Source: Terriglobia bacterium (GTDB lineage Bacteria; Acidobacteriota; Terriglobia; Terriglobales; Acidobacteriaceae). Taken from it: 64,000 nucleotides of DNA. The stretch is taken from contig JAIQGK010000003.1 of NCBI GenBank assembly GCA_020072645.1, positions 310,001 through 374,000 on the forward strand. Reading direction: 5' to 3'. The translations under genes and the position numbers were made by a program. The notes under the pieces were generated by a model. The model worked only from the letters and a program-made list of their open reading frames with translations, was not told the DNA's origin and did not search any database. Shown here piece after piece: positions 1 to 64,000 of this stretch. The stretch's first letter is position 1, and each line of letters starts with the position of its first letter.

Positions 1-531
1 TATCTTTATTACTTCACTGGCGTCTGGGTTGATATCGACGACCGAAAGCGACCAAAGAAGATTCCCACATTGCCGGAGTGGGCGACGCCGGATGGCTGGC
101 GAAAAGGGCTACGGCCGCACAACGATTCGAATCCAAGTTCGGACCACCAGGACAAGGCCAGCATCGCTCCTGCCCAGGATAATCGTCGGAACGGAGCAGC
201 AACCACGACTAAAAGCTCCCTGGTCCGACAGATTGAGGCGCTGGCCGAACCGCTAGGAAAGGCCCTATATCGCGGCTTGCTAAAGTCAGTGGCGCGAGCC
301 TGGGATCCAAACCAGATTCAGGATAAGGCTCTCCAACTGCGGGTATTAGAGCACATGCAGGCGGCCGAACGCGGCTTGCAGCGCCTGAAATTAGCCTTGG
401 AGAGAGTCGGGACCGAGCCTCTAACGAGAATTCTCAATTCGCTTCGAGTTGTTTCTCTCGAAAAAGTGGACAGCCTCGAAACATTGAAGCAGATTGTGCT
501 GGCGCTCGAAGCGCTTCCACCTCGAAGCTGA
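1..531 (+). CDS. Hypothetical protein, 3' end only
   Basis: The frame is open from base 1 and ends at a stop at 531, so the 5' end lies outside the window. The visible part has an aromatic N-terminal stretch (YLYYFTGVWVDID), a polar linker rich in Asp, Gln and Asn, and a C-terminal half of about 90 residues that looks entirely helical and rich in Leu, Glu and Arg. I do not recognise the family. It is followed by the start of the disrupted HipA_2-type gene on the same strand, about 100 bases downstream. Function unknown; coding status is supported by the long uninterrupted frame. Confidence 0.6.
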   Translation, partial: YLYYFTGVWVDIDDRKRPKKIPTLPEWATPDGWRKGLRPHNDSNPSSDHQDKASIAPAQDNRRNGAATTTKSSLVRQIEALAEPLGKALYRGLLKSVARAWDPNQIQDKALQLRVLEHMQAAERGLQRLKLALERVGTEPLTRILNSLRVVSLEKVDSLETLKQIVLALEALPPRS

Positions 532-634
532 TCCCAGCTACGAACCTACCGACATTCCGAATCCTCATTCTTCCTGGTAATTCAATCTAGCCCGCCAACA
601 CCCGTTCTTTCTCGCAACAATTCAGGAGGTGCTT

Positions 635-745
635 GTGAATGCCTGCATCTCTGCGATCCAGCACGTACGTCGATTGCGTGGCGGATCGCAATCCCAACTC
701 CTTCGGGCCTCAGACGGTCTGTACTACGTCACGAAGTTCCAGAAC
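635..745 (+). pseudogene. 5' fragment of HipA_2-type kinase gene, interrupted by RIT element
   Basis: A GTG start at 635 lies five bases after an AGGAGG ribosome site at 624-629; a GTG at 629 in the same frame overlaps that site and is less likely. The 37 codons give the N-terminal part of a HipA-like kinase: HVRRLRGGSQSQ (glycine-rich ATP-binding turn), then SDGLYYVTKFQN with the expected ATP-contacting Lys. The frame then runs into the mobile element. Joining codon AAC (743-745) to AAT at 4267 continues as NPQHVRVLANEMLATRLG in the frame of the 3' fragment. As it stands, the product would be a useless short peptide read into element sequence. Confidence 0.85.
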
Positions 746-770
746 GAATGTGCAGCTACACATTCGTTCT
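741..770. repeat. Perfect 12-bp palindrome at left RIT boundary
   Basis: AGAACGAATGTG at 741-752 and CACATTCGTTCT at 759-770 are exact reverse complements separated by six bases (CAGCTA). The palindrome overlaps both the 6-bp insertion-site repeat and the first bases of the left terminal inverted repeat. It is a plausible recombinase-binding core. No equivalent perfect palindrome is seen at the right edge, so the two ends are asymmetric. Confidence 0.8.
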
Positions 771-801
771 TTTATGTGGCGAGCTCAGTAATGTGCAGTT
801 G
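766..801 (+). repeat. RIT left terminal inverted repeat
   Basis: These 36 bases match the reverse complement of 4231-4266 at 33 positions; the conserved inner core is CTCAGTAATGTGCAGTTG (784-801). A second, inverted partial copy of this core (CAACTTCACATTACTGAG) lies just inside at 843-860, so this end carries two recombinase-like sites facing each other. Confidence 0.85.
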
Positions 802-869
802 GCCTTCTGAGACGCCCATGTATATTGGATTTCCCAGCGGTTCAACTTCACATTACTGAGCCGGTTAGG

Positions 870-1883
870 TTAGAGATTCTCAAGCCATTCCAGAACGGAT
901 TGGTTTTTACGCCAGGAAGAGCGGGAACGGCGACCGATTGGCTTGACCTTGCTGATCGCACGGCGCTTCAGTTCCAGACAGATCGTGGCATAACGATTCG
1001 TCGTGTTTGGACTGGAATGTCCCAACCATTGACTGATCGTAATTAAATCGACGCCTGAGAGCAGAAGTGCAACGGCTGCACTGTGGCGCATGCTGTGCGG
1101 ATGAAGTCGCTTTTGTTTAAGGGTGCTCACATGGCTACGAGCACGCTTCAAATGTTTCGTTAGGATGTATCTGACTCCGAACCGAGTGAGCGGCTGTCCT
1201 CGGTGATTGAGAAAGACCCGAGCATCCGAGCCGAGATCCAGATGATATTCTTCACAATGATCACGGAGCACTTGCGCGGTTGGTCGCCACAGGGGACAGA
1301 AACGTTCCTTCCGGCCCTTGCCAAAGAGCCGGATTTGAAACGGTCGTATCAACTGCAGATCACGAGCCTTCAAATTAACGATCTCTTGCACTCGCGCTCC
1401 CGTGTTGAACATGGTTGCCAGCAGGGTGTAGTCGCGGCGATCATCCCGAGTGGTTCGGCTGATACGAGCGAGAACGGCCTCGATTTCTTCCCGTTCCAGG
1501 TATTCGATCACCCGCTGGCGAGCGCGTTTAAAGGGAATGCCACGAATGCGCTGAATTCGTTCCAGTTGTTCAGGATGATAAGTTCCCACGTAGCGGCAAA
1601 ATGCATGGATAGCAGCCAAGCGGACATTGCGGGTCGTCGCACTATTGTTGCGAACCTGCTCCAAATGCAGAAGGAAAGCGAGCACATGATCTGGCCCGAT
1701 GTCCTCAAGGTCCAAATCGTGAACTCGACACTTTTGTTGGGTGGCCACAAAGCGCAGGAAAAGCACTAAGCTGTCCCGATAGCTGTGGATGGTGTGAGGA
1801 CTCATGCCACGAACCCGCGGCAGATGGTCTGTGAAATACTCGCGAAGACGGAAGGCAAGTTTGTTTGGGGATACAGGTTTCAA
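870..1883 (-). CDS. ritC: Tyrosine recombinase, third gene of RIT trio
   Basis: A 337-residue integrase with an N-terminal SAM-like core-binding domain (about residues 10-110) and a C-terminal catalytic domain. Visible catalytic residues are the first Arg in NTGARVQEIVNL, the MRHSAA box carrying the second Arg and its His, and LGHSSPNTTNRYA with the His and nucleophilic Tyr. All key positions are present, so it should be active. The start is a TTG that shares TTGA with the stop of the preceding recombinase, which implies translational coupling. It is the last gene of the trio in transcription order. The name follows the RIT order; the individual role of each recombinase within RIT elements is not established by this sequence. 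Confidence 0.88.
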   Translation of the reverse strand: MKPVSPNKLAFRLREYFTDHLPRVRGMSPHTIHSYRDSLVLFLRFVATQQKCRVHDLDLEDIGPDHVLAFLLHLEQVRNNSATTRNVRLAAIHAFCRYVGTYHPEQLERIQRIRGIPFKRARQRVIEYLEREEIEAVLARISRTTRDDRRDYTLLATMFNTGARVQEIVNLKARDLQLIRPFQIRLFGKGRKERFCPLWRPTAQVLRDHCEEYHLDLGSDARVFLNHRGQPLTRFGVRYILTKHLKRARSHVSTLKQKRLHPHSMRHSAAVALLLSGVDLITISQWLGHSSPNTTNRYATICLELKRRAISKVKPIGRRSRSSWRKNQSVLEWLENL

Positions 1884-2884
1884 TCTCTATCCCCTTTCTT
1901 TCCGGCTAACGGAACGATCAATCCACCAAAAGAGTCACCGAAGCGCTTACTTGCGAGAGCCCGGAGCGGTTCGACAAAGTGGAGATAACGATAGGTGGAG
2001 CTGATCGAGACATGGCCGAGGTAGGCCGACAAAAAGGGCAACTTCGCCCACACATCCGCCCCACAGCGATACCAGCGAATGATCGTATTTATCGCGCTGC
2101 TGTGCCGAAAATCATGAATGCGTGGTCGGCGGCCTGACTGAGTACGAATGTTGCAGGCGTCCAGGACGGGCCACAAACAGCACTGGAATCCCCATGCTGT
2201 ATAAGCTTTTTCTCGATATCGACAATGCCCAATGAATGGTGTGGAAGGAAGAACAGGAAGGTTATGTCGGCGCCGGGTTCGCAGATAGTGCTCCAGTTCG
2301 CGAATTACATCTGCCGGCAATGGCAGGATGCGTGACTTGTGGAACTTGGAATCGCGTATCAGGAGCGTGCCCTCCCGAACATCGAAATCGCTCACGACAA
2401 GCCGCAATAACTCTCCAATCCGCAAACCCGTGGTATAGAGCAGCACGATCGAAAGGCGGACCACCTCAGGACGGAGAGGTGAATACGGTCGTCGCTGAAG
2501 ACCGGATGCGGCCTTCATCAGTTGCGCCACTTCGGCTTCTGAAAAGATATAGGGCATCACTGTTTGGCTGAGCGGTGGGAAAAAGATCGCTTCGGGAACA
2601 AAGCAACCAGGAACCGTGCGACGCCGATACCAACAGAACTTGCGAATCACGTACATCCGATTCCGGCGCACACGCGATGTCAGCTCAGACTGGCTCCGGC
2701 ACCAGGCGTTAAAAGTTTCGGCAGTCAACTCCTGAGAAGCCCGAGGCAACTGACTCAAGAAGTGATCCAGAGACTTCACTGTTGTCATTGCATTCTTGTA
2801 TCGTTTGCCCAACGCGAGGTGGAGTTGGAGAAATCGAGTCATGCTTGGGCCTAGCTTCGACTGGAAGGCGAATGTTGGTTTCAA
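1880..2884 (-). CDS. ritB: Tyrosine recombinase, second gene of RIT trio
   Basis: A 334-residue tyrosine recombinase. The catalytic pattern is intact: TTGLRIGELLRL (Arg I), HDFRHSSA (HxxR), and LGHVSISSTYRYLH (His and Tyr nucleophile). Relative to the other two it has an insertion-rich segment before the HxxR box (YREKAYTAWGFQCC) and is rich in basic residues. The TTG start overlaps the upstream stop as TTGA; an in-frame ATG at residue 15 (MTRFLQLHLALG) is an alternative start. It lies in the middle of a three-gene coupled operon and is expected to act with its partners on the inverted-repeat ends. Confidence 0.88.
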   Translation of the reverse strand: MKPTFAFQSKLGPSMTRFLQLHLALGKRYKNAMTTVKSLDHFLSQLPRASQELTAETFNAWCRSQSELTSRVRRNRMYVIRKFCWYRRRTVPGCFVPEAIFFPPLSQTVMPYIFSEAEVAQLMKAASGLQRRPYSPLRPEVVRLSIVLLYTTGLRIGELLRLVVSDFDVREGTLLIRDSKFHKSRILPLPADVIRELEHYLRTRRRHNLPVLPSTPFIGHCRYREKAYTAWGFQCCLWPVLDACNIRTQSGRRPRIHDFRHSSAINTIIRWYRCGADVWAKLPFLSAYLGHVSISSTYRYLHFVEPLRALASKRFGDSFGGLIVPLAGKKGDRD

Positions 2885-4131
2885 GCGCGCACCGCCTTCT
2901 GTTTCTTGGCTTGGGTTGGCACAGGGAGAGCAACATCTCGTAAATCCTCGATGGCTAGCCGCAGGTAAGTTGAAGTGCTCTCCACCGTGCGATGCCCGAG
3001 CAGGTCACCGATAATTTTTACTGGTGTACCCTTGCGCAGCAAAAGCACCGCATAGGAGTGCCGAATGCGATGACACGCTCCCTTCCCACGAATCTGCACT
3101 TTGCTCCTGCTTGCCCAGAACCGAAACCTTGTGGAGATAGCAGCGGTCTTCAGTGGACCAAGCGGAGCTTTCCGGCGAAGGAAAAGCTGCCGGAAGGGCG
3201 GTGGCGGCGCCATCCGCTTGAGGTATGTGTGCAGGGCTGTTCCCACTTCGTCCGTCAGAGGGAGTTCCAGAATCGTACCGGTCTTTCTCTGAGAAATCGA
3301 GATCCTACCTGCTCGCCAATGAATGTTATCCAACGTCAACGCGGTCACGTCACTGGCGCGCAATCCATAGATCGCCATCAAGAAAAACATCGTAAAGTCA
3401 CGCAAGCCCACTGAGCTGGAGCGATCAATGGAGTCGAGAAATGCCTGAACTGTCTCCCAAGGCAGGGCCCTCGGGAGCTGCTCTTCCTGGTAGACACGAG
3501 GGGTATCAATCTGGCGATCAAGCCCTTGGGGTACTTCGCCTTGCACTGCCAGAAACCGCAAGAAAGAGCGGACCCGGCCCACGATGCTGTGCAAACTTGC
3601 CCGAGTAAACCGATGACTGATTACTTTCACAAACCCTTCAAGATCATGGGCAGATAGAGTCCTGAGCCGCCTAGCGTCACCCTCGATCTTGAGGTATGCA
3701 AGCAGTTCGGATGCCGTATACGAGTTCTGCTGGATCGTGGACGCGGCAGCTCCACGAACGGTCTCCAAATAATCTGCGTACGAAGATAGGTATCTTGCTG
3801 TTGTACTGATCGTGCGAGTTTCCGGTTTCAAGAGGTTTGTTGAACGCAGATATTTTTCCAGAGCATCGGTGGTGTCCGTAAGATAGGGGAACTGTCGCCG
3901 TATGCTCTTTCGGCAAGCCACCCAGTCACCTTGCTCAACCTTGCTTAGGTGGTCGATGCCGCGCCGGACAAGGGTTAAGTCCATGTAAGCCAGCAGCCAA
4001 ATCCGCTGCCTGATGTAGGGATGGGTGTAGTGGTGCTGCAGAAGCCAGGTGGTGAAGTCATCGACAATCGGACCAAAAACCGTCAATGACGTATACCGCC
4101 GAGAGCAGGCGGGGTAGAGCGTCTTTAGCAT
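2881..4131 (-). CDS. ritA: Tyrosine recombinase, first gene of RIT trio
   Basis: A 416-residue tyrosine recombinase, the longest of the three, with an extra N-terminal helical region of about 100 residues before the usual core-binding domain. Catalytic motifs are complete: IYGLRASDVTAL (Arg I), HRIRHSYAVLLL (HxxR), and LGHRTVESTSTYLR (His, Tyr). The ATG at 4131 is preceded by AAAGGAGA, the only good ribosome-binding site in the trio, so it probably drives translation of all three overlapping frames. A basic tail (QAKKQKAVRA) ends the protein. Confidence 0.9.
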   Translation of the reverse strand: MLKTLYPACSRRYTSLTVFGPIVDDFTTWLLQHHYTHPYIRQRIWLLAYMDLTLVRRGIDHLSKVEQGDWVACRKSIRRQFPYLTDTTDALEKYLRSTNLLKPETRTISTTARYLSSYADYLETVRGAAASTIQQNSYTASELLAYLKIEGDARRLRTLSAHDLEGFVKVISHRFTRASLHSIVGRVRSFLRFLAVQGEVPQGLDRQIDTPRVYQEEQLPRALPWETVQAFLDSIDRSSSVGLRDFTMFFLMAIYGLRASDVTALTLDNIHWRAGRISISQRKTGTILELPLTDEVGTALHTYLKRMAPPPPFRQLFLRRKAPLGPLKTAAISTRFRFWASRSKVQIRGKGACHRIRHSYAVLLLRKGTPVKIIGDLLGHRTVESTSTYLRLAIEDLRDVALPVPTQAKKQKAVRA

Positions 4132-4230
4132 CAGAATCTCCTTTAGGCGCTAAATAGCGCCACTCTGATGCTATGGAGAAATGTGCAGTCAGAAATCCTG
4201 AACACTGGGATTCACGCGGGCCCGGCGAGT

Positions 4231-4266
4231 CAACTGCACATTACTGAGTTCGCAACATAACAGAAC
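4231..4266 (-). repeat. RIT right terminal inverted repeat
   Basis: This is the inverted partner of 766-801, with three mismatches. It ends in CAGAAC (4261-4266), which is also the insertion-site repeat and the codons Gln-Asn of the interrupted kinase gene. An opposed partial copy of the AATGTGCAGT core lies inside the element at about 4171-4181. Confidence 0.85.
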
Positions 4267-4968
4267 AATCCCCAGCATGTCCGGGTGCTCGCCAATGAAA
4301 TGTTGGCAACTCGGCTGGGAGCGATTCTTGGTCTTCCAGTCCCCAGCGTCGCATCGATAGAGGTTTGCGGTTGGCTCATAGAGCATACGGACGATCTTCG
4401 CATGGACGTAGCAGGCCTACGAACTGCGTTCAAAGCAGGTTTGCACCTGGGATCCGCATACGCTGCGGACCCGATTGAAGGCCAACTGTTCGACTACTTG
4501 CCTGAGGGCCTGTTACAGCAAGTCACGAATCTCAAAGATTTCGCGCGAGTGATCGTGCTCGATAAATGGACGTGCAATGCAGATGGGCGTCAGGCAGTAT
4601 TCGGCCGCCAGGCGAAACGTGGAGCGAGATACAAAGCGACGTTCATCGACCAAGGGTATTGCTTCAATGCGGGGGAGTGGAATTTTCCTGATTCTCCTCT
4701 GCGTGGTGTCTACGCCAGGAATTGTGTCTACAACCATGTGAAAGGCTGGGATGCGTTTGAGCCGGCTCTTACATGCGCTGAAGAAATGAACATCGATCAG
4801 ATTTGGCGCATTGCCGCAGAAATTCCGCAAGAGTGGTACGAGTTCGACACCACTGGCCTCAACCGCCTGGTCGAAGACCTCTACAGCCGCCGTTCCGCAA
4901 TTCGCGCCTTGATTACGGCATTTCGCCACTCCAGTCGCAATCCATTCGCTAACTGGACTTCCGCGTAA
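4261..4968 (+). pseudogene. 3' fragment of HipA_2-type kinase gene
   Basis: This open frame continues the kinase begun at 635: NPQHVRVLANEMLATRLG, then the central and C-terminal regions. It carries a catalytic-loop-like stretch LDKWTCNADGRQAVF (Asp and Asn as in HipA-type kinases), and IDQGYCFNAG in the place of the metal-binding Asp motif. HipA_2 proteins are HipA-like kinase domains without the usual HipB partner, common in Acidobacteria; their substrate is not known. The RIT insertion separates this part from its start, Gly-rich loop and ATP-binding Lys. A GTG at 4285 could start translation but would give a kinase lacking its N-lobe. Confidence 0.85.
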
Positions 4969-5016
4969 CAGTCTGAGGACACCCAGAGATACTAACCCGC
5001 AAACACGCATGACCGG

Positions 5017-5147
5017 GAGATGCACGAAGCGCCCACCGTGGACGGTAGCACTCTTGCCGGTCTCCCTTTCGGCCACTTACCTAGGAGCTGGCCTAAGGGA
5101 AATAGGGATGTGCGGCGAAGCGCCCGCCGGGACGGTCCGCACATCCC
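5017..5147 (+). promoter_or_regulatory. Tandem hairpins with a shared loop, candidate cis-regulatory RNA
   Basis: Two stem-loops stand in a row in the leader of the DUF6876 gene. The second has an 11-bp perfect stem (GGGATGTGCGG at 5105-5115 with CCGCACATCCC at 5137-5147). The first has a weaker stem (GAG-bulge-TGC at 5017-5023 with GCACTC at 5048-5053). Their loops are nearly the same: CGAAGCGCCC, then A or G, then CCG and GGACGGT. Different stems around a conserved loop suggest a structured RNA or a protein-binding RNA rather than a DNA operator. No T-run follows, so it is not a simple terminator. Function inferred only. Confidence 0.5.
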
Positions 5148-5198
5148 CACCCGGGTCCCATTCACAACTTTCCTGCCAAGAATTCGCAAGGACATCGT

Positions 5199-5561
5199 AT
5201 GTCAATCAACAATCTGAACGCGGAAGATCTCGGCCAGTTCATCGGCTCCGAGCAGTGGTACCGGCATAGCCTGGTTCGTTCAATCACGTATACGGATGGC
5301 GCGAAGTACGTTGCCGATCAGGGCGGCGCGTACTGGTTGCTGGATGAGATCGCATTAGCGCAAAAATTCAGCGCTGCCGTTAAGGCTGAACCCTTTCAAG
5401 TTTGGAAGCTGACTGTCAATGATCGCCGAGGGCTTTTAACTTGTGATGATGGTAACGGCAATGTCGTTTATACGAAGCCGATCCCGTTCACGGACTTTCC
5501 CCTCGCTGAAATCAAGTTCTATTTCACTGACAACGTGATTCTTCTCCCGAGCGAGTACTGA
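5199..5561 (+). CDS. DUF6876 family protein
   Basis: A 120-residue protein whose whole length fits the DUF6876 pattern: WYRHSLVRSITYTDGAKYVA, then AYWLLDEIA, a middle FQVWKLTVN segment, an acidic turn, and a C-terminal LPSEY. The function of the family is unknown; I know it from plasmid, phage and ICE gene sets, where it sits near DUF932 and PRTRC genes, as here. ATG start with AAGGA about seven bases upstream. It is the first gene after the tandem-hairpin leader and appears to head the long operon running to 20.3 kb. Confidence 0.75.
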   Translation: MSINNLNAEDLGQFIGSEQWYRHSLVRSITYTDGAKYVADQGGAYWLLDEIALAQKFSAAVKAEPFQVWKLTVNDRRGLLTCDDGNGNVVYTKPIPFTDFPLAEIKFYFTDNVILLPSEY

Positions 5562-5637
5562 TCCTGCCAGCAACCGACAACACTGCACCCACTGCGGAAT
5601 GAAATTGTCTCTTCCGCCCAAGTTTCAGGAAAAAGCC

Positions 5638-5838
5638 ATGAGCCAGAAAATCCGCATTACGACACGGGCCAATCAATTTGAGCGTCGGAAACAGGAACAT
5701 TTGCAGGCCGGGTACCTCATTGAAGATGAGCAGCCATTCCCCATGAATGGGTTCTGCTCATTTACCGCAGTACGAATTGTGACGGACGAGGAGCTCGAGC
5801 GAATGGGTTTGTCGCAATCAAACCTCTCTACAGGCTAA
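5638..5838 (+). CDS. Small hypothetical protein
   Basis: A 66-residue product starting at ATG 5638 behind CAGGAAAAAGCC; the frame extends upstream to 5599, but that start has no ribosome site. The protein is charged, with a basic N-terminus (KIRITTRANQFERRKQEH) and an acidic C-terminal segment (VTDEELERMG). No family recognised. It lies between the DUF6876 and SWIM genes on the same strand and is probably part of the same transcript. Confidence 0.55.
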   Translation: MSQKIRITTRANQFERRKQEHLQAGYLIEDEQPFPMNGFCSFTAVRIVTDEELERMGLSQSNLSTG

Positions 5839-5896
5839 CCGACCGGCTACCACCCCAGAATGCCGCTCGACGAGATTAACAAGCGAGGCGTGATCC

Positions 5897-6376
5897 GTGA
5901 AAGGCTGGACTCGCAAATGGAGTGTGCCCGCTTCGGCCGGAGGCACCTGGACCGTTAGCTTCAAGCACGATGGGACGTACGGTTGTTCCTGCCCCGCATG
6001 GAAATTTGCCAAGGCGCCCAAACCCGACTGTCACCACATTGACTTCATCAGGGCAAACCCTTCATACGGCGACCATCCGTTCAAACGGATTGTTCTCGCA
6101 AATGTTCGCGAAGTTACTCAGGGCGAAAATGATGTACTTCTCACGCCGTTGATTCCACTTGGCGACCTCCACTTTGGTTTGACCGTCGCCTGTGACCTTG
6201 CCCGGCTGGGTGCAAGTCCGGAAGACGTTGCCAGGTATTTGCACGGCAATCGTATTCGAGTTGCACAAGACTACATCTGTCAGCACGGCAGAAAGATTTA
6301 TGGCTTGTGGAGCGAGCAGCGTCGTCGCCACGAAGGCTACACGATTGTGCCGTGGAGAGCCGCATCTGCCGGCTGA
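5897..6376 (+). CDS. SWIM zinc-finger domain protein
   Basis: A 159-residue protein. Its first half carries the SWIM signature CxC...CxH (YGCSCPAWKFAKAPKPDCHH, residues about 31-50), preceded by the typical strands WTRKWSVPASAGGTWTVS. SWIM domains bind zinc and contact DNA or proteins, often beside SNF2 helicases; an SNF2-type helicase lies 5 kb downstream in this operon. The second half contains a helical segment (LGASPEDVARYLHGNR) that resembles a helix-turn-helix. GTG start. The cognate partner is inferred from context only. Confidence 0.65.
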   Translation: MKGWTRKWSVPASAGGTWTVSFKHDGTYGCSCPAWKFAKAPKPDCHHIDFIRANPSYGDHPFKRIVLANVREVTQGENDVLLTPLIPLGDLHFGLTVACDLARLGASPEDVARYLHGNRIRVAQDYICQHGRKIYGLWSEQRRRHEGYTIVPWRAASAG

Positions 6377-6416
6377 CAATGCACTCCAATTTCCGAAGAC
6401 AAGAACCGGAGGCCCT

Positions 6417-6605
6417 ATGCGCGAACAGAACCGCCAAAGCGACCCTCTGCCTTCCAGTATTCCGGTCATCCCGTTGCCGGTTGCGCTGTATGTTTCCGAC
6501 GGTCTGATCTTCGAACTTTATGACGGCGGGCAGCCACACCGGAAGTTTGTCATTCGCTGGGAACGACTGAGACCCACAATTCCCGTCCCGGAGGAAAACA
6601 CGTGA
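6417..6605 (+). CDS. Small hypothetical protein coupled to GHKL ATPase
   Basis: A 62-residue product with ATG at 6417 and a good GGAGG site (ACCGGAGGCCCT). The frame is open far upstream to 6192, but that part overlaps the SWIM gene in another frame and is likely spurious. The sequence has strand-like segments (VALYVSDGLIFELYD) and a Pro-rich end. Its stop overlaps the GTG start of the ATPase gene (GTGA at 6602-6605), so the two are translationally coupled. Family not recognised. Confidence 0.55.
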   Translation: MREQNRQSDPLPSSIPVIPLPVALYVSDGLIFELYDGGQPHRKFVIRWERLRPTIPVPEENT

Positions 6606-8302
6606 GCATAAGCCCCCAATTGATCATTGCCAAAGTACATGAAGGGATTCTCGAAAAGGTCGATCGCCTGTTCAGGAATGACGATGCCGGAGTCTGGATA
6701 GAACTCCTGCAGAACGCCCGCCGCGCGAGCGCCACAAGAGTGAACATTTCTTTCGAGGAAAGCGGAGCCGAACCTGGGTTCTGCAAGGTAACAATCCAGG
6801 ATAACGGAACCGGTATCGACGATTTCCAAAACCTTCTAAGTCTCGGGGGATCGGGCTGGAACGAGGAGACTCAAACAAGAGAAGATCCCGCGGGAATGGG
6901 ATTCTTCTCGTTGTGCCGCTCGGAAGTTAATGTCCAGAGCGGCACCCAGTCGGTCACAATTTCCCCAGCTGTTTTTCTCGGAAAGGATGCCGCCCAGGTC
7001 CAGCAAACTTCCGAGTATGTCCAGGGAACACGGATTCGGTTCACACGTGAATCGACGAAGGGCGCATTACTAACAGCCCTCGAGAATGTCGCAGAATTCT
7101 GTCCGGTCGCTGTCTTTATTGCTGATAGAGAGCTGCCGCAGCACGATTTCCTCGATGGCGCTCTGTATCGTGAGACCATCGACGGCATCGAAGTGGGATT
7201 TGCGACCAACTTTACACACCGGTACAACACATTTCGCGATCCGAACTGGAATTTCTACGGAGCGCGCATCGATCATCCCGTAACACCTATCCAGGGGTTC
7301 CTTCCGCCTGGCACCATCGCGCCCGTTGCACTCCATATGCGCTTCACCGTACTGGAGGCAAGCCGGGTCAAACTCCAGCTGCCAGACCGCCGGGCCATCA
7401 TTGAAGATGAATTCCTGACATCATTCTTGAGCAAAGCGCGCGCAGCAGCCTATCGTTTCCTTCAAAAGCAGGAGCGGCATGCGTTGCCTTTTTGCAATTG
7501 GAAAGAGGCGAAAGAACTTGGGGTCTCATTGCCGGAGGCCTCTTGCTTGCTTTACACCTGGCACGCTATGCCGCTGGATGATGGCGTCGAACCATTGTTT
7601 GGCTATCCGGAACATCGGCTTTTGGCCAGTTGCGATGATGTCATTCTCGTCACAGCGAATGTGCCCAATGAACACACGATCGAAGGCGCTTTAAATTCCG
7701 GAGCGTCCCTCGCGGGGAACCTATATAAAGAGGAAGCACAGTTTATTGGCTATTCCTGGCACGACCGCCTGCCCCAAATTGTCGATAGCGCTGTCTTTCT
7801 CGACGGCATCCCCCATGAAGAATGGACCAAACCTGAAGAAAACCGGCCGCAAGCAATTGAGATAGAGATCACTCTCGAAGAAGCCGGCAGTTCCTCTCGC
7901 CAGCTTCGCCTACCAGCCCTAATTCATGTCGATCAGTCGGATGGATGCAGTTTCGTTGCGGTGAAACAGAGCCCATGGGACAACGACGATTTAGCCGGGC
8001 CATTCTCCGTGACCGATTTCCTGGTGTGCGCGGCATTCTGTGCTTCCGATGATTGGGGTGAGTCGGATAGCTGGCAGACCCAGAAGGACGCTTACGACGA
8101 GCACATAGAACGCCGGGTCAACGCGTATTTTCGCGGTCCCAAGGCCACGCTGATGGCAATTCTGCGCACAGCGATTGAATGGGAAGCCGACCGTCTCGCC
8201 GAGCAGCTTGGCGTCGTTGAAATCCGATTCACTCGGTCGACAGCTCATGTCTGGAATGCGGAGCTAATTCATTCGCAAGCGCCTGTCTTGCCGCAAGTGT
8301 GA
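6602..8302 (+). CDS. GHKL (HSP90-type) ATPase domain protein
   Basis: A 566-residue protein. The N-terminal 180 residues are a GHKL ATPase: N-box ELLQNARRA with the metal-binding Asn, G1 box DNGTGIDDF, and G2 region DPAGMGFFSLC. These are the motifs shared by HSP90, MutL, gyrase B and MORC. The remaining 380 residues are not a recognisable histidine-kinase, MutL or gyrase domain and carry no obvious membrane segment. GHKL proteins of this layout are used as conformational clamps in phage-defence and plasmid gene sets, but no role can be read directly here. It starts within a GTGA overlap with the preceding small gene and lies in one operon with SNF2 and methylase-like genes. Confidence 0.8.
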   Translation: MSISPQLIIAKVHEGILEKVDRLFRNDDAGVWIELLQNARRASATRVNISFEESGAEPGFCKVTIQDNGTGIDDFQNLLSLGGSGWNEETQTREDPAGMGFFSLCRSEVNVQSGTQSVTISPAVFLGKDAAQVQQTSEYVQGTRIRFTRESTKGALLTALENVAEFCPVAVFIADRELPQHDFLDGALYRETIDGIEVGFATNFTHRYNTFRDPNWNFYGARIDHPVTPIQGFLPPGTIAPVALHMRFTVLEASRVKLQLPDRRAIIEDEFLTSFLSKARAAAYRFLQKQERHALPFCNWKEAKELGVSLPEASCLLYTWHAMPLDDGVEPLFGYPEHRLLASCDDVILVTANVPNEHTIEGALNSGASLAGNLYKEEAQFIGYSWHDRLPQIVDSAVFLDGIPHEEWTKPEENRPQAIEIEITLEEAGSSSRQLRLPALIHVDQSDGCSFVAVKQSPWDNDDLAGPFSVTDFLVCAAFCASDDWGESDSWQTQKDAYDEHIERRVNAYFRGPKATLMAILRTAIEWEADRLAEQLGVVEIRFTRSTAHVWNAELIHSQAPVLPQV

Positions 8303-8443
8303 TGAGTGAGTTCCGGCGGGCAGGGCGGAAACGAACCCTGATCGCGCAGCCGACGATCATTTCTCTCACTGCGAGCTCTTTATAGACCCCTTCAGTCCGC
8401 TCGGACTGGTGCGCCCATGCCCTCATTCTGCGGGAGTCGATCC

Positions 8444-9019
8444 ATGGCCAACGAACCGCAATCTGCTGAATCTCCCTCTCTGTCTGCAACCGTACAGCGC
8501 TGCCTGACGATCTTGCAGTCACTTTCTCTTGCGCTCGATACATATGGCAATGAAGACCATGCGGCGATGCTGCACGAGGTCATCGCACAACTCCAGGAGG
8601 CTGTTCCCGCCCAATCAGGCGCGGAGCCGGACTCAATGGACTTCATCGTGAATGCCACATTCAAAGTCAGCCGTCGGCAGGTTGCCGGAGCGCTGTGGCG
8701 CGCTTTTGGCAGCCAAATTACCTGGTTCAGAGTTGTCGAGGTTATCGAGCCGCCGACGCTCAGGTTTCGCTCGATTGAGCACCTGGCTCTCCGCATGGTT
8801 GATTACCCTTTGAATGAGGGTGGTTCAATTGGCATCGTGAGCACCGAGCCCAGTTCTGATGTATTCCGCCTCGACCTAAAGTCAATCAGACGAGGTCTTG
8901 AAGACCTCGCAACGAAATATCCGAGACACTTCGCAGACCTGGTCAACGAAGACACCGATGCGATTACCGCCAATGTGCTCCTCCAGTGCTGCTTGTTTGG
9001 CGAACTCATCTACGAGTAG
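8444..9019 (+). CDS. Conserved hypothetical protein of plasmid/phage type
   Basis: A 191-residue protein from the ATG at 8444 (GGGAG about seven bases upstream); the frame extends to 8417, but that start lacks a site. Residues 1-60 are helical and Gln/Ser-rich. The C-terminal 80 residues contain MVDYPLNEGG, a short strand pair, DLKSIRRGLEDLATKYPRHF, and the end LLQCCLFGELIYE. I recognise that last segment as a recurrent motif of small phage and plasmid proteins with no assigned function. Same-strand neighbours suggest co-transcription. Confidence 0.6.
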   Translation: MANEPQSAESPSLSATVQRCLTILQSLSLALDTYGNEDHAAMLHEVIAQLQEAVPAQSGAEPDSMDFIVNATFKVSRRQVAGALWRAFGSQITWFRVVEVIEPPTLRFRSIEHLALRMVDYPLNEGGSIGIVSTEPSSDVFRLDLKSIRRGLEDLATKYPRHFADLVNEDTDAITANVLLQCCLFGELIYE

Positions 9020-9060
9020 TCGCCGCTCCAGGCTCCTCGCCATCTTGGGAGAAATTCGAC

Positions 9061-10095
9061 ATGCACGTTCACGGAAAGACCAAACTAGGCTTCTTCCCCC
9101 TTCCTATCCCCGAGGCCAAGCGGCTGAAGAATTACCTGTCCTTCGGAAGTGAATGCTCCGCGCTCGATCCCTGTGTTGGAGATGGTGCGGCGTTTGCTGC
9201 TTTACTTGAGAGTTCGCCGGCAAGGCGCTACGGCATAGAAATCGACGCACACCGCACGGAACAGGCCAGGGCGCTAGGGATAGACGTGCTGCAAGCGAAC
9301 ACGATGGACGTGCGCTGTCCGGTAGAGTCGGTGTCCCTCCTTTATCTGAATCCACCCTACGACTGGGAATCAGGCCAGAGCGGAAACCAGCGGCTCGAAT
9401 TCGTCTTTCTTGAACATACTCATCGCTGGCTCAAACCGGACGGCATTCTCGTCTTCGTTATTCCACAAGCGAGGCTCAAGCCTTGCGCTCGTCTTTTGGC
9501 CGATCACTTCAAAGACTTACGCGTTTACCGGCTTGCATCGCCCGAATGTATGCGCTTCAAGCAAATCGCGGTTCTGGCGGCCCGGCGAAAGCGGACAGAA
9601 CGCCCGCGAGATTCGGTCCTGCTCGAAGCGCAGCGCTATCTGGAAGGGCTCGCTGTCCAAGACGAGTTCCCGGCATTGCGCGAAACCCCTGAGACATGTT
9701 ATCCAGTCCCACAATCCGGCCCGGCAGTTTTCTCCAATGCTGGCCTTCCCCTGGATGAAGTCGAGGATCTGCTTCTGCGATCTTCGGCGTACCGCCAAGC
9801 GAGACGCGTTTTGATTCATGAACAATCGAATGTGCGCGGAAGGCCGCTCACTCCGCTCCACGGCGGCCATGTCGGACTGCTTTGCACCGCTGGTTTGCTC
9901 AATGGCGTATTCGGAGAAGACGAACAACGGCATATTGCCTTCTGGCGTTCGGTGAAATTTGTCGATCACTGGGAAGAAGAAGACGGAGACGCAACCATCC
10001 TCCACGATCGCGAACGCTTCTCTCACGAGCTGACCCTGATCTTCTCCGATGGAAAGACACAATTTCTTACTCACGAAAAGGCGCATGAAGCATGA
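9061..10095 (+). CDS. DUF6094 protein, N6-adenine methyltransferase-like
   Basis: A 344-residue protein from ATG 9061 (GGGAGAA seven bases upstream). The Rossmann methyltransferase motifs are clear: the SAM loop DPCVGDGAAFAALLE (about residue 36), an acidic ribose contact GIEIDAHR, and the catalytic NPPYDWE (about residue 98), the motif IV form of N6-adenine or protein-glutamine methylases. The domain is the one catalogued as DUF6094. No target-recognition domain is obvious in the C-terminal part, so sequence specificity is unclear. Its stop overlaps the next start (ATGA), indicating an operon. Likely a DNA or RNA modifying enzyme of the mobile element. Confidence 0.75.
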   Translation: MHVHGKTKLGFFPLPIPEAKRLKNYLSFGSECSALDPCVGDGAAFAALLESSPARRYGIEIDAHRTEQARALGIDVLQANTMDVRCPVESVSLLYLNPPYDWESGQSGNQRLEFVFLEHTHRWLKPDGILVFVIPQARLKPCARLLADHFKDLRVYRLASPECMRFKQIAVLAARRKRTERPRDSVLLEAQRYLEGLAVQDEFPALRETPETCYPVPQSGPAVFSNAGLPLDEVEDLLLRSSAYRQARRVLIHEQSNVRGRPLTPLHGGHVGLLCTAGLLNGVFGEDEQRHIAFWRSVKFVDHWEEEDGDATILHDRERFSHELTLIFSDGKTQFLTHEKAHEA

Positions 10096-10781
10096 AGAAC
10101 GCGCACCTTCGCTTTGGCTGGCTGACTTATTACAAGCGCACGGACAAAACCACTACGACATTTAAATTGAGGTTGGACCGCTTTATCGGCGAGGTCTTGC
10201 CCGAAGCGCCGCGACGCGGTAAGGCCCACCTGATTTCCGTGATTGGCGGAGATACTCAGATTGCAGCCGTCAATGCCGCCATTTCGATGGATGAGAACTT
10301 CCAGATCGAAGGCCCAGGTCTCGAACCTATCCATGTCTCTCTGGGTCGCAATGCACAGACGAGCCGGGCTTCGCTGCAACTTTCTGATAGGAAAAAGCCG
10401 CTTCGCCACGTAATCGGAATCTCCGAGGACCTGATAAACAACACTGGCAGCACGGGCCGTACGATTCTGGCGCACTCGCGACCTGAATTTGTGTGGGCAT
10501 CCATAGCCCAAATTTACGGACTTCCGGGAATGCCGGAGTGGGCGGATTGGTTCTATCGGCAACTGGAGAAACACAAGGCGATCATCCCGCTGCTCGGGAT
10601 CGGCTGCGATCCAGTGATGGCCAAAGGAGACAAAAAGCAATTCCTGAAATGGCTCGGCGACGGAGTACAGCGCGGAATTCTGCCATTTCCTGCGAATGCC
10701 GGGCGTGTTGAGTGGCCGCGCGTGAGTCTTGCGGGAATCTTCAACTACCAGACAGGTGAGGGGCAGGAGGTTGCCACCTAG
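10092..10781 (+). CDS. Hypothetical protein coupled to DUF6094 gene
   Basis: A 229-residue product whose ATG lies in an ATGA overlap with the DUF6094 stop. Features seen: an N-terminal FGWLTYYKRTDKTTTTFKL segment, a central region resembling an alpha/beta fold (GKAHLISVIGGDTQ), an invariant-looking WASIAQIYGLPGMPEWADW stretch, and a C-terminal basic helix (KGDKKQFLKWLGDGV). No catalytic motif identified. Coupling to the methylase-like gene suggests they act together. Confidence 0.65.
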   Translation: MKNAHLRFGWLTYYKRTDKTTTTFKLRLDRFIGEVLPEAPRRGKAHLISVIGGDTQIAAVNAAISMDENFQIEGPGLEPIHVSLGRNAQTSRASLQLSDRKKPLRHVIGISEDLINNTGSTGRTILAHSRPEFVWASIAQIYGLPGMPEWADWFYRQLEKHKAIIPLLGIGCDPVMAKGDKKQFLKWLGDGVQRGILPFPANAGRVEWPRVSLAGIFNYQTGEGQEVAT

Positions 10782-10820
10782 CGCGGGCTTGCTCTGCAAT
10801 CGCTTCTCACGGAGGTTTCC

Positions 10821-10886
10821 ATGAACCAGCATTGGCGCAAAGGGCGCGACTTCTATGGTCCCAACGGAAAAGCGATCCGGCCATGA
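10821..10886 (+). CDS. 21-residue micro-ORF
   Basis: ATG at 10821 with a strong CGGAGG site (TCACGGAGGTTTCC) encodes 21 residues, rich in Arg, Lys and Gly (HWRKGRDFYGPNGK). Its stop overlaps the ATG of the next frame (ATGA at 10883-10886), which has no site of its own. This looks like a coupled leader peptide or a small protein needed to translate the next gene. Confidence 0.45.
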   Translation: MNQHWRKGRDFYGPNGKAIRP

Positions 10887-11167
10887 TCCTGACGTTTAAG
10901 GGTGCCTATGGTTCGACAATTGACCTTGATCGAGACGGCGAAATTCAGGGCTACGAGTTCGTTGAACCTCCCATTGAATACCGGTTTCTGCGCGCGGGCT
11001 CCCCGAACTCGGACTGGGCCTCACCAGTGCCTGGATTTATCTCCCTCCTGCGGCCGGTAGTTATCGATGCCGGTGTGCGGACGCGAGGTCTGGATGCAAA
11101 GCATCTCGCAATCGAAACCCGTTGCCTTGCTGGAACTTTCATTCTGCTTGTTTGGCCACGCCTCTAG
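10883..11167 (+). CDS. Hypothetical protein
   Basis: A 94-residue product from the ATG at 10883, coupled to the micro-ORF stop. It is strand-rich at the start (MILTFKGAYGSTIDLDRDGE) and ends in a hydrophobic stretch (GTFILLVWPRL). No family recognised. The gene sits just before the helicase on the same strand. Confidence 0.5.
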   Translation: MILTFKGAYGSTIDLDRDGEIQGYEFVEPPIEYRFLRAGSPNSDWASPVPGFISLLRPVVIDAGVRTRGLDAKHLAIETRCLAGTFILLVWPRL

Positions 11168-11231
11168 CCGATTTGAGTAACGGCCAAACAATCCCCCAAA
11201 ACAAACTAATTCCGTAATCGAGAGGTCTTTC

Positions 11232-13556
11232 GTGGCCGAACTGGAAACCATTTACTCGTACATGCGGGAGTTCTCGACCCAACTCGGCGAACGAATCCTG
11301 GAAGAATTTCCCGCGCTCCAGAGTTTCGAAGATCCGGTTTCACCACGACTCGACACACTTCTGCGACGGCCGTTTCCCGCGCAAAACATTGCCATCATGT
11401 CCGTGGCCAAAAGATGGGAGCAGTTTCGCACGGCGCTCATCGTGGCCGAGTGCGGCACCGGCAAAACGCTGATATCCCTTAGCGCCATCCACGTGCACAG
11501 CCAGGGGAAGCCGTATACCGCGTTGGCCATGGTCCCACCGCATCTGGTGGCGAAATGGGCGCGCGAGGCCTTGCTTACCGTCCCTGGACTCCGTGTCTTC
11601 CTGATTGACGACATGCGGAACGGCGGCGACGAGAGAGCGCCACACGGGGTCAATGAAGTGCGGCTGAGGCGTGGCGAGATTGTGCGTGAGGGCCTGCGCA
11701 CCACCTTGAGCGATCTGCGCTTACGGAAGCAGCATCGCAGTGCGCGGGAACGCTGGTTTGCGCTGTGCGACCGGCCAGCATTGTTTATTGTCGGTCGCGA
11801 GAAGGCCAAGCTCGGCTACTTCTGGCGGCACTCCTATGTCTTTGCGCGTTCTGGTCCGAACGCAGGATGTCTCATCAACCCGGAAACGGGGAAGCCCGTA
11901 ATCATGGCTGAGCAACGCCTCACCTCTGCGGATTTCAAGCAGGTCAAGCTTGCGGAAACAATTGAGACGCGCGGCGACAAGGGTTGCCGTACTTTTCACA
12001 GCGCATTGTGGCAAGCGGACAAAGACAAAATCCGCCGCATGGCGCCAGTAGAGTTCATCGGGCGCCATATGCGGCGCTGGTTCGACTACGCCATCTGCGA
12101 CGAGATCCATCAGCTTGCCGGTGACACAGCTCAGGGGAACGCGCTGGGCACTCTTGCTTCCTGCACCAACAAGATTGTCGGACTGACCGGGACTCTACTC
12201 GGCGGCTACGCCGATGACTTGTTCAACACGCTCTACCGTCTCGAAGCCTGTAAGATGAAGGAGCGCGGATATGAATGGGGATCTACCGGACGAACGGGAT
12301 TCATTCAGGACTACGGTGTCCTGGAAACTGTCACGCGCATCGACCCAGCCGACAACGCTTGTTCCAAAGCAAAGACAACGGTCACTGTTCGCCGCAAGCC
12401 CGGCGCATCGCCGCTTCTGTTTGGCGAGTTCCTCATGCAGCTGTGCGCCTTCGTGTTCCTGGAGGACATTTCGGCCGAGCTGCCTCCATACGAAGAGTCC
12501 TTCGTCAGCATGCCGATGGACGAACGCATGCGCATTGCTTATGAGGCACTCGAAGAAGATATCCGCGCAGCCCTGAAGGAGCACAAAGGCAATCGCTCCG
12601 TTCTCAGCAACATGCTGAATGCGTTGTTGCTATATCCCGATCATCCTTATGGCCTCGGTACGCTTTACGGCACAGAGTTCGATCCTGAGCTTGGGCGCAA
12701 GGTCAAATTTGTCATTGCGGAGACGCAGGACTTGCCACAAGACACGCTGTACGCCAAAGAGCGGCGGCTGATGGAGGAGATTAAGAGCGAACTGGCCGAG
12801 GGCAGACGCTGCCAGGTTTACGCCGTCTACACCCAAAAACGGGATGTGACGGCGCGGCTGGAACAGATTCTTACGCGGGAAGGCATTCGCACCGCTGTGC
12901 TCCGGCGAAACGTGCCCACCGATAAGCGCGAGGCCTGGTACGCCAAGAAGGTAAAAGAAGGCGTTCAGGTGGTGATCGCGCATCCGAAGCTCGTCGAAAC
13001 CGGCCTGGACCTGCTCGACTTTCCTACCATTCTTTTCTACGAATCCGGTTACTCATTACATACCCTCCGGCAAGCCGCGCGGCGCTCCTGGCGAATTGGG
13101 CAAAAGCGGCGCGTGCGCGTGAAGTTCATGTGCTACGAAAGCACGATGCAAACCTCGTGCCTGCGTCTCATGGGCAAGAAACTGCTGGTCGCCCTCACCA
13201 TGGAAGGCAAGTTTGCCGGAGAAGGCTTGCAGAGTATCGACGACGATGACGACATGCTTGCGGCCATGGCTCGCGAGTTGGTTGAGAAGAATGGCATTGG
13301 CGACTCAGCGGATGCAATTTGGAAGACGCTTCATCAAGAGCACGAAAAACTGTTCGCTGCCGGCATCCAGACAATCGAGATTGCGGCGGCAGAACAATTG
13401 CCGGTCGAAATGGATGGCCCACAGAGTCTCATCGCATCCGCTGTCAATATGCAACCCGTTCTCGTGTTCGGCCAACGGCCGGAGTCGCTGAAGTCTAGTC
13501 GGCGGCGCTCACACGAGAAGCTTCCCGAGCAGCCGTCGCTCTTTGGCTGGAATTAG
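11232..13556 (+). CDS. SNF2-type DEAD/H helicase-like ATPase
   Basis: A 774-residue superfamily 2 ATPase. Motif I is AECGTGKTLIS (about residue 75), motif II DEIH in YAICDEIHQLAGD, motif III VGLTGTLLGGY, and motif VI ARRSWRIGQKRRVRV, the QxxRRxxRIGQ form typical of SNF2 translocases. A long insertion sits between motifs I and II (residues about 120-280). The N-terminal 50 residues are acidic and helical. GTG start with GAGAGG upstream. Expected to move along double-stranded DNA rather than unwind it. In this operon it accompanies DUF932, DUF6094 and PRTRC genes, a set I associate with large plasmids and ICEs. Confidence 0.85.
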   Translation: MAELETIYSYMREFSTQLGERILEEFPALQSFEDPVSPRLDTLLRRPFPAQNIAIMSVAKRWEQFRTALIVAECGTGKTLISLSAIHVHSQGKPYTALAMVPPHLVAKWAREALLTVPGLRVFLIDDMRNGGDERAPHGVNEVRLRRGEIVREGLRTTLSDLRLRKQHRSARERWFALCDRPALFIVGREKAKLGYFWRHSYVFARSGPNAGCLINPETGKPVIMAEQRLTSADFKQVKLAETIETRGDKGCRTFHSALWQADKDKIRRMAPVEFIGRHMRRWFDYAICDEIHQLAGDTAQGNALGTLASCTNKIVGLTGTLLGGYADDLFNTLYRLEACKMKERGYEWGSTGRTGFIQDYGVLETVTRIDPADNACSKAKTTVTVRRKPGASPLLFGEFLMQLCAFVFLEDISAELPPYEESFVSMPMDERMRIAYEALEEDIRAALKEHKGNRSVLSNMLNALLLYPDHPYGLGTLYGTEFDPELGRKVKFVIAETQDLPQDTLYAKERRLMEEIKSELAEGRRCQVYAVYTQKRDVTARLEQILTREGIRTAVLRRNVPTDKREAWYAKKVKEGVQVVIAHPKLVETGLDLLDFPTILFYESGYSLHTLRQAARRSWRIGQKRRVRVKFMCYESTMQTSCLRLMGKKLLVALTMEGKFAGEGLQSIDDDDDMLAAMARELVEKNGIGDSADAIWKTLHQEHEKLFAAGIQTIEIAAAEQLPVEMDGPQSLIASAVNMQPVLVFGQRPESLKSSRRRSHEKLPEQPSLFGWN

Positions 13557-13634
13557 CAAGTTCATGCGCATCCCGATAGCGCACCGCCTGTTGTAGTTCA
13601 ATTCACCCCACATAAAGAAAGGAAATAGGAAATT

Positions 13635-14357
13635 ATGAACACTGGCACGCTTGTCGCCGGCCCGCTGTCCAAAATTGGGCGGACGGAGTTGGCGCAAATC
13701 CCAGTTCCACTCGCAACCGCAACCCACAGGCCGGTCCCTCATCATGAGATCGTTGAGGCGCTGGTTGAAACCTTGAGCTTTCGCCACATCGCCGTGGTGA
13801 ACGAAGAATATGCCGCTTCTAATGACGGCATGAAGATGTTTGGAGTTCTCGATCTTGAGACCCAAATGGATGGCTGCCGTTTCGCAATCGGCATCCGCAA
13901 CTCACACGACAAATCATTGCGCCTTGGATTGACCGCGGGCCTGCGCGTTTTCGTCTGCTCCAATATGGCGTTCAGCGGCGACTTTACACCGGTGCTGGCC
14001 AAGCACAGCAAGAGCTTCAATCTGATTGATACCCTTGCCGTGGGCGTGGATAGGATTCAGAGGAACTTCGAACCCATGCAGCGTCAGGTCGAACACTGGC
14101 GGCAAACACAGCTCACCGATGAGCGGGCCAAGTTGATCTTCTATGCCGCATTCATTGACGGCAAGCTGGACGCGCCAAGGAGTCTGCTGTCCGAGGTCCA
14201 TCGGCTGTATTTCCAGCCGCAGTACGAGGAGTTCTCGCCACGTACGATGTGGAGTCTCTCCAACGCGTTCACCAGCGCCTTCAAGAAGCTCGATCCGGTC
14301 CCACAATTCAAGGCGACGGCCAAGCTGGGCGAATTCCTCAACCAGTTGCCGGCCTAA
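13635..14357 (+). CDS. DUF932 protein
   Basis: A 240-residue protein matching DUF932: RPVPHHEIVEAL, FGVLDLETQMDG, AIGIRNSHDKSL, and the hallmark RVFVCSNMAFSGD. DUF932 proteins occur on plasmids, ICEs and phages and are thought to relate to DNA maintenance or conjugation, without an established activity. ATG start after AGGAAATAGGAAAT. It is followed by a stable hairpin and then the PRTRC E gene. Confidence 0.8.
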   Translation: MNTGTLVAGPLSKIGRTELAQIPVPLATATHRPVPHHEIVEALVETLSFRHIAVVNEEYAASNDGMKMFGVLDLETQMDGCRFAIGIRNSHDKSLRLGLTAGLRVFVCSNMAFSGDFTPVLAKHSKSFNLIDTLAVGVDRIQRNFEPMQRQVEHWRQTQLTDERAKLIFYAAFIDGKLDAPRSLLSEVHRLYFQPQYEEFSPRTMWSLSNAFTSAFKKLDPVPQFKATAKLGEFLNQLPA

Positions 14358-14367
14358 CGTTCACTGG

Positions 14368-14400
14368 CCCCGATCATTGAGGCCTCCGCAATCATCGGGG
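14368..14400 (+). terminator. Hairpin between DUF932 and PRTRC E genes
   Basis: CCCCGATcATT at the left pairs with AATcATCGGGG at the right around an 11-base loop, making a strong imperfect stem. No T-run follows, so it could be an attenuator, processing site or factor-dependent terminator rather than an intrinsic one. Confidence 0.4.
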
Positions 14401-14480
14401 TCACATCTTCAGGTCCTAACACTTTAAAGAATGATTGAGACGCCCTTCTCAATCAAATTCCGAAATTTATAAGGAGAGTT

Positions 14481-15014
14481 ATGTTTCGAGAACTGATGCC
14501 ACTAATCGAACACCGACCGCTGTCAATCACCGTAGCCGCCCTGAGCGGACGCCGAATCAGGGTAAACGTCGTTCCCCAGGTGCTGGAGAAAGACAGCAAA
14601 ATCAACGATAAGATCGGATCTTCCAGCAAGGACAAGATCGCCAAGGTGCCGGAGTCGGCGATCAATGCCCTGACAACTCCGCTTTCGCTCACTGGCACAC
14701 CGGAGGAAATCGATCAGAGCCTGACGCAGGCATTAACCCAGTTTGTCGAGTCTCACGGGCGACTGCAGCACACGCTTGACGAGGCCCGAGAGCAAATCGC
14801 CGAGGCGGTGAGGGCTGCCGAGGAGCGGGATAAGACTAAGACCAAGACGAAAAGCGTCGGTGGAACGACCACAGACAAAACCGAAGAAAAGAAATCAGAA
14901 TCGGGCGAACTCCTGCCCCTTTGGTGCGCACCCGCGAGCAAACCGCCAGACACGAGCCTGGCTAATGGCAGATTGGCGCATCCCGGCACGGATGCTGAAC
15001 AGCCCGAAGGCTAA
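14481..15014 (+). CDS. PRTRC system protein E
   Basis: A 177-residue protein. The N-terminal 80 residues fit the PRTRC E family: an opening MFRELMPLIEHRPLSITVAA, then RIRVNVVPQ and a conserved LTTPLSLTGTPEEID. The middle is a coiled-coil-like helix (LDEAREQIAEAVRAAEERDK), followed by a Lys/Thr-rich linker and a low-complexity tail. PRTRC (ParB-Related, ThiF-Related Cassette) is a plasmid/ICE gene set with unknown overall function. ATG with AAGGAGAG upstream. Here E is separated from the other PRTRC genes by an inserted pair of unrelated genes. Confidence 0.8.
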   Translation: MFRELMPLIEHRPLSITVAALSGRRIRVNVVPQVLEKDSKINDKIGSSSKDKIAKVPESAINALTTPLSLTGTPEEIDQSLTQALTQFVESHGRLQHTLDEAREQIAEAVRAAEERDKTKTKTKSVGGTTTDKTEEKKSESGELLPLWCAPASKPPDTSLANGRLAHPGTDAEQPEG

Positions 15015-15111
15015 GACCCAGCGAACGAGTGTCGGTTCCGTGTAGCACTTTACTTAGAGGCAATCCCGAAACCTTGCTATAAGCCGACTTCTTATTACCT
15101 ATACTAGAGGC

Positions 15112-15948
15112 ATGGGAATCGAACGGCTATCGCAGTTCACTCTGCTCTCAAACGGCGACCGTCACGAGAAGGAGCTCTGGCCCCTCTTGTCGAAGGATTT
15201 TCCCTTATATGAGAAGCTCTGGCAGCGACTGGTCGTGCCTCTGACGCGGCGGGTCGATCCGGGCATATCCATCGCAAGCAATGAGCGGAATCGACTGCGA
15301 GAAGAGATATCCCCGCTGTGTGAAAGAATCGCGATGGCGCACTACTCGGTCTTCTATTTCGTCGGGCGGGCGGTGAGACGGCTCGCGAACGACGAGGATG
15401 CCATGGAGAATCCGGAAGACGTGTTCTTCCTGCTCGATTCCGCAGGGGACAATTTGAAGAGGTTTTCTCTTGCGCTGAACGAGTTTGCAAAAGACTGGGG
15501 CGGACAGATATTCGAGCCCAAAGTCGCGAACTTTCCGAAGGGATTCAAACCCTTTGAGGAAATCGAGGCGTATCGTGATGCGTTGCTGCATAACTCAGTC
15601 TTAGGCCGTGGCGTCAACGTCAAGAAAGTGTTTCTGCCAAAGTGGCATCCTCGCCCACCGATCTCTCCTTTAGAACGGGTTGCGGCGTCGTGGCGCAAGG
15701 CGGAGCAACTGAGACAGGAAGAGTTGATCGACACGAAGGCTCTCTTTGATCGTCTTTTGCGAGAACTATTTCAGTTGCTGGATAAGCTCTGGAGCACTGC
15801 GCTGCATGCCCTCGATAGTCCAGCAGCGGTTGCAAAGATGACGCGCGTGTTCTGTATCTCCGATGCGGATATTTCTTCTGTAGATTTCTCAGGATCGACG
15901 GCAAATCCACTTTCGGCATCGGGCACTTGGGTTATTCCCGAAGAGTAA
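15112..15948 (+). CDS. HEPN-like helical protein
   Basis: A 278-residue, almost entirely helical protein with no family I can name. The segment EAYRDALLHNSVLGRG (about residue 155) contains R-x4-H, the active-site pattern of HEPN ribonucleases, at the position where such proteins carry it. A TATACT box sits ten bases before the start, suggesting its own promoter. It lies between PRTRC E and a convergent nuclease-like gene and interrupts the operon, as cargo genes do. A HEPN toxin or abortive-infection role is inference; a non-catalytic HEPN-like fold is equally possible. Confidence 0.5.
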   Translation: MGIERLSQFTLLSNGDRHEKELWPLLSKDFPLYEKLWQRLVVPLTRRVDPGISIASNERNRLREEISPLCERIAMAHYSVFYFVGRAVRRLANDEDAMENPEDVFFLLDSAGDNLKRFSLALNEFAKDWGGQIFEPKVANFPKGFKPFEEIEAYRDALLHNSVLGRGVNVKKVFLPKWHPRPPISPLERVAASWRKAEQLRQEELIDTKALFDRLLRELFQLLDKLWSTALHALDSPAAVAKMTRVFCISDADISSVDFSGSTANPLSASGTWVIPEE

Positions 15949-16073
15949 CGGGCCGGGCGGCAAAGCTATTTACGGAGAAGCGCGCCAGTGTCCGATTTTC
16001 CTGCCCGATCCGATTATGTGATCCGGTACGCTGGCCGACATTTCGTTTATTGACCGAGGCAGCAATACGAGCC

Positions 16074-16925
16074 TTAGCTCGAAGTAGACGGCGGTGGAGT
16101 AGGCGTGTCTATCCGATCAAATGTCGGATTTGGCCACGGATGCGAAGCGAAATAGGGCCACGGGATCAGATCGTTGCGCGAAACCAAGCCGAGTAAAGCC
16201 GCAAAAAACAAAGCTAGGCTACCTACCTGGCAACTCGATACAGACCAAGCCATATTGGGATCACCGTTGTAGTAAGCTCCGTCGTGAAGATAACCAATAT
16301 TATTTTCGAAAAGGCATGACCCTTTTCCAAGGATAAAAACACCATCCAGCGCGGAGCTTGCGATCATGTTTCTCGGCCCTTGCGCCGGCTCGAATTGTGG
16401 GTCTGACAACTGCCGTGCCGCATAAGCGCTGCGGATCCAACCGAAGGCCGTCGACATATTGGCCGGCCCGGCATAGGCCACAACGTAGTTGGCGATGGGG
16501 CGGAACAAGCCTTGTCGAGACGGGATCAGCTCCTTCACAGCCCTCGCTGCGCTGACGCTTTGGGTGATTCCATCCTGATCCAGAGTGGACTTCACCTCAA
16601 TGGTCGCCACCACCGCCTCATTTAAGAATGCAGAGATGCCTCCGCCTAGGTAGACTCGGGGAAAATTTCTCCTGTAAAGAATGATGTCGTGCTGATGGCG
16701 CGGCGCTCCAGGTACAGAGTTCCGATCGATAATCTCTCCCGACCCAATCGCGAGATCGGAGGGTAAATGATCTTCCAAGAAATCTTTGACGAAAGCTTCA
16801 CGAGGTATTCCCAAGTGAAGAGAATGGCCCCCGATTGCGGGAATCGCCGTTTGATGGAGAAGCAAATGTTCGCGGTTGTTGAGGTGGGTTACGAGCATAC
16901 AGTTCGATGTTAACCCACGTAGCAA
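16074..16925 (-). CDS. DUF6602 protein, PD-(D/E)XK-like
   Basis: A 283-residue protein on the opposite strand to its neighbours. The DUF6602 core is evident: GIPREAFVKDFLEDHLPSD, GSGEIID, HDIILYRRNFP and AVVATIEVKSTL. The paired Asp (HDIILY) and ExK (IEVKS) are the core of a PD-(D/E)XK nuclease fold. The C-terminal region is Pro-rich. The start is uncertain because the frame opens without a clear ribosome site. It converges with the HEPN-like gene; together they look like an inserted defence or toxin cargo. Nuclease activity is inferred from the motif only. Confidence 0.6.
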   Translation of the reverse strand: MLRGLTSNCMLVTHLNNREHLLLHQTAIPAIGGHSLHLGIPREAFVKDFLEDHLPSDLAIGSGEIIDRNSVPGAPRHQHDIILYRRNFPRVYLGGGISAFLNEAVVATIEVKSTLDQDGITQSVSAARAVKELIPSRQGLFRPIANYVVAYAGPANMSTAFGWIRSAYAARQLSDPQFEPAQGPRNMIASSALDGVFILGKGSCLFENNIGYLHDGAYYNGDPNMAWSVSSCQVGSLALFFAALLGLVSRNDLIPWPYFASHPWPNPTFDRIDTPTPPPSTSS

Positions 16926-17233
16926 AGCCGGGATCGAAGTTTAGAATCGCCGGCAAAGCGGCTGGCATGATCTCAGCGAAAGGCGCAAACGCATGACGCT
17001 GGACCCGAAGGTTTCCGCCATGCCACAAGCCTTGAATCAAATCCTCTCAAGGCTTATCTGTGAGTTTTTGACCCCCAAATTGTTCGCAACGGAGTAATTC
17101 TCCGGAGCATTGTAAATCCCCTTATTTTCCTACCCCGCCGAATGAAGAGTGTTAGCGGCGGGATCGCCGCAGAGAGCGAGAGCTAGACTGAGAAATTTCG
17201 TCAATTGAGTCCAATCTATGAGGTGAGTGAACA
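16926..17233. other. Gene-free stretch upstream of PRTRC C
   Basis: About 300 bases between the - strand nuclease-like gene and PRTRC C. No convincing coding frame. It should hold the divergent promoters for both neighbours; no strong consensus boxes were seen. The ribosome site for PRTRC C (GAGGTGAG) is at its right end. Confidence 0.5.
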
Positions 17234-17443
17234 ATGGCCGTGATAATTGAAAGACTTGAACGCCTGTTTGTATTTAATGGCGTGAAACTGCCCGACCCCA
17301 ATCCAGATTTCACAGTGGAGCAGGTGCGCGATATGTATGTAAACACCTATCCCGAGCTGGCGACAGCCGCCGTCGAGGGTCCAACTCCCGTCAATGGCGC
17401 GATGGAATACAAATTCGTGCGCGCGATAGGTGCGAAAGGATGA
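17234..17443 (+). CDS. PRTRC system protein C
   Basis: A 69-residue protein with a full-length match to the PRTRC C pattern: LERLFVFNGVKLPDPNPDFT, EQVRDMY, the invariant YPELATAAVEGP, and a C-terminal FVRAIGAKG. Normal length for the family. Its role is unknown; because it always accompanies an E1-like ThiF protein, a small-modifier role has been suspected, but the end is GAKG rather than a GG terminus. ATG with GAGGTGAG upstream. Overlaps the next start by ATGA (17440-17443). Confidence 0.85.
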   Translation: MAVIIERLERLFVFNGVKLPDPNPDFTVEQVRDMYVNTYPELATAAVEGPTPVNGAMEYKFVRAIGAKG

Positions 17444-17727
17444 CCCAGCAGAAGACACGCAAGACTTACCCTGCGGCCAAACAATTTGCCGAGTGCCTTA
17501 TCAGAGCGACCAAGGCCGAAAGGGTTATGCGTGAGTTGGACCTAGTCGCGCAAGGGGCCATGCGTCAGGAAAACCCGATCCAGGAGCAATTAAGAAAATG
17601 TCCCGAAGCATTCCAGGCCGGCGAACTGCTCGGAAAGATTTGCGACAGCCTGAGGTACAGCGGCGAGGAAGCCGGAGACGAACGCTGCCTGCCGCCAGCC
17701 GGAGCTGTCATTCCTCTCCTCGTCTAA
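17440..17727 (+). CDS. Hypothetical protein of PRTRC locus
   Basis: A 95-residue product starting in the ATGA overlap with PRTRC C, so translation is coupled. The first 60 residues are a helical, basic segment (CLIRATKAERVMRELDLVAQG). The end is acidic then hydrophobic (PPAGAVIPLLV). Its 3' part overlaps the annotated 5' end of the F gene in another frame, so either the F start is further downstream or a frameshift joins them. No family recognised. Confidence 0.5.
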   Translation: MTQQKTRKTYPAAKQFAECLIRATKAERVMRELDLVAQGAMRQENPIQEQLRKCPEAFQAGELLGKICDSLRYSGEEAGDERCLPPAGAVIPLLV

Positions 17728-18815
17728 TCGGCCTTCCACTATCCGTAACCGTTCCACACCTGAATGGGCTACGTTCGCGTTATTGCTCCCGCTGGGACGA
17801 GGAACCCGCAGCCCATCTGGGTAAGAGTTTGCTGCGACTTGGAATATGCCGGACTGAAGATTGGTCGGGCAGCGCCGTAGATTTTGTGGAGCGCGGTTTC
17901 CGTCGATTCTGCAAACACAATGGAGCGGACGAGGCGAAGAAAGTCTGGAGCGGATTTCTCCGCATCATGGATCATCCCTTTGAGATGACGGAACAGGAAC
18001 GCAATTCATCTGAAATAGAAAGTCCCACGATGATGCTTTACCTGGTTGGCGAGTACGACGCCGCAGCCTCGATTCCAATCGGCGCAGCTCTTACTCATTT
18101 GGAATCCGAACATGAATTGCTTCCTGCGGCCTTTTACAAAATCCTTGTCCATAATCTCTGGAAATGGATGCGTGTCTTCGATTACAGCGACGCGCTTGAG
18201 CACGCGGAGATGTGGATCGAAGACCTGGATGAAGAAAGTGAAGCGGAGTCGGTGTATCCGAGAGTAAAGCAGAACATTCCGCCCTGCTTGCAGAAATACT
18301 CGAAAATCGGAGAGCGCAAGGCCCGCAAGTTTCTACAGCAAATGGAACCGTCGGTGCGAAGCTCGGTTACCCGACAGCTGGTTAGGCATGTATTGGAAAT
18401 GGATACTCACGGACAGGGACGCGAGCATGCGTGGGCGGGCAGACTCGCAGAGCAAATCCCGGCACTAGGCGATTTTCTGAACGACGCCGATAGCTGCGGT
18501 CCTGGGTGCCTGATCAGCTGGCACGAGGACGACGAAATTAATGCCTGTTTCGAGGAACAAATGCAGGGCCTCGGCCAAGACGCCCCGCTGGAACCGCCAA
18601 TTGTGCTGACGATCCAACTTGAGCAACCGGCGCAAGAGCTGGACGGTGAAATCAAACGAGTCTTCGATTATGCGGGCGCTATGCTCCGTTCTTTAGCCTC
18701 CGCGGCACAAATTGTTGACATTGCCAGGGAGCTTTACGATGAACACCTCCGTCAGCATCGGCTCCAGTCAGGACTTCAGGCTGAGCCGCGTCCTGCTGGT
18801 ATACGGGACGAGTAG
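17598..18815 (+). CDS. PRTRC system protein F
   Basis: A 405-codon open frame; probably only the part after about 17730 is translated, since the first 45 codons are Arg/Ser-rich and overlap another gene. The body fits PRTRC F by position and content: LVGEYDAAASIPIGAALTHL, HNLWKWMRVFDYSDAL, RVKQNIPPCLQKY, and an acidic C-terminal half. No catalytic motif known. No clean ATG or ribosome site was found near 17730, leaving the start open. It overlaps the PRTRC B start by about 77 bases. Confidence 0.6.
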   Translation: MSRSIPGRRTARKDLRQPEVQRRGSRRRTLPAASRSCHSSPRLIGLPLSVTVPHLNGLRSRYCSRWDEEPAAHLGKSLLRLGICRTEDWSGSAVDFVERGFRRFCKHNGADEAKKVWSGFLRIMDHPFEMTEQERNSSEIESPTMMLYLVGEYDAAASIPIGAALTHLESEHELLPAAFYKILVHNLWKWMRVFDYSDALEHAEMWIEDLDEESEAESVYPRVKQNIPPCLQKYSKIGERKARKFLQQMEPSVRSSVTRQLVRHVLEMDTHGQGREHAWAGRLAEQIPALGDFLNDADSCGPGCLISWHEDDEINACFEEQMQGLGQDAPLEPPIVLTIQLEQPAQELDGEIKRVFDYAGAMLRSLASAAQIVDIARELYDEHLRQHRLQSGLQAEPRPAGIRDE

Positions 18816-19497
18816 TTATAACGGCTTTCCTCATCGACATCCGTTTGTCACGTTGCATGAAGTCACTCACGAGAACGAGGAAGCGACTCTGGGAGAAGGT
18901 CAACTCGTTACCCCGCAAATGCTGGCTGACCTGATGACGGGTCTTGGCGGGTCGGCACCCATTGAGATCCTGCCGGAACGAGTGATCGTGCGCACGGCCG
19001 ACACGATCGTGTGGTGGGCTCCATCCCGGCAGCGGACGATGTTCTTCAGCGACCGCGGCGCCGATGCCACGTTGCAAAAGCTGAACGGTAAAAGGTACCC
19101 CCATCCGCCGCTCCTTTTCAAAGCTTCAGGCTCGCACTTATCGATTCGTGCGCTGGCTGTGAATGAACGGCCCAACGCAGAGAGCCTGCTGTACATCGCT
19201 CCCTACTGGAACTGTTATGACAACGGTGCTGTTTGTACCGGCTCAATGAGAATTCCCCGTGAGAAATCGATTGCGGCAATCGATGCCTGGGAACTCGGCT
19301 TCTTTCAAAGCGAGTTTACGCATGCAGCGGGAACGGTGAAGCACACCAGCTATCGCGGCGGGTTACTAGGACTCTGGCAGTACGCCATGGGCAAGGACCG
19401 GTTTCCTATCCGCTATCTCGTTAAGGCAAAGCAAACCCTACCGGAGTTCGTGAGCCACCATGACCACCGATACCGAAACGCAAACGCCATTGACTGA
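18739..19497 (+). CDS. PRTRC system protein B, E2-like pattern
   Basis: A 252-residue protein from the ATG at 18739 with GGGAGC upstream. It matches PRTRC B: LVYGTSSYNGFPHRHPFVTL, IVWWAPSRQRTMFFSD, GKRYPHPPLLF, LSIRALA, and the core APYWNCYDNGAVCTGSMRIP. That core resembles the active-site strand of ubiquitin-conjugating E2 folds (Pro, Asn, then Gly-x-hydrophobic-Cys), so the Cys in NGAVC is a candidate thiol. The gene overlaps the ThiF start by 38 bases. The E2 analogy is inference from motif shape and from its constant pairing with an E1-like gene. Confidence 0.75.
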   Translation: MNTSVSIGSSQDFRLSRVLLVYGTSSYNGFPHRHPFVTLHEVTHENEEATLGEGQLVTPQMLADLMTGLGGSAPIEILPERVIVRTADTIVWWAPSRQRTMFFSDRGADATLQKLNGKRYPHPPLLFKASGSHLSIRALAVNERPNAESLLYIAPYWNCYDNGAVCTGSMRIPREKSIAAIDAWELGFFQSEFTHAAGTVKHTSYRGGLLGLWQYAMGKDRFPIRYLVKAKQTLPEFVSHHDHRYRNANAID

Positions 19498-20260
19498 GCA
19501 CCGCATTCCTGAAGCGCTCCTTGACAAGAAGGTGCGCGTGACTGTGGTCGGCTGCGGCGGCACAGGAAGCACGATCGCCGCCGGCTTGCCTTACCTGCAT
19601 CAGGCCATGCTGGCGTGGGGCCACCCATACGGACTGGACGTAACGTTCGTCGACGGGGACCGCATCTCGCGGACGAACTGTATTCGTCAACCATTCAGCG
19701 AAAGCGAGATCGGCCTGCATAAGGCAACCGTGCTGGCGACGCGGCTCAATTTGTTTTGGGGATTGGGATGGAAAGGTGTCCCGGAATTCCTCGATGAGGG
19801 CTGGCGCGAAGAGACCGACATCTTGATCGGTTGTGTTGACTCGCGAAAATCGCGCCGCATCCTTACGTCGACGAGCGCGTACTGGAATTGTTGTTATTGG
19901 CTTGATTTAGGGAACAATGCGGATTGTGGACAGTTTGTTCTCGGGCAACCGGAGAACGCAAGAAACAAGAAGGTGGATGTGCGCTTGCCCACTGTGGGCG
20001 AATTATTTCCCGAAATCATTGATCCCAAGCTCGACAAAAAAGACAAGCTGCCCGCCTGTAGCGCGGCCGAGGCGCTTGAGCGGCAGGAACCTTTCATCAA
20101 TCAAACCCTCGCCTACCACTCTCTGGCGATGCTTGCGCGTCTCTTTCGGTATGGTGAGCTCACACATCACGGCGGATTTGTGAGTCTTGCGAATGGAAGA
20201 ATGGCTCCCCTAACCATACGAGCCTCTCGGTCTCCTCGCGGTCTCAAGCGCGCAGCGTGA
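19460..20260 (+). CDS. PRTRC system ThiF/E1-like protein
   Basis: A 266-residue protein of the ThiF/MoeB/E1 family. Seen: Rossmann loop VVGCGGTGSTIAAGLPYL (about residue 30), acidic FVDGDRISRTNCIRQPF with the Asp and Arg residues that bind ATP, GCVDSRKSRR, and a candidate catalytic Cys in LPACSAAEALERQEPFINQ. Such enzymes adenylate the C-terminus of a small protein. It is the last gene of the block and is followed by a hairpin. The JAB peptidase (PRTRC A), actin-like D and ParB that usually accompany it are not in the window. Confidence 0.85.
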   Translation: MTTDTETQTPLTEHRIPEALLDKKVRVTVVGCGGTGSTIAAGLPYLHQAMLAWGHPYGLDVTFVDGDRISRTNCIRQPFSESEIGLHKATVLATRLNLFWGLGWKGVPEFLDEGWREETDILIGCVDSRKSRRILTSTSAYWNCCYWLDLGNNADCGQFVLGQPENARNKKVDVRLPTVGELFPEIIDPKLDKKDKLPACSAAEALERQEPFINQTLAYHSLAMLARLFRYGELTHHGGFVSLANGRMAPLTIRASRSPRGLKRAA

Positions 20261-20297
20261 TGGGCTCTGTGCCGGACGGGATATTCGTCAGACATTT

Positions 20298-20333
20298 GAT
20301 TACGCCGAGATCCCCGGGCTGGCCGGCGTAATC
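20298..20333 (+). terminator. Hairpin after PRTRC ThiF gene
   Basis: A 10-bp perfect stem (GATTACGCCG at 20298-20307 with CGGCGTAATC at 20324-20333) and a 16-base loop lie 38 bases after the ThiF stop. No T-run follows. It probably marks the 3' end of the operon transcript. Confidence 0.5.
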
Positions 20334-20398
20334 GTGTTCGACATCTAAAGTCTCCCTTTCGGCGCGTCAATTGCACCTTCGTGGGCGTTAGGCAATCC

Positions 20399-21316
20399 TC
20401 ACGGATGAACGCGGATGATCGTCTTTCCCTTGCGTCGCTCGGTCGGGTTGAAGGCGGCGACGGCATCGTCGAGAGTCGAGACGTTGCCGATGTTCGTCCG
20501 CAGTCGACCATCCCGCACCCGCTGGACGACCTCACTCAATTGGGCACGATCGGGTACGACGACGAAGTCAATAGTCAGGCCACCAGAGGGCCGCGCCTCG
20601 GTCGGGCCGGTGACGGTCACCAGCGTTCCTCCGGCGCGAATCAGTCCCGCAGACCGCTTCCCGATGTCGCCGCCGATGACATCGAAAACCAGATCGACTG
20701 CGCCGACTTCTTCCAGGGCTTCGTTATCGAGGTCGACGAACTCCTGTGCGCCGAAGTCGAGAGCCGTCTGACGGCCGGCAGCGCGCCCGGTGCCGATGAC
20801 GTACGCGCCAGCCTGACGTGCGAGCTGGCTCGCCATCGAACCGACTATGCCGGCCGCACCGTGGACGAGGACACTTTTCCCCGCGTGAAGGCGGCCGTGC
20901 TCGAACAGCCCCTGCCACGCGGTCAGGCCCGGCATCACGAGGGCCGCACCCACGGAGAAGTCAACGTCGCCCGGCAGCGGTGAGAGGTTGCGTGCCTCGA
21001 CGGCCACATACTCCGCCAGCGTGCCGTCGCGATACCAGTCCGTGAGGCCGAACACCCGCTGTCCAATCGACAGCCCCGTCGTGCCATAGCCGAGAGCGGT
21101 GACCACTCCGGCCAGTTCGTGTCCGGGGATTGAAGGCGTCCGGTCACGGCCGACGCGATCGGTCCAGGTCGAGGGCCACGTCAGCTCATCCCCGGTGAAT
21201 CCCGACGCATGAATCTGAACAACGACGTCGTTTATCGCCGCCTGCGGCTCGGGCCGATCCACCAGCTTTACCCCGGCCGTTCCCGCAGCCTGATCCGTCA
21301 CCACAACCGCCTTCAT
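20399..21316 (-). CDS. Zinc-independent NADPH:quinone oxidoreductase-type protein
   Basis: A 305-residue medium-chain dehydrogenase/reductase. Seen: the GroES-like N-domain with PGHELAGVVTALG, the cofactor-domain start LTAWQGLFEHGRLHAGKSVL, the nucleotide loop VHGAAGIVGSMASQLA, and GTGRAAGRQTALDFGAQ. Zinc-binding Cys clusters are absent, as in quinone oxidoreductases. Third-position GC is visibly higher than in neighbouring genes, which suggests transfer from a high-GC donor. A GGGAGGTGACCG site precedes the ATG, and that start overlaps the stop of a truncated hydrolase frame. Confidence 0.85.
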   Translation of the reverse strand: MKAVVVTDQAAGTAGVKLVDRPEPQAAINDVVVQIHASGFTGDELTWPSTWTDRVGRDRTPSIPGHELAGVVTALGYGTTGLSIGQRVFGLTDWYRDGTLAEYVAVEARNLSPLPGDVDFSVGAALVMPGLTAWQGLFEHGRLHAGKSVLVHGAAGIVGSMASQLARQAGAYVIGTGRAAGRQTALDFGAQEFVDLDNEALEEVGAVDLVFDVIGGDIGKRSAGLIRAGGTLVTVTGPTEARPSGGLTIDFVVVPDRAQLSEVVQRVRDGRLRTNIGNVSTLDDAVAAFNPTERRKGKTIIRVHP

Positions 21317-21468
21317 CGGTCACCTCCCTGTGTCGAGTTCTTGCCTGCAAGGTAGCCGCTCCACCCTTTGTCCCAAGACGGATGATCGAACAGAAACGTA
21401 TCGATCAAAATCTCGGCGGCACCTGCCTCGATGCGAGATGCGGAATGGCCGAGCCTTGTCAGTTTCAT
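21313..21468 (-). pseudogene. Truncated metal-dependent hydrolase (MBL fold) N-terminus
   Basis: A 51-residue frame with a good AAGGAGA site, starting MKLTRLGHSASRIEAG and continuing AEILIDTFLFDHPSWD and GYLAGKNSTQGGDR. This is the first part of UPF0173-type metallo-beta-lactamase-fold hydrolases, but it stops before the HxHxDH metal site, so it cannot be an active enzyme. Its stop overlaps the ATG of the oxidoreductase (ATGA at 21313-21316). Either a deletion fused the leader of one gene to the other, or the fragment is kept to couple translation. Confidence 0.6.
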
Positions 21469-21596
21469 AGGAATTGTCTCCTTGGGAATTTGTCTCTTTC
21501 CCGGAAAGGTAAGCTATCTTCCCAGCTGTTTACCTACTCTTTTCATCAGCTAATCCTGCAACGATGCCTGAGAATCGTGTCCTGGCATCGCCTAGT

Positions 21597-22370
21597 CTAA
21601 AGATCGAGCGATATCCACGTTGGCGCATGGTCGCTGGCATTTATCTGGCCACGCGCCCATCGGTCTACACCACCGTCCGCGAGGCGGTCCGACAACTTCG
21701 GCGAGAGCAGAAAGTGATCGAGTCGCATGCCTTTGTCCTTCAGCCACCGTTCGTATTTGTAATCCCAGAAAGTCCAGAGCGGCCCGTCCGGATGTAGCCT
21801 CCGCATCGCGTCCGTCCAGCCTTGAGCCAGCAAACGCGCGAAGGCTTGGCGGCTTTCGGGTTGGATCAACGCGTTGTTATCCAGCGATCGAGTCGGATAG
21901 ATGTCCTGCGCTGTCGGCACGACGTTGTAGTCACCGGCCAGCACCACGGGAGCGCCGCTCGCAATGAGTTCCTCAGCACGGGCGATGAGGCGCTCAAACC
22001 AGGCCAACTTGTATTTGAATTTCGGTCCAGGCTGCGGATTCCCGTTGGGGAGGTAGATGGAAGTGATCAGGACTCCCTGAACAGCCGCTTCGATGTAGCG
22101 GGCTTGGTGATCTTCAGGATCTCCCGGCAAGCTTGCGCAGGTTAGCACGGGAAGATGGTTTCGCGCGAGAATGGCCACACCGTTCCAGGAACGCTCTCCT
22201 TGCCAGACCGCTTCGTACCCGATAGTTCGAAGGGCCTTCACGGGAAAAGCGCCCTGCTCCGTCTTGAGCTCTTGGAGACTGACCACGTCCGGCTCAGCTT
22301 TGGCTAACCAAGCCAAGAGGTTATCAAGCCGCTTGTTGATGTTGTTAATGTTGAAGCTCGCGATTCTCAC
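21597..22370 (-). CDS. xthA: Exodeoxyribonuclease III
   Basis: A 257-residue AP endonuclease/3'-5' exonuclease of the Exo III family, normal length. Seen: MRIASFNINNINKRL with the N-terminal Asn, LQELKTE with the metal-binding Glu, AGDYNVVP with Asp and Asn of the active site, and the final SDHAPTW with Asp-His. It repairs abasic sites and blocked 3' ends. Monocistronic in appearance. Confidence 0.93.
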   Translation of the reverse strand: MRIASFNINNINKRLDNLLAWLAKAEPDVVSLQELKTEQGAFPVKALRTIGYEAVWQGERSWNGVAILARNHLPVLTCASLPGDPEDHQARYIEAAVQGVLITSIYLPNGNPQPGPKFKYKLAWFERLIARAEELIASGAPVVLAGDYNVVPTAQDIYPTRSLDNNALIQPESRQAFARLLAQGWTDAMRRLHPDGPLWTFWDYKYERWLKDKGMRLDHFLLSPKLSDRLADGGVDRWARGQINASDHAPTWISLDL

Positions 22371-22451
22371 AAGTTTTCTCTGTCCCTGTACGTATCGGTG
22401 GAGGTCGTCCGTCTACAGTCCCGGCCAGCGCTCGGCAGCAGCAGCGCCTTG

Positions 22452-22841
22452 TTAGCCCGCAGAGAGCGCACTGATCGTAAGGTAATATCCGTCCGGATCT
22501 CGGAGCGAGAACTCCTTCGTTTGAGTGTTCGGATTTTCGTGTGGCTCCTCTTCGAGCCGGGCGACGAGAGAGCGTGCCCTCTGAAGAGCCACATCGAAAT
22601 CATCGACACGGAAGAACAACAGGAGCCCGTTGCCGGCTGAACCGTGATCGGGGCTCATCAATGAGGGATGCTCGTGCGCGCCCCACTCGTGGAGGCAGAG
22701 CAAGACAGTCCCATCTGAATCGAGGATTTGGCCAAAGTAATCGTGGGCAGGAAGAGTAACCGGCTGACCGAACAACGCCTGATACCATTTGAAGCTCCGC
22801 GGCACGTCGCCTACCCCTATGATGGTCCACGTGCGCTTCAT
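22452..22841 (-). CDS. VOC-family (glyoxalase-like) protein
   Basis: A 129-residue single-domain VOC protein from the ATG at 22841, chosen because AAGGGGGATCA lies just upstream; the frame is open to 23006, but that extension is not VOC-like. Beta-alpha-beta-beta-beta halves are visible: GVGDVPRSFKWYQALFGQ and LLFFRVDDFDVALQRARS, ending FSLRDPDGYYLTISAL with the usual metal-ligand Glu replaced by Thr. Substrate unknown; resembles bleomycin-resistance/dioxygenase-like proteins. Confidence 0.8.
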   Translation of the reverse strand: MKRTWTIIGVGDVPRSFKWYQALFGQPVTLPAHDYFGQILDSDGTVLLCLHEWGAHEHPSLMSPDHGSAGNGLLLFFRVDDFDVALQRARSLVARLEEEPHENPNTQTKEFSLRDPDGYYLTISALSAG

Positions 22842-23007
22842 TGATCCCCCCTTCGGCGATCTAATTCTTGCGTAGCATATCCCATGATTGCCGTGCTGTT
22901 TTATGCCGACACGCGGTTCTCTTAGGTTATCGGATCGTCGGCGATTCGAGTTAATTTCTGGATGGCTCGTGATCCAGGATGAATAAGCGCGTGCCGGCGT
23001 GTTCACG

Positions 23008-23508
23008 TCAGCCTCGCCGCGCTGCCTCGATGGTGGCGATGTCGATCTTCTTCATCGTCATCATTGCCGCGAAGGCGCGCTTTGCTTCACCGCCACCAGC
23101 CGCAAGCGCATCGGTTAGCGCACGCGAGGTAATCTGCCAGGAGAGGCCCCAGCGATCCTTGCACCAGCCGCACTCGCTTTCCGCCCCGCCATTGCCGACG
23201 ATCGCGTTCCAGTAACGGTCCGTCTCTTCTTGATTCTCCGTTGCGATCTGGAAGGAAAAGGCCTCGGTGTGCCTGAACACCGGGCCACCGTTGAGGCCGA
23301 GACAGGGAATGCCCAGAACGGTGAACTCCACCGTCAGCACATCGCCCTTCCTGCCGCCAGGATAGTCATCGGGCGCTTCGTGAACAGCGGTTACTTTGCT
23401 GTCCGGAAAAGTGGCAGCGTAGAAGCGCGCCGCCTCGTGCGCTTCCTTGTCGAACCAGAGGCAAATCGTATTCTTTGGCTTCATGTGCGTGTGCTCCTCG
23501 TGCTCCAT
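23008..23508 (-). CDS. PhnB-like VOC protein (3-demethylubiquinone methyltransferase-like domain)
   Basis: A 166-residue protein from ATG 23508. The pattern is that of the PhnB / '3-dmu-9_3-mt' family: ICLWFDKEAHEAARFYAATF, GRKGDVLTVEFTVLGIPCLG, LNGGPVFRHTEAFSFQI, WCKDRWGLSWQI, and a C-terminal AAFAAMMTMKKIDIATIEAA. These are VOC-fold proteins and not true methyltransferases; their substrates are mostly unknown. The frame extends upstream to 23559 without a better site. Confidence 0.85.
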   Translation of the reverse strand: MEHEEHTHMKPKNTICLWFDKEAHEAARFYAATFPDSKVTAVHEAPDDYPGGRKGDVLTVEFTVLGIPCLGLNGGPVFRHTEAFSFQIATENQEETDRYWNAIVGNGGAESECGWCKDRWGLSWQITSRALTDALAAGGGEAKRAFAAMMTMKKIDIATIEAARRG

Positions 23509-23602
23509 CAGGGTGTCGCCTTTTGTCCATCTAAGACAGAGCGCTTTCGCGACGGTCACTCTCCCTGTTGACGGGCTCCAAACAAAATACTATTCGACCT
23601 GA

Positions 23603-24044
23603 TCAGGCGGCGAGATTAATGAGCGCCAGTCCGCTCTCCTCATCGTGGCTACTTCGAAGATGAGCTGGCATTTCGGACACAATCATTTCCAGCGTCGGCC
23701 AGACTCGGCCTTCAAGGAAATGCCCTCCGTGTGCGGTCCCATCTGACTTGCCGACGACCACGTGTGCATGCAAAGTTGGCTTACCATCTTTCTGCACAAT
23801 GTTGCCGCTGAACGAAAGCACCTCAACCTGTTCGTTGACGCGGATCGTCTTGTAGGCCTTCTGCTGGCGGTCGAAGAATCCTAATTTAAGTTCACTGAAG
23901 GCGCCAATAGCCGTTAGTTGAGCGTCCGCAAACCGATTGCTATTGGCGAATTCCACCAGCTGCTTCATGACTTCGTCATTCTTATCGAACACAAATTGCG
24001 AATGTTTTCAGTCCATCTTTATCGTGTAGCAGTTTCGTTTTCAT
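23603..24044 (-). pseudogene. Frameshifted PPC/DUF296 domain protein
   Basis: The gene begins at ATG 24044 (GAGGATATTA upstream) and reads MKTKLLHDKDGLKTFA in one frame. It then continues in a second frame from about 23998 as FVFDKNDEVMKQLVEFA through to the stop at 23603. Together these give a normal PPC domain of about 147 residues, including the TAIGAFSELKLGFFD and THAHVVVG-like (LHAHVVVGKSDG) metal-binding His region. A one-base insertion or two-base loss near 23993-24002 breaks it, and the first frame hits a stop soon after. Real decay or a sequencing indel cannot be told apart here. Confidence 0.75.
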
Positions 24045-24121
24045 TAATATCCTCTCTTGGTCCGGCTAGGCTCATTCCCCTTTGGTTGCGTCTGGAGGCA
24101 GATTCGCGAGTTGAAAGCGCG

Positions 24122-24221
24122 CTACCACCATTCCTATATAAAGAGGAGTCCGCGTGGCCTCAACAACTTATTTCACCAACTCCATTCCGATAAAGTCCCA
24201 CCTCTTTATAGAAGGTGGTAG
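24122..24221. repeat. Long imperfect inverted repeat
   Basis: CTACCACC followed by a TTCCTATATAAAGAGG-like arm (24122-24146) pairs with CCTCTTTATAGAAGGTGGTAG (24201-24221), with a few bulges, around about 54 bases. It sits between the end of the pseudo-receiver gene and the promoter of the PPC gene. There is no T-run. It could be a small mobile hairpin relic or a regulatory stem. Confidence 0.55.
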
Positions 24222-24249
24222 TTTCAGTCTTCAAGGACGCGGAAGCTGT

Positions 24250-24618
24250 TCAATTTGCGCGAACAAGTTGATTGATCGCATCAGGAAGTTTCTCCAGCGA
24301 TGTGATTGACACCAGTTGATCCACTCCCTCGGGCAAGGACAGATCTCGGCCATCGCTTCGTTCATCCAGGAGAACAATCGGCAACAACGGGCGCACCAAT
24401 TTAAGTGACTTCACCACAGACCATTCTTTGCCGCGAATGGATTCCGCATCGACTATGGCTGCTGCGACGAATTGCGCGACGCACATGGCGACGCCTTGAT
24501 CTGGCGTGGCGGCAGTCAAGACCGAATAGTACGAGCCTTTCAAGGCCCGCTCCAATGTGGACAAACCGCTTGCGGAACATGCAATGCACAAAATGCGAAT
24601 GCGATCTCTAGGCGCCAT
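24250..24618 (-). CDS. Degenerate response-regulator receiver (pseudo-receiver)
   Basis: A 122-residue single domain with receiver-like alternation (IRILCIACSASGLSTLERAL, AAIVDAESI, LLPIVLLDE, VDQLVSI). The acidic pair expected at the first strand end is replaced by Ala-Cys, and the Lys of the fifth strand is not in its usual context, so phosphorylation is doubtful. An Asp in IVDAES is near the phospho-site position. Located next to a second receiver gene, also on the - strand. Probably a protein-interaction module. Confidence 0.6.
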   Translation of the reverse strand: MAPRDRIRILCIACSASGLSTLERALKGSYYSVLTAATPDQGVAMCVAQFVAAAIVDAESIRGKEWSVVKSLKLVRPLLPIVLLDERSDGRDLSLPEGVDQLVSITSLEKLPDAINQLVRAN

Positions 24619-24665
24619 AGTTCATCGATTTTCCTGTCTTCAAAGCCCCGAGGTATCGTGGGGGT

Positions 24666-25536
24666 TCAGCCATTTCGCTTTTGCTTGTTTTTTCCTTTGG
24701 GCAGTTTACCCAGTTTATTTTCTTCCGACAGGAAGGATTCAAGTGATGCGCTGAGTTCGTCAATAATCGTCTTTGATAATCTCACCATGTCAGGAACGAG
24801 GTAGCTGACCTGAAGCGCCAAAAGATTGTTCTGAACGCATCCTCCTAATATTTCCTGCAGAATGGCCGCTTCTTTAACCATCATCGGGATCGTATAGCCC
24901 TGGTGAAAACGCGCGGTTTCCGTGCGTGGCCGCCACTCGGCTCGCTTCCGCTAAATTGTCGGAGGTGCGAAGGCTTTGCGCTGCTTTCTCGAGAAGTGCG
25001 GGTAAATGGCTTATCCGATCGTTGCGTGATAGCGAAATGGCCGTGAGCTCAGGGTCGTTGCTAACTGCCTGGAGCCATTCCTCGATGATCGAATCTCGGT
25101 GCTGCAGCACGATTTCGGAGACTCGCTTAGTTGGGAGGTTATGGCCCGAGTGCTTAATTCCTGTGGCCAGCTTGGACTTGATCTTTTCGACCAGAGCTTC
25201 GGTCTCCGTTGGTTTGACCAGATAATCATCGACTTGCTGCCGAATCGCTTCGAGGGCGGTTTCGAAAGCTGGATAACCGGTGAGGATGAAAGTGACGACG
25301 TGCGGTTGTGTCCGCCGCATAGCGCTGACAACAGTAAAGCCATCCCCTGGTTGGCCGATATTCAGGTCTGCGATCAGAACGTCAAATGTTCGGTTCGCTA
25401 TCAGGCTCAGCGCTTCAGGCACGGTTGCCGCAGCGGTAACAGAGAAGCCAAAGGAGCGAAGCACTAGAGGAAGAGTGACGCGGATGCCTTCCTCGTCGTC
25501 GACAAACAGAACTTCGGTTTGAGACTGTGCGCTCAC
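24666..25536 (-). pseudogene. Frameshifted response regulator with C-terminal RsbRD-like domain
   Basis: The first frame (25536 to 24874) gives a good receiver: LFVDDEEGIRVTLPLVL (acidic pair), VLIADLNIGQPGDG (phospho-Asp), FILTGYPAF and YLVKPTE (Lys). It then gives a helical segment HRDSIIEEWLQAV as found in RsbR/RsbU N-terminal domains. The domain continues in another frame as QGYTIPMMVKEAAILQEILG to 24666. The break lies in 24903-24918, where 16 bases replace a multiple of three. The unbroken protein would be about 290 residues. As it stands, only the receiver and half of the partner domain are made. Confidence 0.75.
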
Positions 25537-25565
25537 TTTTAACTTTAGTCAGAGAAGTTAGATGC

Positions 25566-25892
25566 ATGTTCAAATCTCAGCACGGGCAGGATGTCGCCGA
25601 ATTGGAAGGAATTCGCTTCGCTTGGTTTTCTCTGAGGCTCGCGAGCAAGGGCAAAAATAAGGAGTCTCATTTCCGATTGATGAAGCATGCTCAAGAGAAA
25701 AAGAGCAACATAGGGCAGCTGGTCGTACATTTCGAGACGGAATTTCTGTCGAAGTTATCGACAAACATTGTGAGGACATTCTCACAACAATGGCGCGATT
25801 TGACCAGGACTGAGCCCGAGTTTTTAATGAAGATGGCTAATCCATGGCTCGGCCAGCCATGTGGGAATGTAATACGCTTCGCAGACAGATAA
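25566..25892 (+). CDS. Hypothetical protein
   Basis: A 108-residue product from ATG 25566 (frame open from 25527, overlapping the divergent regulator). It is basic and helical: ASKGKNKESHFRLMKHAQEKK and FLSKLSTNIVRTFSQQW. No family recognised. Coding status is supported by a strong intrinsic terminator 50 bases after its stop. Confidence 0.5.
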   Translation: MFKSQHGQDVAELEGIRFAWFSLRLASKGKNKESHFRLMKHAQEKKSNIGQLVVHFETEFLSKLSTNIVRTFSQQWRDLTRTEPEFLMKMANPWLGQPCGNVIRFADR

Positions 25893-25942
25893 GAAGAAGC
25901 TCCGGACGATGCGACCTCAGCGTTCGGATTCTGTTTGCGAGG

Positions 25943-25974
25943 AGGGGTGGCTTAGATAGCCACCCCTTGTTTTT
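25943..25974 (+). terminator. Intrinsic terminator
   Basis: A perfect 10-bp stem (AGGGGTGGCT, loop TAGAT, AGCCACCCCT) is followed by TGTTTTT. Orientation fits the end of the + strand gene at 25566-25892. Confidence 0.85.
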
Positions 25975-26050
25975 GACAAGCGGCACATGGTGCGAGTAAC
26001 AGGTTAGGAGCCCATGCATAGCGGGATTCCCGCAGGGCGCGTGTGCAGGC

Positions 26051-26488
26051 CTACTTGTGCTTCTGCACGCTTTCGAATCCCTTTTCAAATTGGGTAACCA
26101 GCGGAGTTTCACCGTACTGAAGTCCGTCGCGTCCCATGACGCGCCAGAGAAAATTGCCGATCGGTTCCTGGTGCCCGTCGTACACGGCCATGAGATCTTC
26201 GGAAGGCCGGCTGGTCACGAGGATGATGACGTCGGCCTCGGAGGGTCGGTACACGATCGTCAGTTTGCCCCACTTCTGAATGGCGTCCTGCACGGCGCCA
26301 ATTGCGTTGCGATCTTCGGGAAGTAGGTTAGGATTGAACTGATCTCCGTCATAGGAAGCTACGTAGACGTAGCGCGCATTCGCCAGAGTGCCCGGAAACG
26401 CTGGTAGCTTCGCACTTGGATTGGGCGCAGCCAAGGCGGAACCCGCCACCAGAATCAGGCTGATGGCCACGAGAGAAAATCGCTTCAT
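26051..26488 (-). CDS. Secreted hypothetical protein
   Basis: A 145-residue protein with a clear Sec signal peptide (MKRFSLVAISLILVAGSALA, cleavage after ALA). The mature part has an alpha/beta look: ARYVYVASYDGDQ, DAIQKWGKLTIVYRPSEADVIILVTSRPSED, then GNFLWRVMGRDGLQYG and a basic end. It resembles the small secreted proteins of unknown role common in Acidobacteria. ATG start. No neighbours on the same strand within 370 bases upstream. Confidence 0.75.
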   Translation of the reverse strand: MKRFSLVAISLILVAGSALAAPNPSAKLPAFPGTLANARYVYVASYDGDQFNPNLLPEDRNAIGAVQDAIQKWGKLTIVYRPSEADVIILVTSRPSEDLMAVYDGHQEPIGNFLWRVMGRDGLQYGETPLVTQFEKGFESVQKHK

Positions 26489-26859
26489 AAAGTGCCTCTA
26501 ACCATTAGATGGCTATCGTTTTCAATTCGGTTCTTTTGCCATAAGGTTGGTGTCTTGCAGCTTTATGCTGGCCGGCGGAATTCGGATTCGTTACCGGGCT
26601 TTTCGGCGTTCCTGCGTTTAGGATGATGCTGCTGACATGTGGAAGAAGCCACACACAAATAACCCCAAACAAATAACGCTACGAGAATTAGCTTTTTGGA
26701 TCTGTCCGCGTCAATTGGCCCGTTCTAGGCTGTGGTTTTAAGGGCAAGAAGTTTCTGGATTCAAGCCGACCTGCATGTTTAATTGGCGGAGCATCGGTGC
26801 CATTTTCGGAAGGCTTACGCGTCCGAGGGTGACCACAGTGCGTGGTTCCGCGCAACGTC
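26489..26859. other. Gene-free stretch
   Basis: No convincing gene on either strand. It includes a short A-rich direct repeat (ACAAATAAC-like, about 26655-26675) and should hold the promoter of the secreted protein gene on the - strand. Nothing else is evident. Confidence 0.4.
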
Positions 26860-27276
26860 TCAGCTGGCTGCATCCTTGATCTTGTATTTTTGTGGTTCCC
26901 GATCGTTGAATCGCTGCGTCAAGCGTTGCTGAAGCATGTTTACGGAGTCAATGAGCGAGTGCATACCATTGGTTTGGAACGTGACTATTCGCCGTTCAAT
27001 ATCCCCGCACAAGTTTCGCACCATCTGATCGAACCGGCGCAAGCGCTCCGCAGCCAGGAAGGCCAACACAGTTTCCGGGTTTTTCTTCGTGTGCTCCGCG
27101 TTAATGAGTTCGCTGACGCTCCAGGCGGTCAGGCGCACGTTGTCGACGGCGTGACGGAACTCGTTCAGAGCAACGGTGTCGGGCGCGGCTTCTGTTTTAA
27201 GTCGATGCTCCACGCGCCTTAATTCAGACGTCAGTTGCTCGATCTCATGGGTCAGGTTTTCGGGGATTTTAGTCAT
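26860..27276 (-). CDS. Hypothetical helical protein
   Basis: A 138-residue protein that looks helical throughout with coiled-coil tendency (LTHEIEQLTSELRRVEHRL at the start, LIDSVNMLQQRLTQRF near the end). Known only as a hypothetical type; no catalytic residues or membrane segments. Single gene with divergent neighbour. Confidence 0.6.
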   Translation of the reverse strand: MTKIPENLTHEIEQLTSELRRVEHRLKTEAAPDTVALNEFRHAVDNVRLTAWSVSELINAEHTKKNPETVLAFLAAERLRRFDQMVRNLCGDIERRIVTFQTNGMHSLIDSVNMLQQRLTQRFNDREPQKYKIKDAAS

Positions 27277-27442
27277 CGCGCTCGTTCTACCTCATTCACG
27301 GGAACTTTAGCCTGAGATGCGCTTGGCGTATGAGCATACCGAACGCATTGCAATGACTTTAGTAACAATCACTTCCGGGCCGTAGGACATGTTACTTTTC
27401 CGGTACTCTCCCCACAACCAATCTGATTCTTAGCGTATCTTA

Positions 27443-27748
27443 ATGGCTGGAAAGCTCTCCTCCCCCATTGGGAACCAACTCGGGTTACAAGCTAAAAGGA
27501 TACTTATTTTGGTTGCCACAAAACGGGCTCCGGAGCCTCCCAATTCGAGGCTGTCTGTAGGGGATTACATCGCAGACATCCTGCTGGACGCTCGTCCAGA
27601 AGGCACGATCTATCATTGGATCGTGCAGCGTCTCGGTTCTGCCGCCATTATCCACTGGGGCCAGGAATATACGTTTGAAGACGCTCACGCCGCGGTGAAC
27701 AACTATTTGGAATCCCCTTCGGTCAAGGACAAACCGAAGAAGGCTTAG
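27443..27748 (+). CDS. Hypothetical protein
   Basis: A 101-residue product with ATG at 27443. Alternating strands and helices (RILILVATKRA, VGDYIADILLD, YHWIVQRLGSAAIIHWGQEY, FEDAHAAVNNYL) and a Lys-rich tail (VKDKPKKA). No family recognised. Converges with the gene at 27757. Confidence 0.6.
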   Translation: MAGKLSSPIGNQLGLQAKRILILVATKRAPEPPNSRLSVGDYIADILLDARPEGTIYHWIVQRLGSAAIIHWGQEYTFEDAHAAVNNYLESPSVKDKPKKA

Positions 27749-27756
27749 GGCTCCGG

Positions 27757-28062
27757 CTATACCGCTACGGAGGCCGCTCCTTCGTCGTCCAATTCATACA
27801 GATAAATGCGGAAATCCTGATGATTCAGGCCTTCGCTGAGGGGCCGGACAACTTCGAATTTCACCTCATCTCGACATTTGGCACAACGCGGGAAGACTTG
27901 ATCCCTGAGCAGGGTAACTTCATGGGGTAGACGATGGGCCTTATGGATAACGCGGTAAATCCCACTTTCCGCAATCGGCTCGCCTGTTCGGAAGGTGGGC
28001 TGTTTCGTCATACCACTCGCTGCAGTTTTTACCAGAATCAACTGAGACTGCTTGGCCCGCAT
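27757..28062 (-). CDS. Hypothetical protein with CxxC motif
   Basis: A 101-residue protein. The middle reads FRTGEPIAESGIYRVIH, then HRLPHEVTLLRDQVFPRCAK with FPRCAKCRDEVKFEV, a CxxC pair likely to bind zinc in a single knuckle. The frame opens at 28062; MTKQPTFRTGEP (residue 18) is an alternative start. Similar short proteins with HRLPHE...FPxC recur in Acidobacteria with no known role. Confidence 0.6.
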   Translation of the reverse strand: MRAKQSQLILVKTAASGMTKQPTFRTGEPIAESGIYRVIHKAHRLPHEVTLLRDQVFPRCAKCRDEVKFEVVRPLSEGLNHQDFRIYLYELDDEGAASVAV

Positions 28063-28154
28063 TAAGAAATTCCTTACCTACTTTTTTGATGCAAGTCTCT
28101 ACACAAGTGACGGTATAATTCCTGAGTCTCTCCTCTAACAAATCGAAGGCAAAG

Positions 28155-28346
28155 ATGCCGTCCAGCCATCCAACCTCAACTCGGAAGGCCAGCCCGTATT
28201 GCGTCAAGCTGATTGAGTCATATTGTGTCGCATGTGGGCTGCTCATTTCTGCGAGTCCCCGGCGACGAGTCCTAACTGTGATGGAGAGGCTCCACAGGTG
28301 CCCGGTATATTTTCATTATCCCCAGCCAATCAGGCGGGCGAGTTGA
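28155..28346 (+). CDS. Possible small Cys-containing protein
   Basis: A 63-residue frame with ATG at 28155 after GAAGGCAAAG. It holds SYCVACGLLISASP (CxxC) and HRCPVYF, a spacing that could form a zinc site. Coding is plausible but rests on the motif and a weak ribosome site only. Confidence 0.4.
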   Translation: MPSSHPTSTRKASPYCVKLIESYCVACGLLISASPRRRVLTVMERLHRCPVYFHYPQPIRRAS

Positions 28347-28475
28347 TCGATTCATTTTCTAGCGAGGATCGGGCTGAGAATTAACACGCCTTTCGTTCCT
28401 TACATCAGTGACCAAGATCGCGGCGGCACTTTCCTTAATATAAGGTCCCGCCTGCGATGAATTGCCGAGGCCGCT

Positions 28476-29090
28476 TTATTCATCTTTACCTTTTCCCCCA
28501 TCGCATGGCCCTGTTCTCAAGACGCGGCTCTTCTGTTGGTTGCGCAGCTTCAGCCGGGCGCGCTTCAACTCCCGCGAGTATTCGGCGCGCGCAGCCCCAG
28601 CGGTCGTGCCGAGCATCTGAGCAATTTCCTTCCATTCGAAGCCGGACCTCCGCCCTTCGTACATTTTCCGGCCTCGCGGGCTGAGGTGGCTGGCGGCCTT
28701 CTTCGCATCCAATCCGCAGTCTGCTTTACTCGTGCAGTGCTTCCCGGCATCCGGTGCTGAAAGTTCCTCGGCGTTTTCGACCAGTTCTACGCGCTGATGC
28801 CTTGCTCCATACCGCCGCAGCGCCCGACAGAAAGCGCACAAGACCAGTCCACCAGTGTCTTGTGCAAACATGGGAATTCCGCGGCGGTCGAGGTAACGTG
28901 AAACCTGCGTCACGGTTCTTTCCATCAGGCCCGCGGCTTCGCAGGGCTCGCCAAGCAATGCTCGTGTTTTCTTGCAGGCGTCATCCCAGACTTGACGGGC
29001 CGCAGTGCGGACATCTTCGCGAATCGCTCTCCCTGAGCTATCCGTCTCGCGGTCCCACCAGAGTAGGTTATTCCCAGAAAAAGCATCCAT
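28476..29090 (-). CDS. Sigma-70-like regulatory protein of the WWDRE type
   Basis: A 204-residue protein from ATG 29090 (frame open to 29114). Opening LLWWDRETDSSGRAIREDVR, a middle LMERTVTQVSRYLDRRG and a C-terminal SGFEWKEIAQMLGTTAGAARAEYSRELKRAR. The last segment has the spacing of a sigma region 4 helix-turn-helix. Region 2 is weak, so this is a divergent sigma-like or helix-turn-helix regulator. A clear paralogue lies at 44988-45572. The C-terminus is very basic and Gly/Lys-rich. Confidence 0.6.
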   Translation of the reverse strand: MDAFSGNNLLWWDRETDSSGRAIREDVRTAARQVWDDACKKTRALLGEPCEAAGLMERTVTQVSRYLDRRGIPMFAQDTGGLVLCAFCRALRRYGARHQRVELVENAEELSAPDAGKHCTSKADCGLDAKKAASHLSPRGRKMYEGRRSGFEWKEIAQMLGTTAGAARAEYSRELKRARLKLRNQQKSRVLRTGPCDGGKGKDE

Positions 29091-29445
29091 AGACACACCC
29101 CAATGTGTCCGCAATAAATGCGATCACAGCGTTAAAGAAATTTCTATTTTGAGCACGTAGCGGTCGGAGACTGAGCGCTGAAACAGATTGCTCCCAGTGA
29201 CCAACCGCTGACCGCCGGGGGAGGGCAGCCTACGCTTACATTAGAGTTTGACCGTCTTGTTTCTAAGTTGGTTGCGCGAAAGATGTAATCAATTTGTCAA
29301 ACGTTTGTTTCCATCGAGAAGCAGAATTTACTGTCACAAATTCCTGTTTGCCTGCCATTTATAGATAGGGAGGAAATCTGGAAGCAATAGCCTGGTTGAA
29401 GATTCATTTTGGGCCACAACAATCTCGCCTCCAGCCACTATTCGT
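29091..29445. other. Divergent intergenic region
   Basis: Between two divergent regulator genes. No coding frame is convincing. It is AT-richer around 29270-29340 and should carry both promoters. No clear operator repeat was seen. Confidence 0.45.
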
Positions 29446-30150
29446 ATGGACGAGCCCGGGTCTCGCAGTAAGCGCCGCATATTTCGTTGGCCAGAGGAGG
29501 CAAGAGCGTTGATTGCATCCTATCTGAAATCAAACAAGGGTTACGGCCGCAAGAGAGCCGTGGCCGGGCTTGCGACGAGCCTCGTCGCATTGACCGGATA
29601 TCCACGCGACGCCTGTCTGCGATTCATACACCAGCACGGCGTAAGGGAAAAGCGTGCCTGGCGACCGTGGACGAAGCCGGAGCAACAACGTTTGCTGGAC
29701 CTCATGGAAACTTGCCCAGTGGATGAGGCCGCGAAGATCATGCAACGCTCGTCACGTTCCATTCGGTCAATGTTGCATCGCCTGGGTGAGAGCTCGCAAA
29801 GAGGGCGCGACTGGTTTACACCCTACAGCCTCGCGGAGGCTTTGCACGTCCGAGTTGATGAGGTGCAAAAGTGGATCGATCACGGTTGGCTTAAGTGCCG
29901 CATTGTAGAAACAGCTGGCGTTAAAAAACGAATTATCGATCCTGACGATTTCTCCGAGTTCGTAAAACAGCACGGCCGGGCCGTGGTTGGAAGGCGCTTG
30001 AATTCAGATGGGCTCTGGTTCGTGCAGAATTTTGTCTTTCCGCCAAAACACGCGCATCTACTGCCGCTGCGAAAAAGCAAGGATACGCTTGTCGCAAACA
30101 TTGAAAAAGATGACGACGAAGCGGAGAGTTCCATCGAGCGGAGCGCTTAG
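29446..30150 (+). CDS. Hypothetical DNA-binding-like protein
   Basis: A 234-residue protein. N-terminal helical region (RWPEEARALIASYLK, AVAGLATSLVALTGYPRDAC), then a SANT/Myb-like stretch KPEQQRLLDLMETCPVDEAAKIM and RSSRSIRSMLHRLG. A MerR-like excisionase segment follows: WFTPYSLAEALHVRVDEVQK, then WIDHGWLKCRIV and DPDDFSEFVKQH. This looks like two helix-turn-helix units. The tail is acidic. ATG start. The protein type is frequent in Acidobacteria; targets unknown. Confidence 0.6.
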   Translation: MDEPGSRSKRRIFRWPEEARALIASYLKSNKGYGRKRAVAGLATSLVALTGYPRDACLRFIHQHGVREKRAWRPWTKPEQQRLLDLMETCPVDEAAKIMQRSSRSIRSMLHRLGESSQRGRDWFTPYSLAEALHVRVDEVQKWIDHGWLKCRIVETAGVKKRIIDPDDFSEFVKQHGRAVVGRRLNSDGLWFVQNFVFPPKHAHLLPLRKSKDTLVANIEKDDDEAESSIERSA

Positions 30151-30227
30151 GGGAGGGCCACACCATTCTTACTAGAATGCCCGCGGCCTGTTAACTGTGT
30201 CTCACGAGAAAGAAATAATCTTCTTTT

Positions 30228-30941
30228 GTGGAATTCCCAAATCGGGTGTGGTATTCCATGTGCAGATTCATTCAGAGAATGTGCCCAGGCCCTCTAACGC
30301 GGCGCAGCCCGCAGTCCAAGGATACACAACTTCAACAGCTCAGCGACGAGGAAGTCATGCACGCCGTTCAGCAGGGCAATGGGGACGCCTTTGCCGTGCT
30401 GTTCGATCGCTTTCATCGCCTCGTTCTGGTTACTGCCCTCAAGATCGTACGGGACGTGTCCGAGGCCGAAGAAGTGACCCAGAATGTATTTTTCGAAATT
30501 TATCGGATTGCCGAGAAATTCGATTCCGCCAAAGGCAGTCTTAAAGTGTGGCTCTTGCAGTATGCCTATCATCGCAGCATGAACCGGCGAAACTACCTCG
30601 TGCTGCGACAGTTTTATAACCGGCCCGAACTTGATGAGGTGCTGGATTGGGAGGAAGGCACGCAGGGTCCGCCACAGCTGTTCAGCCAGGAGATCGCACG
30701 AGTGGTCAAAGAAGCGCTCGGCACCCTTAACGAGGCCCAGAAAAGGACCATCGAGATGGTGTTTTTCGAGGGGCTGACGCTGAGAGATGTATCGGAGAAA
30801 ACGAGGGAATCGCTCAGCAATGTCCGTAATCATTATTACCGAGGCCTCGAACGATTGCGGAGTTGCCTCACCGAAGAGCCTGAGGTCACCCGGCGCAGAA
30901 ATGCAGCGTCTGTTGGTGAGGTGAATCATGTTAAAGCATGA
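30228..30941 (+). CDS. ECF-type RNA polymerase sigma factor
   Basis: A sigma-70 family ECF factor. Region 2 is seen in GDAFAVLFDRFHRLVLVTAL and VSEAEEVTQNVFFEIYRIAE, and region 4 in KRTIEMVFFEGLTLRDVSEK followed by SLSNVRNHYYRGLERLR. The frame opens at 30228; the first 40 codons look like leader, and the true start may be near 30340-30360. The 3' end overlaps the anti-sigma gene by 14 bases, so they are a sigma/anti-sigma pair, placed directly upstream of a TonB-dependent receptor and an isopeptidase-like gene. It probably controls those genes in response to an outer-membrane signal. Confidence 0.88.
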   Translation: MEFPNRVWYSMCRFIQRMCPGPLTRRSPQSKDTQLQQLSDEEVMHAVQQGNGDAFAVLFDRFHRLVLVTALKIVRDVSEAEEVTQNVFFEIYRIAEKFDSAKGSLKVWLLQYAYHRSMNRRNYLVLRQFYNRPELDEVLDWEEGTQGPPQLFSQEIARVVKEALGTLNEAQKRTIEMVFFEGLTLRDVSEKTRESLSNVRNHYYRGLERLRSCLTEEPEVTRRRNAASVGEVNHVKA

Positions 30942-32214
30942 GCATTACCAAGAGATATGCGCAGTCGCCAGTATCGGTCAGGCGTCCGGCACGGAGTTGG
31001 CGGAATTGCAGCAGCACATGGTCTCCTGCCCAGAGTGCCGGCAGCGGTATTCGGATTTTATGGAGATCCAGGCGAGTCACTACGCGGTGACGACGGGCGA
31101 CCCGGAGCTCAGCGCGCCTGAAGCCACTGCATGCATAGACTCAGCGCTTCTACGTGAGAGATTTTTCAGGAGAGCGGAATCCCAGGGAATAGTTATCACT
31201 CACGCCGGTACAGGATCAATTCAGCCGGAACCGCGGATACGGCTCTTCACGCCAAAGACTTGGCCGGTACTGGCGGTTCGTGCCGCAGCCGCAATGTTCT
31301 TGGTCGGAGCTGTCGGCTTGACTGGATATTATCTTGGCGGCCGCCGCGTTCAAACTGCGTCTCTGACGCAGCACTCCTCTAACAGCCGAAGCACAGCTCA
31401 GATAGACGCTGACGGTCAGCAACTGCGGTTGAGACTGACAGGTCTAGAAGCTGAAAATCTCAGCCTGTCGGCTGAACTCGAGTCATTGAAGTCGTCTTAT
31501 GCGCGGGCATCTTCAGCCTTCGCTCGACTCCAAGACGATAATGCGGAGACCGAGAACCAGCGGTTTGCTTTGTCGGCCGATCTCAAAGAACGCGATGAAA
31601 TGATCGACAAACTGCGAAAGCGCGTAGAAGAAAGTCAGGCGGCAGCGGCTAGCGTGCGCGCCGAATTAGAGAGAGCGCAAGGCGGACGAGTTGAGGACCA
31701 GGCTACTCTGATCGAATCCCAGATTCGCATACGCGATCTATCGGAACAGTTGGCTGAGAAATCGAGCGCACTGGAGCGGGAGAAAGAGCTCTTGGTCGCC
31801 GGCAGAGACGTTCGTGAATTGATGGCTTCACGCAATCTGCATATTGTTGACGTGTTCGATACAGACCCTAAAGGCAAGACCCGCCCGGCTTTCGGAAGAA
31901 TCTTCCTTACTGAGGGCAAGTCGCTGATCTTCTACGCTTATGACCTCAACGACCCCCGCGTTCAGAACGCAGGGTATCACTATCGGGTTTGGGGAAAGCG
32001 AGAAGGACCAAGCCAGCACGCAAAGAGCCTGGGAATTTTCTATTCCGATGACAAGTCTCAGAAACGCTGGGTACTGCAATATGACGATCCCAAGGTGCTG
32101 CAAGAGATCGACTCAGTTTTTGTAACGCTGGAACCCCCAAACGGGGACCTGGCACAGCCCAAGGGCGACAAGCTCATGTATGCGTACCTGCGTGGCCAGG
32201 CAAATCATCCATAA
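30928..32214 (+). CDS. Membrane anti-sigma factor with zinc-finger and coiled coil
   Basis: A 428-residue protein. The N-terminus has the zinc-binding anti-sigma pattern H-x3-C-x2-C (LQQHMVSCPECRQRY). One membrane segment lies at about residues 110-135 (LAVRAAAAMFLVGAVGLTGY). A long coiled coil spans residues 160-300 (Leu/Glu/Arg heptads), and the C-terminal 110 residues (IFLTEGKSLIFYAYDLND, YHYRVWGKREGP, VFVTLEPPNGD) resemble the outer domain of RskA-type anti-sigma-K proteins. The layout is cytoplasmic anti-sigma domain, membrane span, then a periplasmic coiled coil and sensor. Such long coiled-coil versions are common in Acidobacteria. Confidence 0.8.
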   Translation: MLKHEHYQEICAVASIGQASGTELAELQQHMVSCPECRQRYSDFMEIQASHYAVTTGDPELSAPEATACIDSALLRERFFRRAESQGIVITHAGTGSIQPEPRIRLFTPKTWPVLAVRAAAAMFLVGAVGLTGYYLGGRRVQTASLTQHSSNSRSTAQIDADGQQLRLRLTGLEAENLSLSAELESLKSSYARASSAFARLQDDNAETENQRFALSADLKERDEMIDKLRKRVEESQAAAASVRAELERAQGGRVEDQATLIESQIRIRDLSEQLAEKSSALEREKELLVAGRDVRELMASRNLHIVDVFDTDPKGKTRPAFGRIFLTEGKSLIFYAYDLNDPRVQNAGYHYRVWGKREGPSQHAKSLGIFYSDDKSQKRWVLQYDDPKVLQEIDSVFVTLEPPNGDLAQPKGDKLMYAYLRGQANHP

Positions 32215-32310
32215 GTGTCGTCGGCACTGATTCAAATCCACAATTTTTTCCATCCTGCTGAAACATTTCGGAAAGCTTCTTGGCACACTCGAACAAAGGA
32301 GGGACCCAAC

Positions 32311-35300
32311 ATGTCCCTGTCACGCATCTTCGTGCGAAGTGCAGCACTTCGATTTGGACTGTTGGCAGCCTTCACGATGGTGTCCATAACAGTGCCCCTC
32401 GGCTTCGCGCAGACGGAACTTGCGACCGTCTTTGGACGTATCACGGACCAATCGGGCGCTGTAATGAGCGGAGTCGAAGTCGAAATCAGAAACGTCGGCA
32501 CAAATGCGGCACTCGTTGCCACAACCAACAGCGATGGTTTGTACTCGGTACCCTCGCTGCATCCGGGCGAGTACGTGATCTCCGTGAGGAAGCCGGGATT
32601 CCGAACGGTTTCAGCGACCGGGTTGGAACTCAACGTCCAGGACAATGTCATTCGGAATTTTGTCTTGCAGGTGGGATCAACCTCCGAATCGATTACCGTG
32701 AGCGCGGAAGCCGGAAAGATCAACACGACCGATGCATCGGTCAGCACGGTGGTGGACCGCAATTTTGCGGAAAACCTGCCGATGAACGGTCGTAGCTTTC
32801 AGACGCTGATCCAGTTGACTCCCGGTGTGGTTGTAACTGCCAGCAATGCTGGCGATCAAGGCCAATTCAGCGTTAACGGGCAACGCGCCGCCTCCAACTA
32901 TTGGATGTTGGACGGTGTCGGAGCAAACATAGGCATCGGCATCAGTTCACACGTCGTTGCTGGGAATGGTCTGGCGGGGGCCGCTGGATCATTCAGCGCG
33001 CTTGGTGGCACTAACAGCCTAGTTTCTGTTGATGCGATGCAGGAATTCCGCATCCAGACGTCGACGTATGCGCCGGAATTCGGCCGCGTGCCTGGCGCGC
33101 AGATCTCGATAGTTACTCGCAGCGGCACTAACCAGTTTCATGGGACCGTGTTTGACTACCTGAGAAATGATGCTCTCGATGCCAGCAACTGGTTCAATGG
33201 GTACACGAACAATCCTCCACTCCCAAAGGCGAAAGAACGCCAGAACGACTTCGGTGGGACGTTTAACGGTCCGATCTGGAAAAATCACACCTTCTTCTTC
33301 TTCTCGTACGAAGGGCTCCGATTGCAACTGCCACAAACAACCTTGACAACTGTCCCCGATCTTTTGTCACGCCAGAACGCATTGCCGGCTCTCCAGCCCT
33401 ATTTGAATGCGTTCCCCCTCCCCAACGGTCCCCCAGCCGTAGATGCGCAGGGCAGTCCAATTCCCGGTGTCGCGCAGTTCAACGCGAGCTATTCCAACCC
33501 TGCGTCGCTCGATGCCTATAGTCTTCGGCTCGACCATGCTTTGAACAAGAAAATTCTGCTATTTGGTCGATACAACTATTCCCCATCCGAAATCGTGCAA
33601 CGCGGCGACGCAGGTGCGCCGCTTAGCGTTGTCTCCCCCACAAATATCAGGGTACAGACGGCCACACTCGGCACGACTTGGACCCCGTCATCCTTGGTCG
33701 TAGACGATTTCCGCGCTAACTACAGCCAAACAAATGCCGCGAACAACAGGCTTCTAGATGGCTTCGGGGGCGCAACTCCATTGGCAGTTCTGCCATTCCC
33801 CGCTCCGTTCAACTCTCAGAATGGCCACCTGTTCATGGATATACTCCCATTGCAGGGCGGCATACTCGAAGCCGGACAACAGGGACACAACGTTCAGCAG
33901 CAAATCAACTTCATTAATAGCCTTGCGGTGCAAAGAGGCTCGCACAGTTTCAAATTCGGGGTCGACTATCGGCGGCTCTCACCCCTTGACGCACGTTTTT
34001 CCTATCAGCAGCTTGTCTATTTCTTGTCTGTGCCGGACGCCGAACAAGGGCAGCTGCTTCTTAACGCTCTGTACTCTAATGTCGATTCAACTTTCTTGTT
34101 CCGGAATCTCGGCATGTATGCCCAAGACACCTGGAGAATTGTTCCTCGTCTCACTGTTACCTATGGGGCACGATGGGACGTTGACTTCACCCCACGCTCC
34201 CTGCATGGGCCTGCATTGCCGGCGGTGACCGGGTTCAATCTCAGTGGTCTTTCTAACATAGCAGTGGCCCCTCTTGGAACTCCAGCTTACAGGACGACCT
34301 ACGGCAATGTTGCACCGCGTCTTGGGGTCGCTTATCAGCTGTCCCAGAAGCAAGCATGGCAAACGGTGCTTCGTGGTGGAGTTGGCCTCTTCTACGATCT
34401 TGCGAGTTCGGAGGTAGGCAACAGCATCGGTCCAGGTACATATCCTTTCGGGAGCTTCGTGCTAAATATCGGTGGCACTTTCCCTCTGACGCCGGCAGCC
34501 GCTACCCCCGCTCCGATCGCACCGCCCAGCACTGATGCCCCGACAATTCTTGCTGGCTTCGATCCTCATCTGGTGCTTCCGTATACGCTTGAATGGAACG
34601 TCGCCTTGGAGCAGTCGCTTGGCAAGGAGCAAACCCTATCCGCGTCTTATATCGGCGCCTCCGGCAGGCGCTTACTGCAAACAGTTCAGGGAGACCCTGG
34701 ACCAGCTTTTGTTCAGGCGCAAATTGTAGCTAACCTAGGCTGGTCTAGGTACGACGCGCTACAAGTTCAGTTGCAAAGGAGACTTTCCCACGGGTTGCAA
34801 GCACTTGCGTCTTACACATGGTCCCACTCAATCGATACCGGTTCAGCTGGCTCTGTCTATAGTGGGTCCAACGGGCCCATCGCATCAGCCGTTGAGCTCA
34901 GTCGCGGGCCTTCGGATTTCGATATTCGGCACACATTTTCTGCAGGCCTCACCTATGTCGTCCAAGCTTCTCAAGCGAACGCCTTCGCAAGAGCCATCCT
35001 CCGCGATTGGTCGATTGACAACATCATTCAGGCTCGTTCCGCGCCACCGGTGGATGTTGAGGATGGGAACAATCTTTTCGGATTTAACAACGGTGCATTT
35101 GCATCCATTCGGCCAGATCTAGTTTCAGGCCAGCCGCTTTATTTGCCCGGAACGCAGTTCCCTGGAGGAAGGGCTTTCAATCCCGAGGCATTCACGGATC
35201 CTCCGGTTGACCCTAATACTGGCAATGCTCTGCGCCAAGGCAACGTGCCCAGAAACTTCCTTCGAGGATTCGGTGCCACACAGTGGGATTTTGCCGTACA

Positions 35301-35553
35301 TCGCGACTTTCGGCTTCACGAGCCCTTGAAGCTTGAGTTCCGAGCAGAGATGTTTAACGTACTCAACCATCCCAATTTCGGACAACCCGGTGAACAATTC
35401 GGTGTTGGCGGATTTGGGGTGTCAAGCCAAATGCTTGGGCAATACCTGAACGGCGCCGGCGGAAGCTCCAATCTAGGGAGTGGCGGGTTCAGTCCTTTGT
35501 ACCAATTTGGAGGACCCCGCTCAATCCAGCTCGCAATGAAATTCATGTTCTGA
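32311..35553 (+). CDS. TonB-dependent receptor with carboxypeptidase-regulatory domain
   Basis: A 1080-residue outer-membrane protein. ATG at 32311 follows AAAGGAGGG; the frame is open from 32215 without a site. Signal peptide (RFGLLAAFTMVSITVPLGFA), then a CarboxypepD_reg/Cna-B-like domain (VFGRITDQSGAVMSGVEVEI, LYSVPSLHPGEYVISVRKPG). A plug domain follows (FAENLPMNGRSFQTLIQLTP, NGQRAASNYWMLDGV), then a long beta-barrel ending in MKFMF with the C-terminal Phe needed for outer-membrane assembly. It is the Acidobacteria-type TonB receptor often paired with substrate-specific genes. Here it lies between a sigma/anti-sigma pair and an isopeptidase-like gene near lasso-peptide genes, so import of the lasso product or a similar ligand is a reasonable guess. 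Confidence 0.88.
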   Translation: MSLSRIFVRSAALRFGLLAAFTMVSITVPLGFAQTELATVFGRITDQSGAVMSGVEVEIRNVGTNAALVATTNSDGLYSVPSLHPGEYVISVRKPGFRTVSATGLELNVQDNVIRNFVLQVGSTSESITVSAEAGKINTTDASVSTVVDRNFAENLPMNGRSFQTLIQLTPGVVVTASNAGDQGQFSVNGQRAASNYWMLDGVGANIGIGISSHVVAGNGLAGAAGSFSALGGTNSLVSVDAMQEFRIQTSTYAPEFGRVPGAQISIVTRSGTNQFHGTVFDYLRNDALDASNWFNGYTNNPPLPKAKERQNDFGGTFNGPIWKNHTFFFFSYEGLRLQLPQTTLTTVPDLLSRQNALPALQPYLNAFPLPNGPPAVDAQGSPIPGVAQFNASYSNPASLDAYSLRLDHALNKKILLFGRYNYSPSEIVQRGDAGAPLSVVSPTNIRVQTATLGTTWTPSSLVVDDFRANYSQTNAANNRLLDGFGGATPLAVLPFPAPFNSQNGHLFMDILPLQGGILEAGQQGHNVQQQINFINSLAVQRGSHSFKFGVDYRRLSPLDARFSYQQLVYFLSVPDAEQGQLLLNALYSNVDSTFLFRNLGMYAQDTWRIVPRLTVTYGARWDVDFTPRSLHGPALPAVTGFNLSGLSNIAVAPLGTPAYRTTYGNVAPRLGVAYQLSQKQAWQTVLRGGVGLFYDLASSEVGNSIGPGTYPFGSFVLNIGGTFPLTPAAATPAPIAPPSTDAPTILAGFDPHLVLPYTLEWNVALEQSLGKEQTLSASYIGASGRRLLQTVQGDPGPAFVQAQIVANLGWSRYDALQVQLQRRLSHGLQALASYTWSHSIDTGSAGSVYSGSNGPIASAVELSRGPSDFDIRHTFSAGLTYVVQASQANAFARAILRDWSIDNIIQARSAPPVDVEDGNNLFGFNNGAFASIRPDLVSGQPLYLPGTQFPGGRAFNPEAFTDPPVDPNTGNALRQGNVPRNFLRGFGATQWDFAVHRDFRLHEPLKLEFRAEMFNVLNHPNFGQPGEQFGVGGFGVSSQMLGQYLNGAGGSSNLGSGGFSPLYQFGGPRSIQLAMKFMF

Positions 35554-35803
35554 GCGTTCAACTGACGAGCGTTTCGGCAGAGAAGTGAACACTTCACCTG
35601 CTTCACGAGGTGGCGGGTCGGAGAATTTCCACCATCGCTTCTTTCGCTCTATGCCTTGGTTCTCCATGCTCTGACCACAAGCCAGAAAGGCACTGGAAGA
35701 CCTTGTACCAAGGATGAAGGAGTCACGTACAAGCCGGCGGCTGCGATTCAGTCTTCGTAGCGCGGCTTCGAGCAACAAATAAACAGCATAGGAGCCGAGC
35801 GAG

Positions 35804-37951
35804 ATGACCGGCAAAGTATTCAAAGTATTTTTCGCCCTTACCTTTCTGACCCCGTTGGGCATCAGTTCGCAAGCCCAGGCCCAAAAAAGACATCGAGTAA
35901 CATTTGAGGACTTGGACCACTTCAACGACACAGAGTCTTTGGCGCTCTCGCCCGATGGCGGAAAGCTGGCTTACACAGTCGAGGACACCGGGAAGGACAA
36001 TAACCTCGGGCTTTGGCTCATGGATACGCGTCAAGGCAGCCGTCCGCGAAAAATAGCTGATGGCCGTTTCCCAGTGTGGGCGCCGGACGGTCGGCGCTTG
36101 GCATACTATTCGCGCGACTCGGGAACCCTACAACTCTGGGAATTCGACCTAACCTCTAATCGACGCGTGCAGTTGACGCATATGAAGGGGGGTATTATCC
36201 CAGAAATTGGCACAGTAGGGTTGGGGTACTCGATTTTTGAGGCGGTACGTTATTCATGGTCACCGGACAGCACCAAAATCGTATTCTGCTCGCAGGTTTC
36301 GATCCCCTCGTCTCCACCACGGTATAAGAAGACCGCGCACAAATCGGCGACAGATCTCACTGGCACACCTCTTATCTTGACTCCTGGCACACCGACGGAT
36401 TGGACACTGGCTGGGGTGTTCGCTCAAGGAGTGACGCGACAGCGGCAATGGCACAACGGAAAGCAGGAGCATCGCGAATCCACGACTATTTATGCCGCTG
36501 CCACTACCACGCAACTCTTTGTCGTTGATTTACGCAGCAAGCAGACGGTGCAGCTGACTAAAGGAAATTTGGGATACTTTTCACCAGACTGGTCGCCTGG
36601 CGGAGAACAAATCGTATGTGTATCCAACGAAGGTCATTCCTGGGATTCCTATTGGGTGCACACAAACATTCACTTGATCCGTGCGTCGGACGGTCGAGAT
36701 ACAAATCTAACCGCAGACGAAGTGTCCAAGCACACACCCGCCTGGTCGCCCGACGGTCGCTGGATTGCCTATTTTGGCACCAACACTGAACACGTGAGCA
36801 AGGTGTCTTTGCTGATCTTACCTAGTGCCGGAGGGAATCCCATTGACACGAGTTCGAAACTCGACCGGAGAGTGTTTGATGCGCACTGGTTGCCTGACAG
36901 CAAGACAATGGTGGTGAACTACACAGATGGGCTCGACTCGCCGGTCGCGCGCCTCGACGTCATGTCGGGTGAACACGCAGTCATTAGCGGCTCCACGGCT
37001 GCGGGAAGGAGTTTCACATTCGCTGCATCGCGGTCAGGCGTGGTCGCGTGGACTCAGAGTGACCCAACAAATCCGGGTGTTATAAGGGTTGTGCCATATA
37101 ACGAAAACGCGTCTTACGTCCTGCTCGATCTGAACCCTGAAATCAAGAACTGGGATCTTCCAACCCAAGATGCAATTCATTGGACGACTCAGCGTGGTGA
37201 GAAAAGGGAGGGTATCCTGCTGAAGCCAGTCGGCTACGAGGAAGGAAAACGATATCCCCTGATTGTCGACGGCTATGTAAGAGGAAACGGCTTTAAAGCG
37301 GCGGCAATGGAAGGAAATATTGCCCTGGCCACAAGAGGGTACGCGGTGTTTTGGCCCGACGTAGAAGCACCGCATGACTGGGTAAATCCCTTTGAGTCGA
37401 TGGCAAATCAAGAAGCGGCAAAAGGAGTGAAGGGATTAAAGTTACTGTTTGACGACGCGATGTCTGGGGTAGACGAGCTAATTGCCAAGGGCATCGTTGA
37501 TCCGGATCGAATGTGCTTGTATGGATTCAGCAACGGAGGCGCTGTTGTCAACCAGTTGGTGACAATGACAGACCGATTTAAATGCGCAGTTTCAGTCGCG
37601 GGAGCACTCTCGTCCGATTGGTCAAGGCCTTTCTTTCTTCAGAGTAATGCCAAGTTCATACCTGATATCGCGGGCGCCACACCCTGGGAAGACACTCAGG
37701 CTTACGTCAAGCTATCAGCGATCTACCGCCTCGACAAAGTAAACACACCGATGCTTCTCGCAGACGGCGATGCTGACACGATGTTCCTGCTCGGCTGCAT
37801 CGAGACCTACAACGGCCTGCGGTTCCTCCAGAAGGACGTGACACTTTTGCGTTACCCAGGTCAAGGGCACGGCTTCGAAGGGCCAGCCCTGAGGGACTTC
37901 TGGGAACGGGAAAACGTGTTTTTCGATAAGTATCTCAGGCCTGTTCAATGA
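35804..37951 (+). CDS. S9-family peptidase, probable lasso-peptide isopeptidase
   Basis: A 715-residue secreted protein with signal peptide (MTGKVFKVFFALTFLTPLG, ending AQAQ). An N-terminal beta-propeller with PD40-type repeats (LSPDGGKLAYTV, WAPDGRRLAYYS, WSPDSTKIVF, WSPGGEQIV, WSPDGRWIAYFG) is followed by a prolyl-oligopeptidase alpha/beta-hydrolase domain. The catalytic Ser is in CLYGFSNGGAV (near residue 575), Asp in LADGDADTM, His in GQGHGFEGP. This is the architecture of lasso-peptide isopeptidases of the AtxE type, which open the macrolactam ring after import. The call rests on the convergent lasso biosynthetic operon; on sequence alone it could be a general dipeptidyl peptidase. Confidence 0.75.
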   Translation: MTGKVFKVFFALTFLTPLGISSQAQAQKRHRVTFEDLDHFNDTESLALSPDGGKLAYTVEDTGKDNNLGLWLMDTRQGSRPRKIADGRFPVWAPDGRRLAYYSRDSGTLQLWEFDLTSNRRVQLTHMKGGIIPEIGTVGLGYSIFEAVRYSWSPDSTKIVFCSQVSIPSSPPRYKKTAHKSATDLTGTPLILTPGTPTDWTLAGVFAQGVTRQRQWHNGKQEHRESTTIYAAATTTQLFVVDLRSKQTVQLTKGNLGYFSPDWSPGGEQIVCVSNEGHSWDSYWVHTNIHLIRASDGRDTNLTADEVSKHTPAWSPDGRWIAYFGTNTEHVSKVSLLILPSAGGNPIDTSSKLDRRVFDAHWLPDSKTMVVNYTDGLDSPVARLDVMSGEHAVISGSTAAGRSFTFAASRSGVVAWTQSDPTNPGVIRVVPYNENASYVLLDLNPEIKNWDLPTQDAIHWTTQRGEKREGILLKPVGYEEGKRYPLIVDGYVRGNGFKAAAMEGNIALATRGYAVFWPDVEAPHDWVNPFESMANQEAAKGVKGLKLLFDDAMSGVDELIAKGIVDPDRMCLYGFSNGGAVVNQLVTMTDRFKCAVSVAGALSSDWSRPFFLQSNAKFIPDIAGATPWEDTQAYVKLSAIYRLDKVNTPMLLADGDADTMFLLGCIETYNGLRFLQKDVTLLRYPGQGHGFEGPALRDFWERENVFFDKYLRPVQ

Positions 37952-38023
37952 AATCGGTGAGGATCGCAGATGGTTGGTTGAGCGGCACGGCATGTCTTTC
38001 GCTTGCTAGGTAGCGAGGGTTCT

Positions 38024-38116
38024 TCAGAATAGGAGAGCGAGGACTTCCTGCGGCTTGCTGCCCAAAATCAGCTCGCCAGGATCGCCCAGGACCTTGATTT
38101 CCGGGTTCTGGTGCTC
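38024..38116 (-). pseudogene. Degenerate second lasso-precursor copy
   Basis: On the - strand this reads EHQNPEIKVLGDPG, then ELILGSKPQEV, then LALLF and a stop, clearly a copy of the precursor at 38305-38427. It has lost the ATG and the AAAGGAGGT site (the equivalent region is AAAGAGAGGTAGAAAGAGAG). The candidate ring acceptor Glu9 is replaced by Ala, and the tail is cut to a few residues. It should not make a lasso peptide. The only upstream start is a remote TTG. Confidence 0.75.
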
Positions 38117-38229
38117 TCTTTCTACCTCTCTTTCTTTGATTGATCGAACTGCTTGCGCCAACCGATTCTTTCCAGATCAGCTGGCAACAGATTCCGACAA
38201 ATAGGATTCCCAGGCGATGAAGCGGACGT
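38042..38229. repeat. Direct repeat unit of duplicated precursor region (with 38347-38541)
   Basis: About 190 bases are repeated in direct orientation at a spacing of roughly 305 bases, at high identity. The right-hand unit contains the 3' end of the cyclase gene and the start and leader of the precursor gene. The left-hand unit contains the decayed second precursor and a non-coding relic of the cyclase end. This is a tandem duplication followed by decay of the copy farther from the operon. Confidence 0.8.
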
Positions 38230-38304
38230 TGGCACCTGGGGGAGGGCATCTCTCGGCCACAATAGTGGCCGAGGGATGGTAAAGCTTGTGTTCAGTCTCC
38301 TGTT

Positions 38305-38427
38305 TCAGTCAGATCTCGCACGGAGATGTTGGATATCGGTTTCAATGACTTCTTGCGGCTTGTTGCCTAAAATCAACTCGCCAGCATCGCCGAGAACCTT
38401 GATCTCTGGTTTCTGGTGGTCTGCCAT
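38305..38427 (-). CDS. Putative lasso-peptide precursor
   Basis: A 40-residue peptide with ATG at 38427 and a strong AAAGGAGGT site, 60 bases after the cyclase gene in the same operon. Leader KPEIKVLGDAGELILG fits the RRE-recognised pattern of lasso leaders (K/Y-x-x-P-x-I/L, Leu-Gly, then Glu-Leu-x-Leu before the core), except that the usual Thr at position -2 is Ile. Taking Gly21 as core residue 1, the acid at core position 9 (Glu, in GNKPQEVIE) suits a nine-membered macrolactam ring, leaving an 11-residue tail (TDIQHLRARSD). The core boundary and the ring are inferred; no chemistry can be seen directly. Confidence 0.6.
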   Translation of the reverse strand: MADHQKPEIKVLGDAGELILGNKPQEVIETDIQHLRARSD

Positions 38428-38486
38428 CTGTCTACCTCCTTTCTTCGATTGATCGAACTGTTTTGCGCCAACTGATTCTTTCGAGA

Positions 38487-40394
38487 TCAGCTGGCGATGG
38501 ATTCCGACAAATACGGCTCCGCACGTGCTGAAGCGGAAGTCGATAGAGAAAGAACGCCATGCGCCTCTGCGTTTCTGAGCCATACCTCTAGCGACAGAAC
38601 CTTGAGAAGACCGGCGACACGGCTCGGGAGTTGACCGTGCTTGATGCTTTCCATCTGCGCGCGAAGGGCTGCTCCATCAATGATGTGAAGGCGTGAAGAA
38701 ATTGGTGAGACCAGAAGATTGTGAACTTCGGTCCAGTGCTTCGCTACGGTAACCGCAATGCAACGCCCTGTGCCTGCTTTGGACTTTCGATGTAGTATTT
38801 CCGGGGGCAGAAGGTGTGAGAGCGCACGCCGCATGAGTGAACGCCGGTTGCCTGGCCGGAGCACCTGGTCCGTTGGAATGGACAGGAGAAACTCGACCAG
38901 GGTCTGGTCCAGGTATGGATATCGCTTCTCGGGAACCGTTGGCCGATGAAATGTTAGCTCGCGCCCAAAATTGATGATTGTCTGATAGGCGTCTCTGACG
39001 CTTGGTGTCCAAAACCATTTTCCCTCGGCAGCCGTAAGCGCGCGACTTGCTAAGCTGTATTGTCGGGCAAAGTCACGGTTGGTCCAGGGCCACACATCCG
39101 CCACGTTCGTTCCGACGCGCATTTGGCGAGGCAGCAACAGACTGAGGCTCTCTCCCAAAAGGTGTATGAGCGGATATCTTCTATCTAAGCACCATTTCAA
39201 TAGTTGAGAGCCACCCTCAGAAAAATGCAACCGCGCAAGACGATCGGCGATCTGCACTCTCACATCGAGAGCTTGCCCGTTAACCTCGTCTCCACCCTGT
39301 CCTGAAAGGACGACGCGGTATTTATGCCGATCGATTATGTCTTTTCGTGCTGACTGTATTTCCAGCCGTTCGCCGAACCCTGGGGTGGGCACAAAGCGTG
39401 AACAGGAGATGGGAAACGTGTCCCCGGTTCCTCGAATGGCGGCATGGTGGCCGGCTCGGCCTCGCTGCTCCTCAACCTTTATGAAATAGCGATGATCGTC
39501 CTCGTATGGCTCATCGCAATCGAAATAAGAAAAGGTGTCAATGCGAGGCGCATTAACGGGTTGCTGCTTCGAAAGCTCATCGGCCATACACACGATAGCG
39601 GACGAATCGAGGCCTCCGCTCAGCTCGGCAAGAATCACAGAGTCTGAGCAGAGACGGCGGCGAACAGCCTGACCAAAGAGACAACGGTACTGTTCTTCGT
39701 ACTCAGCATCTGTCTTACACCGGGTTTTAAGGCCGGGACTGAACTTCCAATGATTGCGCACCGTTGTGTTGCCGTCGTGAACGCGGATGAACTTTCCTGG
39801 AGGAACGGAGCGAATCTCGCTGTACGGCGTGAGGTCGGCGTCAGGGTAAAAAGAGAGATAACCAGCAATGTACTCGTTGCAGAGCGTGAAGCACTCTCCA
39901 GACAATACCAAGGGGGACATCAGGCTGCACCAGGTAATCCTCTTGTGCGTTAGGTGATAGAAAAGGTGTCTGACTCCGATATAATCCCTCGCAAGGATCA
40001 ATTCCAGTTCTCGCGGGTTCCAAATTGAGAGCGCCCAATCTCCTATCAGCTGCGAAAAGGAACGTACCCCGGCTTTGCGAAACCCTGCTGCCACGATAGC
40101 AACATCGGTCGAGTCCGCGTCTACCGAACCGCGGAGCTGTGCAATGAGTTCAGCTCGGTTGTCGAGTCGGCCATCCCAGGTGATGATGACTCCATCGTCA
40201 CAGACGTGTGGTTGTGTTTCGAGGCGCGAATGTGGCGTTGTGTGGAACGCTCGATAGAGTATTCCCATATTTCCGAGGACATGCATACTCTCGCCGTCCG
40301 GCCCATACTCCATAATGGTCTGACTGATGCGACTGAGCCGCTCCCGCCCAACTGGTTCTCCATCAAAATTCCATTCCCCGGCTTGAACGCTCAT
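38487..40394 (-). CDS. Lasso-peptide cyclase (asparagine-synthetase-like, C protein)
   Basis: A 635-residue protein from ATG 40394 with GAGGAGGGG upstream; a longer start at 40412 is possible and would overlap the B gene. The N-terminal half is a glutamine-amidotransferase-like domain (ITWDGRLDNRAELIAQL) that does not begin with the catalytic Cys, as in lasso C proteins. The C-terminal half is an asparagine-synthetase PP-loop domain (AELSGGLDSSAIVCMAD; SGQGGDEVNGQ). In lasso pathways this enzyme adenylates the acidic side chain and closes the ring. Coupled to the B gene upstream and followed by the precursor gene. Confidence 0.85.
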   Translation of the reverse strand: MSVQAGEWNFDGEPVGRERLSRISQTIMEYGPDGESMHVLGNMGILYRAFHTTPHSRLETQPHVCDDGVIITWDGRLDNRAELIAQLRGSVDADSTDVAIVAAGFRKAGVRSFSQLIGDWALSIWNPRELELILARDYIGVRHLFYHLTHKRITWCSLMSPLVLSGECFTLCNEYIAGYLSFYPDADLTPYSEIRSVPPGKFIRVHDGNTTVRNHWKFSPGLKTRCKTDAEYEEQYRCLFGQAVRRRLCSDSVILAELSGGLDSSAIVCMADELSKQQPVNAPRIDTFSYFDCDEPYEDDHRYFIKVEEQRGRAGHHAAIRGTGDTFPISCSRFVPTPGFGERLEIQSARKDIIDRHKYRVVLSGQGGDEVNGQALDVRVQIADRLARLHFSEGGSQLLKWCLDRRYPLIHLLGESLSLLLPRQMRVGTNVADVWPWTNRDFARQYSLASRALTAAEGKWFWTPSVRDAYQTIINFGRELTFHRPTVPEKRYPYLDQTLVEFLLSIPTDQVLRPGNRRSLMRRALSHLLPPEILHRKSKAGTGRCIAVTVAKHWTEVHNLLVSPISSRLHIIDGAALRAQMESIKHGQLPSRVAGLLKVLSLEVWLRNAEAHGVLSLSTSASARAEPYLSESIAS

Positions 40395-40408
40395 CGTTGG
40401 TCCCCTCC

Positions 40409-41161
40409 TCATAGGCGGTCTAGAACTAGAAAGGTGCTCGGAATATCTGCCTGCTCGTCAATGACTCGTCCATCCACTTCAGTCCAGGCGTGCTGGTCGA
40501 ACGGCACTTTCTGCGCACCAATAACCATCGCCGCATTCACGCCCAGGCTTCGCAAAAGGCATGTTGTAGTCGCCGAACGCTGCAAGCAGCGAACCCACTT
40601 CGGATAAAACACGCACGCGTAACTGACGGCCTTGCACACGCGATCAATCGCGTCGGGAACCGCAGGCCCATGCGATACCGGCCAGTTCTGTACGAACTCA
40701 TACAGTTCCACAATGTTCCTGCGGAGGCGCAGCAGGTCAAATACTTGCAGCATCGTGACTGCCTTGCCAAACAACCACAGCGGCCCAATGCCGTGCCTGT
40801 TAGACTGGCGCCCTACCGCTCTAGCACGGCGATGAATTAATCTGATGATCCATTGGCGACAGCTCGTTCTGCTGTCCCGCTCACCGTTGTCCAATAGCCC
40901 TAACCTCGTGACCTCGTTGACAAACTCCACGATTTCTTCATGCACCTGCTGTACCGGTAAACTGAGTTCAGTCGTTAGACAAGCCGTGATTTGCTCCAGC
41001 GAATAATTGACCTTCAGAAGGTCCCATATCCGCGCAGCCTCAGGGTTCAAACTTAGGCACAGTCGTTGCCGGATATCAAGAAGCACGGCTCCATCTTCGG
41101 TCTCAACAGTCCTGACCGAGTCTGATATTGTGCCGATCAATTCAAAATGCAAACTCGTCAT
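40409..41161 (-). CDS. Lasso-peptide B protein: RRE (PqqD-like) fused to transglutaminase-like leader protease
   Basis: A 250-residue fusion. Residues 1-95 are a PqqD/RRE domain (AVLLDIRQRLCLSLNPEAAR, VHEEIVEFVNEVTRLGLLDN) that binds the precursor leader. Residues 110-250 are the B2 cysteine protease of the transglutaminase fold, with KWVRCLQRSATTTCLLRSLG (catalytic Cys), PFDQHAWTEV (His) and DGRVID (Asp). These motifs are diagnostic of lasso B2 proteins. In Gram-negative-type clusters B1 and B2 are often one protein, as here. First gene of the operon; ATG with GAGGTGCT upstream. Confidence 0.9.
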   Translation of the reverse strand: MTSLHFELIGTISDSVRTVETEDGAVLLDIRQRLCLSLNPEAARIWDLLKVNYSLEQITACLTTELSLPVQQVHEEIVEFVNEVTRLGLLDNGERDSRTSCRQWIIRLIHRRARAVGRQSNRHGIGPLWLFGKAVTMLQVFDLLRLRRNIVELYEFVQNWPVSHGPAVPDAIDRVCKAVSYACVFYPKWVRCLQRSATTTCLLRSLGVNAAMVIGAQKVPFDQHAWTEVDGRVIDEQADIPSTFLVLDRL

Positions 41162-41628
41162 AGCACCTCAGCAGTGACCGCCGCTATCTGGGACAACTAA
41201 CCACGCGTGGCCTGAACGATTTAGGTGTGTGAGACGATCGGCGGAAAGCCTAGAGATACTTCGTAAGGGGTGTGATACGAAATACTGCGGCCTATACAAG
41301 CGCCAATTCGTACGCTGGAGATCATCTGTCATCCGTCATTCAGACGCACAACTAATTTTCATCCGTTCTGCTTCTAGAACTCTTCCACGCGGCATCACGC
41401 TTGTTGATAGACAGGAAAATACATGAGAGCGCACTAATGTCGAATTAGCACAGACAATCCCAGGAGTAGTTTTCCAAAAACACAAAATAAGAAAAATATA
41501 AATCGGCAAATGGCTGTGATGGCCGCATGATCACGTGCAACGGCTTGCGGTCGGAGCCAGCCGTCGACTAAGTGTCACCAAGAAACAATCATGCAATTCC
41601 AGTTCGCGATGCGCGATGAGTCGGTTCC
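41162..41628. other. Divergent intergenic region between lasso operon and CHAT gene
   Basis: No convincing gene. An AT-rich tract at about 41440-41510 is the likeliest promoter area for one or both neighbours. I looked for a further precursor ahead of the B gene on the - strand and did not see one. Confidence 0.5.
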
Positions 41629-44301
41629 ATGAAATCGTTTTCGAAACGTTCCATCTGCTCTCTCGCCGTTCTTTTTCTAGTGGTCATCTCTTTAGCTTTG
41701 TCCTGGAGCGTTAAGTCTCGGATGACCAACGCTCACCTTGAGATTCGACACGGTGATCCAATCGCGCTGCTTGCGGAGGCAAACCGTTTGTCGTGGTTGG
41801 GGAATTGGTATGCGGCGGGACCTCTCTATCAGCAAGCGGAGGGACGTTTTCACGCAAGCGGCGACACCGAGAACGAAATCTATGCTCGCATCGGACGCAT
41901 ACGGGCGCAAGCGGTGAATGTCCCGCTCGATCGGACGTTGTCACTGTTCAGCAACGAGTTGGAAGTGACGACAATGAACCCAAAGTCACGCCTGTGGTGC
42001 CTGGCGCTCAAAGGGTATCTAGAGATAAACAGCGACTCCAACTCCACTAAGCGTGATTGGACCGAAGCTCTGCAAATTGCAAACACCTTGGGAGAAAGCC
42101 AGTGGGCGGCCCGCGCAACTGGCGAACTTGGCGTTATCGCTTTCCTCGAAGGAAATACTGCGTCGGCGGTGAGCCAACTAGGAAAGGCGATTCTCTCTGC
42201 CTACCGCACCGGCGATACCGCTTCGCAAGTCCGCCTCCTATCGATGCTCGGAAATGGTTTCAACGAAGAAAGACGATTCTCAGAAGCGCTCACGATGTTC
42301 AAACGCGCCATTGCCACGACGGAAAGCACTCCGGATGCTGGATTCCCGTTCATGGCCTACGGCGGCGAGGCCGCGGCCCTGACCGGTCTGCATCAGACCG
42401 CACAAGCCAAGGAGTTGTTGGAAAGAGCATTAACCGCAGCTCGCTCACAAGAGAATCGGGTCAATGAGGCCGACTTATTGGTTCAGATGGGCGAAGTCGC
42501 ATTGGCGGAAGACAACTTAGATGCCGCGAAATCTCATTTTATCCAGGCCGGACGCATTGCCGACGAGATGAGACTCTATCGCACACTGTCCTATGCGATG
42601 TTCGATCTCGCCAACCTGGACCGACAGCTTGGTGATATAGAAAACGCGGGCGACGCCCTAACAGCCGGACTCAAAGCAAGCCGTCGTCTCGGAGATCGGT
42701 ATTATGTGCCCCGCGACCTTACGGCGATGGCCGAACTAGCAGTCGCCAAAAACAAGTTGCGACGGGCGGACAGGCTATTCGAACAGGCTGAAGACGTGCT
42801 GGACGGAATTCTGATCAATCAGCACAGCTTTGAGGAGAGCACAGCACGTGCAGGCTCAATGAGCAGCACATACCTTGAACATTTCCGCTTGGCCTTCCAG
42901 ATGGGAGATGTCGGGCGGGCATTTCAGGTTCTGGAGCGAGTTCGGGGTCGGACGGTTGCGAGTCATCTATACGCACGAGAAAACGTCAATAACAATTCGC
43001 CCCAGGTTGTCTCGCTAGAAGCCAAGATCGCGGCTACACAACTCGCATTGCTGAGAACCGATGACGCGAGAGAAAGATCGGCCGTTTTGGAGCAGTTGCT
43101 CGCAGATGAGCGCAATCTTGCTTTCGAGTTGAACGAGTCAGGACTGCAACGCCAAGAGATGCTCCTGAAACCCGCGGCTCTGAAAACCATTCAAACAGTT
43201 TTAGGGGAAGACGAAGTTCTGGTCGAATATGTCCTCGACGAGCCGAAATCATTTTGCATAGTGATCACGCGGAAATCAGCGGACCTTCGTGTCTTGCCAG
43301 CCGGCAGCAACAAACTCCAGACCGTGACAGGGTCTTACCTTTCCGAGTTGAAATCGAGGAGGTCCGGCGAACCATTCGCCGCCGAGCTCTATTCCCTCCT
43401 GGTCGAACCAGTCGTGAATTCATTTCAACAGTCTCGCCTGATCATCTCGGCTGATGGCATTCTGCACTTGCTCCCGTTCGAGGCGCTGTCACATGGCAAC
43501 AGCTTCGTCGTTGACTCAAAGGTCGTCTCCTACACGCCTTCAGCGACCGTGCTGTGGCGCCTGCGGACGACGCAGATTGCAGAGAGCCGCCGCCCCTTGC
43601 TCGCTGTCGGAGCGGTCGAATACAAGCTGGTACGAGCGCTGCCCAAGAGTGTTGAGCGAGGTTCGTTGACTGCCGTAGTCGTTAGAGGACTGGCTGAGCT
43701 TTCTAGTTCGCGCTTAGAGGACTTGCCCGGTAGTCGCGACGAAGTGCTGGCGATAGCCCAAATTGCCGGCCCGAATACCGAGCTACTACTTGGACAAAAG
43801 GCCACGGAGAGCGCCTTCAAGAACCAGGCGTTGGCTGATTATCGCGTGATTCATCTTGCCACCCATGCTGCGGCCGACCCGCAATACCCGGATCGAGCCG
43901 CTCTTGTTTTGGGAATCGCTCCGAACACGTCTGATGACGGATTACTCCAGGTGCGCGAGATTATGCATCTGCCGATCAAAGCAGACCTGGTCACGTTATC
44001 GGCCTGCGACACCAACGTCGGTACAGCAGAGGGAGAAGCCGGGGTGGTGAACCTTGAACAGGCGTTCCTGGTTGCCGGCGCGCGCGCGGTAGTGGCGAGT
44101 TTATGGAATGTCGAAGACAACTCGACTACCGCGCTAATGAAGGCGTTTTACACATATCTCGCGCAGCACGAAGATAAGGCATTAGCGCTCGCCCATGCCA
44201 AACGCGACATGCTGGAGCATTACGGAGATCCATCTCCTTACTATTGGGCGCCTTTTGTGCTGGTCGGGGAAGGCGCTCAAGCGGTCTCGTTCGGGAGATA
44301 A
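41629..44301 (+). CDS. CHAT-domain TPR protein
   Basis: An 890-residue protein. An N-terminal hydrophobic segment (SLAVLFLVVISLALSWSV) acts as a signal anchor. TPR repeats fill residues about 40-400 (e.g. ALTMFKRAIATTE, LERALTAARSQENR, AGRIADEMRL), then a CHAT (caspase-HetF) protease domain at 590-885 with the His in VIHLATHAAADPQYP and the Cys in VTLSACDTNVG, followed by GEAGVVNLEQAFLVAGARAV. Both catalytic residues are present. CHAT-TPR proteins act in signalling or regulated proteolysis. The next genes, on the other strand, encode a sigma/anti-sigma-like pair. Confidence 0.88.
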   Translation: MKSFSKRSICSLAVLFLVVISLALSWSVKSRMTNAHLEIRHGDPIALLAEANRLSWLGNWYAAGPLYQQAEGRFHASGDTENEIYARIGRIRAQAVNVPLDRTLSLFSNELEVTTMNPKSRLWCLALKGYLEINSDSNSTKRDWTEALQIANTLGESQWAARATGELGVIAFLEGNTASAVSQLGKAILSAYRTGDTASQVRLLSMLGNGFNEERRFSEALTMFKRAIATTESTPDAGFPFMAYGGEAAALTGLHQTAQAKELLERALTAARSQENRVNEADLLVQMGEVALAEDNLDAAKSHFIQAGRIADEMRLYRTLSYAMFDLANLDRQLGDIENAGDALTAGLKASRRLGDRYYVPRDLTAMAELAVAKNKLRRADRLFEQAEDVLDGILINQHSFEESTARAGSMSSTYLEHFRLAFQMGDVGRAFQVLERVRGRTVASHLYARENVNNNSPQVVSLEAKIAATQLALLRTDDARERSAVLEQLLADERNLAFELNESGLQRQEMLLKPAALKTIQTVLGEDEVLVEYVLDEPKSFCIVITRKSADLRVLPAGSNKLQTVTGSYLSELKSRRSGEPFAAELYSLLVEPVVNSFQQSRLIISADGILHLLPFEALSHGNSFVVDSKVVSYTPSATVLWRLRTTQIAESRRPLLAVGAVEYKLVRALPKSVERGSLTAVVVRGLAELSSSRLEDLPGSRDEVLAIAQIAGPNTELLLGQKATESAFKNQALADYRVIHLATHAAADPQYPDRAALVLGIAPNTSDDGLLQVREIMHLPIKADLVTLSACDTNVGTAEGEAGVVNLEQAFLVAGARAVVASLWNVEDNSTTALMKAFYTYLAQHEDKALALAHAKRDMLEHYGDPSPYYWAPFVLVGEGAQAVSFGR

Positions 44302-44329
44302 CTAGCTTGGCAGCTAAACGATTTATTGG

Positions 44330-44998
44330 TCACCTCAAAATCAAGGGGTAGTACACCCACTCGGAGCCCTCGCGACGGAGTGCCAGCGAATAGCGCCCAG
44401 GCATCAGCTTTCCCAATTCGACAGAAAGATTGAGAACCACGTCGTGATTCTCCAAAGACGCCTCTGCCGGGGCACGCAGCAATGGCGCACTCTGTGGGGC
44501 GCGGAGGATCTGACACTCGTAGTTACCTTCGCTGCCAATGGGCAAGATGATCCGTAACCGCCGCGCCTGATGTTGAGCCGCGACCGCATCCGCTGGATTC
44601 GTGTTGTCGATGCCGCGTGTGGGTGAGACAAGGCGCAAATCGATGGTCGCGATGGCGCTTGGGGTGGGTGAGGAGCGCTCTAGCGTCACCCAGACCGCGA
44701 CGGCCAATACGGCCGCGATGGCGAGGACAAGAGACGTTCTCCTTATTAATGTGACTCGCTCCCGCATCTGCCGCAGGAGAGTGATGCACTTATCGCATGA
44801 GTCTATGTGCACTAACACTTCTTCCCGCTGCGCCTGGGTACACCTTCCCGCCACAAACCGACGCAAGCTGGCCACATTGGGACAGTCGCCAAGCCTATGG
44901 ACTCGCCCGTCCTTCCGCGTGAGAGATGACAGGGCTTCCATGAGCTCCTGTTCTGCAACACGATATTGTCTCAACGGTGGCATATCATTACCATTCAT
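44330..44998 (-). CDS. Membrane anti-sigma-like zinc-finger protein
   Basis: A 222-residue protein from ATG 44998, which overlaps the stop of the sigma-like gene by 11 bases; the frame opens at 45130, but the added residues lie inside that gene. N-terminal H/C motif VLVHIDSCDKCITLLRQM is the zinc-binding anti-sigma pattern. One membrane segment follows (TSLVLAIAAVLAVAVWVTL). The C-terminal 120 residues form a strand-rich extracytoplasmic domain (RLRIILPIGSEGNYECQIL, GRYSLALRREGSE). Coupled translation with the sigma-like gene supports a regulator/anti-regulator pair. Confidence 0.75.
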   Translation of the reverse strand: MNGNDMPPLRQYRVAEQELMEALSSLTRKDGRVHRLGDCPNVASLRRFVAGRCTQAQREEVLVHIDSCDKCITLLRQMRERVTLIRRTSLVLAIAAVLAVAVWVTLERSSPTPSAIATIDLRLVSPTRGIDNTNPADAVAAQHQARRLRIILPIGSEGNYECQILRAPQSAPLLRAPAEASLENHDVVLNLSVELGKLMPGRYSLALRREGSEWVYYPLILR

Positions 44999-45572
44999 TG
45001 GACGTTGTCGCACTACCGGTCCGCAGTAACCGTAAATGTGCTTTTCGCACGTCCCGCCAAAAGCCCTGTCGCGCTGCCGAGGCGCTGATGCCGAGCATTC
45101 GGGCGACCTCCTTCCAATCATAGCCCGCAATCCTCAGGCGTAAAATGCCGCGGTTCTTAACGTCAAGCTCTCGGGCAAGCTCTTCGAGGAACAGACTCCG
45201 GTCAATCTTATCGCGCCAGTCTGGAACTCGCAGGATGTCCGCCAGTTCGCTGCTTCCGCCAACAAGGTCGATCCGCGATCGCCGTCGCGCCAAGCGGCGC
45301 AGACCCCGATAACACGCAAGAGCTAACAAACCGTCCGGATTGGCGGAGTTGAGAGGCACATTATTTTTGTCCAGGTAACGAGAGATGGACTTGACTGAGG
45401 ATTCGAGTGCTTCTGCCGCATCACATGGATCGCCTAATATCTCTTGGGCCCTCAGACAAACCAATTTCCACACTCGGTGTGCCGCTTCACGAACGTCTGC
45501 CCGAAACGGTCTACCTGAGTCTTCATCGATTTCGCGGTCCCACCAAGGGAGAAAGGTTTCGGAGCACGCCAT
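44988..45572 (-). CDS. Sigma-70-like regulatory protein of the WWDRE type
   Basis: A 194-residue protein that is a clear paralogue of 28476-29090: opening PWWDREIDEDSGRPFRADVR, middle ALESSVKSISRYLDKNNVP, and the C-terminal helix-turn-helix YDWKEVARMLGISASAARQG. It also carries RGLRRLARRRSRIDL, basic and helical. Its gene overlaps the anti-sigma-like gene. The CHAT-TPR gene is next to it in the opposite direction. Likely a divergent ECF-type sigma factor controlled by the membrane protein. Confidence 0.65.
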   Translation of the reverse strand: MACSETFLPWWDREIDEDSGRPFRADVREAAHRVWKLVCLRAQEILGDPCDAAEALESSVKSISRYLDKNNVPLNSANPDGLLALACYRGLRRLARRRSRIDLVGGSSELADILRVPDWRDKIDRSLFLEELARELDVKNRGILRLRIAGYDWKEVARMLGISASAARQGFWRDVRKAHLRLLRTGSATTSNEW

Positions 45573-46002
45573 AAAGCAAATATGCTGTGCGAAGGAATGC
45601 TTGCAGGACTCTTGTGTGGACTACGTCCTGGTCAAGCCCGGCCGATTACTGCAGGCTATCTGCCTATGCAGCACAGCAGAATTGTCGCCCACAACCTCTC
45701 ATAGGCGGATATAAGTCTCACTATTATTCTGAAAACGGAATACCAACGCGGGACTGACGATTATTTCAACATAGGTTCGAGTCGCTCTTCGGCCCTCGAT
45801 TGCTAAGAATTCTATAATTTGCGAGCCTTGGACGAACTCTAATGTCATTCGTCTTTCAATTGGGTGACGCCGACTACACCGAAATCGTGCACCACTTGGT
45901 TCCACATGGCTTGTTTCAACTCAGCTTTGTTCGGAAATATGTCTCTTTTTTGCCATTGAAAGCCATCTCGAAATCTCGCAAGTCACTAACTCGGGAAGGA
46001 GG
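45573..46002. other. Gene-poor stretch with one weak small frame
   Basis: About 430 bases. The only candidate is a - strand frame (45699-45905, GTG start, 68 residues, including MTLEFVQGSQIIEFLAIEGR). It has no clear ribosome site, and I cannot support it as a gene. Confidence 0.35.
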
Positions 46003-46356
46003 TTAGCTCGGCTTTTTGCGCCTCGGTTTGTGCTTCCTTCTCTGCCGAGGCTCGGTACCTTTCAGATACTTCTCCCACCTCTGTCGCACTTTGCCATGCC
46101 GACTCCAATCGGCCATTTCGGCGGTGTGGAGCGGACCGAGAAACTCGGCGTTTATTTCACTCTGGAGTTCCCGAATTAGGCTGGGAAAAATCTTGGTCGC
46201 TTTCGATCTACACAGACCTATATCATGCAGTCGCTCAGTGTGATGCACAACTTCATCAAACGCTAGATTTAGCGCGTGAAGACTCTGATAGTAGTCAGTT
46301 TTTGCGTGTTTCCCCGGTTTTTCCATTCCCACACTCCTAGCCTCAGCTTGCGCCAT
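46003..46356 (-). CDS. Hypothetical basic protein
   Basis: A 117-residue protein, helical and increasingly basic; the last 20 residues are almost all Lys/Arg/Pro (RQRRKHKPRRKK). A start at MEKPGKHAK (residue 11) is equally possible. Such tails bind nucleic acid or ribosomes. No family recognised. Confidence 0.55.
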   Translation of the reverse strand: MAQAEARSVGMEKPGKHAKTDYYQSLHALNLAFDEVVHHTERLHDIGLCRSKATKIFPSLIRELQSEINAEFLGPLHTAEMADWSRHGKVRQRWEKYLKGTEPRQRRKHKPRRKKPS

Positions 46357-46585
46357 GTCGTTTTTCCGAGAGAGCCGCCGGCCACTCTTCGCATTGTGTT
46401 AAAGCCGGCGGCCCAGCACCTACCGCGCGAGGCAGGTTGCTCGGAGTCGTGATTCAGGGAAAGCGGGTCCCGTAACCACGAAAATTGGGGTGTTTGGCTG
46501 CCCAAGCTAATCATCAGACGGACAGACCATTGGGGCGCTGTCGATTCGCCACTAACGCCCATGGGCCGTGGCGAGCCTTTTGTAT

Positions 46586-47077
46586 TCATGACGTCAGAGG
46601 CTTCCATATCTGATAGACCGAGACGCCCAGCGCCGCAGCGATCTTGACCGCATTCTCGAGCTTCGGTATCTGCCCCTTCTCAATTGCGAACAGAGTGGTC
46701 GTCGGGATTCTCGACAACTCCGCCAAATCACGTAAACGCCAGCCGCGTTTTAAGCGAAGCTCAGTGACAGAGGAGACATCCGCCTCGCTTGGAACCGGAA
46801 TAATCCCGCTCGGGGGAATAAGCCACAACTCGTAAACCGTTAACTGAAATGCCGAGGCAACTTTGTAAGCATTCGTAAGCGCCGTTCCGGATCCCCCCTC
46901 CATGCGCCAGATGGTGTTATAAGGAACTCCCGATAGTGCCGATAAATGTTTCAGGGTCCATTTCCTCTCCTTACGCAGCTCATAGATCTTGCTTCTCAAC
47001 GGATGCCCCGGGTGCAGTTCGGAAGTTCTGCCGTAAATGTTCCAGAATGTCTTTGCTGGAACAGGCGATGTGTACAT
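46586..47077 (-). CDS. Double-XRE helix-turn-helix regulator
   Basis: A 163-residue protein with two tandem Cro/C1-type helix-turn-helix domains. The first is LRSKIYELRKERKWTLKHLS with LSGVPYNTIWRMEGG (residues about 27-90). The second is VTELRLKRGWRLRDLAELSR with IPTTTLFAIEKG (105-160), each ending in a YELW or YQIW segment. Two XRE units in one chain suggest binding as a monomeric clamp to a long or composite operator. It lies downstream of the gene preceded by the CACCTAG element and may regulate it; that link is inference. Confidence 0.8.
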   Translation of the reverse strand: MYTSPVPAKTFWNIYGRTSELHPGHPLRSKIYELRKERKWTLKHLSALSGVPYNTIWRMEGGSGTALTNAYKVASAFQLTVYELWLIPPSGIIPVPSEADVSSVTELRLKRGWRLRDLAELSRIPTTTLFAIEKGQIPKLENAVKIAAALGVSVYQIWKPLTS

Positions 47078-47103
47078 ACAGCCTGTCTCAATATTTAAAT
47101 TCC

Positions 47104-47475
47104 CTATCGTTCATAATGGAGCGCGTAATGACTCCGTGTGGTGAACTGCAGCTGCGTTCCCTTAATGCCGCCGAGGACCAGTGATTCCATCTCTAATTCG
47201 TCGGTGCTGAAATACACAGAATCGAATCTTCCGAGCAGTGTCACGTCTGTCTTGACGCCCACGTTCATCCGCAGCCAGTGCTCAAGTTCTGCAGCAGATT
47301 GCAAACTCCGCATTTCCAGGCAGAGAAGGTTCGCCCTCTTTCCAGGCTCACATACCTGAAATACAGCCAGTTTCATTGAGGGGATCCGGCGCTCAGGCGC
47401 GGCCAGTTCGGCGATCGCGGGTTTATCCGGTTCGACTTGCCTTCGACGAATTGAATATTTCCAAAACCTGAACAA
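47104..47475 (-). CDS. Hypothetical protein under a CACCTAG-box promoter
   Basis: A 123-residue product from TTG 47475, close behind GGGGAGGGG; a second possible start is MKLAVFQVC (residue 34, at 47376). The later half is well folded-looking: KLAVFQVCEPGKRANLLCLE, ELEHWLRMNVGVKTDVTLLG, FDSVYFSTDELEMESL. No family recognised. Preceded by a consensus promoter. Confidence 0.6.
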   Translation of the reverse strand: MFRFWKYSIRRRQVEPDKPAIAELAAPERRIPSMKLAVFQVCEPGKRANLLCLEMRSLQSAAELEHWLRMNVGVKTDVTLLGRFDSVYFSTDELEMESLVLGGIKGTQLQFTTRSHYALHYER

Positions 47476-47479
47476 GAAA

Positions 47480-47539
47480 TACCCCTCCCCTAGGTGGCGA
47501 GATTGCCCTTCTTATAATATTTCCACTTCTAGGTGTCAA
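47480..47539 (-). promoter_or_regulatory. Promoter with two CACCTAG boxes
   Basis: On the - strand, TTGACA (47534-47539) and TATAAG (47511-47516) are spaced by 17 bases, a consensus sigma-70-type promoter. One CACCTAGAAG box overlaps the -35 region. A second, CACCTAGGGGAGGGGTA (47480-47496), lies just before the TTG start and supplies the ribosome site. The second box matches 16 of 17 bases at 50431-50447. Confidence 0.65.
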
Positions 47540-47605
47540 GGAGTGAAACGCCGGGCTATCAATTGTCACCAAGCTATAGGGGGCACGCCGGAAATAGGCT
47601 GATCT

Positions 47606-47788
47606 ATGCGGGAGCTCAGATCTCTCATTGCGGGGATTTACGCTGATACTGAAGGACGCATTTACGTCCACACGCGGGAGTTCCTGGTCCAGCACGGAAT
47701 ACCAGACAAGCCGGAAGTAAGGGAGGTTGTGTGGGCTGAGATATTGGATATGTTCTCCGGACTGACCATATTCGAATTATCGGAATGA
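47606..47788 (+). CDS. Small protein, tandem paralogue 1
   Basis: A 60-residue protein, ATG at 47606: ELRSLIAGIYADTEGRIYVH, then REFLVQHGIPDKPEVREVVW and AEILDMFSGL. It aligns end to end with the product of 47879-48079. Family unknown, possibly a small regulator. The gene follows the divergent CACCTAG promoter, about 70 bases away. Confidence 0.6.
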   Translation: MRELRSLIAGIYADTEGRIYVHTREFLVQHGIPDKPEVREVVWAEILDMFSGLTIFELSE

Positions 47789-47878
47789 ACACGTTCGGAG
47801 TTTTGGGTAACGCTCTTTGAATCGGCGAGGCTCTGAAGAATAGGGGTTTAATGACAATGCTGTATCCAGCAAAGGCGA

Positions 47879-48079
47879 GTGCAGTGTTCAATGAGAAAAG
47901 ACGAATTGCACCAGATCGGAGCAGGGCTCTACCAGGACGAAAGGGGCTCTGTGTATTGTGATATGCAAGAGTTTTTAGGGTTTCATAATCTTCCAGACAA
48001 GCAAGAGATTAGGCGGGCTGTGTGGGAGGAACTTGAGAGGCAGTTTGAGGCAAAGGTGACGGAACTGCTGGACGAGTGA
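47879..48079 (+). CDS. Small protein, tandem paralogue 2
   Basis: A 66-residue product; the first codons may be leader, with the ATG at residue 5 (MRKDELHQIG) an alternative. It reads ELHQIGAGLYQDERGSVYCD, MQEFLGFHNLPDKQEIRRAV and WEELERQFEAK, aligned with paralogue 1 over the whole length (G-Y-D-E/G, EFL, PDK, VW-E). Two copies in tandem suggest a retained function. Unknown family. Confidence 0.6.
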   Translation: MQCSMRKDELHQIGAGLYQDERGSVYCDMQEFLGFHNLPDKQEIRRAVWEELERQFEAKVTELLDE

Positions 48080-48155
48080 GCGGGTACGACCTGGCGCTTT
48101 TACTTGAGCCGAGAAAGCGCAATGAACGTCAGTTTTACGCCGCTAGGCAACCCAG

Positions 48156-48743
48156 TCATAGAAGCTGGAGCAGTTCATCATAGAAGCGTTGGCCATATGC
48201 CATACTGAGCTCACCAGCCGCCCTTTTGACTTGGTCGTAGAAAAGGAAGACATCAAAACTGCCATTCCGCTCAAGTTTGCTGAAGCTCGGGGGGGCCAGA
48301 AACGGAAGAAAGGCCATCCTTATGAGCCAACAATGCAGTGTCACTCTCATCCGAAAAGCGCAAAATCGCAATTGAACAGAAGCGGTGATCAGGTCGACGC
48401 TGGCCCTTTTGCGCTCTGGGTCAGGAAAACGGAGGCTCAGCTTCCGCTCATATTTGCCCCAGGCATACAAGGCCGCGGCATTTTCCCCTAGGTCGCGCAA
48501 ATATTGCAGTGTGAGTCTAATGCGTTTCCATTGGGTCCGGTTAAATTGTCGTTGTGAAATCGTCGTGCGGAGATGATCTTCAACCTCTGGGTGCAGCAGG
48601 TTCTGAAGATCTTCTAAAACCAAGTGGCGTGTGAAGGCGATAACATCTCTCAGCGTGCGCTCGGAAAATCCATAAATAAACCGTCTTAGGATCACTAAGG
48701 CAAATGCAGCTGATAGCAAGTAAATGATGGCATGTGGCAACAT
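48156..48743 (-). CDS. Membrane-anchored hypothetical protein
   Basis: A 195-residue protein with an N-terminal membrane segment (IIYLLSAAFALVILRRFIYG) and a helical body, plus a second, weaker hydrophobic stretch (WLIRMAFLPFLAPPSF). It overlaps the upstream membrane-protein gene by one base, so the two are co-translated. No family recognised. Confidence 0.6.
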   Translation of the reverse strand: MLPHAIIYLLSAAFALVILRRFIYGFSERTLRDVIAFTRHLVLEDLQNLLHPEVEDHLRTTISQRQFNRTQWKRIRLTLQYLRDLGENAAALYAWGKYERKLSLRFPDPERKRASVDLITASVQLRFCAFRMRVTLHCWLIRMAFLPFLAPPSFSKLERNGSFDVFLFYDQVKRAAGELSMAYGQRFYDELLQLL

Positions 48744-49498
48744 TACTGAGATCTCTTACCCTTCAATATCCTGAGGTACTCTTTAATTTCGGTCGCCATC
48801 TGTTGAGGTGTTATGGTCTTACTCCACGCTTCCCATCTGTCCGGCCGGGGCGGCGGAACGAATGTCCTAAGCCAGACCAGCACAGCAATGAAATATGCCA
48901 GCGGTGGGCCGTATTTTCCAATGACATTCAATTTTGTTCCGAATCCAGAAACTGAGGCATAAGCCGCCCAGGAACCCAATGCCAAGACCGCGAAACCAGT
49001 GACAATCCCAACCGGGTAATACTCCCAGTCGCCCACCAGCCAAACAAGGGCGCACATGAGTGCAAACAGCGCCATTTGTACCCAATTCACAGTCGAGCCG
49101 GCGGAAAGAACGAGAGCAATGATCGGCGGCACTTGGGCTGGCGTATGGTGGAGCCCATCGCTAATTTTCAGCCATGCAAACAGACCTACCGCGGCGGGAA
49201 AAACGAGCCAAAACCAGGGCCAAATCTCATAAAATTCATTGAATACGGTATGAAATGCCTCATGCAGAGCTAAAAGCGCGATCACCGCGTAGAGCGCTTC
49301 GCTGAACCAAAACACCTTGAAATAGATCGAGTAATCATGGATTGCCCACAAGCGGATTCCGGACACCACAACAACAGCACTTATGTAGGCGAAGAAGAAC
49401 GGAAACTCACGGTGATGTCTCCGTCTGACAAGAACAGCCAAGAGCCAAACAGACACTATTGGCCCGACAAGCCCGAATGCAGCGTCATTTTTCCCCAT
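48743..49498 (-). CDS. Multi-pass membrane protein
   Basis: A 251-residue protein with seven or eight membrane helices (e.g. GLVGPIVSVWLLAVLVRR, FAYISAVVVVSGIRLWAI, FWLVFPAAVGLFAWL, IIALVLSAGSTVNWVQMAL, YYPVGIVTGFAVLALGSWAA). The C-terminal 45 residues are cytoplasmic and charged. It follows a small secreted peptide gene and overlaps the next gene by one base. Proteins of this shape are common in Acidobacteria with no assigned role. Confidence 0.7.
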   Translation of the reverse strand: MGKNDAAFGLVGPIVSVWLLAVLVRRRHHREFPFFFAYISAVVVVSGIRLWAIHDYSIYFKVFWFSEALYAVIALLALHEAFHTVFNEFYEIWPWFWLVFPAAVGLFAWLKISDGLHHTPAQVPPIIALVLSAGSTVNWVQMALFALMCALVWLVGDWEYYPVGIVTGFAVLALGSWAAYASVSGFGTKLNVIGKYGPPLAYFIAVLVWLRTFVPPPRPDRWEAWSKTITPQQMATEIKEYLRILKGKRSQ

Positions 49499-49543
49499 GA
49501 GATGTGAGTGGCCAGCTTAAACCAGCCACCCACACGCGACAAC

Positions 49544-49666
49544 TTACTTTGCCGAGCAAGGTCTCGGGTAACAAAGGGGGACCGGGAAAGTGTCGGCCAC
49601 AACAGGTGCCGACACTGCAACAACCAAGAACCACAACACAATTATCCTAACTGCCAAGTTTTTCAT
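49544..49666 (-). CDS. 40-residue secreted peptide
   Basis: ATG at 49666 sits behind a very strong AGGAGGAAATAAA site. The product is 40 residues: a signal peptide (MKNLAVRIIVLWFLVVAVSA) and a mature part of about 18-20 residues, PVVADTFPVPLCYPRPCSAK, with two Cys that could form a disulfide. It ends 45 bases before the membrane-protein gene and is on the same strand, so it probably belongs to that operon. A secreted signal or small structural peptide is plausible; nothing more can be read. Confidence 0.65.
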   Translation of the reverse strand: MKNLAVRIIVLWFLVVAVSAPVVADTFPVPLCYPRPCSAK

Positions 49667-49945
49667 TTTATTTCCTCCTCAGATTGTGTTTTCATAGGTT
49701 TGCCAGCTAATCACCAGCCGACTGCTCGTGCCGAACGTTGAAACGCGTTCCTCGAAAAGCATAAGTCCCTTATCTCACCCCGTCCTTGCGCAATCTCCGT
49801 CGATTCGGATTTTGAGAATTCTTCGAGTTTTCTTCACTCATTGACTTCCCTACCTTGAGGTGTCATCCTTCCGTCCCGCCAATTGATGGTAACTAGGCCG
49901 GCGGCTGCGGAGAGCAGGGGCACGTGCTTCTGTAGAATCATTGGT

Positions 49946-50335
49946 ATGTCACCAAGCGTCGATAAGGACAAGAGGGCCGTTAAGCTCAAGCCGCGGCGTC
50001 GTGGCGACGCAGAGCCAACTGAGCCCAAAACCTACAACCTGCCGTTCGATGTGATCCTTGAAATTCGCAAAGCTGCGTCGATCTACGGATCACAAGGCCG
50101 CGCCGTGCAGGTAGGTTCAGAGCTGCTGGTTCGCCTGCCCAAACCAATTCCGGTTCCGCAGCCGGACCCCGAACAAATCAAGCGCAGAACATATAAGCTG
50201 TCGCCCCGCACAATTCAGGTCATCGAACAACTGGCTGAAACGGAATATGGAGATCCGGGTCAGGTCTTGGCCGCCTCGATGAAAATTCTGAAAGTAAAAA
50301 AATTCAGTTCTAAATACTTAGCTGATTCGGAGTAA
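49946..50335 (+). CDS. Two-repeat RHH-like DNA-binding protein
   Basis: A 129-residue protein from ATG 49946 (frame open to 49883). It contains two copies of a strand-helix-helix unit: KTYNLPFDVILEIRKAASIY-GSQGRAVQVGSELLV and RTYKLSPRTIQVIEQLAETE-YGDPGQVLAASMKIL, joined by a Pro-rich linker (PKPIPVPQPDPEQ). The pattern resembles ribbon-helix-helix (CopG-type) folds, which normally dimerise; two in one chain would give a pre-formed dimer. Basic N-terminus. Targets unknown. Confidence 0.6.
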   Translation: MSPSVDKDKRAVKLKPRRRGDAEPTEPKTYNLPFDVILEIRKAASIYGSQGRAVQVGSELLVRLPKPIPVPQPDPEQIKRRTYKLSPRTIQVIEQLAETEYGDPGQVLAASMKILKVKKFSSKYLADSE

Positions 50336-50681
50336 TCACAAGTTCCTGCCCCATCACGGAAAACGGCTCTCCTGAGCTGTCCATGTCATTCGAATTTACG
50401 AAAACCATACACTTTTAGTTTTACTCTTGACACCTAGAGGAGGGGTACTCTAGCCTGTCGAGCGTTGCTCAGAGCTGTGTGTTTGTGGTAGGCCCACAGG
50501 CCCAAAATCATGGTCGTCAAAAGGCATGGAGCAGAGTTGCCACAAGTCGGAGAATGACTTGCGGCTCGGTTTCTATAAACCAGAAAGGCTCGGCGAATAT
50601 GTCTGATCAATTACTCATTGAGCCTATACTCACACACCCCTTGGAGCCCAATGGAAAACGACTTAGAAAAGAAAGGTTACT
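50336..50681 (+). promoter_or_regulatory. Leader region with second CACCTAG-type element
   Basis: No gene supported. TTGACA (50427-50432) overlaps CACCTAGAGGAGGGGTA (50431-50447), which matches the 47480-47496 element at 16 of 17 bases. The -10 region is weak. This probably drives the secreted-protein gene at 50682 about 230 bases downstream and is likely under the same control as the 47.5 kb promoter. Confidence 0.55.
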
Positions 50682-52703
50682 ATGCGATTGAAGTTGATTC
50701 TTTTGTTGCTATTGACACCACTTGCCAAGGGGCAGCGGATGTCACACGAAGAAGCCGTAGTTCGAACCACCTACGCGAAGCTTTCCTACGCCGATGAAGT
50801 GCGAATCGTCATGAAAACGATGAACGCCTTGCCGGACAAATTTCAAGCCGATGAACGCGTCGCAGATAAGGCGCTTGGCTCACGCCTTGAATTTCAACTG
50901 TCAGACTTTAAGAGCGGACCAGTCAGCGAAATCGAGGGACGTATTCTTTCGGAAATATCCGGTTTCCCGCCTGACGGCGACACGGGAATGCTTCTGGTTG
51001 TGCCAGGAACATTTAACTACAAGGACAATTCCGCCATTGGAAAAGGAAGGACCGAATGGACCTTGTATGCCGATGTCTCGTGGAACAAGCAGCCGTACCA
51101 TCAGGCACCGGGAGACGGCTGGCCCATCGCGACGGTTCTCAAGATGAAGGAAATGAACGGCCCGTATGACACGTACGCCACTTACACCGTCACGGTAACA
51201 TTCCAGGGAAAATCCCGCACCTATAACACGGCAGCGCTATTCGGAAAGAACGCGGACGGCGAGAATGTTCACTTTCTAGACCTGATAAGCGGCAACATGA
51301 CGCTTGATCTGCTAGCAAAAACAGATATGTCCACAGCGCCATTCAGCAAGACCGATTTGCGGGATGTGCCATTCATACGCAAGTGGCTGAATGGCAATCG
51401 CCAGCAAGCGTGCAACGCGAAAGGCCACGGCGATGTGTGCTGCAATCCGGAAACAACAAAATGCGGGATCGGTGCTGAGCCGGCCTCGCGCTGGCATCAG
51501 GAGTTTAGAGAGACATCGAATCCCTATCTTGTGTTGGCCGGGTTCCATCCCAAGATGTCTCCGGTCAATGCAATGTTCCAGACTTCCTGCTCCAGTTTCA
51601 ATGTTGAAACGTTCTATAACCACGGCAATGGCGATATAGCGCAGCACGCGAGTGGTCAACATACTTTCACTTCCACGGTGGATGGCACTTGTGTGTATTC
51701 AGCGCCAGTCGGTTCAACTGGTCCGGGGCCCTGCAATAGCTCTTGCAGTGCCAATGCCAATGGAACCCCGGCGGAGTTTGGAACATTGACAGGAATATTG
51801 CCCCATTCCCATGTCCCTGGTATCGCAAATAAGTCAGGACAGGAGGGCAATACGCCCACAACGCAATGCCAAGGCACCAATGCCGTCAGTTTCATGGATT
51901 GTACTTTCTCTAACTGCACTGTGACCGTGAGTATCAATGGAACCGCGAACGGCGTTGGAGCGGTGATATCTTTTGCGAACGCTTCACTCTGGAATGACAG
52001 CCAAGCTGCGGTACATAACTGTCCATCCAAATCAACCACATCAACGACGACTACCGGCGGTGGGCCTATTGACCCCTGCCTGAATGGTTCTACTGTCAGT
52101 GGCGGGCCAACTGCTGACTTTGGAACCACTGGCGGTGGGGGTGGCGGAAATGCCCCTGACTGCAGCCCGATTATTATTGACGTGACAGGTGATGGTTTTG
52201 CTCTTACCGATGTGGAGCACGGTGTGACGTTCGACATTGCCAATGATGGCATCCCCATCCACATGGCATGGACAGCGAACGCGAACAATGCCTTCTTGGC
52301 GTTGGATCGCAATGGAAGCAGTACGATCACAAACGGCGCCGAGTTGTTTGGCAATTTCACATCGCAACCCGTATCGGCCCATCCCAACGGATTTGCCGCG
52401 CTGGCGGTCTATGATGATCCGATGAATGGCGGCAACGGAGACGGCGTGATTGACGTCCGGGACAAGATCTTTTCCTCGTTGCGCTTATGGGTCGATGCCA
52501 ATCACGATGGCATCTCACAACCTGGCGAATTGCATACGCTGCCTGAGCTGGGTATCTATTCGATCAGCCTGGACTATCAACTCTCTGAACGCAAAGACCA
52601 GTACGGCAACCTGTTCCGCTATAGAGCTCGCGTAAATCAAGGACTGCACGGGCCAGAAGATGTGGGCAAGACTGCATACGATGTTTTTCTTGTAAGCAAG
52701 TAA
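50682..52703 (+). CDS. Large secreted protein with C-terminal Ca-binding-type motifs
   Basis: A 673-residue protein, ATG with AAAGG upstream and a signal peptide (MRLKLILLLLLTPLAKG). The body is Thr/Ser/Gly-rich with two Cys-rich areas (NAKGHGDVCCNPETTKCGIG; GPGPCNSSCSANANG) and a glycine run (GTTGGGGGGNAPDC). The C-terminal 180 residues carry DVTGDGFALTD, LDRNGSSTITNGAEL, GNGDGVIDVRDK and DANHDGISQPGEL, dockerin/EF-hand-like D-x-D/N-x-D/G loops that probably bind calcium. Acts outside the cell or at its surface. Unknown activity. Ends in a strong terminator. Confidence 0.8.
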   Translation: MRLKLILLLLLTPLAKGQRMSHEEAVVRTTYAKLSYADEVRIVMKTMNALPDKFQADERVADKALGSRLEFQLSDFKSGPVSEIEGRILSEISGFPPDGDTGMLLVVPGTFNYKDNSAIGKGRTEWTLYADVSWNKQPYHQAPGDGWPIATVLKMKEMNGPYDTYATYTVTVTFQGKSRTYNTAALFGKNADGENVHFLDLISGNMTLDLLAKTDMSTAPFSKTDLRDVPFIRKWLNGNRQQACNAKGHGDVCCNPETTKCGIGAEPASRWHQEFRETSNPYLVLAGFHPKMSPVNAMFQTSCSSFNVETFYNHGNGDIAQHASGQHTFTSTVDGTCVYSAPVGSTGPGPCNSSCSANANGTPAEFGTLTGILPHSHVPGIANKSGQEGNTPTTQCQGTNAVSFMDCTFSNCTVTVSINGTANGVGAVISFANASLWNDSQAAVHNCPSKSTTSTTTTGGGPIDPCLNGSTVSGGPTADFGTTGGGGGGNAPDCSPIIIDVTGDGFALTDVEHGVTFDIANDGIPIHMAWTANANNAFLALDRNGSSTITNGAELFGNFTSQPVSAHPNGFAALAVYDDPMNGGNGDGVIDVRDKIFSSLRLWVDANHDGISQPGELHTLPELGIYSISLDYQLSERKDQYGNLFRYRARVNQGLHGPEDVGKTAYDVFLVSK

Positions 52704-52720
52704 TGAGACTGAAACTCGCC

Positions 52721-52760
52721 AAGCGCGGCTTGCAACCAGAGGCCGCGCTTTTTGTTTTTT
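52721..52760 (+). terminator. Intrinsic terminator
   Basis: A 9-bp perfect stem (AAGCGCGGC at 52721-52729 with GCCGCGCTT at 52742-52750) is followed by TTTGTTTTTT. Classic intrinsic terminator for the secreted-protein gene 18 bases upstream. Confidence 0.92.
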
Positions 52761-52928
52761 AAATGATTTTTCTTAATCCGGCAGGCACTAAAACATCGGG
52801 GAGCAAAGATAAAGTCGTGCTCGGGGACTCTATCTATATGGCTCAACTTAGCGGAGTTGTTTGAGGCACGCCGTTAGATTGAATCTGTGCTCGGGTGGTG
52901 ATGCGCGCCGCGAATTGAAAGGACACAA

Positions 52929-53147
52929 ATGAAACCTGAAGTATATCGGCGGATGAAAGTTGCCGGACGACTGCTCGTCTTGATTGGGTTGAGCGTCCCC
53001 GCAGTCTTGATACTGCTCTTGTTCCTCCGGCTGGGTGAGCTTGTTGTACTCGCGGCGCGGGAGTGTGCAGTGTTAGCGGTGGGATTTATCGTGATCGGCG
53101 CAGTGGTGTGGGCGGGCGGCTGGATCCTGGAGGGAAACACTCCGTGA
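52929..53147 (+). CDS. Small two-span membrane protein
   Basis: A 72-residue protein with two hydrophobic helices (LLVLIGLSVPAVLILLLFL and AVLAVGFIVIGAVVWAGGWI) and basic N-terminus (KPEVYRRMKVAGR). ATG after AAAGGACACAA. Unknown role. Confidence 0.65.
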   Translation: MKPEVYRRMKVAGRLLVLIGLSVPAVLILLLFLRLGELVVLAARECAVLAVGFIVIGAVVWAGGWILEGNTP

Positions 53148-53395
53148 AGAAAAGAAATGGGTGAGGGATCGTTGTTCGGAAGTGCAGGACCTCTGATCTG
53201 CCATGAGTATTCTGGAAGCGCTGGCAGGATAATACTCGTCTTCAGGGATGGCAGGCAATCCTCGATGACCGGCAGCGGCGCAGTCGTTTTAGCAATGAGA
53301 ACCCGTGAATGCCGTATCCAAGGCCCTCTTGCAACTGACCATTCCTGAATTCCATCCTAATCTCGTAAAGGGCAACCCCCAAAAAAGGCCGGGTA

Positions 53396-54373
53396 GTGCA
53401 AAAAGGTATTCGCCAAAAGCCGCTTAGGAACGTTGCCCGCTTCATCGCTCCGATGAAGCCGACGATGGTTCCCAAGCTGCCGGATGACAGAGCAAAATGG
53501 CTGCTCGAACCCAAGCTGGACGGTTATCGTGTGATGGCAGTTAAATCGGCCGGCCGAGCTAACATTTATTCGATCGATGCCAAGCCTTACAACAAAGAGT
53601 TCCCGGCCATCTACGATGCTGTTGCTGCACTGTTCCTGAAAGACGTGGTGCTCGATGGTGAGATCGTTGCTGTTGAGCCGACGGGCAGACCCAATTTCAA
53701 CGCACTTCAAAATCGCCGTTCCACAAAACTGCCTATTTATTACGTTGTATTCGATTGCCTGCACTCCAAAGGTCGGGACCTGCTCGACAAACCCATCGAG
53801 GAACGCAAAAAATATTTGGCGGAGATCGCCACTGAATTCGTCACACCCATGCAGTCGATTTTTGAATTTGGGCCAGACGTGAACCTGGCGACCGCGACCA
53901 CCGTAGTCAAACAGACAAAAATTGAAGGGCTTGTGGCAAAGCGATTGGGAAGTCACTATTACCCAGGGGATGAATCAGATCTGTGGCTGAAACAGAGATT
54001 CAATCAGGAGGACAAATTCTTCATAGGCGGGTACATCCCCGGCAGTAAGGGAATTGGCGAACTCCTGATTGGCGAATACCGCGATGACGGAAAGCTGTAT
54101 CACGTCAAACGCCTGATTGCGGGTCTCAACCAGTTCAATCGGCCTGAAATATTCAAAGCCGTGCAGGACCTGAAAACCAAACGCGTCCCCTTTGTAAACC
54201 TGCCGGAGAAAAAGAACCAACACCAACACGCTGTAACCGAAGAAGTCATGGCACAAGCGGTGTGGCTCAAACCAGAGCAGCCGACAGAAATTGAGTTTGT
54301 CGAGCGCACTCCGCACGGACGGTTGCGTCATGCTTCGTTCAGACGCTTACTGCCAAGATCGGGTGAGAAATAG
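53396..54373 (+). CDS. ATP-dependent DNA ligase
   Basis: A 325-residue ligase of the LigD/LigC type. Adenylation motif I is EPKLDGYRVMA with the active Lys (about residue 40), motif III-like VVLDGEIVAV, motif IV EGLVAKRLG, motif V DLWLKQRF, followed by an OB domain (FIGGYIPGSKGIGELLIGEY). Normal size for a single-domain bacterial ATP ligase. GTG start. Such ligases act in non-homologous end joining or repair; I see no Ku gene nearby, so the partner is unknown. Confidence 0.9.
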   Translation: MQKGIRQKPLRNVARFIAPMKPTMVPKLPDDRAKWLLEPKLDGYRVMAVKSAGRANIYSIDAKPYNKEFPAIYDAVAALFLKDVVLDGEIVAVEPTGRPNFNALQNRRSTKLPIYYVVFDCLHSKGRDLLDKPIEERKKYLAEIATEFVTPMQSIFEFGPDVNLATATTVVKQTKIEGLVAKRLGSHYYPGDESDLWLKQRFNQEDKFFIGGYIPGSKGIGELLIGEYRDDGKLYHVKRLIAGLNQFNRPEIFKAVQDLKTKRVPFVNLPEKKNQHQHAVTEEVMAQAVWLKPEQPTEIEFVERTPHGRLRHASFRRLLPRSGEK

Positions 54374-54423
54374 GATCTTTGGAGATTAACGGAATGATGA
54401 GGTTTATCTTCGGGAAAGCATTC

Positions 54424-55153
54424 CTACACGGGCTCCGCGATGTCCATCAGTTGCTTAGAGTAGTGCTCAACAAGTGGCTTGGGCGCTTTCACTCTTTCAC
54501 CTGAAAGCATGTTTTTTAACTCCAGCGCATTTACGGCCGCTTGGCCTTTGAAGTGATTGTTCGCGACAACGAAACTTTTCTCGGTTTGCTGGCTGATCTG
54601 GGTGATCCTTTCTTTCCAGCCCTCGAGTTCTTTCGGCTTGTACAGATAGTTGTAACGGTCATTGCGGTTGTCGGCTTGAAACCACTCTTTGGTAGTTGCG
54701 TCCATGCAGGCGCACATAACCGACTGGCGCTGTCACGTGCGCGGCCCCGCGCAGTGATTTTCCCAATCGTGGTTGGTCGATATTGCAGAAGCCCACTCCT
54801 TCTTCGGCAAGCCCGCCTAGTATTTCTGGATCATTCCCACTCTCGTGCCGGATCTCCAGGACGAGGGGATATTGATTAAATTTGCGCACAAGCGAAAACA
54901 GGTAATCGCGAGTATCGTCAGCATTCTTAAACGAGACTGGGAATTGAACGAGCACGGCGCCAAGCCGTCCTTCACTGGCAATTGAATCCAGTCCTTCGCG
55001 GGTCAGGCCTTCATCTTTGGGACTTACGGTGAGTTGGAATGGTGAAGGTGATTTTGCGCCGCGCGGCATGTGCGTAAATCCCTGAAAGAGCTTGGCTGTG
55101 AACTGAAAATTCGGGTTCACGGCTGCCGTCTTGTTGCACCAGCTTTTTCCCAC
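54424..55153 (-). pseudogene. Decayed DUF72 protein gene
   Basis: Two frames form most of a DUF72 protein. The first (55153-54659) gives NPNFQFTAKLFQGFTHMP, FPVSFKNADDTRDYLFSLV, LVLEIRHESG and GYVRLHGRNY. The second (to 54424) gives WFQADNRNDRYNYLYKPKEL, NNHFKGQAAVNALELKNML. They meet at 54690-54697, where one base is extra (or two are lost) after GRNY. The N-terminal third of the family (the TSGY...NNTFY part) is missing, replaced by sequence of the neighbouring HNH gene. A relic, not a working gene. Confidence 0.8.
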
Positions 55154-55559
55154 GTTCGGCCTTTGGTGATAAAAGCGAAGAGCCGGCGCAACTGCTCGCT
55201 TTCGATTGGAATTGCGAGTGGAGTATGCTCCAGAGAATCCGCATCTGGATGTTTTGCTGTGCTTTGTCTTAATCCAAGAACTAGCTTCTCGTGAAGTCTG
55301 TGATTCTTGAGTAGCGGTCTTGGTACCATTGTTTCAAGATTTGCGGTTGCATCAGGGTGTCTTCCCCAAATGGAAGGACCGCAGTCAGGTAATGTTCGAG
55401 TGCAGACTTTTGTCTGTTGCATCGCTCACAAGCGGGAACCTTTGGGAGGCCGCCGCGGCGACTTGAAAGGAAAAATTCCCGAGCAATTATGTGATCAGCA
55501 GTGATCGAATGGGCCTCTGCGCAGTAAACGCACATCTTGTCTCGGTATTTTTTGCTCAC
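55117..55559 (-). pseudogene. Decayed HNH endonuclease gene
   Basis: From GTG 55559 the first frame gives MCVYCAEAHSITADHIIARE (CxxC and DH of the HNH site), VPACERCNRQKSALEHYLTA (second CxxC and Asn) and VLPFG. The family continues in another frame as GRHPDATANLETMVPRPLLK, HEKLVLGLRQ and so on to 55117. The switch occurs at a run of four G's (TTTGGGGAAG); one more G would restore the frame. The 3' end then overlaps, in a third frame, the DUF72 relic, so the normal C-terminus is also lost. Confidence 0.75.
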
Positions 55560-55621
55560 ATCAGCAGTCTACATCCTGATCTTCACGGTGCGGCACTCGC
55601 TTTCACGCCTATTTATCTTCC

Positions 55622-58387
55622 TTAGCCCTCTGTAGAAATATCATCAGACAATGCCAATTCGCGCAACGCTATCTTGAGTTCATCCAATTTCTGTTTCGAG
55701 ACACCATCCTGTGGTGCGATTTCCACGCGAAGTCCAATCCTGAGCCCGGCCTGGGTAGCAAACTTCGACAGCACCTTCGTATAAAAGTTCATCCACTTTT
55801 GTGGTGGCACATCGCCCTGCCAAGTCACGCGTGTAAATTCAGTGATGGCTGGAGCGGGTACAGCCGGAGGTTGGAGAGAGAATGGAGGAGTTGACGATGC
55901 AGTCGGTAAGCCTGCGGGAGTGCCAGTGATCGGGGACTGCGGCTGAAGCGTTGACGCCGACGTCGCTCGTGCAGTGACATAAGCTTCGGCAGTTTCCTTC
56001 TGGATAATGTACGCCTCATCAGAAAGTTCGATGTCAAGTAAGGACAGCGACGACTTCCAGTGAAATGGTGCATAGCTGCCGTCCGGCTTCTTGCCGATGT
56101 AGCCGAGCATTCCGTTTTCTATACCACGAGCGATCGTATCCTTGAGACTGTCCGGGTTGAGCAACCTCGGAAACTGCGGAGATGCGAAGAACGCGTCACG
56201 AGCCGATTTAGTGCTCCACTCCTTAAATGCAGGAGGCCAATTCCGAACGAGGAAGTTGGGGCTGATCGCGGCTTCGAGGTCGCCCTCCTGCCGCAACCGT
56301 TCAACAATCAAGTCGGTTAATGAGGGAGCTGCGCTCGAATGGACCAATCCGAGATCGATGGTCTTCCAACTGCTGTCTTTCCCGAGCAACATCAGATTCT
56401 TGTACGTGCGCCAGACGGCTTCCTTCACATCGCGGCGCGCCTTCTTCACATTCTCCTCAAGCTGCCGCAACTGCGCGTCATCCAAGCGAAGCTCACCTTT
56501 TTCGTCATCGATGTCCTCCCACGCTAGAACTTTCCGAGCCTCGTCACGAAGGGTGTCGGGTGCATCCGGCACAGTCCAAACCAAGCCGCTCTTGAATGTC
56601 CGCGCTGAACTGCCGTGTTCTATGGTGGCAGTCTCAACGAAGTCTCTGGTTGTCTTCTCGGTAATTGGCTGGCTTGGCGACACGACGACTAGCGAAAGGA
56701 CAGGGCGGTCGGCGATCTGGCCGCTCTTTTCAGGGAAATAAACACGCTCCGCACCTGTCCCGGCTTGGAACACCTTCTGCACTTCCGCCCTGAGCCTGTC
56801 CTCAATTTTCTTGGGCTGAACGCTTGCACGACGATCGGCCAGAATCTTGTTGAGATTCGGCGTAAGACTAAAGCGATAACGGTTCTTATCGGCTGACAGG
56901 TAGTAGCAAGTGGTCGAAAGTGTTTCCACAACCGTTTCGATATTTCCAATGTCAATGTCGGGTTCGGCAACAGCCAAGCGGATCTCCGGGAGCGTGGCTT
57001 CCGTTTTCGATTGACCGCCATTTGACTCGAAGAAGATCGCGGTCGCGACCTTCTGGTGTAGTCGCGCCTTTTTGATCGTCTCGACGGCTTCCTTATCCAA
57101 TCGAATCGTGTGCGAATCTTTCTTGCCACAGATGTCCGTAGTTACTGCTCCTTCAAGCTTTGCGCCACCAAGCTGCTCGAAGATGGCTGAGCGGAAGATT
57201 GGGTCGTCGAGAGGCGCTGTGCCCATACCGATCAGCGGATCTTTGTGTGCCCCCTTGAATCCTGCCTGGTAAGCATGGGCGACCCAAAGTGCGAGAAGGC
57301 GCAAAATTCCCCGCGTCTGCTGGAAGCGCGGAAGCGCCTGCCACTTTCGTTCAAACACCGAGAGCAGCGTCGGGTGTAACGGATAGCTAGCAGCAAACGC
57401 CTCACGAGCCGAATCAACCGGGAACCAGTTTGGCACTTGAGTACGATTGTTGAGGATGAACTCTCCGTATTCGGAAGCGGTCTTTTTCCCTTCGTCCGGG
57501 AGACCACCCCATTCGAACAGGCGACGCCGGATAATCTCCGAAGTCTCAGTTTCGACGGACATAATCATCGCCTTACCGAGACGGTCGAGCAGCTTCTGGA
57601 AGCGGTCAAAATCCGCTTCGTCCTCTGGAGTCATCTCGTCCAGCAACGACGGGAGTGATACCGCAAGAACCAACCTCTCCTGGGCTCGAGCTTCTTCCGA
57701 TAAGTTTTGTACGAATGAATAGAGCTGATTTGTCAGGCCAGATTTCCGGTTCCGGCCCATGTAATTCAACAGCTCATCCAACAAAATGAGCGAGGCTTTG
57801 TCTTTCGGCAAGAACTTGCGAATCACTTCAGTCGAAGGTGCGATGCGTTCCTGGTCGTGCTTCGCCACTGTTGCGAACGCTTCCTTGCCGCCCAACTGGA
57901 ACGCGATTTCACCCCAGGGAGTGTAACGGACTGGAGTTCCGTCATTGCCGCCGCGACCAGTAATCGAATCGAATTCTGTTCCCACGAAGACAGCGACTGA
58001 CGAGGTAGGGACATCGTTTACACCTGCGGCTTCAAGTATGGACGGAACACCCTTCCACTTCGTCGCCTCTGTTCCGCCTCTCGCAAGGTGATAAAGAAGT
58101 GTTAATGCGTGCGTCTTGCCGCCACCGAACTGCGTGGTGAGGTTGTAAATGGCAGACGTTTCGACCCTCACACCCGAAAGGCGGCGAACCACGCCGACGA
58201 CCAAATCAGTCAGGTTTTTCGTCAGGAAAGTCCGGTCGAAAAATCGTTGGGGCTCCTGATAATCGGCTGGAGCACGATTGTCGCGGACATGGTCTAGGTG
58301 GACAGCAAACTCGGAGGCGTCGAGTGGGCGATTGTCTCGCAGGTCCTCGCGTGGAGTTATAACTTTGTACCAGGGTTTAAGTGCCAT
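55622..58387 (-). CDS. DUF499 ATPase of a methylase-associated defence operon
   Basis: A 921-residue protein matching DUF499 from its first residues (MALKPWYKVITPREDLRDNR, FAVHLDHVRDNRAPADYQEP). Walker A is in TTQFGGGKTHALTLLYHL, Walker B-like SLILLDELLNYMG, and sensor-type RxxRLF (EIIRRRLFEWGG). A Pro-rich linker (residues about 800-840) leads to a small C-terminal domain. DUF499 ATPases are found with DUF1156 methylases in defence islands. Last gene of the operon here, 15 bases after the small gene. Expected to power a DNA-linked complex; the mechanism is not established. Confidence 0.85.
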   Translation of the reverse strand: MALKPWYKVITPREDLRDNRPLDASEFAVHLDHVRDNRAPADYQEPQRFFDRTFLTKNLTDLVVGVVRRLSGVRVETSAIYNLTTQFGGGKTHALTLLYHLARGGTEATKWKGVPSILEAAGVNDVPTSSVAVFVGTEFDSITGRGGNDGTPVRYTPWGEIAFQLGGKEAFATVAKHDQERIAPSTEVIRKFLPKDKASLILLDELLNYMGRNRKSGLTNQLYSFVQNLSEEARAQERLVLAVSLPSLLDEMTPEDEADFDRFQKLLDRLGKAMIMSVETETSEIIRRRLFEWGGLPDEGKKTASEYGEFILNNRTQVPNWFPVDSAREAFAASYPLHPTLLSVFERKWQALPRFQQTRGILRLLALWVAHAYQAGFKGAHKDPLIGMGTAPLDDPIFRSAIFEQLGGAKLEGAVTTDICGKKDSHTIRLDKEAVETIKKARLHQKVATAIFFESNGGQSKTEATLPEIRLAVAEPDIDIGNIETVVETLSTTCYYLSADKNRYRFSLTPNLNKILADRRASVQPKKIEDRLRAEVQKVFQAGTGAERVYFPEKSGQIADRPVLSLVVVSPSQPITEKTTRDFVETATIEHGSSARTFKSGLVWTVPDAPDTLRDEARKVLAWEDIDDEKGELRLDDAQLRQLEENVKKARRDVKEAVWRTYKNLMLLGKDSSWKTIDLGLVHSSAAPSLTDLIVERLRQEGDLEAAISPNFLVRNWPPAFKEWSTKSARDAFFASPQFPRLLNPDSLKDTIARGIENGMLGYIGKKPDGSYAPFHWKSSLSLLDIELSDEAYIIQKETAEAYVTARATSASTLQPQSPITGTPAGLPTASSTPPFSLQPPAVPAPAITEFTRVTWQGDVPPQKWMNFYTKVLSKFATQAGLRIGLRVEIAPQDGVSKQKLDELKIALRELALSDDISTEG

Positions 58388-58402
58388 TTGCTTACGCTCC
58401 AG

Positions 58403-58990
58403 TCATAGCCGAGCGAACTTTCCGACGTTCGTGTCAAAAAGCCAGTTCTTAAAAAAGCCATATGGAAAGGTCGCTGCTTCGCTTCGAGAACCGACAACCA
58501 GCAATGTGTCACCAGTAAGTGCGGCGCGATCCTGTAGTTCCATCGCGTGCGCAACCTGCTCTGACAGGTGCCGCACCAGCGCATTTCCTTCGTCTGCGTC
58601 GCGCCGATAACAAAACACGACCCTCAATTGTGCTCGAATGCACAAGACTTTCCAAAGTGAATACGCAACCCGGTCGTCAGCCTTGCTATTCTCTAGCTCA
58701 AATGCCGCCACCGGGAACCGCCAGCGACGGTCGCCAGAAGCTTCGAATGCAACCACATCGAGCACTAGGTATTCGGAACGGGGCACCGGCAACAACTTTG
58801 AAATGTGTCCTTTGGCGGATGCCTCCCAGCCGAGAGCACCACATGTTGCGCATACGACCGACGTAAGTGCTTCGGTCCAGCGTCCCAGCTGTCCCCGCAT
58901 TGCTGCTTCCCGCAGAGGCACCGACGATTCGTGCATCTGCACGGTCTCAACGAACTTGCCAAACCATTCCGCGGACAATCCTGCTGTCAC
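58403..58990 (-). CDS. Conserved hypothetical protein in DUF1156/DUF499 operon
   Basis: A 195-residue protein. A GTG at 58990 overlaps the methylase stop by one base (TAGTG), the best start; the frame is open to 59035 inside the methylase gene. Seen: GLSAEWFGKFVETVQMHE, a CATCGALGWEASAKG stretch, and the central EYLVLDVVAFEAS...AAFELENSKADDRVAYSLWK. The paired acidic strands (LDVVAFE, FELENSK) recall PD-(D/E)XK folds, but the ExK is ELEN, so nuclease activity is not supported. A dedicated partner of the methylase or ATPase is likely from the tight coupling. Confidence 0.65.
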   Translation of the reverse strand: MTAGLSAEWFGKFVETVQMHESSVPLREAAMRGQLGRWTEALTSVVCATCGALGWEASAKGHISKLLPVPRSEYLVLDVVAFEASGDRRWRFPVAAFELENSKADDRVAYSLWKVLCIRAQLRVVFCYRRDADEGNALVRHLSEQVAHAMELQDRAALTGDTLLVVGSRSEAATFPYGFFKNWLFDTNVGKFARL

Positions 58991-61971
58991 TAGAAGCCCA
59001 AACCTTTCTTTCGGGCGAGCAACCCGTCTATCCACCGCTTTTCTTGACTGCTCGACGGATAGAGGTACGAAAGCACCTGCGCCAGCCGCCAGAACCGCTC
59101 ATCACGTCCCACACCTTCATCTACCAGGAAGCGGCGCAATGCTTCACCGCGACCTGCAGCGAACAGAATCATGGACTGATGTACTCGGTCCAAGGCCGTC
59201 GTGCCCAGGCTTGGAGCTCCCTTCGCACCCCATGTGCCAGCCACTTCTGCTTGCTCCAACTCCGCTACGAATCCGAGTTGCATTTGAGGTGCTTTCTTTT
59301 TTCGCGACGGTGCCATGCTGTCGCCTTCCTCATTTCCGAAGAGTTTTCGCGTGCGCTCTGCAACCGGCAGCAAGCGGGCGGTCTCGCCTTTGATTTCCAC
59401 CAAAGACGTTAGTGATTCGAGGCGCGCACCGAGCCCTTGGGCGATCTTTCTGGCTGCATCGAATTCCAGCACGTACCCTTTCGGCATGTTGCCACCCGTT
59501 TCTGATTCCTCTTCTTCCTGTGCTTCCTCCCCAGCAGCGCCCCCCTTGCCATTCTGTCCAGCGGACAGTGTCCAAAGCCACATTGCAGTTAGCCGCGCAT
59601 CCTCTTCGAAGCCACTCGCGTCAGCGCCTTTGAAAACTACAGTGAGAGCTTCCTTGGCAACGCCGGCCCAGACATACTCCAAGTATTCCTTAAGCGTGAC
59701 AGTCTCCCCACTGGCTTTATCCACACGCGAGTAGCGGGAGAAGATTTCTAGGGCCGGACCGAGGCAAGCGAAGATCGCGTCCGCCCCAACAACCCCTTCT
59801 TCGGATAGTCGTGGCATCCATTCGTGGATTCGTCGAGGCAACTCCTGCAATACGTCACGCCAGTCCCCAATGTTCTCCGTTCGTGAGGTATTCTCGTAAT
59901 TCTCTCGGGGGCGACAAACGAGATGGACGGATGAAGCAAGTACGGCTGAATCTTGAGCGCGCAGCCGACTCGACATCTCAGTATCAATCGGCCAAGAAGC
60001 AGAGACAACCCAGCCTGCTTCGACTAATGCGCCGAGCATCGCCTCCCAACCGGCCGTAGACTTGTTAGCAAAAACAACAACACCGATGCCGGATGGCTTT
60101 GTATAGCGACGTCCCTCAGACATCGCCACTGTCATCATTCGCTCGAAAAAGCTGCGGTCCTTGTGACGATACATTGCGGCCCGGTGTGCAAGGGTCACGC
60201 ACTCGTCAGCTTTGGGCGACAGCGGCTCACCGAAAAGTTGTGGGTGAACCTCGAGAAGCATACGGCGCAACCAAACGTAGAAATAATCTGATAAGTCGGC
60301 ATAAGGGATCGCATCGTAATAGGGTGGATCTGTTACGAGAGCATCAACAGAATCGTCCGGCAACGGATGCTTTGTTGCGGAGGATTGTTCAACTGTTCCA
60401 GATGACCCTTGAAGGCTCACCAAATTTTCAAGCACCACGCAGAACGAATCTACATACTGAGCGAGGTCACCCGTGCTTCGGCCAAATGGATACGCTTCGG
60501 CGAAATCCCAAACCATAGGGATTGCCTGACGTCCAAACATGTCTACCAATGTTTCGCCCGTGGGCTTCCAACGACAGCAGGACGAGTTGTATTGAGCGAC
60601 CTTCCCAACTACTAGGGCGAGACACGTAGCAACCGCCTCTGCAAATTCTGAGTCCGTCTTTCTGAGTGCTTCGTGCGCTTCACGAATCAGCTTTGTCAAT
60701 GTGGTCATGAGCAAAGCTTGCCGTGGACTGAACAGGTCTCCCCACGCACGCATTCCATAGAGCACCACATTGAAGAAACCTCGGAGGTGATTGAGCTCTT
60801 CGGTTGGGATCAGTGAATTGCCGTTGAACGTTAGATCTTTTTCCCTGTTGTAGAGGTCTCTCGCACTTTCAAACTGCCGAAGTTCATCATGGGTAGGTCG
60901 GCGGTAATACTTTCCAACTTCGCCCGCTTTCGCTAATCCGACAGCCAGAAGCTTAGCTTCAGCTGCGCCGCCATGCCTCTCGGAAAGCTGCTGTCGGATG
61001 TGCTCGACGGGCGTCGTGTAACCGCAAACAGGGCAGGTGGCTGCTCCCTGCTTTGATGTCCCGCCACCGACAGAATTTGCCGAAGTAGGAGAAATGACTT
61101 CGACATCCACCTCTTTTTTCTGTGGGTTCTTCACAAAGGATAGAGCTACTCCCCGTGTCGCTTTTTGGCGAAGCCATAACGAACGCAAAAGCGGAAACCG
61201 GTAACCACACGCCGGACCTTCACATGTGACGGTTCTTGCCCAGAAGAACACAAGTCGGTTCTCGCTGCTGTCTTCCGTGAAGTAGTTGTCGCGCAATACT
61301 CGTTCCAAATCTGCTCGTAGGGTAGCGGCAGATTCTCGCACCTGGTCAACAAGGCGTTGGCCGTACTTAGGAGCATATTCAAGAGCGACCTTGTTGAGCA
61401 GAACTGGGAGAGGGTTGAGGTCGCTAGCAAAAGCGTCTGCCCCCACGCGCAGTGCTTCGAGCGGAATAGATCCGCCGCCGGCAAATGGGTCCGCCAGGAG
61501 CGGGCGAGTGCCAGGTGCGCCGCCCAATCCCTCGTGCGCAGACTGGGTGAGGGCACGGCTGGTGTCGAGATATTCGGGAACCGCGGAATTGTCCCAATTG
61601 GAAAAATCGGCGATGAAATCCAAAAGTGCCTTTTGCAATTGCCTATTGTCGTTCAGCTTGCCAGGATCGTTTTGAAAAGTGAGAAACCGTTCATAGCTCT
61701 CGTGCGTGAGCAGTTTGAGGTGATTCTTTGCCCATTTGGCCATCAGTTGACGAGCTGTCTGTCGGAAACTCTCGGGGCACAATGGATCTGCCGGATCAGG
61801 CCAGAGTGAGGCGCAGATGACAGCACGACAAGCAGCGAGTGGACGCCTGGCCCACCAAATGTGCAGTGTCGAGATATGCCCATGGCGAATGCTCTTCTCG
61901 CGCCGAGCGTGCTCCGAGATGCGCTTGATCGGGAGGTCAACCTCAATGAGTCGTTTGGGTTGGGCAATCAC
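58990..61971 (-). CDS. DUF1156-containing adenine-type DNA methylase
   Basis: A 993-residue protein. The N-terminus is the DUF1156 signature (LIEVDLPIKRISEHARREKS, HISTLHIWWARRPLAACRAV). SAM motif I is DPFAGGGSIPLEALRVGADA, and catalytic motif IV DPPYYD is in ALVTDPPYYDAIPYADLSDY. A Cys4 zinc motif (CPVCGYTTP with CEGPACGYRF) is also present. It is an amino-methyltransferase expected to mark host DNA. GTG start inside a GTGA overlap with the AAA gene stop. Confidence 0.88.
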   Translation of the reverse strand: MIAQPKRLIEVDLPIKRISEHARREKSIRHGHISTLHIWWARRPLAACRAVICASLWPDPADPLCPESFRQTARQLMAKWAKNHLKLLTHESYERFLTFQNDPGKLNDNRQLQKALLDFIADFSNWDNSAVPEYLDTSRALTQSAHEGLGGAPGTRPLLADPFAGGGSIPLEALRVGADAFASDLNPLPVLLNKVALEYAPKYGQRLVDQVRESAATLRADLERVLRDNYFTEDSSENRLVFFWARTVTCEGPACGYRFPLLRSLWLRQKATRGVALSFVKNPQKKEVDVEVISPTSANSVGGGTSKQGAATCPVCGYTTPVEHIRQQLSERHGGAAEAKLLAVGLAKAGEVGKYYRRPTHDELRQFESARDLYNREKDLTFNGNSLIPTEELNHLRGFFNVVLYGMRAWGDLFSPRQALLMTTLTKLIREAHEALRKTDSEFAEAVATCLALVVGKVAQYNSSCCRWKPTGETLVDMFGRQAIPMVWDFAEAYPFGRSTGDLAQYVDSFCVVLENLVSLQGSSGTVEQSSATKHPLPDDSVDALVTDPPYYDAIPYADLSDYFYVWLRRMLLEVHPQLFGEPLSPKADECVTLAHRAAMYRHKDRSFFERMMTVAMSEGRRYTKPSGIGVVVFANKSTAGWEAMLGALVEAGWVVSASWPIDTEMSSRLRAQDSAVLASSVHLVCRPRENYENTSRTENIGDWRDVLQELPRRIHEWMPRLSEEGVVGADAIFACLGPALEIFSRYSRVDKASGETVTLKEYLEYVWAGVAKEALTVVFKGADASGFEEDARLTAMWLWTLSAGQNGKGGAAGEEAQEEEESETGGNMPKGYVLEFDAARKIAQGLGARLESLTSLVEIKGETARLLPVAERTRKLFGNEEGDSMAPSRKKKAPQMQLGFVAELEQAEVAGTWGAKGAPSLGTTALDRVHQSMILFAAGRGEALRRFLVDEGVGRDERFWRLAQVLSYLYPSSSQEKRWIDGLLARKKGLGF

Positions 61972-63428
61972 TTTTTCCGGCTCGCTTCCTGCAGCTGACC
62001 AACGAGCGCGGCAGCTAACGTCTCAGGTACTGATTTAGCGTAAACTCGGGCCAACTCCCAGACTAAAGCCTCTTCGGCGACAGCGAGATGGTGCGCGAGT
62101 CTGGTGCACCATTGATGGTGGTCCACGCCATGTAGACCAGCAGAAAAATCGCCTAAATCCGTCCCGTACTGCACCTGGACAAAGGCACGGACTGCAGCAC
62201 TGGCAAACAGCTCCTTTTCGGGTGGCAGCGTTCCGGGAAGAGCGAATATATTTTCCTTCGGCGTTGGTTGTTTGTCTCCATCCAAAACTACCGCGACTGG
62301 CAAGCCGGCTTCTGCAACGGTCCGAATGGTCGTTTTCAGGTCTTCTGCCCCGCGCTCAGCGGCATAGATTCCGGTCGTCGATAATGCTGTCGGGTTTATC
62401 CGTCGTATCAGTTCAGTCAAGATCGCCCGCGCGACATCGTCTTCGACTAGCACATTGAGTGCTTTGTCGTACCCCTTTGACATCAGGCTCTTCGCTTCGA
62501 TTGAAGTAAGGCCATAAACGACCTTTATACCGCTCGATGAATTGTGGATATACACAGTCGATAAAGACGGCAGGGCAGCGAGCAGTGGGTCGCTGTGTGT
62601 TGTTAGAAAAATCTGGTGACCGCGGCGAGTCGCGACGTCAACCAAGAAATTACCAAACTCGCGTTGCGCGTGAGGGTGCAGTGATGTTTCTGGCTCCTCA
62701 ATCAGGACACAGCTTTGTTGCGGCAATGCTTCGAGGCTGGTAACGAGATATTGAATACGCCCTTCGCCGCACCCCATATGCGCTTCTGAATACATATTGC
62801 CCCCGCGCTTTACCGAAACGACGGCTTTTGACCGGTCGGAATAAGAAACTGTATGCCGCTGCATATCGTCATACGACTGGTCCATGATTCTGCAGGTCCA
62901 CTTCTTGATGTGTTCAGCAACGCCTTCGGAACTGTCAACCTTCAGCTTCGACGCATACCGGACAATAAAATCACGCATTTCGATTCGCGGAAGGTACAGG
63001 CCCACACCCGCGAATTGCGTAGGTCGCTCAAGGCGCCTTCGGTATCCAGACCAGTTGGACTTTGCCGCGTTACGAGAAATAGTCAGTTGTTTCAGGCTGT
63101 GATCCTTCTGCCAGAACTTGTATTCGACTCTCGCGTCCATCTTGAATGGGGAGGGGTCCAATGTGCCAACGACTAGGAAATCCTTGATGTAGTAAGAAAG
63201 GGCGAATTTCGGGTTATTTCTGTACGCGACAGCTGCAAGCTGAAGGAGGGTTGATTTTCCTGTACCGTTTATCCCGCAAAAAGCCGTGATTGGACTCTTA
63301 ACCTCGACGGTCGTATCGGCGTGGCAGCGAAAGCCATATACTCTCATTTGCGTCAGCACCGTGCCGAAATTATCAAAGCGATTCGTTTCAACAAATTTTG
63401 CCTGCAACACAGACCGCGGGTCACTCAT
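61968..63428 (-). CDS. AAA ATPase with OLD-like TOPRIM C-terminus
   Basis: A 486-residue protein. Walker A FCGINGTGKSTLLQLAAV (about residue 53), an ABC-type GCGEGRIQYLVTSLEALPQQ, and VLIEEPETSLHPHAQREFGN with the Walker B acids. The C-terminal region has TOPRIM-like acids (LNVLVEDDVARAIL and VVLDGDKQ). This is the OLD-family nuclease layout. The start overlaps the helicase stop (ATGA at 63425) and the stop overlaps the methylase start, so all are coupled. Likely the effector or a DNA-sensing subunit of the operon; nuclease activity is inferred from the TOPRIM pattern. Confidence 0.78.
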   Translation of the reverse strand: MSDPRSVLQAKFVETNRFDNFGTVLTQMRVYGFRCHADTTVEVKSPITAFCGINGTGKSTLLQLAAVAYRNNPKFALSYYIKDFLVVGTLDPSPFKMDARVEYKFWQKDHSLKQLTISRNAAKSNWSGYRRRLERPTQFAGVGLYLPRIEMRDFIVRYASKLKVDSSEGVAEHIKKWTCRIMDQSYDDMQRHTVSYSDRSKAVVSVKRGGNMYSEAHMGCGEGRIQYLVTSLEALPQQSCVLIEEPETSLHPHAQREFGNFLVDVATRRGHQIFLTTHSDPLLAALPSLSTVYIHNSSSGIKVVYGLTSIEAKSLMSKGYDKALNVLVEDDVARAILTELIRRINPTALSTTGIYAAERGAEDLKTTIRTVAEAGLPVAVVLDGDKQPTPKENIFALPGTLPPEKELFASAAVRAFVQVQYGTDLGDFSAGLHGVDHHQWCTRLAHHLAVAEEALVWELARVYAKSVPETLAAALVGQLQEASRKK

Positions 63429-64000
63429 TCAGCAGCCTCAACGATTTCGTTTGCGCCCACGTAGTAATGCTCAACTCGCACGATGGGTTCCCAACCCAAC
63501 CGCGCCGGCTCTTGCACGATGTGAAGTTCAGCCTTCGACCCGCAATTGAAAACCACATATAACCAGTAATCCCGCTTCAGGCGCTCGGCAGTCTTGTATT
63601 CATTGGCTGTCAGCGCGACTTCACCGACACCCGCACGGCCCTTCACTTCAATAAACCGAACATCGGTAAACGTCTTCGCGTCGTGCGGGTGCGGCTTCCG
63701 TGAGATCAAGTCAAAACCACGATTTTCCGCCTCTACACTTTCAACTACCCAACCCCGGGCAATCTCGTACCGTTTTACTTCTTCTACGGCAACTCTCTCG
63801 ATCTCCTCATCCCGAACCATTGGCGCAATTCCCGGCGCATCTCGTTCGGGATGCGGCAAGACCCAGGCCCGCCCAAGGTGCTGGATGTCACCGATGGTGC
63901 ATTGCTTCTCGTTCCGCAATTCCGCTCGGCGGTTCTCCAGGCGATTGTTCAACTCATCGAGGTGTGCCTCGGAAAGAGCGATGTTTCCATCGAGCCCTGG
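63425..64000 (-). CDS. DUF3883 domain at C-terminus of a helicase-type protein, 5' end outside window
   Basis: The frame is open to the window edge, so only the last 191 residues are seen. The first part is a coiled, charged stretch (LDELNNRLENRRAELRNEKQ) then DIQHLGRAWVLPHPERD, a segment I know from the end of large SNF2/DEAD helicases. The DUF3883 domain follows (ARGWVVESVEAENRGFDLIS, RFIEVKGRAGVGEVALTANE, YWLYVVFNC), a PD-(D/E)XK-related fold with Asp in GFDLIS and ExK in IEVKG. As the most upstream gene seen, it is probably the helicase of the DUF1156/DUF499 system. Confidence 0.75.
   Translation of the reverse strand, partial: PGLDGNIALSEAHLDELNNRLENRRAELRNEKQCTIGDIQHLGRAWVLPHPERDAPGIAPMVRDEEIERVAVEEVKRYEIARGWVVESVEAENRGFDLISRKPHPHDAKTFTDVRFIEVKGRAGVGEVALTANEYKTAERLKRDYWLYVVFNCGSKAELHIVQEPARLGWEPIVRVEHYYVGANEIVEAAE

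Follow-up and report, generated by a model that had tools for sequence, protein, structure and literature searches.

The window, by which we mean the whole 64-kb stretch of DNA that was analyzed, contains a lasso peptide locus at 30228–41161 that is, judged from its sequence, the acidobacterial counterpart of the proteobacterial lasso clusters with an isopeptidase, a TonB receptor, and a sigma factor, built without a FecR-type anti-sigma factor or an STN domain. The genes and motifs, a gene order that recurs in relatives, and the tracking of the anti-sigma factor with the CarboxypepD_reg domain of the receptor are the sequence-supported part of this description. The wider proposal, that this is an isopeptidase-type locus of Acidobacteria whose lasso peptide would be sensed, imported, and opened, we consider probable, with some reserve; the isopeptidase, uptake, and sensing roles are those that the genes suggest. 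A preliminary description knew of no earlier account of the combination, and this stands for the phylum and the sensing parts, which differ here, but not for the general architecture of isopeptidase clusters, which is already in print (PMC9266682, in the part available). The same review, in that part, calls the role of isopeptidase-type lasso peptides enigmatic (PMC9266682), and according to a 2026 review, likewise available in part, isopeptidases occur primarily in alpha-proteobacteria (PMC13352647). Having a second phylum whose sensing apparatus differs permits comparison, as a proposed function should fit both.

Table 1. Features of the lasso peptide locus, in window coordinates
Feature	Position	Strand	Basis
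ECF sigma factor, SigK-like (Sigma70_r2/r4)	30228–30941	+	Pfam, 38.2 and 36.9 bits
Anti-sigma factor, zinc-type	30928–32214	+	Alignment of 43; AlphaFold model
TonB-dependent (Oar-like) receptor: CarboxypepD_reg, plug, barrel	32215–35553	+	Pfam
S9 prolyl-oligopeptidase-type peptidase; presumed lasso isopeptidase	35804–37951	+	Peptidase_S9, 85 bits
Decayed second precursor copy	about 38025–38120	-	Direct repeats; three-frame reading
Lasso precursor, 40 aa	38305–38427	-	Ribosome site by eye
C, asparagine-synthetase-like lasso cyclase	38487–40412	-	Pfam and NCBIfam
B, RRE (PqqD) fused to leader peptidase (Transglut_core3)	40409–41161	-	Pfam and NCBIfam

The sigma, anti-sigma, receptor, and S9 genes converge with those for B, C, and the precursor, and all seven are open reading frames (Table 1); these frames, together with Pfam and NCBIfam matches, confirmed the genes and positions of the preliminary description. 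The fusion of B1 and B2 with protease motifs was borne out as well: PqqD/RRE (34.8 bits) and Transglut_core3 (63.8 bits) exceed their Pfam cut-offs, lasso_biosyn_B2 passes (61 bits, cut-off 33), two lasso PqqD models score below their cut-offs, and the residues CLQRS...QHAW...VIDE are legible in the sequence. No plasmid relatives of B were found. For the C cyclase, Asn_synthase (113.6 bits) and GATase are both over the Pfam cut-off, and the top NCBIfam model is that of the lasso cyclase, at 265 bits and under its cut-off of 525. The expected 40-residue precursor is present, preceded by a ribosome site, AAAGGAGGT, that is strong by eye. Its leader has Ile at position -2; with cleavage assumed to follow Ile-Leu, the core acid is E9, and we propose the core GNKPQEVIETDIQHLRARSD with a G1–E9 ring. 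An acid at core position 7–9 is found in 13/13 precursors of the class without a C-terminal motif, window included. That comparison covered 48 relatives and the window, with one precursor per locus; loci lacking a candidate and open reading frames that looked spurious on inspection by eye were excluded. Two earlier comparisons included 49 relatives, L165 (the same as L157) being dropped afterwards. Missed by the preliminary description, a second precursor copy adjoins the first, with a 76-nt and a 58-nt direct repeat, both at 86%; as it stands, in a three-frame reading, it has neither an ATG start nor an acidic residue at core 7–9.

No RNA family reached gathering score, no tRNA genes were found, and no promoter motif common to both operons was found; a motif seen upstream of sigma in five non-lasso loci does not occur ahead of the sigma gene of the window on the strand of that gene.

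The co-occurrence of the S9 and receptor genes with B, C, and the precursor in relatives was a check named beforehand, and it held: both lie convergent to the lasso genes in 41 of the 53 named lasso loci whose downstream sequence reaches 7.5 kb or more (38/53 with the window's own S9 as sole S9 query), whereas 12/53, L143 among these, have no S9 match. These counts cover loci L141–L217, several of which come from one genome. The same queries were applied to 20 control stretches at places that we picked on contigs of 20 lasso-bearing genomes; 0/20 had both S9 and receptor, none had a sigma, anti-sigma, or S9 match, and receptor matches occurred in 4/20, two of them full-length in L133. The guess of an acidobacterial origin was right: the cyclase scan, made with an acidobacterial query alignment and limited to the best 80 of 116, gave 77 named loci, all of them with acidobacterial names. 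The stated absence of an ABC exporter was upheld, with the signature motif in none of the open reading frames of at least 180 aa in the 64-kb window and no match there at E≤1e-4 to the exporter, kinase, or oligopeptidase of relatives. The suggested likeness to scavenging-type clusters holds for the exporter-free layout of the window, but of the 53 named loci whose upstream sequence reaches 7 kb or more, 29 have an ABC-exporter-like match.

According to the available part of the review, proteobacterial isopeptidase lasso clusters usually have no exporter, rubrinodin having an ABC exporter as well (PMC9266682). The clusters of astexin, sphingopyxin I, and benenodin-1 (Proteobacteria) have in common with the window B, C, the precursor, an S9-type isopeptidase, a TonB receptor, and sigma/anti-sigma genes, and the proteobacterial clusters have a GntR-like gene before the precursor, whereas in the window the order is B-C-A, with the precursor last (PMC9266682, same part). 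The window further differs from them in its phylum, its Ile(-2), an S9 protein below the AtxE2 cut-off, a CarboxypepD_reg/Oar-like receptor without STN, and a zinc-type anti-sigma factor with a long helix and no FecR match. Soil-metagenome clusters 482.1, 40.1, and 44.1 share acidobacterial B and C genes with the window but have separate B1 and B2, a kinase in 482.1, and ABC genes in 44.1; the available text on them uses no isopeptidase, TonB, or sigma term, and an unnamed 2118-bp gene adjoining the precursors of 482.1 has, in our reading, the length of an S9 gene (PMC9064862). The Bradymonas bsf cluster also has Ile at leader position -2, a feature said to occur in Acidobacteriaceae too, and unlike the window it has separate B1 and B2, a kinase, and an ABC transporter (PMC10368454, in part). 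In the Sphingomonas sphingocin locus, an isopeptidase and a TonB receptor adjoin the lasso operon and a siderophore-like role is discussed; unlike the window, it is alphaproteobacterial and linked to phenanthrene use (PMC11006600, in part).

The sigma, anti-sigma, and receptor frames lie on one strand and overlap or abut, in an operon-like arrangement. The sigma protein scores 65.8 bits with the sigma70-ECF model TIGR02937 (cut-off 42.9), and PRK12519 (114 bits) and SigK PRK09646 (106.5 bits) are under their cut-offs. The anti-sigma protein has a zinc motif, H30/C34/C37, in an alignment of 43, and a transmembrane helix placed by hydropathy at about 112–137; RskA_C scores 24.9 bits, under its cut-off of 29.4, and Pfam gave no FecR match. 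Its AlphaFold model (pLDDT 79.6, pTM 0.36) predicts a 140-residue helix (161–300) followed by a C-terminal beta-sandwich (304–420) and had no fold match at E≤0.001. The spacer between membrane helix and sensor is steady in length (median 169 residues, interquartile 162–170, range 154–190, n=53) despite being only about 24% identical, and zinc motif and sensor are separated by anything from 237 to 286 residues. In the receptor, which likely starts at an ATG near 32311 (by eye), OMP_b-brl_4 scores 506 bits, and Pfam finds no STN match, with CarboxypepD_reg there instead (62.9 bits, residues 71–152).

In its own genome the anti-sigma factor is matched once, and its family is matched in 95/399 genomes of the class. 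Of the 102 strong matches in these 399 genomes, at least 33 are no more than 15 kb away from a lasso B place; contig ends make this a lower bound, and the scoring of at most four candidates per genome may have lowered the count further. The 59 B places were hand-picked, a single short fragment being omitted, and 38 genomes with weaker B matches are among the 352 taken to lack B. The idea of a lasso-specific anti-sigma factor was rejected at class level, the trio also occurring away from lasso genes; receptor and S9 were both found in 4/20 such loci, these 20 being selected, partly by rank and partly by eye, among 69 strong anti-sigma matches away from B.

The FecI/FecR/FecA system of surface signalling comprises an ECF sigma factor, an anti-sigma factor, and a TonB receptor in one operon. 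The window has the same three genes in an operon-like row and differs in that its receptor has no STN match and its anti-sigma factor no FecR match. We propose that B would cleave the leader off the 40-aa precursor, after which C would close a Gly1–Glu9 ring on the threaded 20-residue core; the lasso peptide would leave the cell and then be bound, with or without cargo, by the TonB receptor. The CarboxypepD_reg domain may pass the binding signal on to the beta-sandwich with which the anti-sigma factor, taken to span the periplasm, ends on the far side, which would free the sigma factor and raise expression of the receptor operon, and the S9 peptidase would open the imported lasso.

Divergence of the anti-sigma C-terminal domain follows that of CarboxypepD_reg closely across 41 nonredundant lasso loci (rho 0.88, 0/199 permutations), compared with 0.17 (2/199) for the plug and 0.06 and 0.09 (43/199 and 27/199) for the barrel, in permutation tests that leave shared ancestry uncorrected. 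The difference persists within close and within distant pairs (CarboxypepD_reg 0.67 and 0.75, plug 0.20 and -0.04), and within the anti-sigma factor the C-terminal domain is the strongest partner of CarboxypepD_reg. Over all 53 pairs (of 62, after removal of near-duplicates), the plug tracks somewhat too (0.32, 0/199). In the 12 non-lasso loci, the C-terminal domain tracks CarboxypepD_reg weakly (0.25, 17/199), and the values are 0.10 (57/199) for the anti-sigma middle and 0.42 (1/199) for the zinc domain. Such tracking opens a direct way to test how a signal may cross two membranes to reach this anti-sigma family.

One reading is that the self-made lasso is the ligand and that CarboxypepD_reg replaces the signalling domain of FecA, being read by an anti-sigma factor with a periplasm-spanning helical ruler, and that the sensor side persists through turnover of the barrel, the peptidase, and the lasso genes. 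If so, there would be private peptide–receptor types, and also receivers that sense the peptide but do not produce it. We regard this reading as possible but less likely than not; it is weakened by the lack of tracking between S9 and the barrel and by the nearest pair, in which CarboxypepD_reg (63–77% in blocks) is no better conserved than is the plug (75–85%). In 26/78 loci, selected for complete C, receptor, S9, and anti-sigma genes, S9 and barrel gave a Pearson correlation of 0.11 (38/999) and a rank correlation of about -0.1, and C correlated weakly with the barrel (0.30, 1/999) and with S9 (0.22, 1/999). That barrel, S9, and lasso genes are swapped as one unit was only partly borne out, as S9 hardly follows the barrel.

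The tracking may instead reflect linkage rather than contact, with plug and barrel exchanged at the domain boundary and sigma, anti-sigma, and CarboxypepD_reg travelling together neutrally, an alternative that is possible and somewhat doubtful. It would fit the near absence of correlation between CarboxypepD_reg and plug (rho 0.16), against 0.83 between plug and barrel, in the 41 lasso loci, and also the relative nearest by regulators, L143, which shares both flanks and is diverged in its interior. DNA identity to L143 is 80% over 30244–33311 and 78% over 41240–43081, with 65% or no alignment between them except for one 67-base piece at 81%; it is 79–95% in sigma and anti-sigma and falls to 61–77% at the receptor start. 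L143 has no S9 match, a Laminin_G_3 protein occupying that place, and this counts against the wider proposal of an isopeptidase-type locus. Its genome background is 85.9% protein and 78% DNA identity for an rpoB stretch, with sigma higher (92.6% protein); we claim no exchange rate, because the 12-kb contig of L143 could be misplaced in its metagenome bin. Linkage is less easily reconciled with the abrupt drop in tracking at a domain boundary only a few hundred bases past the anti-sigma gene, with the lack of tracking between the equally adjacent barrel end and S9 (rho -0.09 in 26 loci), and with the C-terminal domain being the strongest partner.

The preliminary description called the S9 protein isopeptidase-like; the gene is there, and neither family score nor fold proved diagnostic. 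The best NCBIfam model for the window S9, whose N-terminus is signal-like by eye, is the AtxE2 isopeptidase (NF033523), with 162 bits against 111 for Dpp5. Since the cut-off of 400 is not reached, we only infer isopeptidase activity. S576 and H689 are invariant across 49 aligned S9 proteins (43 from lasso loci, window included, 5 from receptor loci without lasso genes, and 1 own-genome paralogue); the AtxE2 model matches 49/49 of these at E≤0.001 and Dpp5 40/49. Among proteins scanned singly, isopeptidase scored highest in 9/10, and Dpp5 scored above it in the receptor-linked S9 of L112; the sole protein of the 10 to pass was that of an acidobacterium, L036, in the same slot as the window S9 (438 bits). 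Elsewhere in the window's own genome, Dpp5 scored higher than isopeptidase in 5/7 other S9 proteins scanned (3/7 being cut at the locus end), and a paralogue away from lasso genes outscores the window S9 (178 bits). The AtxE2 model matches 39 places in that genome, none over the cut-off and the window locus ranking second, and finds matches in 11/14 control genomes. Assignment by family score alone was rejected, as the model also matches ordinary S9 proteins. Assignment by fold fared no better: the AlphaFold model shows a beta-propeller with an alpha/beta hydrolase and Ser/His catalytic residues, a fold common to S9 peptidases, and lies nearer to ordinary ones than to AtxE2, the best Foldseek matches being S9 carboxypeptidase 8wt1 (TM 0.76) and a Deinococcus S9, with AtxE2 at rank 22 (TM 0.52) and SpI-IsoP at rank 43 (TM 0.66).

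These fold ranks, the score under the cut-off, and the loci with no S9 match would suit a general peptidase (Dpp5/acylaminoacyl-peptidase-like) that digests the peptide after opening by other means or serves general peptide scavenging; the lasso would then be secreted as an effector, with the receptor serving chiefly for uptake. We think this rather unlikely, given that isopeptidase is the best-scoring model for the window S9, that L036 has in this slot an AtxE2-family protein scoring above the cut-off, and that an S9 gene occupies the slot in most of the loci counted.

It is quite improbable that the locus is decaying or silent, as an accessory island losing its lasso part: the decayed second precursor copy, a B match in 2/9 genomes of the genus (own included), a CHAT flank gene with no close match in the other 8, and integrase and Hma-type defence genes within the window would agree with it, but the seven principal genes are open and a strong ribosome site precedes the kept precursor.

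The lasso locus, in a host genome of 6.4 Mb (42 contigs), is made up of two facing gene groups, and their coordinates bear out the convergence of the B–C–precursor genes on the regulator, receptor, and S9 genes that the preliminary description had proposed. The sigma gene shares 14 bases with the anti-sigma gene, and B shares 4 with C. As claimed, B combines an RRE and a protease in one protein, with the motifs CLQRS, QHAW, and VIDE. The reported absence of an ABC exporter also stands, as the exporter of relatives, used as query, gave no match in the window; neither did their kinase or oligopeptidase. The finding is real, and its first interpretation was broadly right.

Features of the window and the second lasso locus of the same genome
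Feature	Coordinates	Strand
ECF sigma factor, anti-sigma, TonB receptor, S9 peptidase (in this order)	30228-37951	+
B, C, precursor (in this order)	41161 down to 38305	-
CHAT-TPR protein	41629-44301	+
HmaC and HmaB matches (Hma anti-phage system)	55625-63428	-
Phage-type integrase	2884-4131	-
Two ORFs adjoining the integrase	873-2884	-
Second lasso locus (L003, own genome C6:30000-49990), with fused B and C	9327-11934	

B (P0001) has matches in 85 of the 399 Terriglobia genomes sampled (E ≤ 0.001). Among 58 loci fetched (57 around these B matches; the other is the host's second lasso locus), many share the same order, with B–C facing S9–receptor–anti-sigma–sigma. A scan of named genomes with an acidobacterial cyclase alignment left 77 loci (from the best 80 of 116), all under genus names that we take to be acidobacterial, in agreement with the guessed origin. 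The proposed co-occurrence was found among the named loci: of the 53 whose sequence extends 7.5 kb or more beyond C, S9 lies convergent in 41, a receptor in 48, and both in 41 (38, 48, and 38, respectively, with the window S9 as sole S9 query). A receptor without S9 is found in L143, L158, L162, L169, L191, L207, and L217, and neither gene in L196, L209, L210, L214, and L215. Where at least 9.5 kb was available downstream, 23 of 37 named loci have an anti-sigma in addition to S9 and receptor. The same queries, run on 20 control stretches (one each from 20 Terriglobia genomes bearing lasso loci), gave zero sigma, anti-sigma, S9, kinase, or oligopeptidase matches, a receptor match in four, and an ABC match in two. 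Among the 47 genomes in which a B place was picked, 42 have a strong anti-sigma match, versus 37 of 352 others, kinship being ignored.

B1 and B2 are separate in many relatives, whose loci also carry an ABC exporter, a kinase (APH), and a second prolyl oligopeptidase. Where 7 kb or more was available upstream (53 named loci), the exporter is matched in 29, the kinase in 25, the oligopeptidase in 28, and none of the three in 13.

Isopeptidase cluster architecture is treated in PMC9266682, where rubrinodin is the case of exporter and isopeptidase together, and PMC13352647 places isopeptidase genes primarily in alpha-proteobacteria. A Sphingomonas lasso operon adjoined by an isopeptidase and a TonB receptor appears in PMC11006600. 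Acidobacterial lasso clusters are covered in PMC9064862, the accessible part of which names no isopeptidase, TonB, or sigma genes; PMC7074687 lists a Granulicella cluster, and PMC9318849 matches the topic of lasso peptides, isopeptidase, and acidobacteria. PMC3174227 proved irrelevant here. Among the matches listed, from literature largely without subscription papers, we found no account of an isopeptidase/TonB/sigma lasso cluster from Acidobacteria. The acidobacterial locus is a variant of the isopeptidase-type lasso clusters already known.

Among NCBIfam models, the window S9 scores highest with the AtxE2 isopeptidase (162 bits; cut-off 400) and next with Dpp5 (111). The isopeptidase model matches 49/49 aligned S9 proteins and was best in nine of ten scanned singly, L112 being the exception. 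L036 and L159 (Candidatus Acidiferrum typicum; S9 gene match 100%) are one locus, and the L036 S9 passes the cut-off with 438 bits. Of seven further S9 proteins from the host genome, five score higher with Dpp5 and two with the isopeptidase model; one of these two, a paralogue of 41% identity (178 bits isopeptidase), has no lasso gene in the surrounding 20 kb fetched. The AlphaFold model of the window S9 (pLDDT 79.3) has the S9 carboxypeptidase 8wt1 as its best fold match, AtxE2 ranking 22. We therefore call this S9 a presumed isopeptidase, an assignment that we consider fairly probable.

Judged by regulators, the nearest relative is L143, from the metagenome bin Candidatus Sulfotelmatobacter sp. 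RYN_10; it is 92.6% identical to the window in sigma, 86.2% in anti-sigma, 64.2% in the receptor, 49.3% in C, and 44.5% in B. Its core differs from the window core, and a Laminin_G_3 protein occupies the S9 position. DNA identity is 80% over 30244-33311 (sigma and anti-sigma 79–95%, receptor start 61–77%) and 78% on the far side (41240-43081); between these flanks, two pieces align at 65% and one 67-base piece at 81%, the rest being unaligned. In the receptors of L143 and the window, conservation of CarboxypepD_reg does not exceed that of the plug.

The region of the lasso locus is probably accessory, because a B match occurs in two of nine genomes of the genus, own included, and the CHAT flank gene has best matches of 30–34% identity in each of the other eight. 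A phage-type integrase fits such a region; two adjoining ORFs come after it in the same orientation. The CHAT-TPR gene adjoins the lasso operon; the L143 flank DNA is ~78% identical there, and the eight other genus genomes hold no close match. Elsewhere in the window, HmaC (400 bits) and HmaB (437 bits) matches are adjoined by an AAA ATPase gene.

The fetched stretches around 20 anti-sigma loci away from B places, some on short contigs, contain no B or C match. S9 adjoins the receptor in four (L101, L108, L112, and L117), which, judged from gene content, are possible receivers without lasso production. Against this reading for L112, its S9 scores higher with Dpp5. In L117, S9 and receptor are 40% and 59% identical to lasso-locus counterparts, and a cluster-type HTH gene adjoins. 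An exact promoter-like motif, ATACAAA-N15-GCATACT, lies upstream of sigma in 5 of 49 loci examined, all non-lasso (L105, L106, L109, L111, and L120).

In an alignment of 43 sequences, the anti-sigma shows a zinc motif (H30-C34-C37), and its C-terminal domain is conserved. Its model (pLDDT 79.6) comprises a TM helix (112–137), a single helix (161–300), and a β-sandwich (304–420); the relative domain placing is not trusted because pTM is 0.36. With a helix rise of 0.15 nm per residue, the 140-residue helix would be ~21 nm long. Between the TM helix, as placed by hydropathy, and the sensor lies a spacer with a median of 169 residues (interquartile 162–170, range 154–190, n = 53), and the distance from zinc motif to sensor ranges from 237 to 286.

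In 41 nonredundant lasso loci, kinship ignored, identity of the anti-sigma C-terminal domain tracks that of CarboxypepD_reg (rho 0.88; 0/199 permutations attained this value), versus 0.17 (2/199) for the plug and 0.06 and 0.09 for the barrel. The tracking is 0.67 in close pairs and 0.75 in distant pairs (plug 0.20 and -0.04). In 12 non-lasso loci, CarboxypepD_reg is tracked by the C-terminal domain at 0.25, the middle at 0.10, and the zinc part at 0.42, few permutations attaining the observed value for the zinc part only (1/199). Over all 53 loci, the C-terminal domain tracks CarboxypepD_reg at 0.78 and the plug at 0.32. No paper joining a carboxypeptidase regulatory domain, a TonB-dependent receptor, and sigma/anti-sigma was found in the literature searched. 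The sequence data support, short of proof, the hypothesis that the receptor CarboxypepD_reg signals to the anti-sigma.

For the window precursor, MADHQKPEIKVLGDAGELILGNKPQEVIETDIQHLRARSD, the predicted core starts at GNKPQEVIE..., with Ile at leader position -2; Ile at this position is documented in PMC10368454. Direct repeats of 76 and 58 nt (86% identity each, spaced 305 and 310 bases) indicate a duplication that took in the precursor together with the C-gene end; the second precursor copy is without an ATG start and without an acid at positions 7–9. In 50/50 precursors, I/V follows the leader proline, at 12 residues in 47 and at 11 in 3, a spacing picked by script according to I, V, or T. 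The precursors of 48 relatives from L141-L217 plus the window form two classes: 13 (window included) lack a conserved motif at the C-terminus, and 36 have one, for example AYEADE, AYDLDE, or YADWE. With core starts set from the conserved Ile/Val, an acid at core 7–9 is present in 13/13 motif-less precursors versus 8/36 with motif (Fisher p 7.7e-7). In the other 28 of the 36, the first acid often lies at 10–16; motif-class precursors may form larger rings, have cores that begin later, or undergo a second trimming.

L003 has the candidate precursor MQYQKPQLHFIGNASKLIQIKGSDVIDVDIPGHAKIGLFSKLEEE, and its 20 kb hold no S9, receptor, or sigma match. L038, L043, L046, L048, and L053 (sampled Terriglobia), as well as L160 and L171-L174 (named), have two genes of glycosyltransferase-8 type plus another glycosyltransferase. 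Most of these loci have two cyclase genes, and some have GH92 and GH127 glycosidases; they possibly make glycosylated lasso peptides. In the named ones, the precursor ends in YADWE or YMDWE. The C-terminal motif is associated with tailoring genes: among loci whose upstream sequence reaches 3.5 kb or more, YEADE goes with APH in 16/18 and POP in 12/18, YDLDE with POP in 8/8, and YADWE with GT in 5/7.
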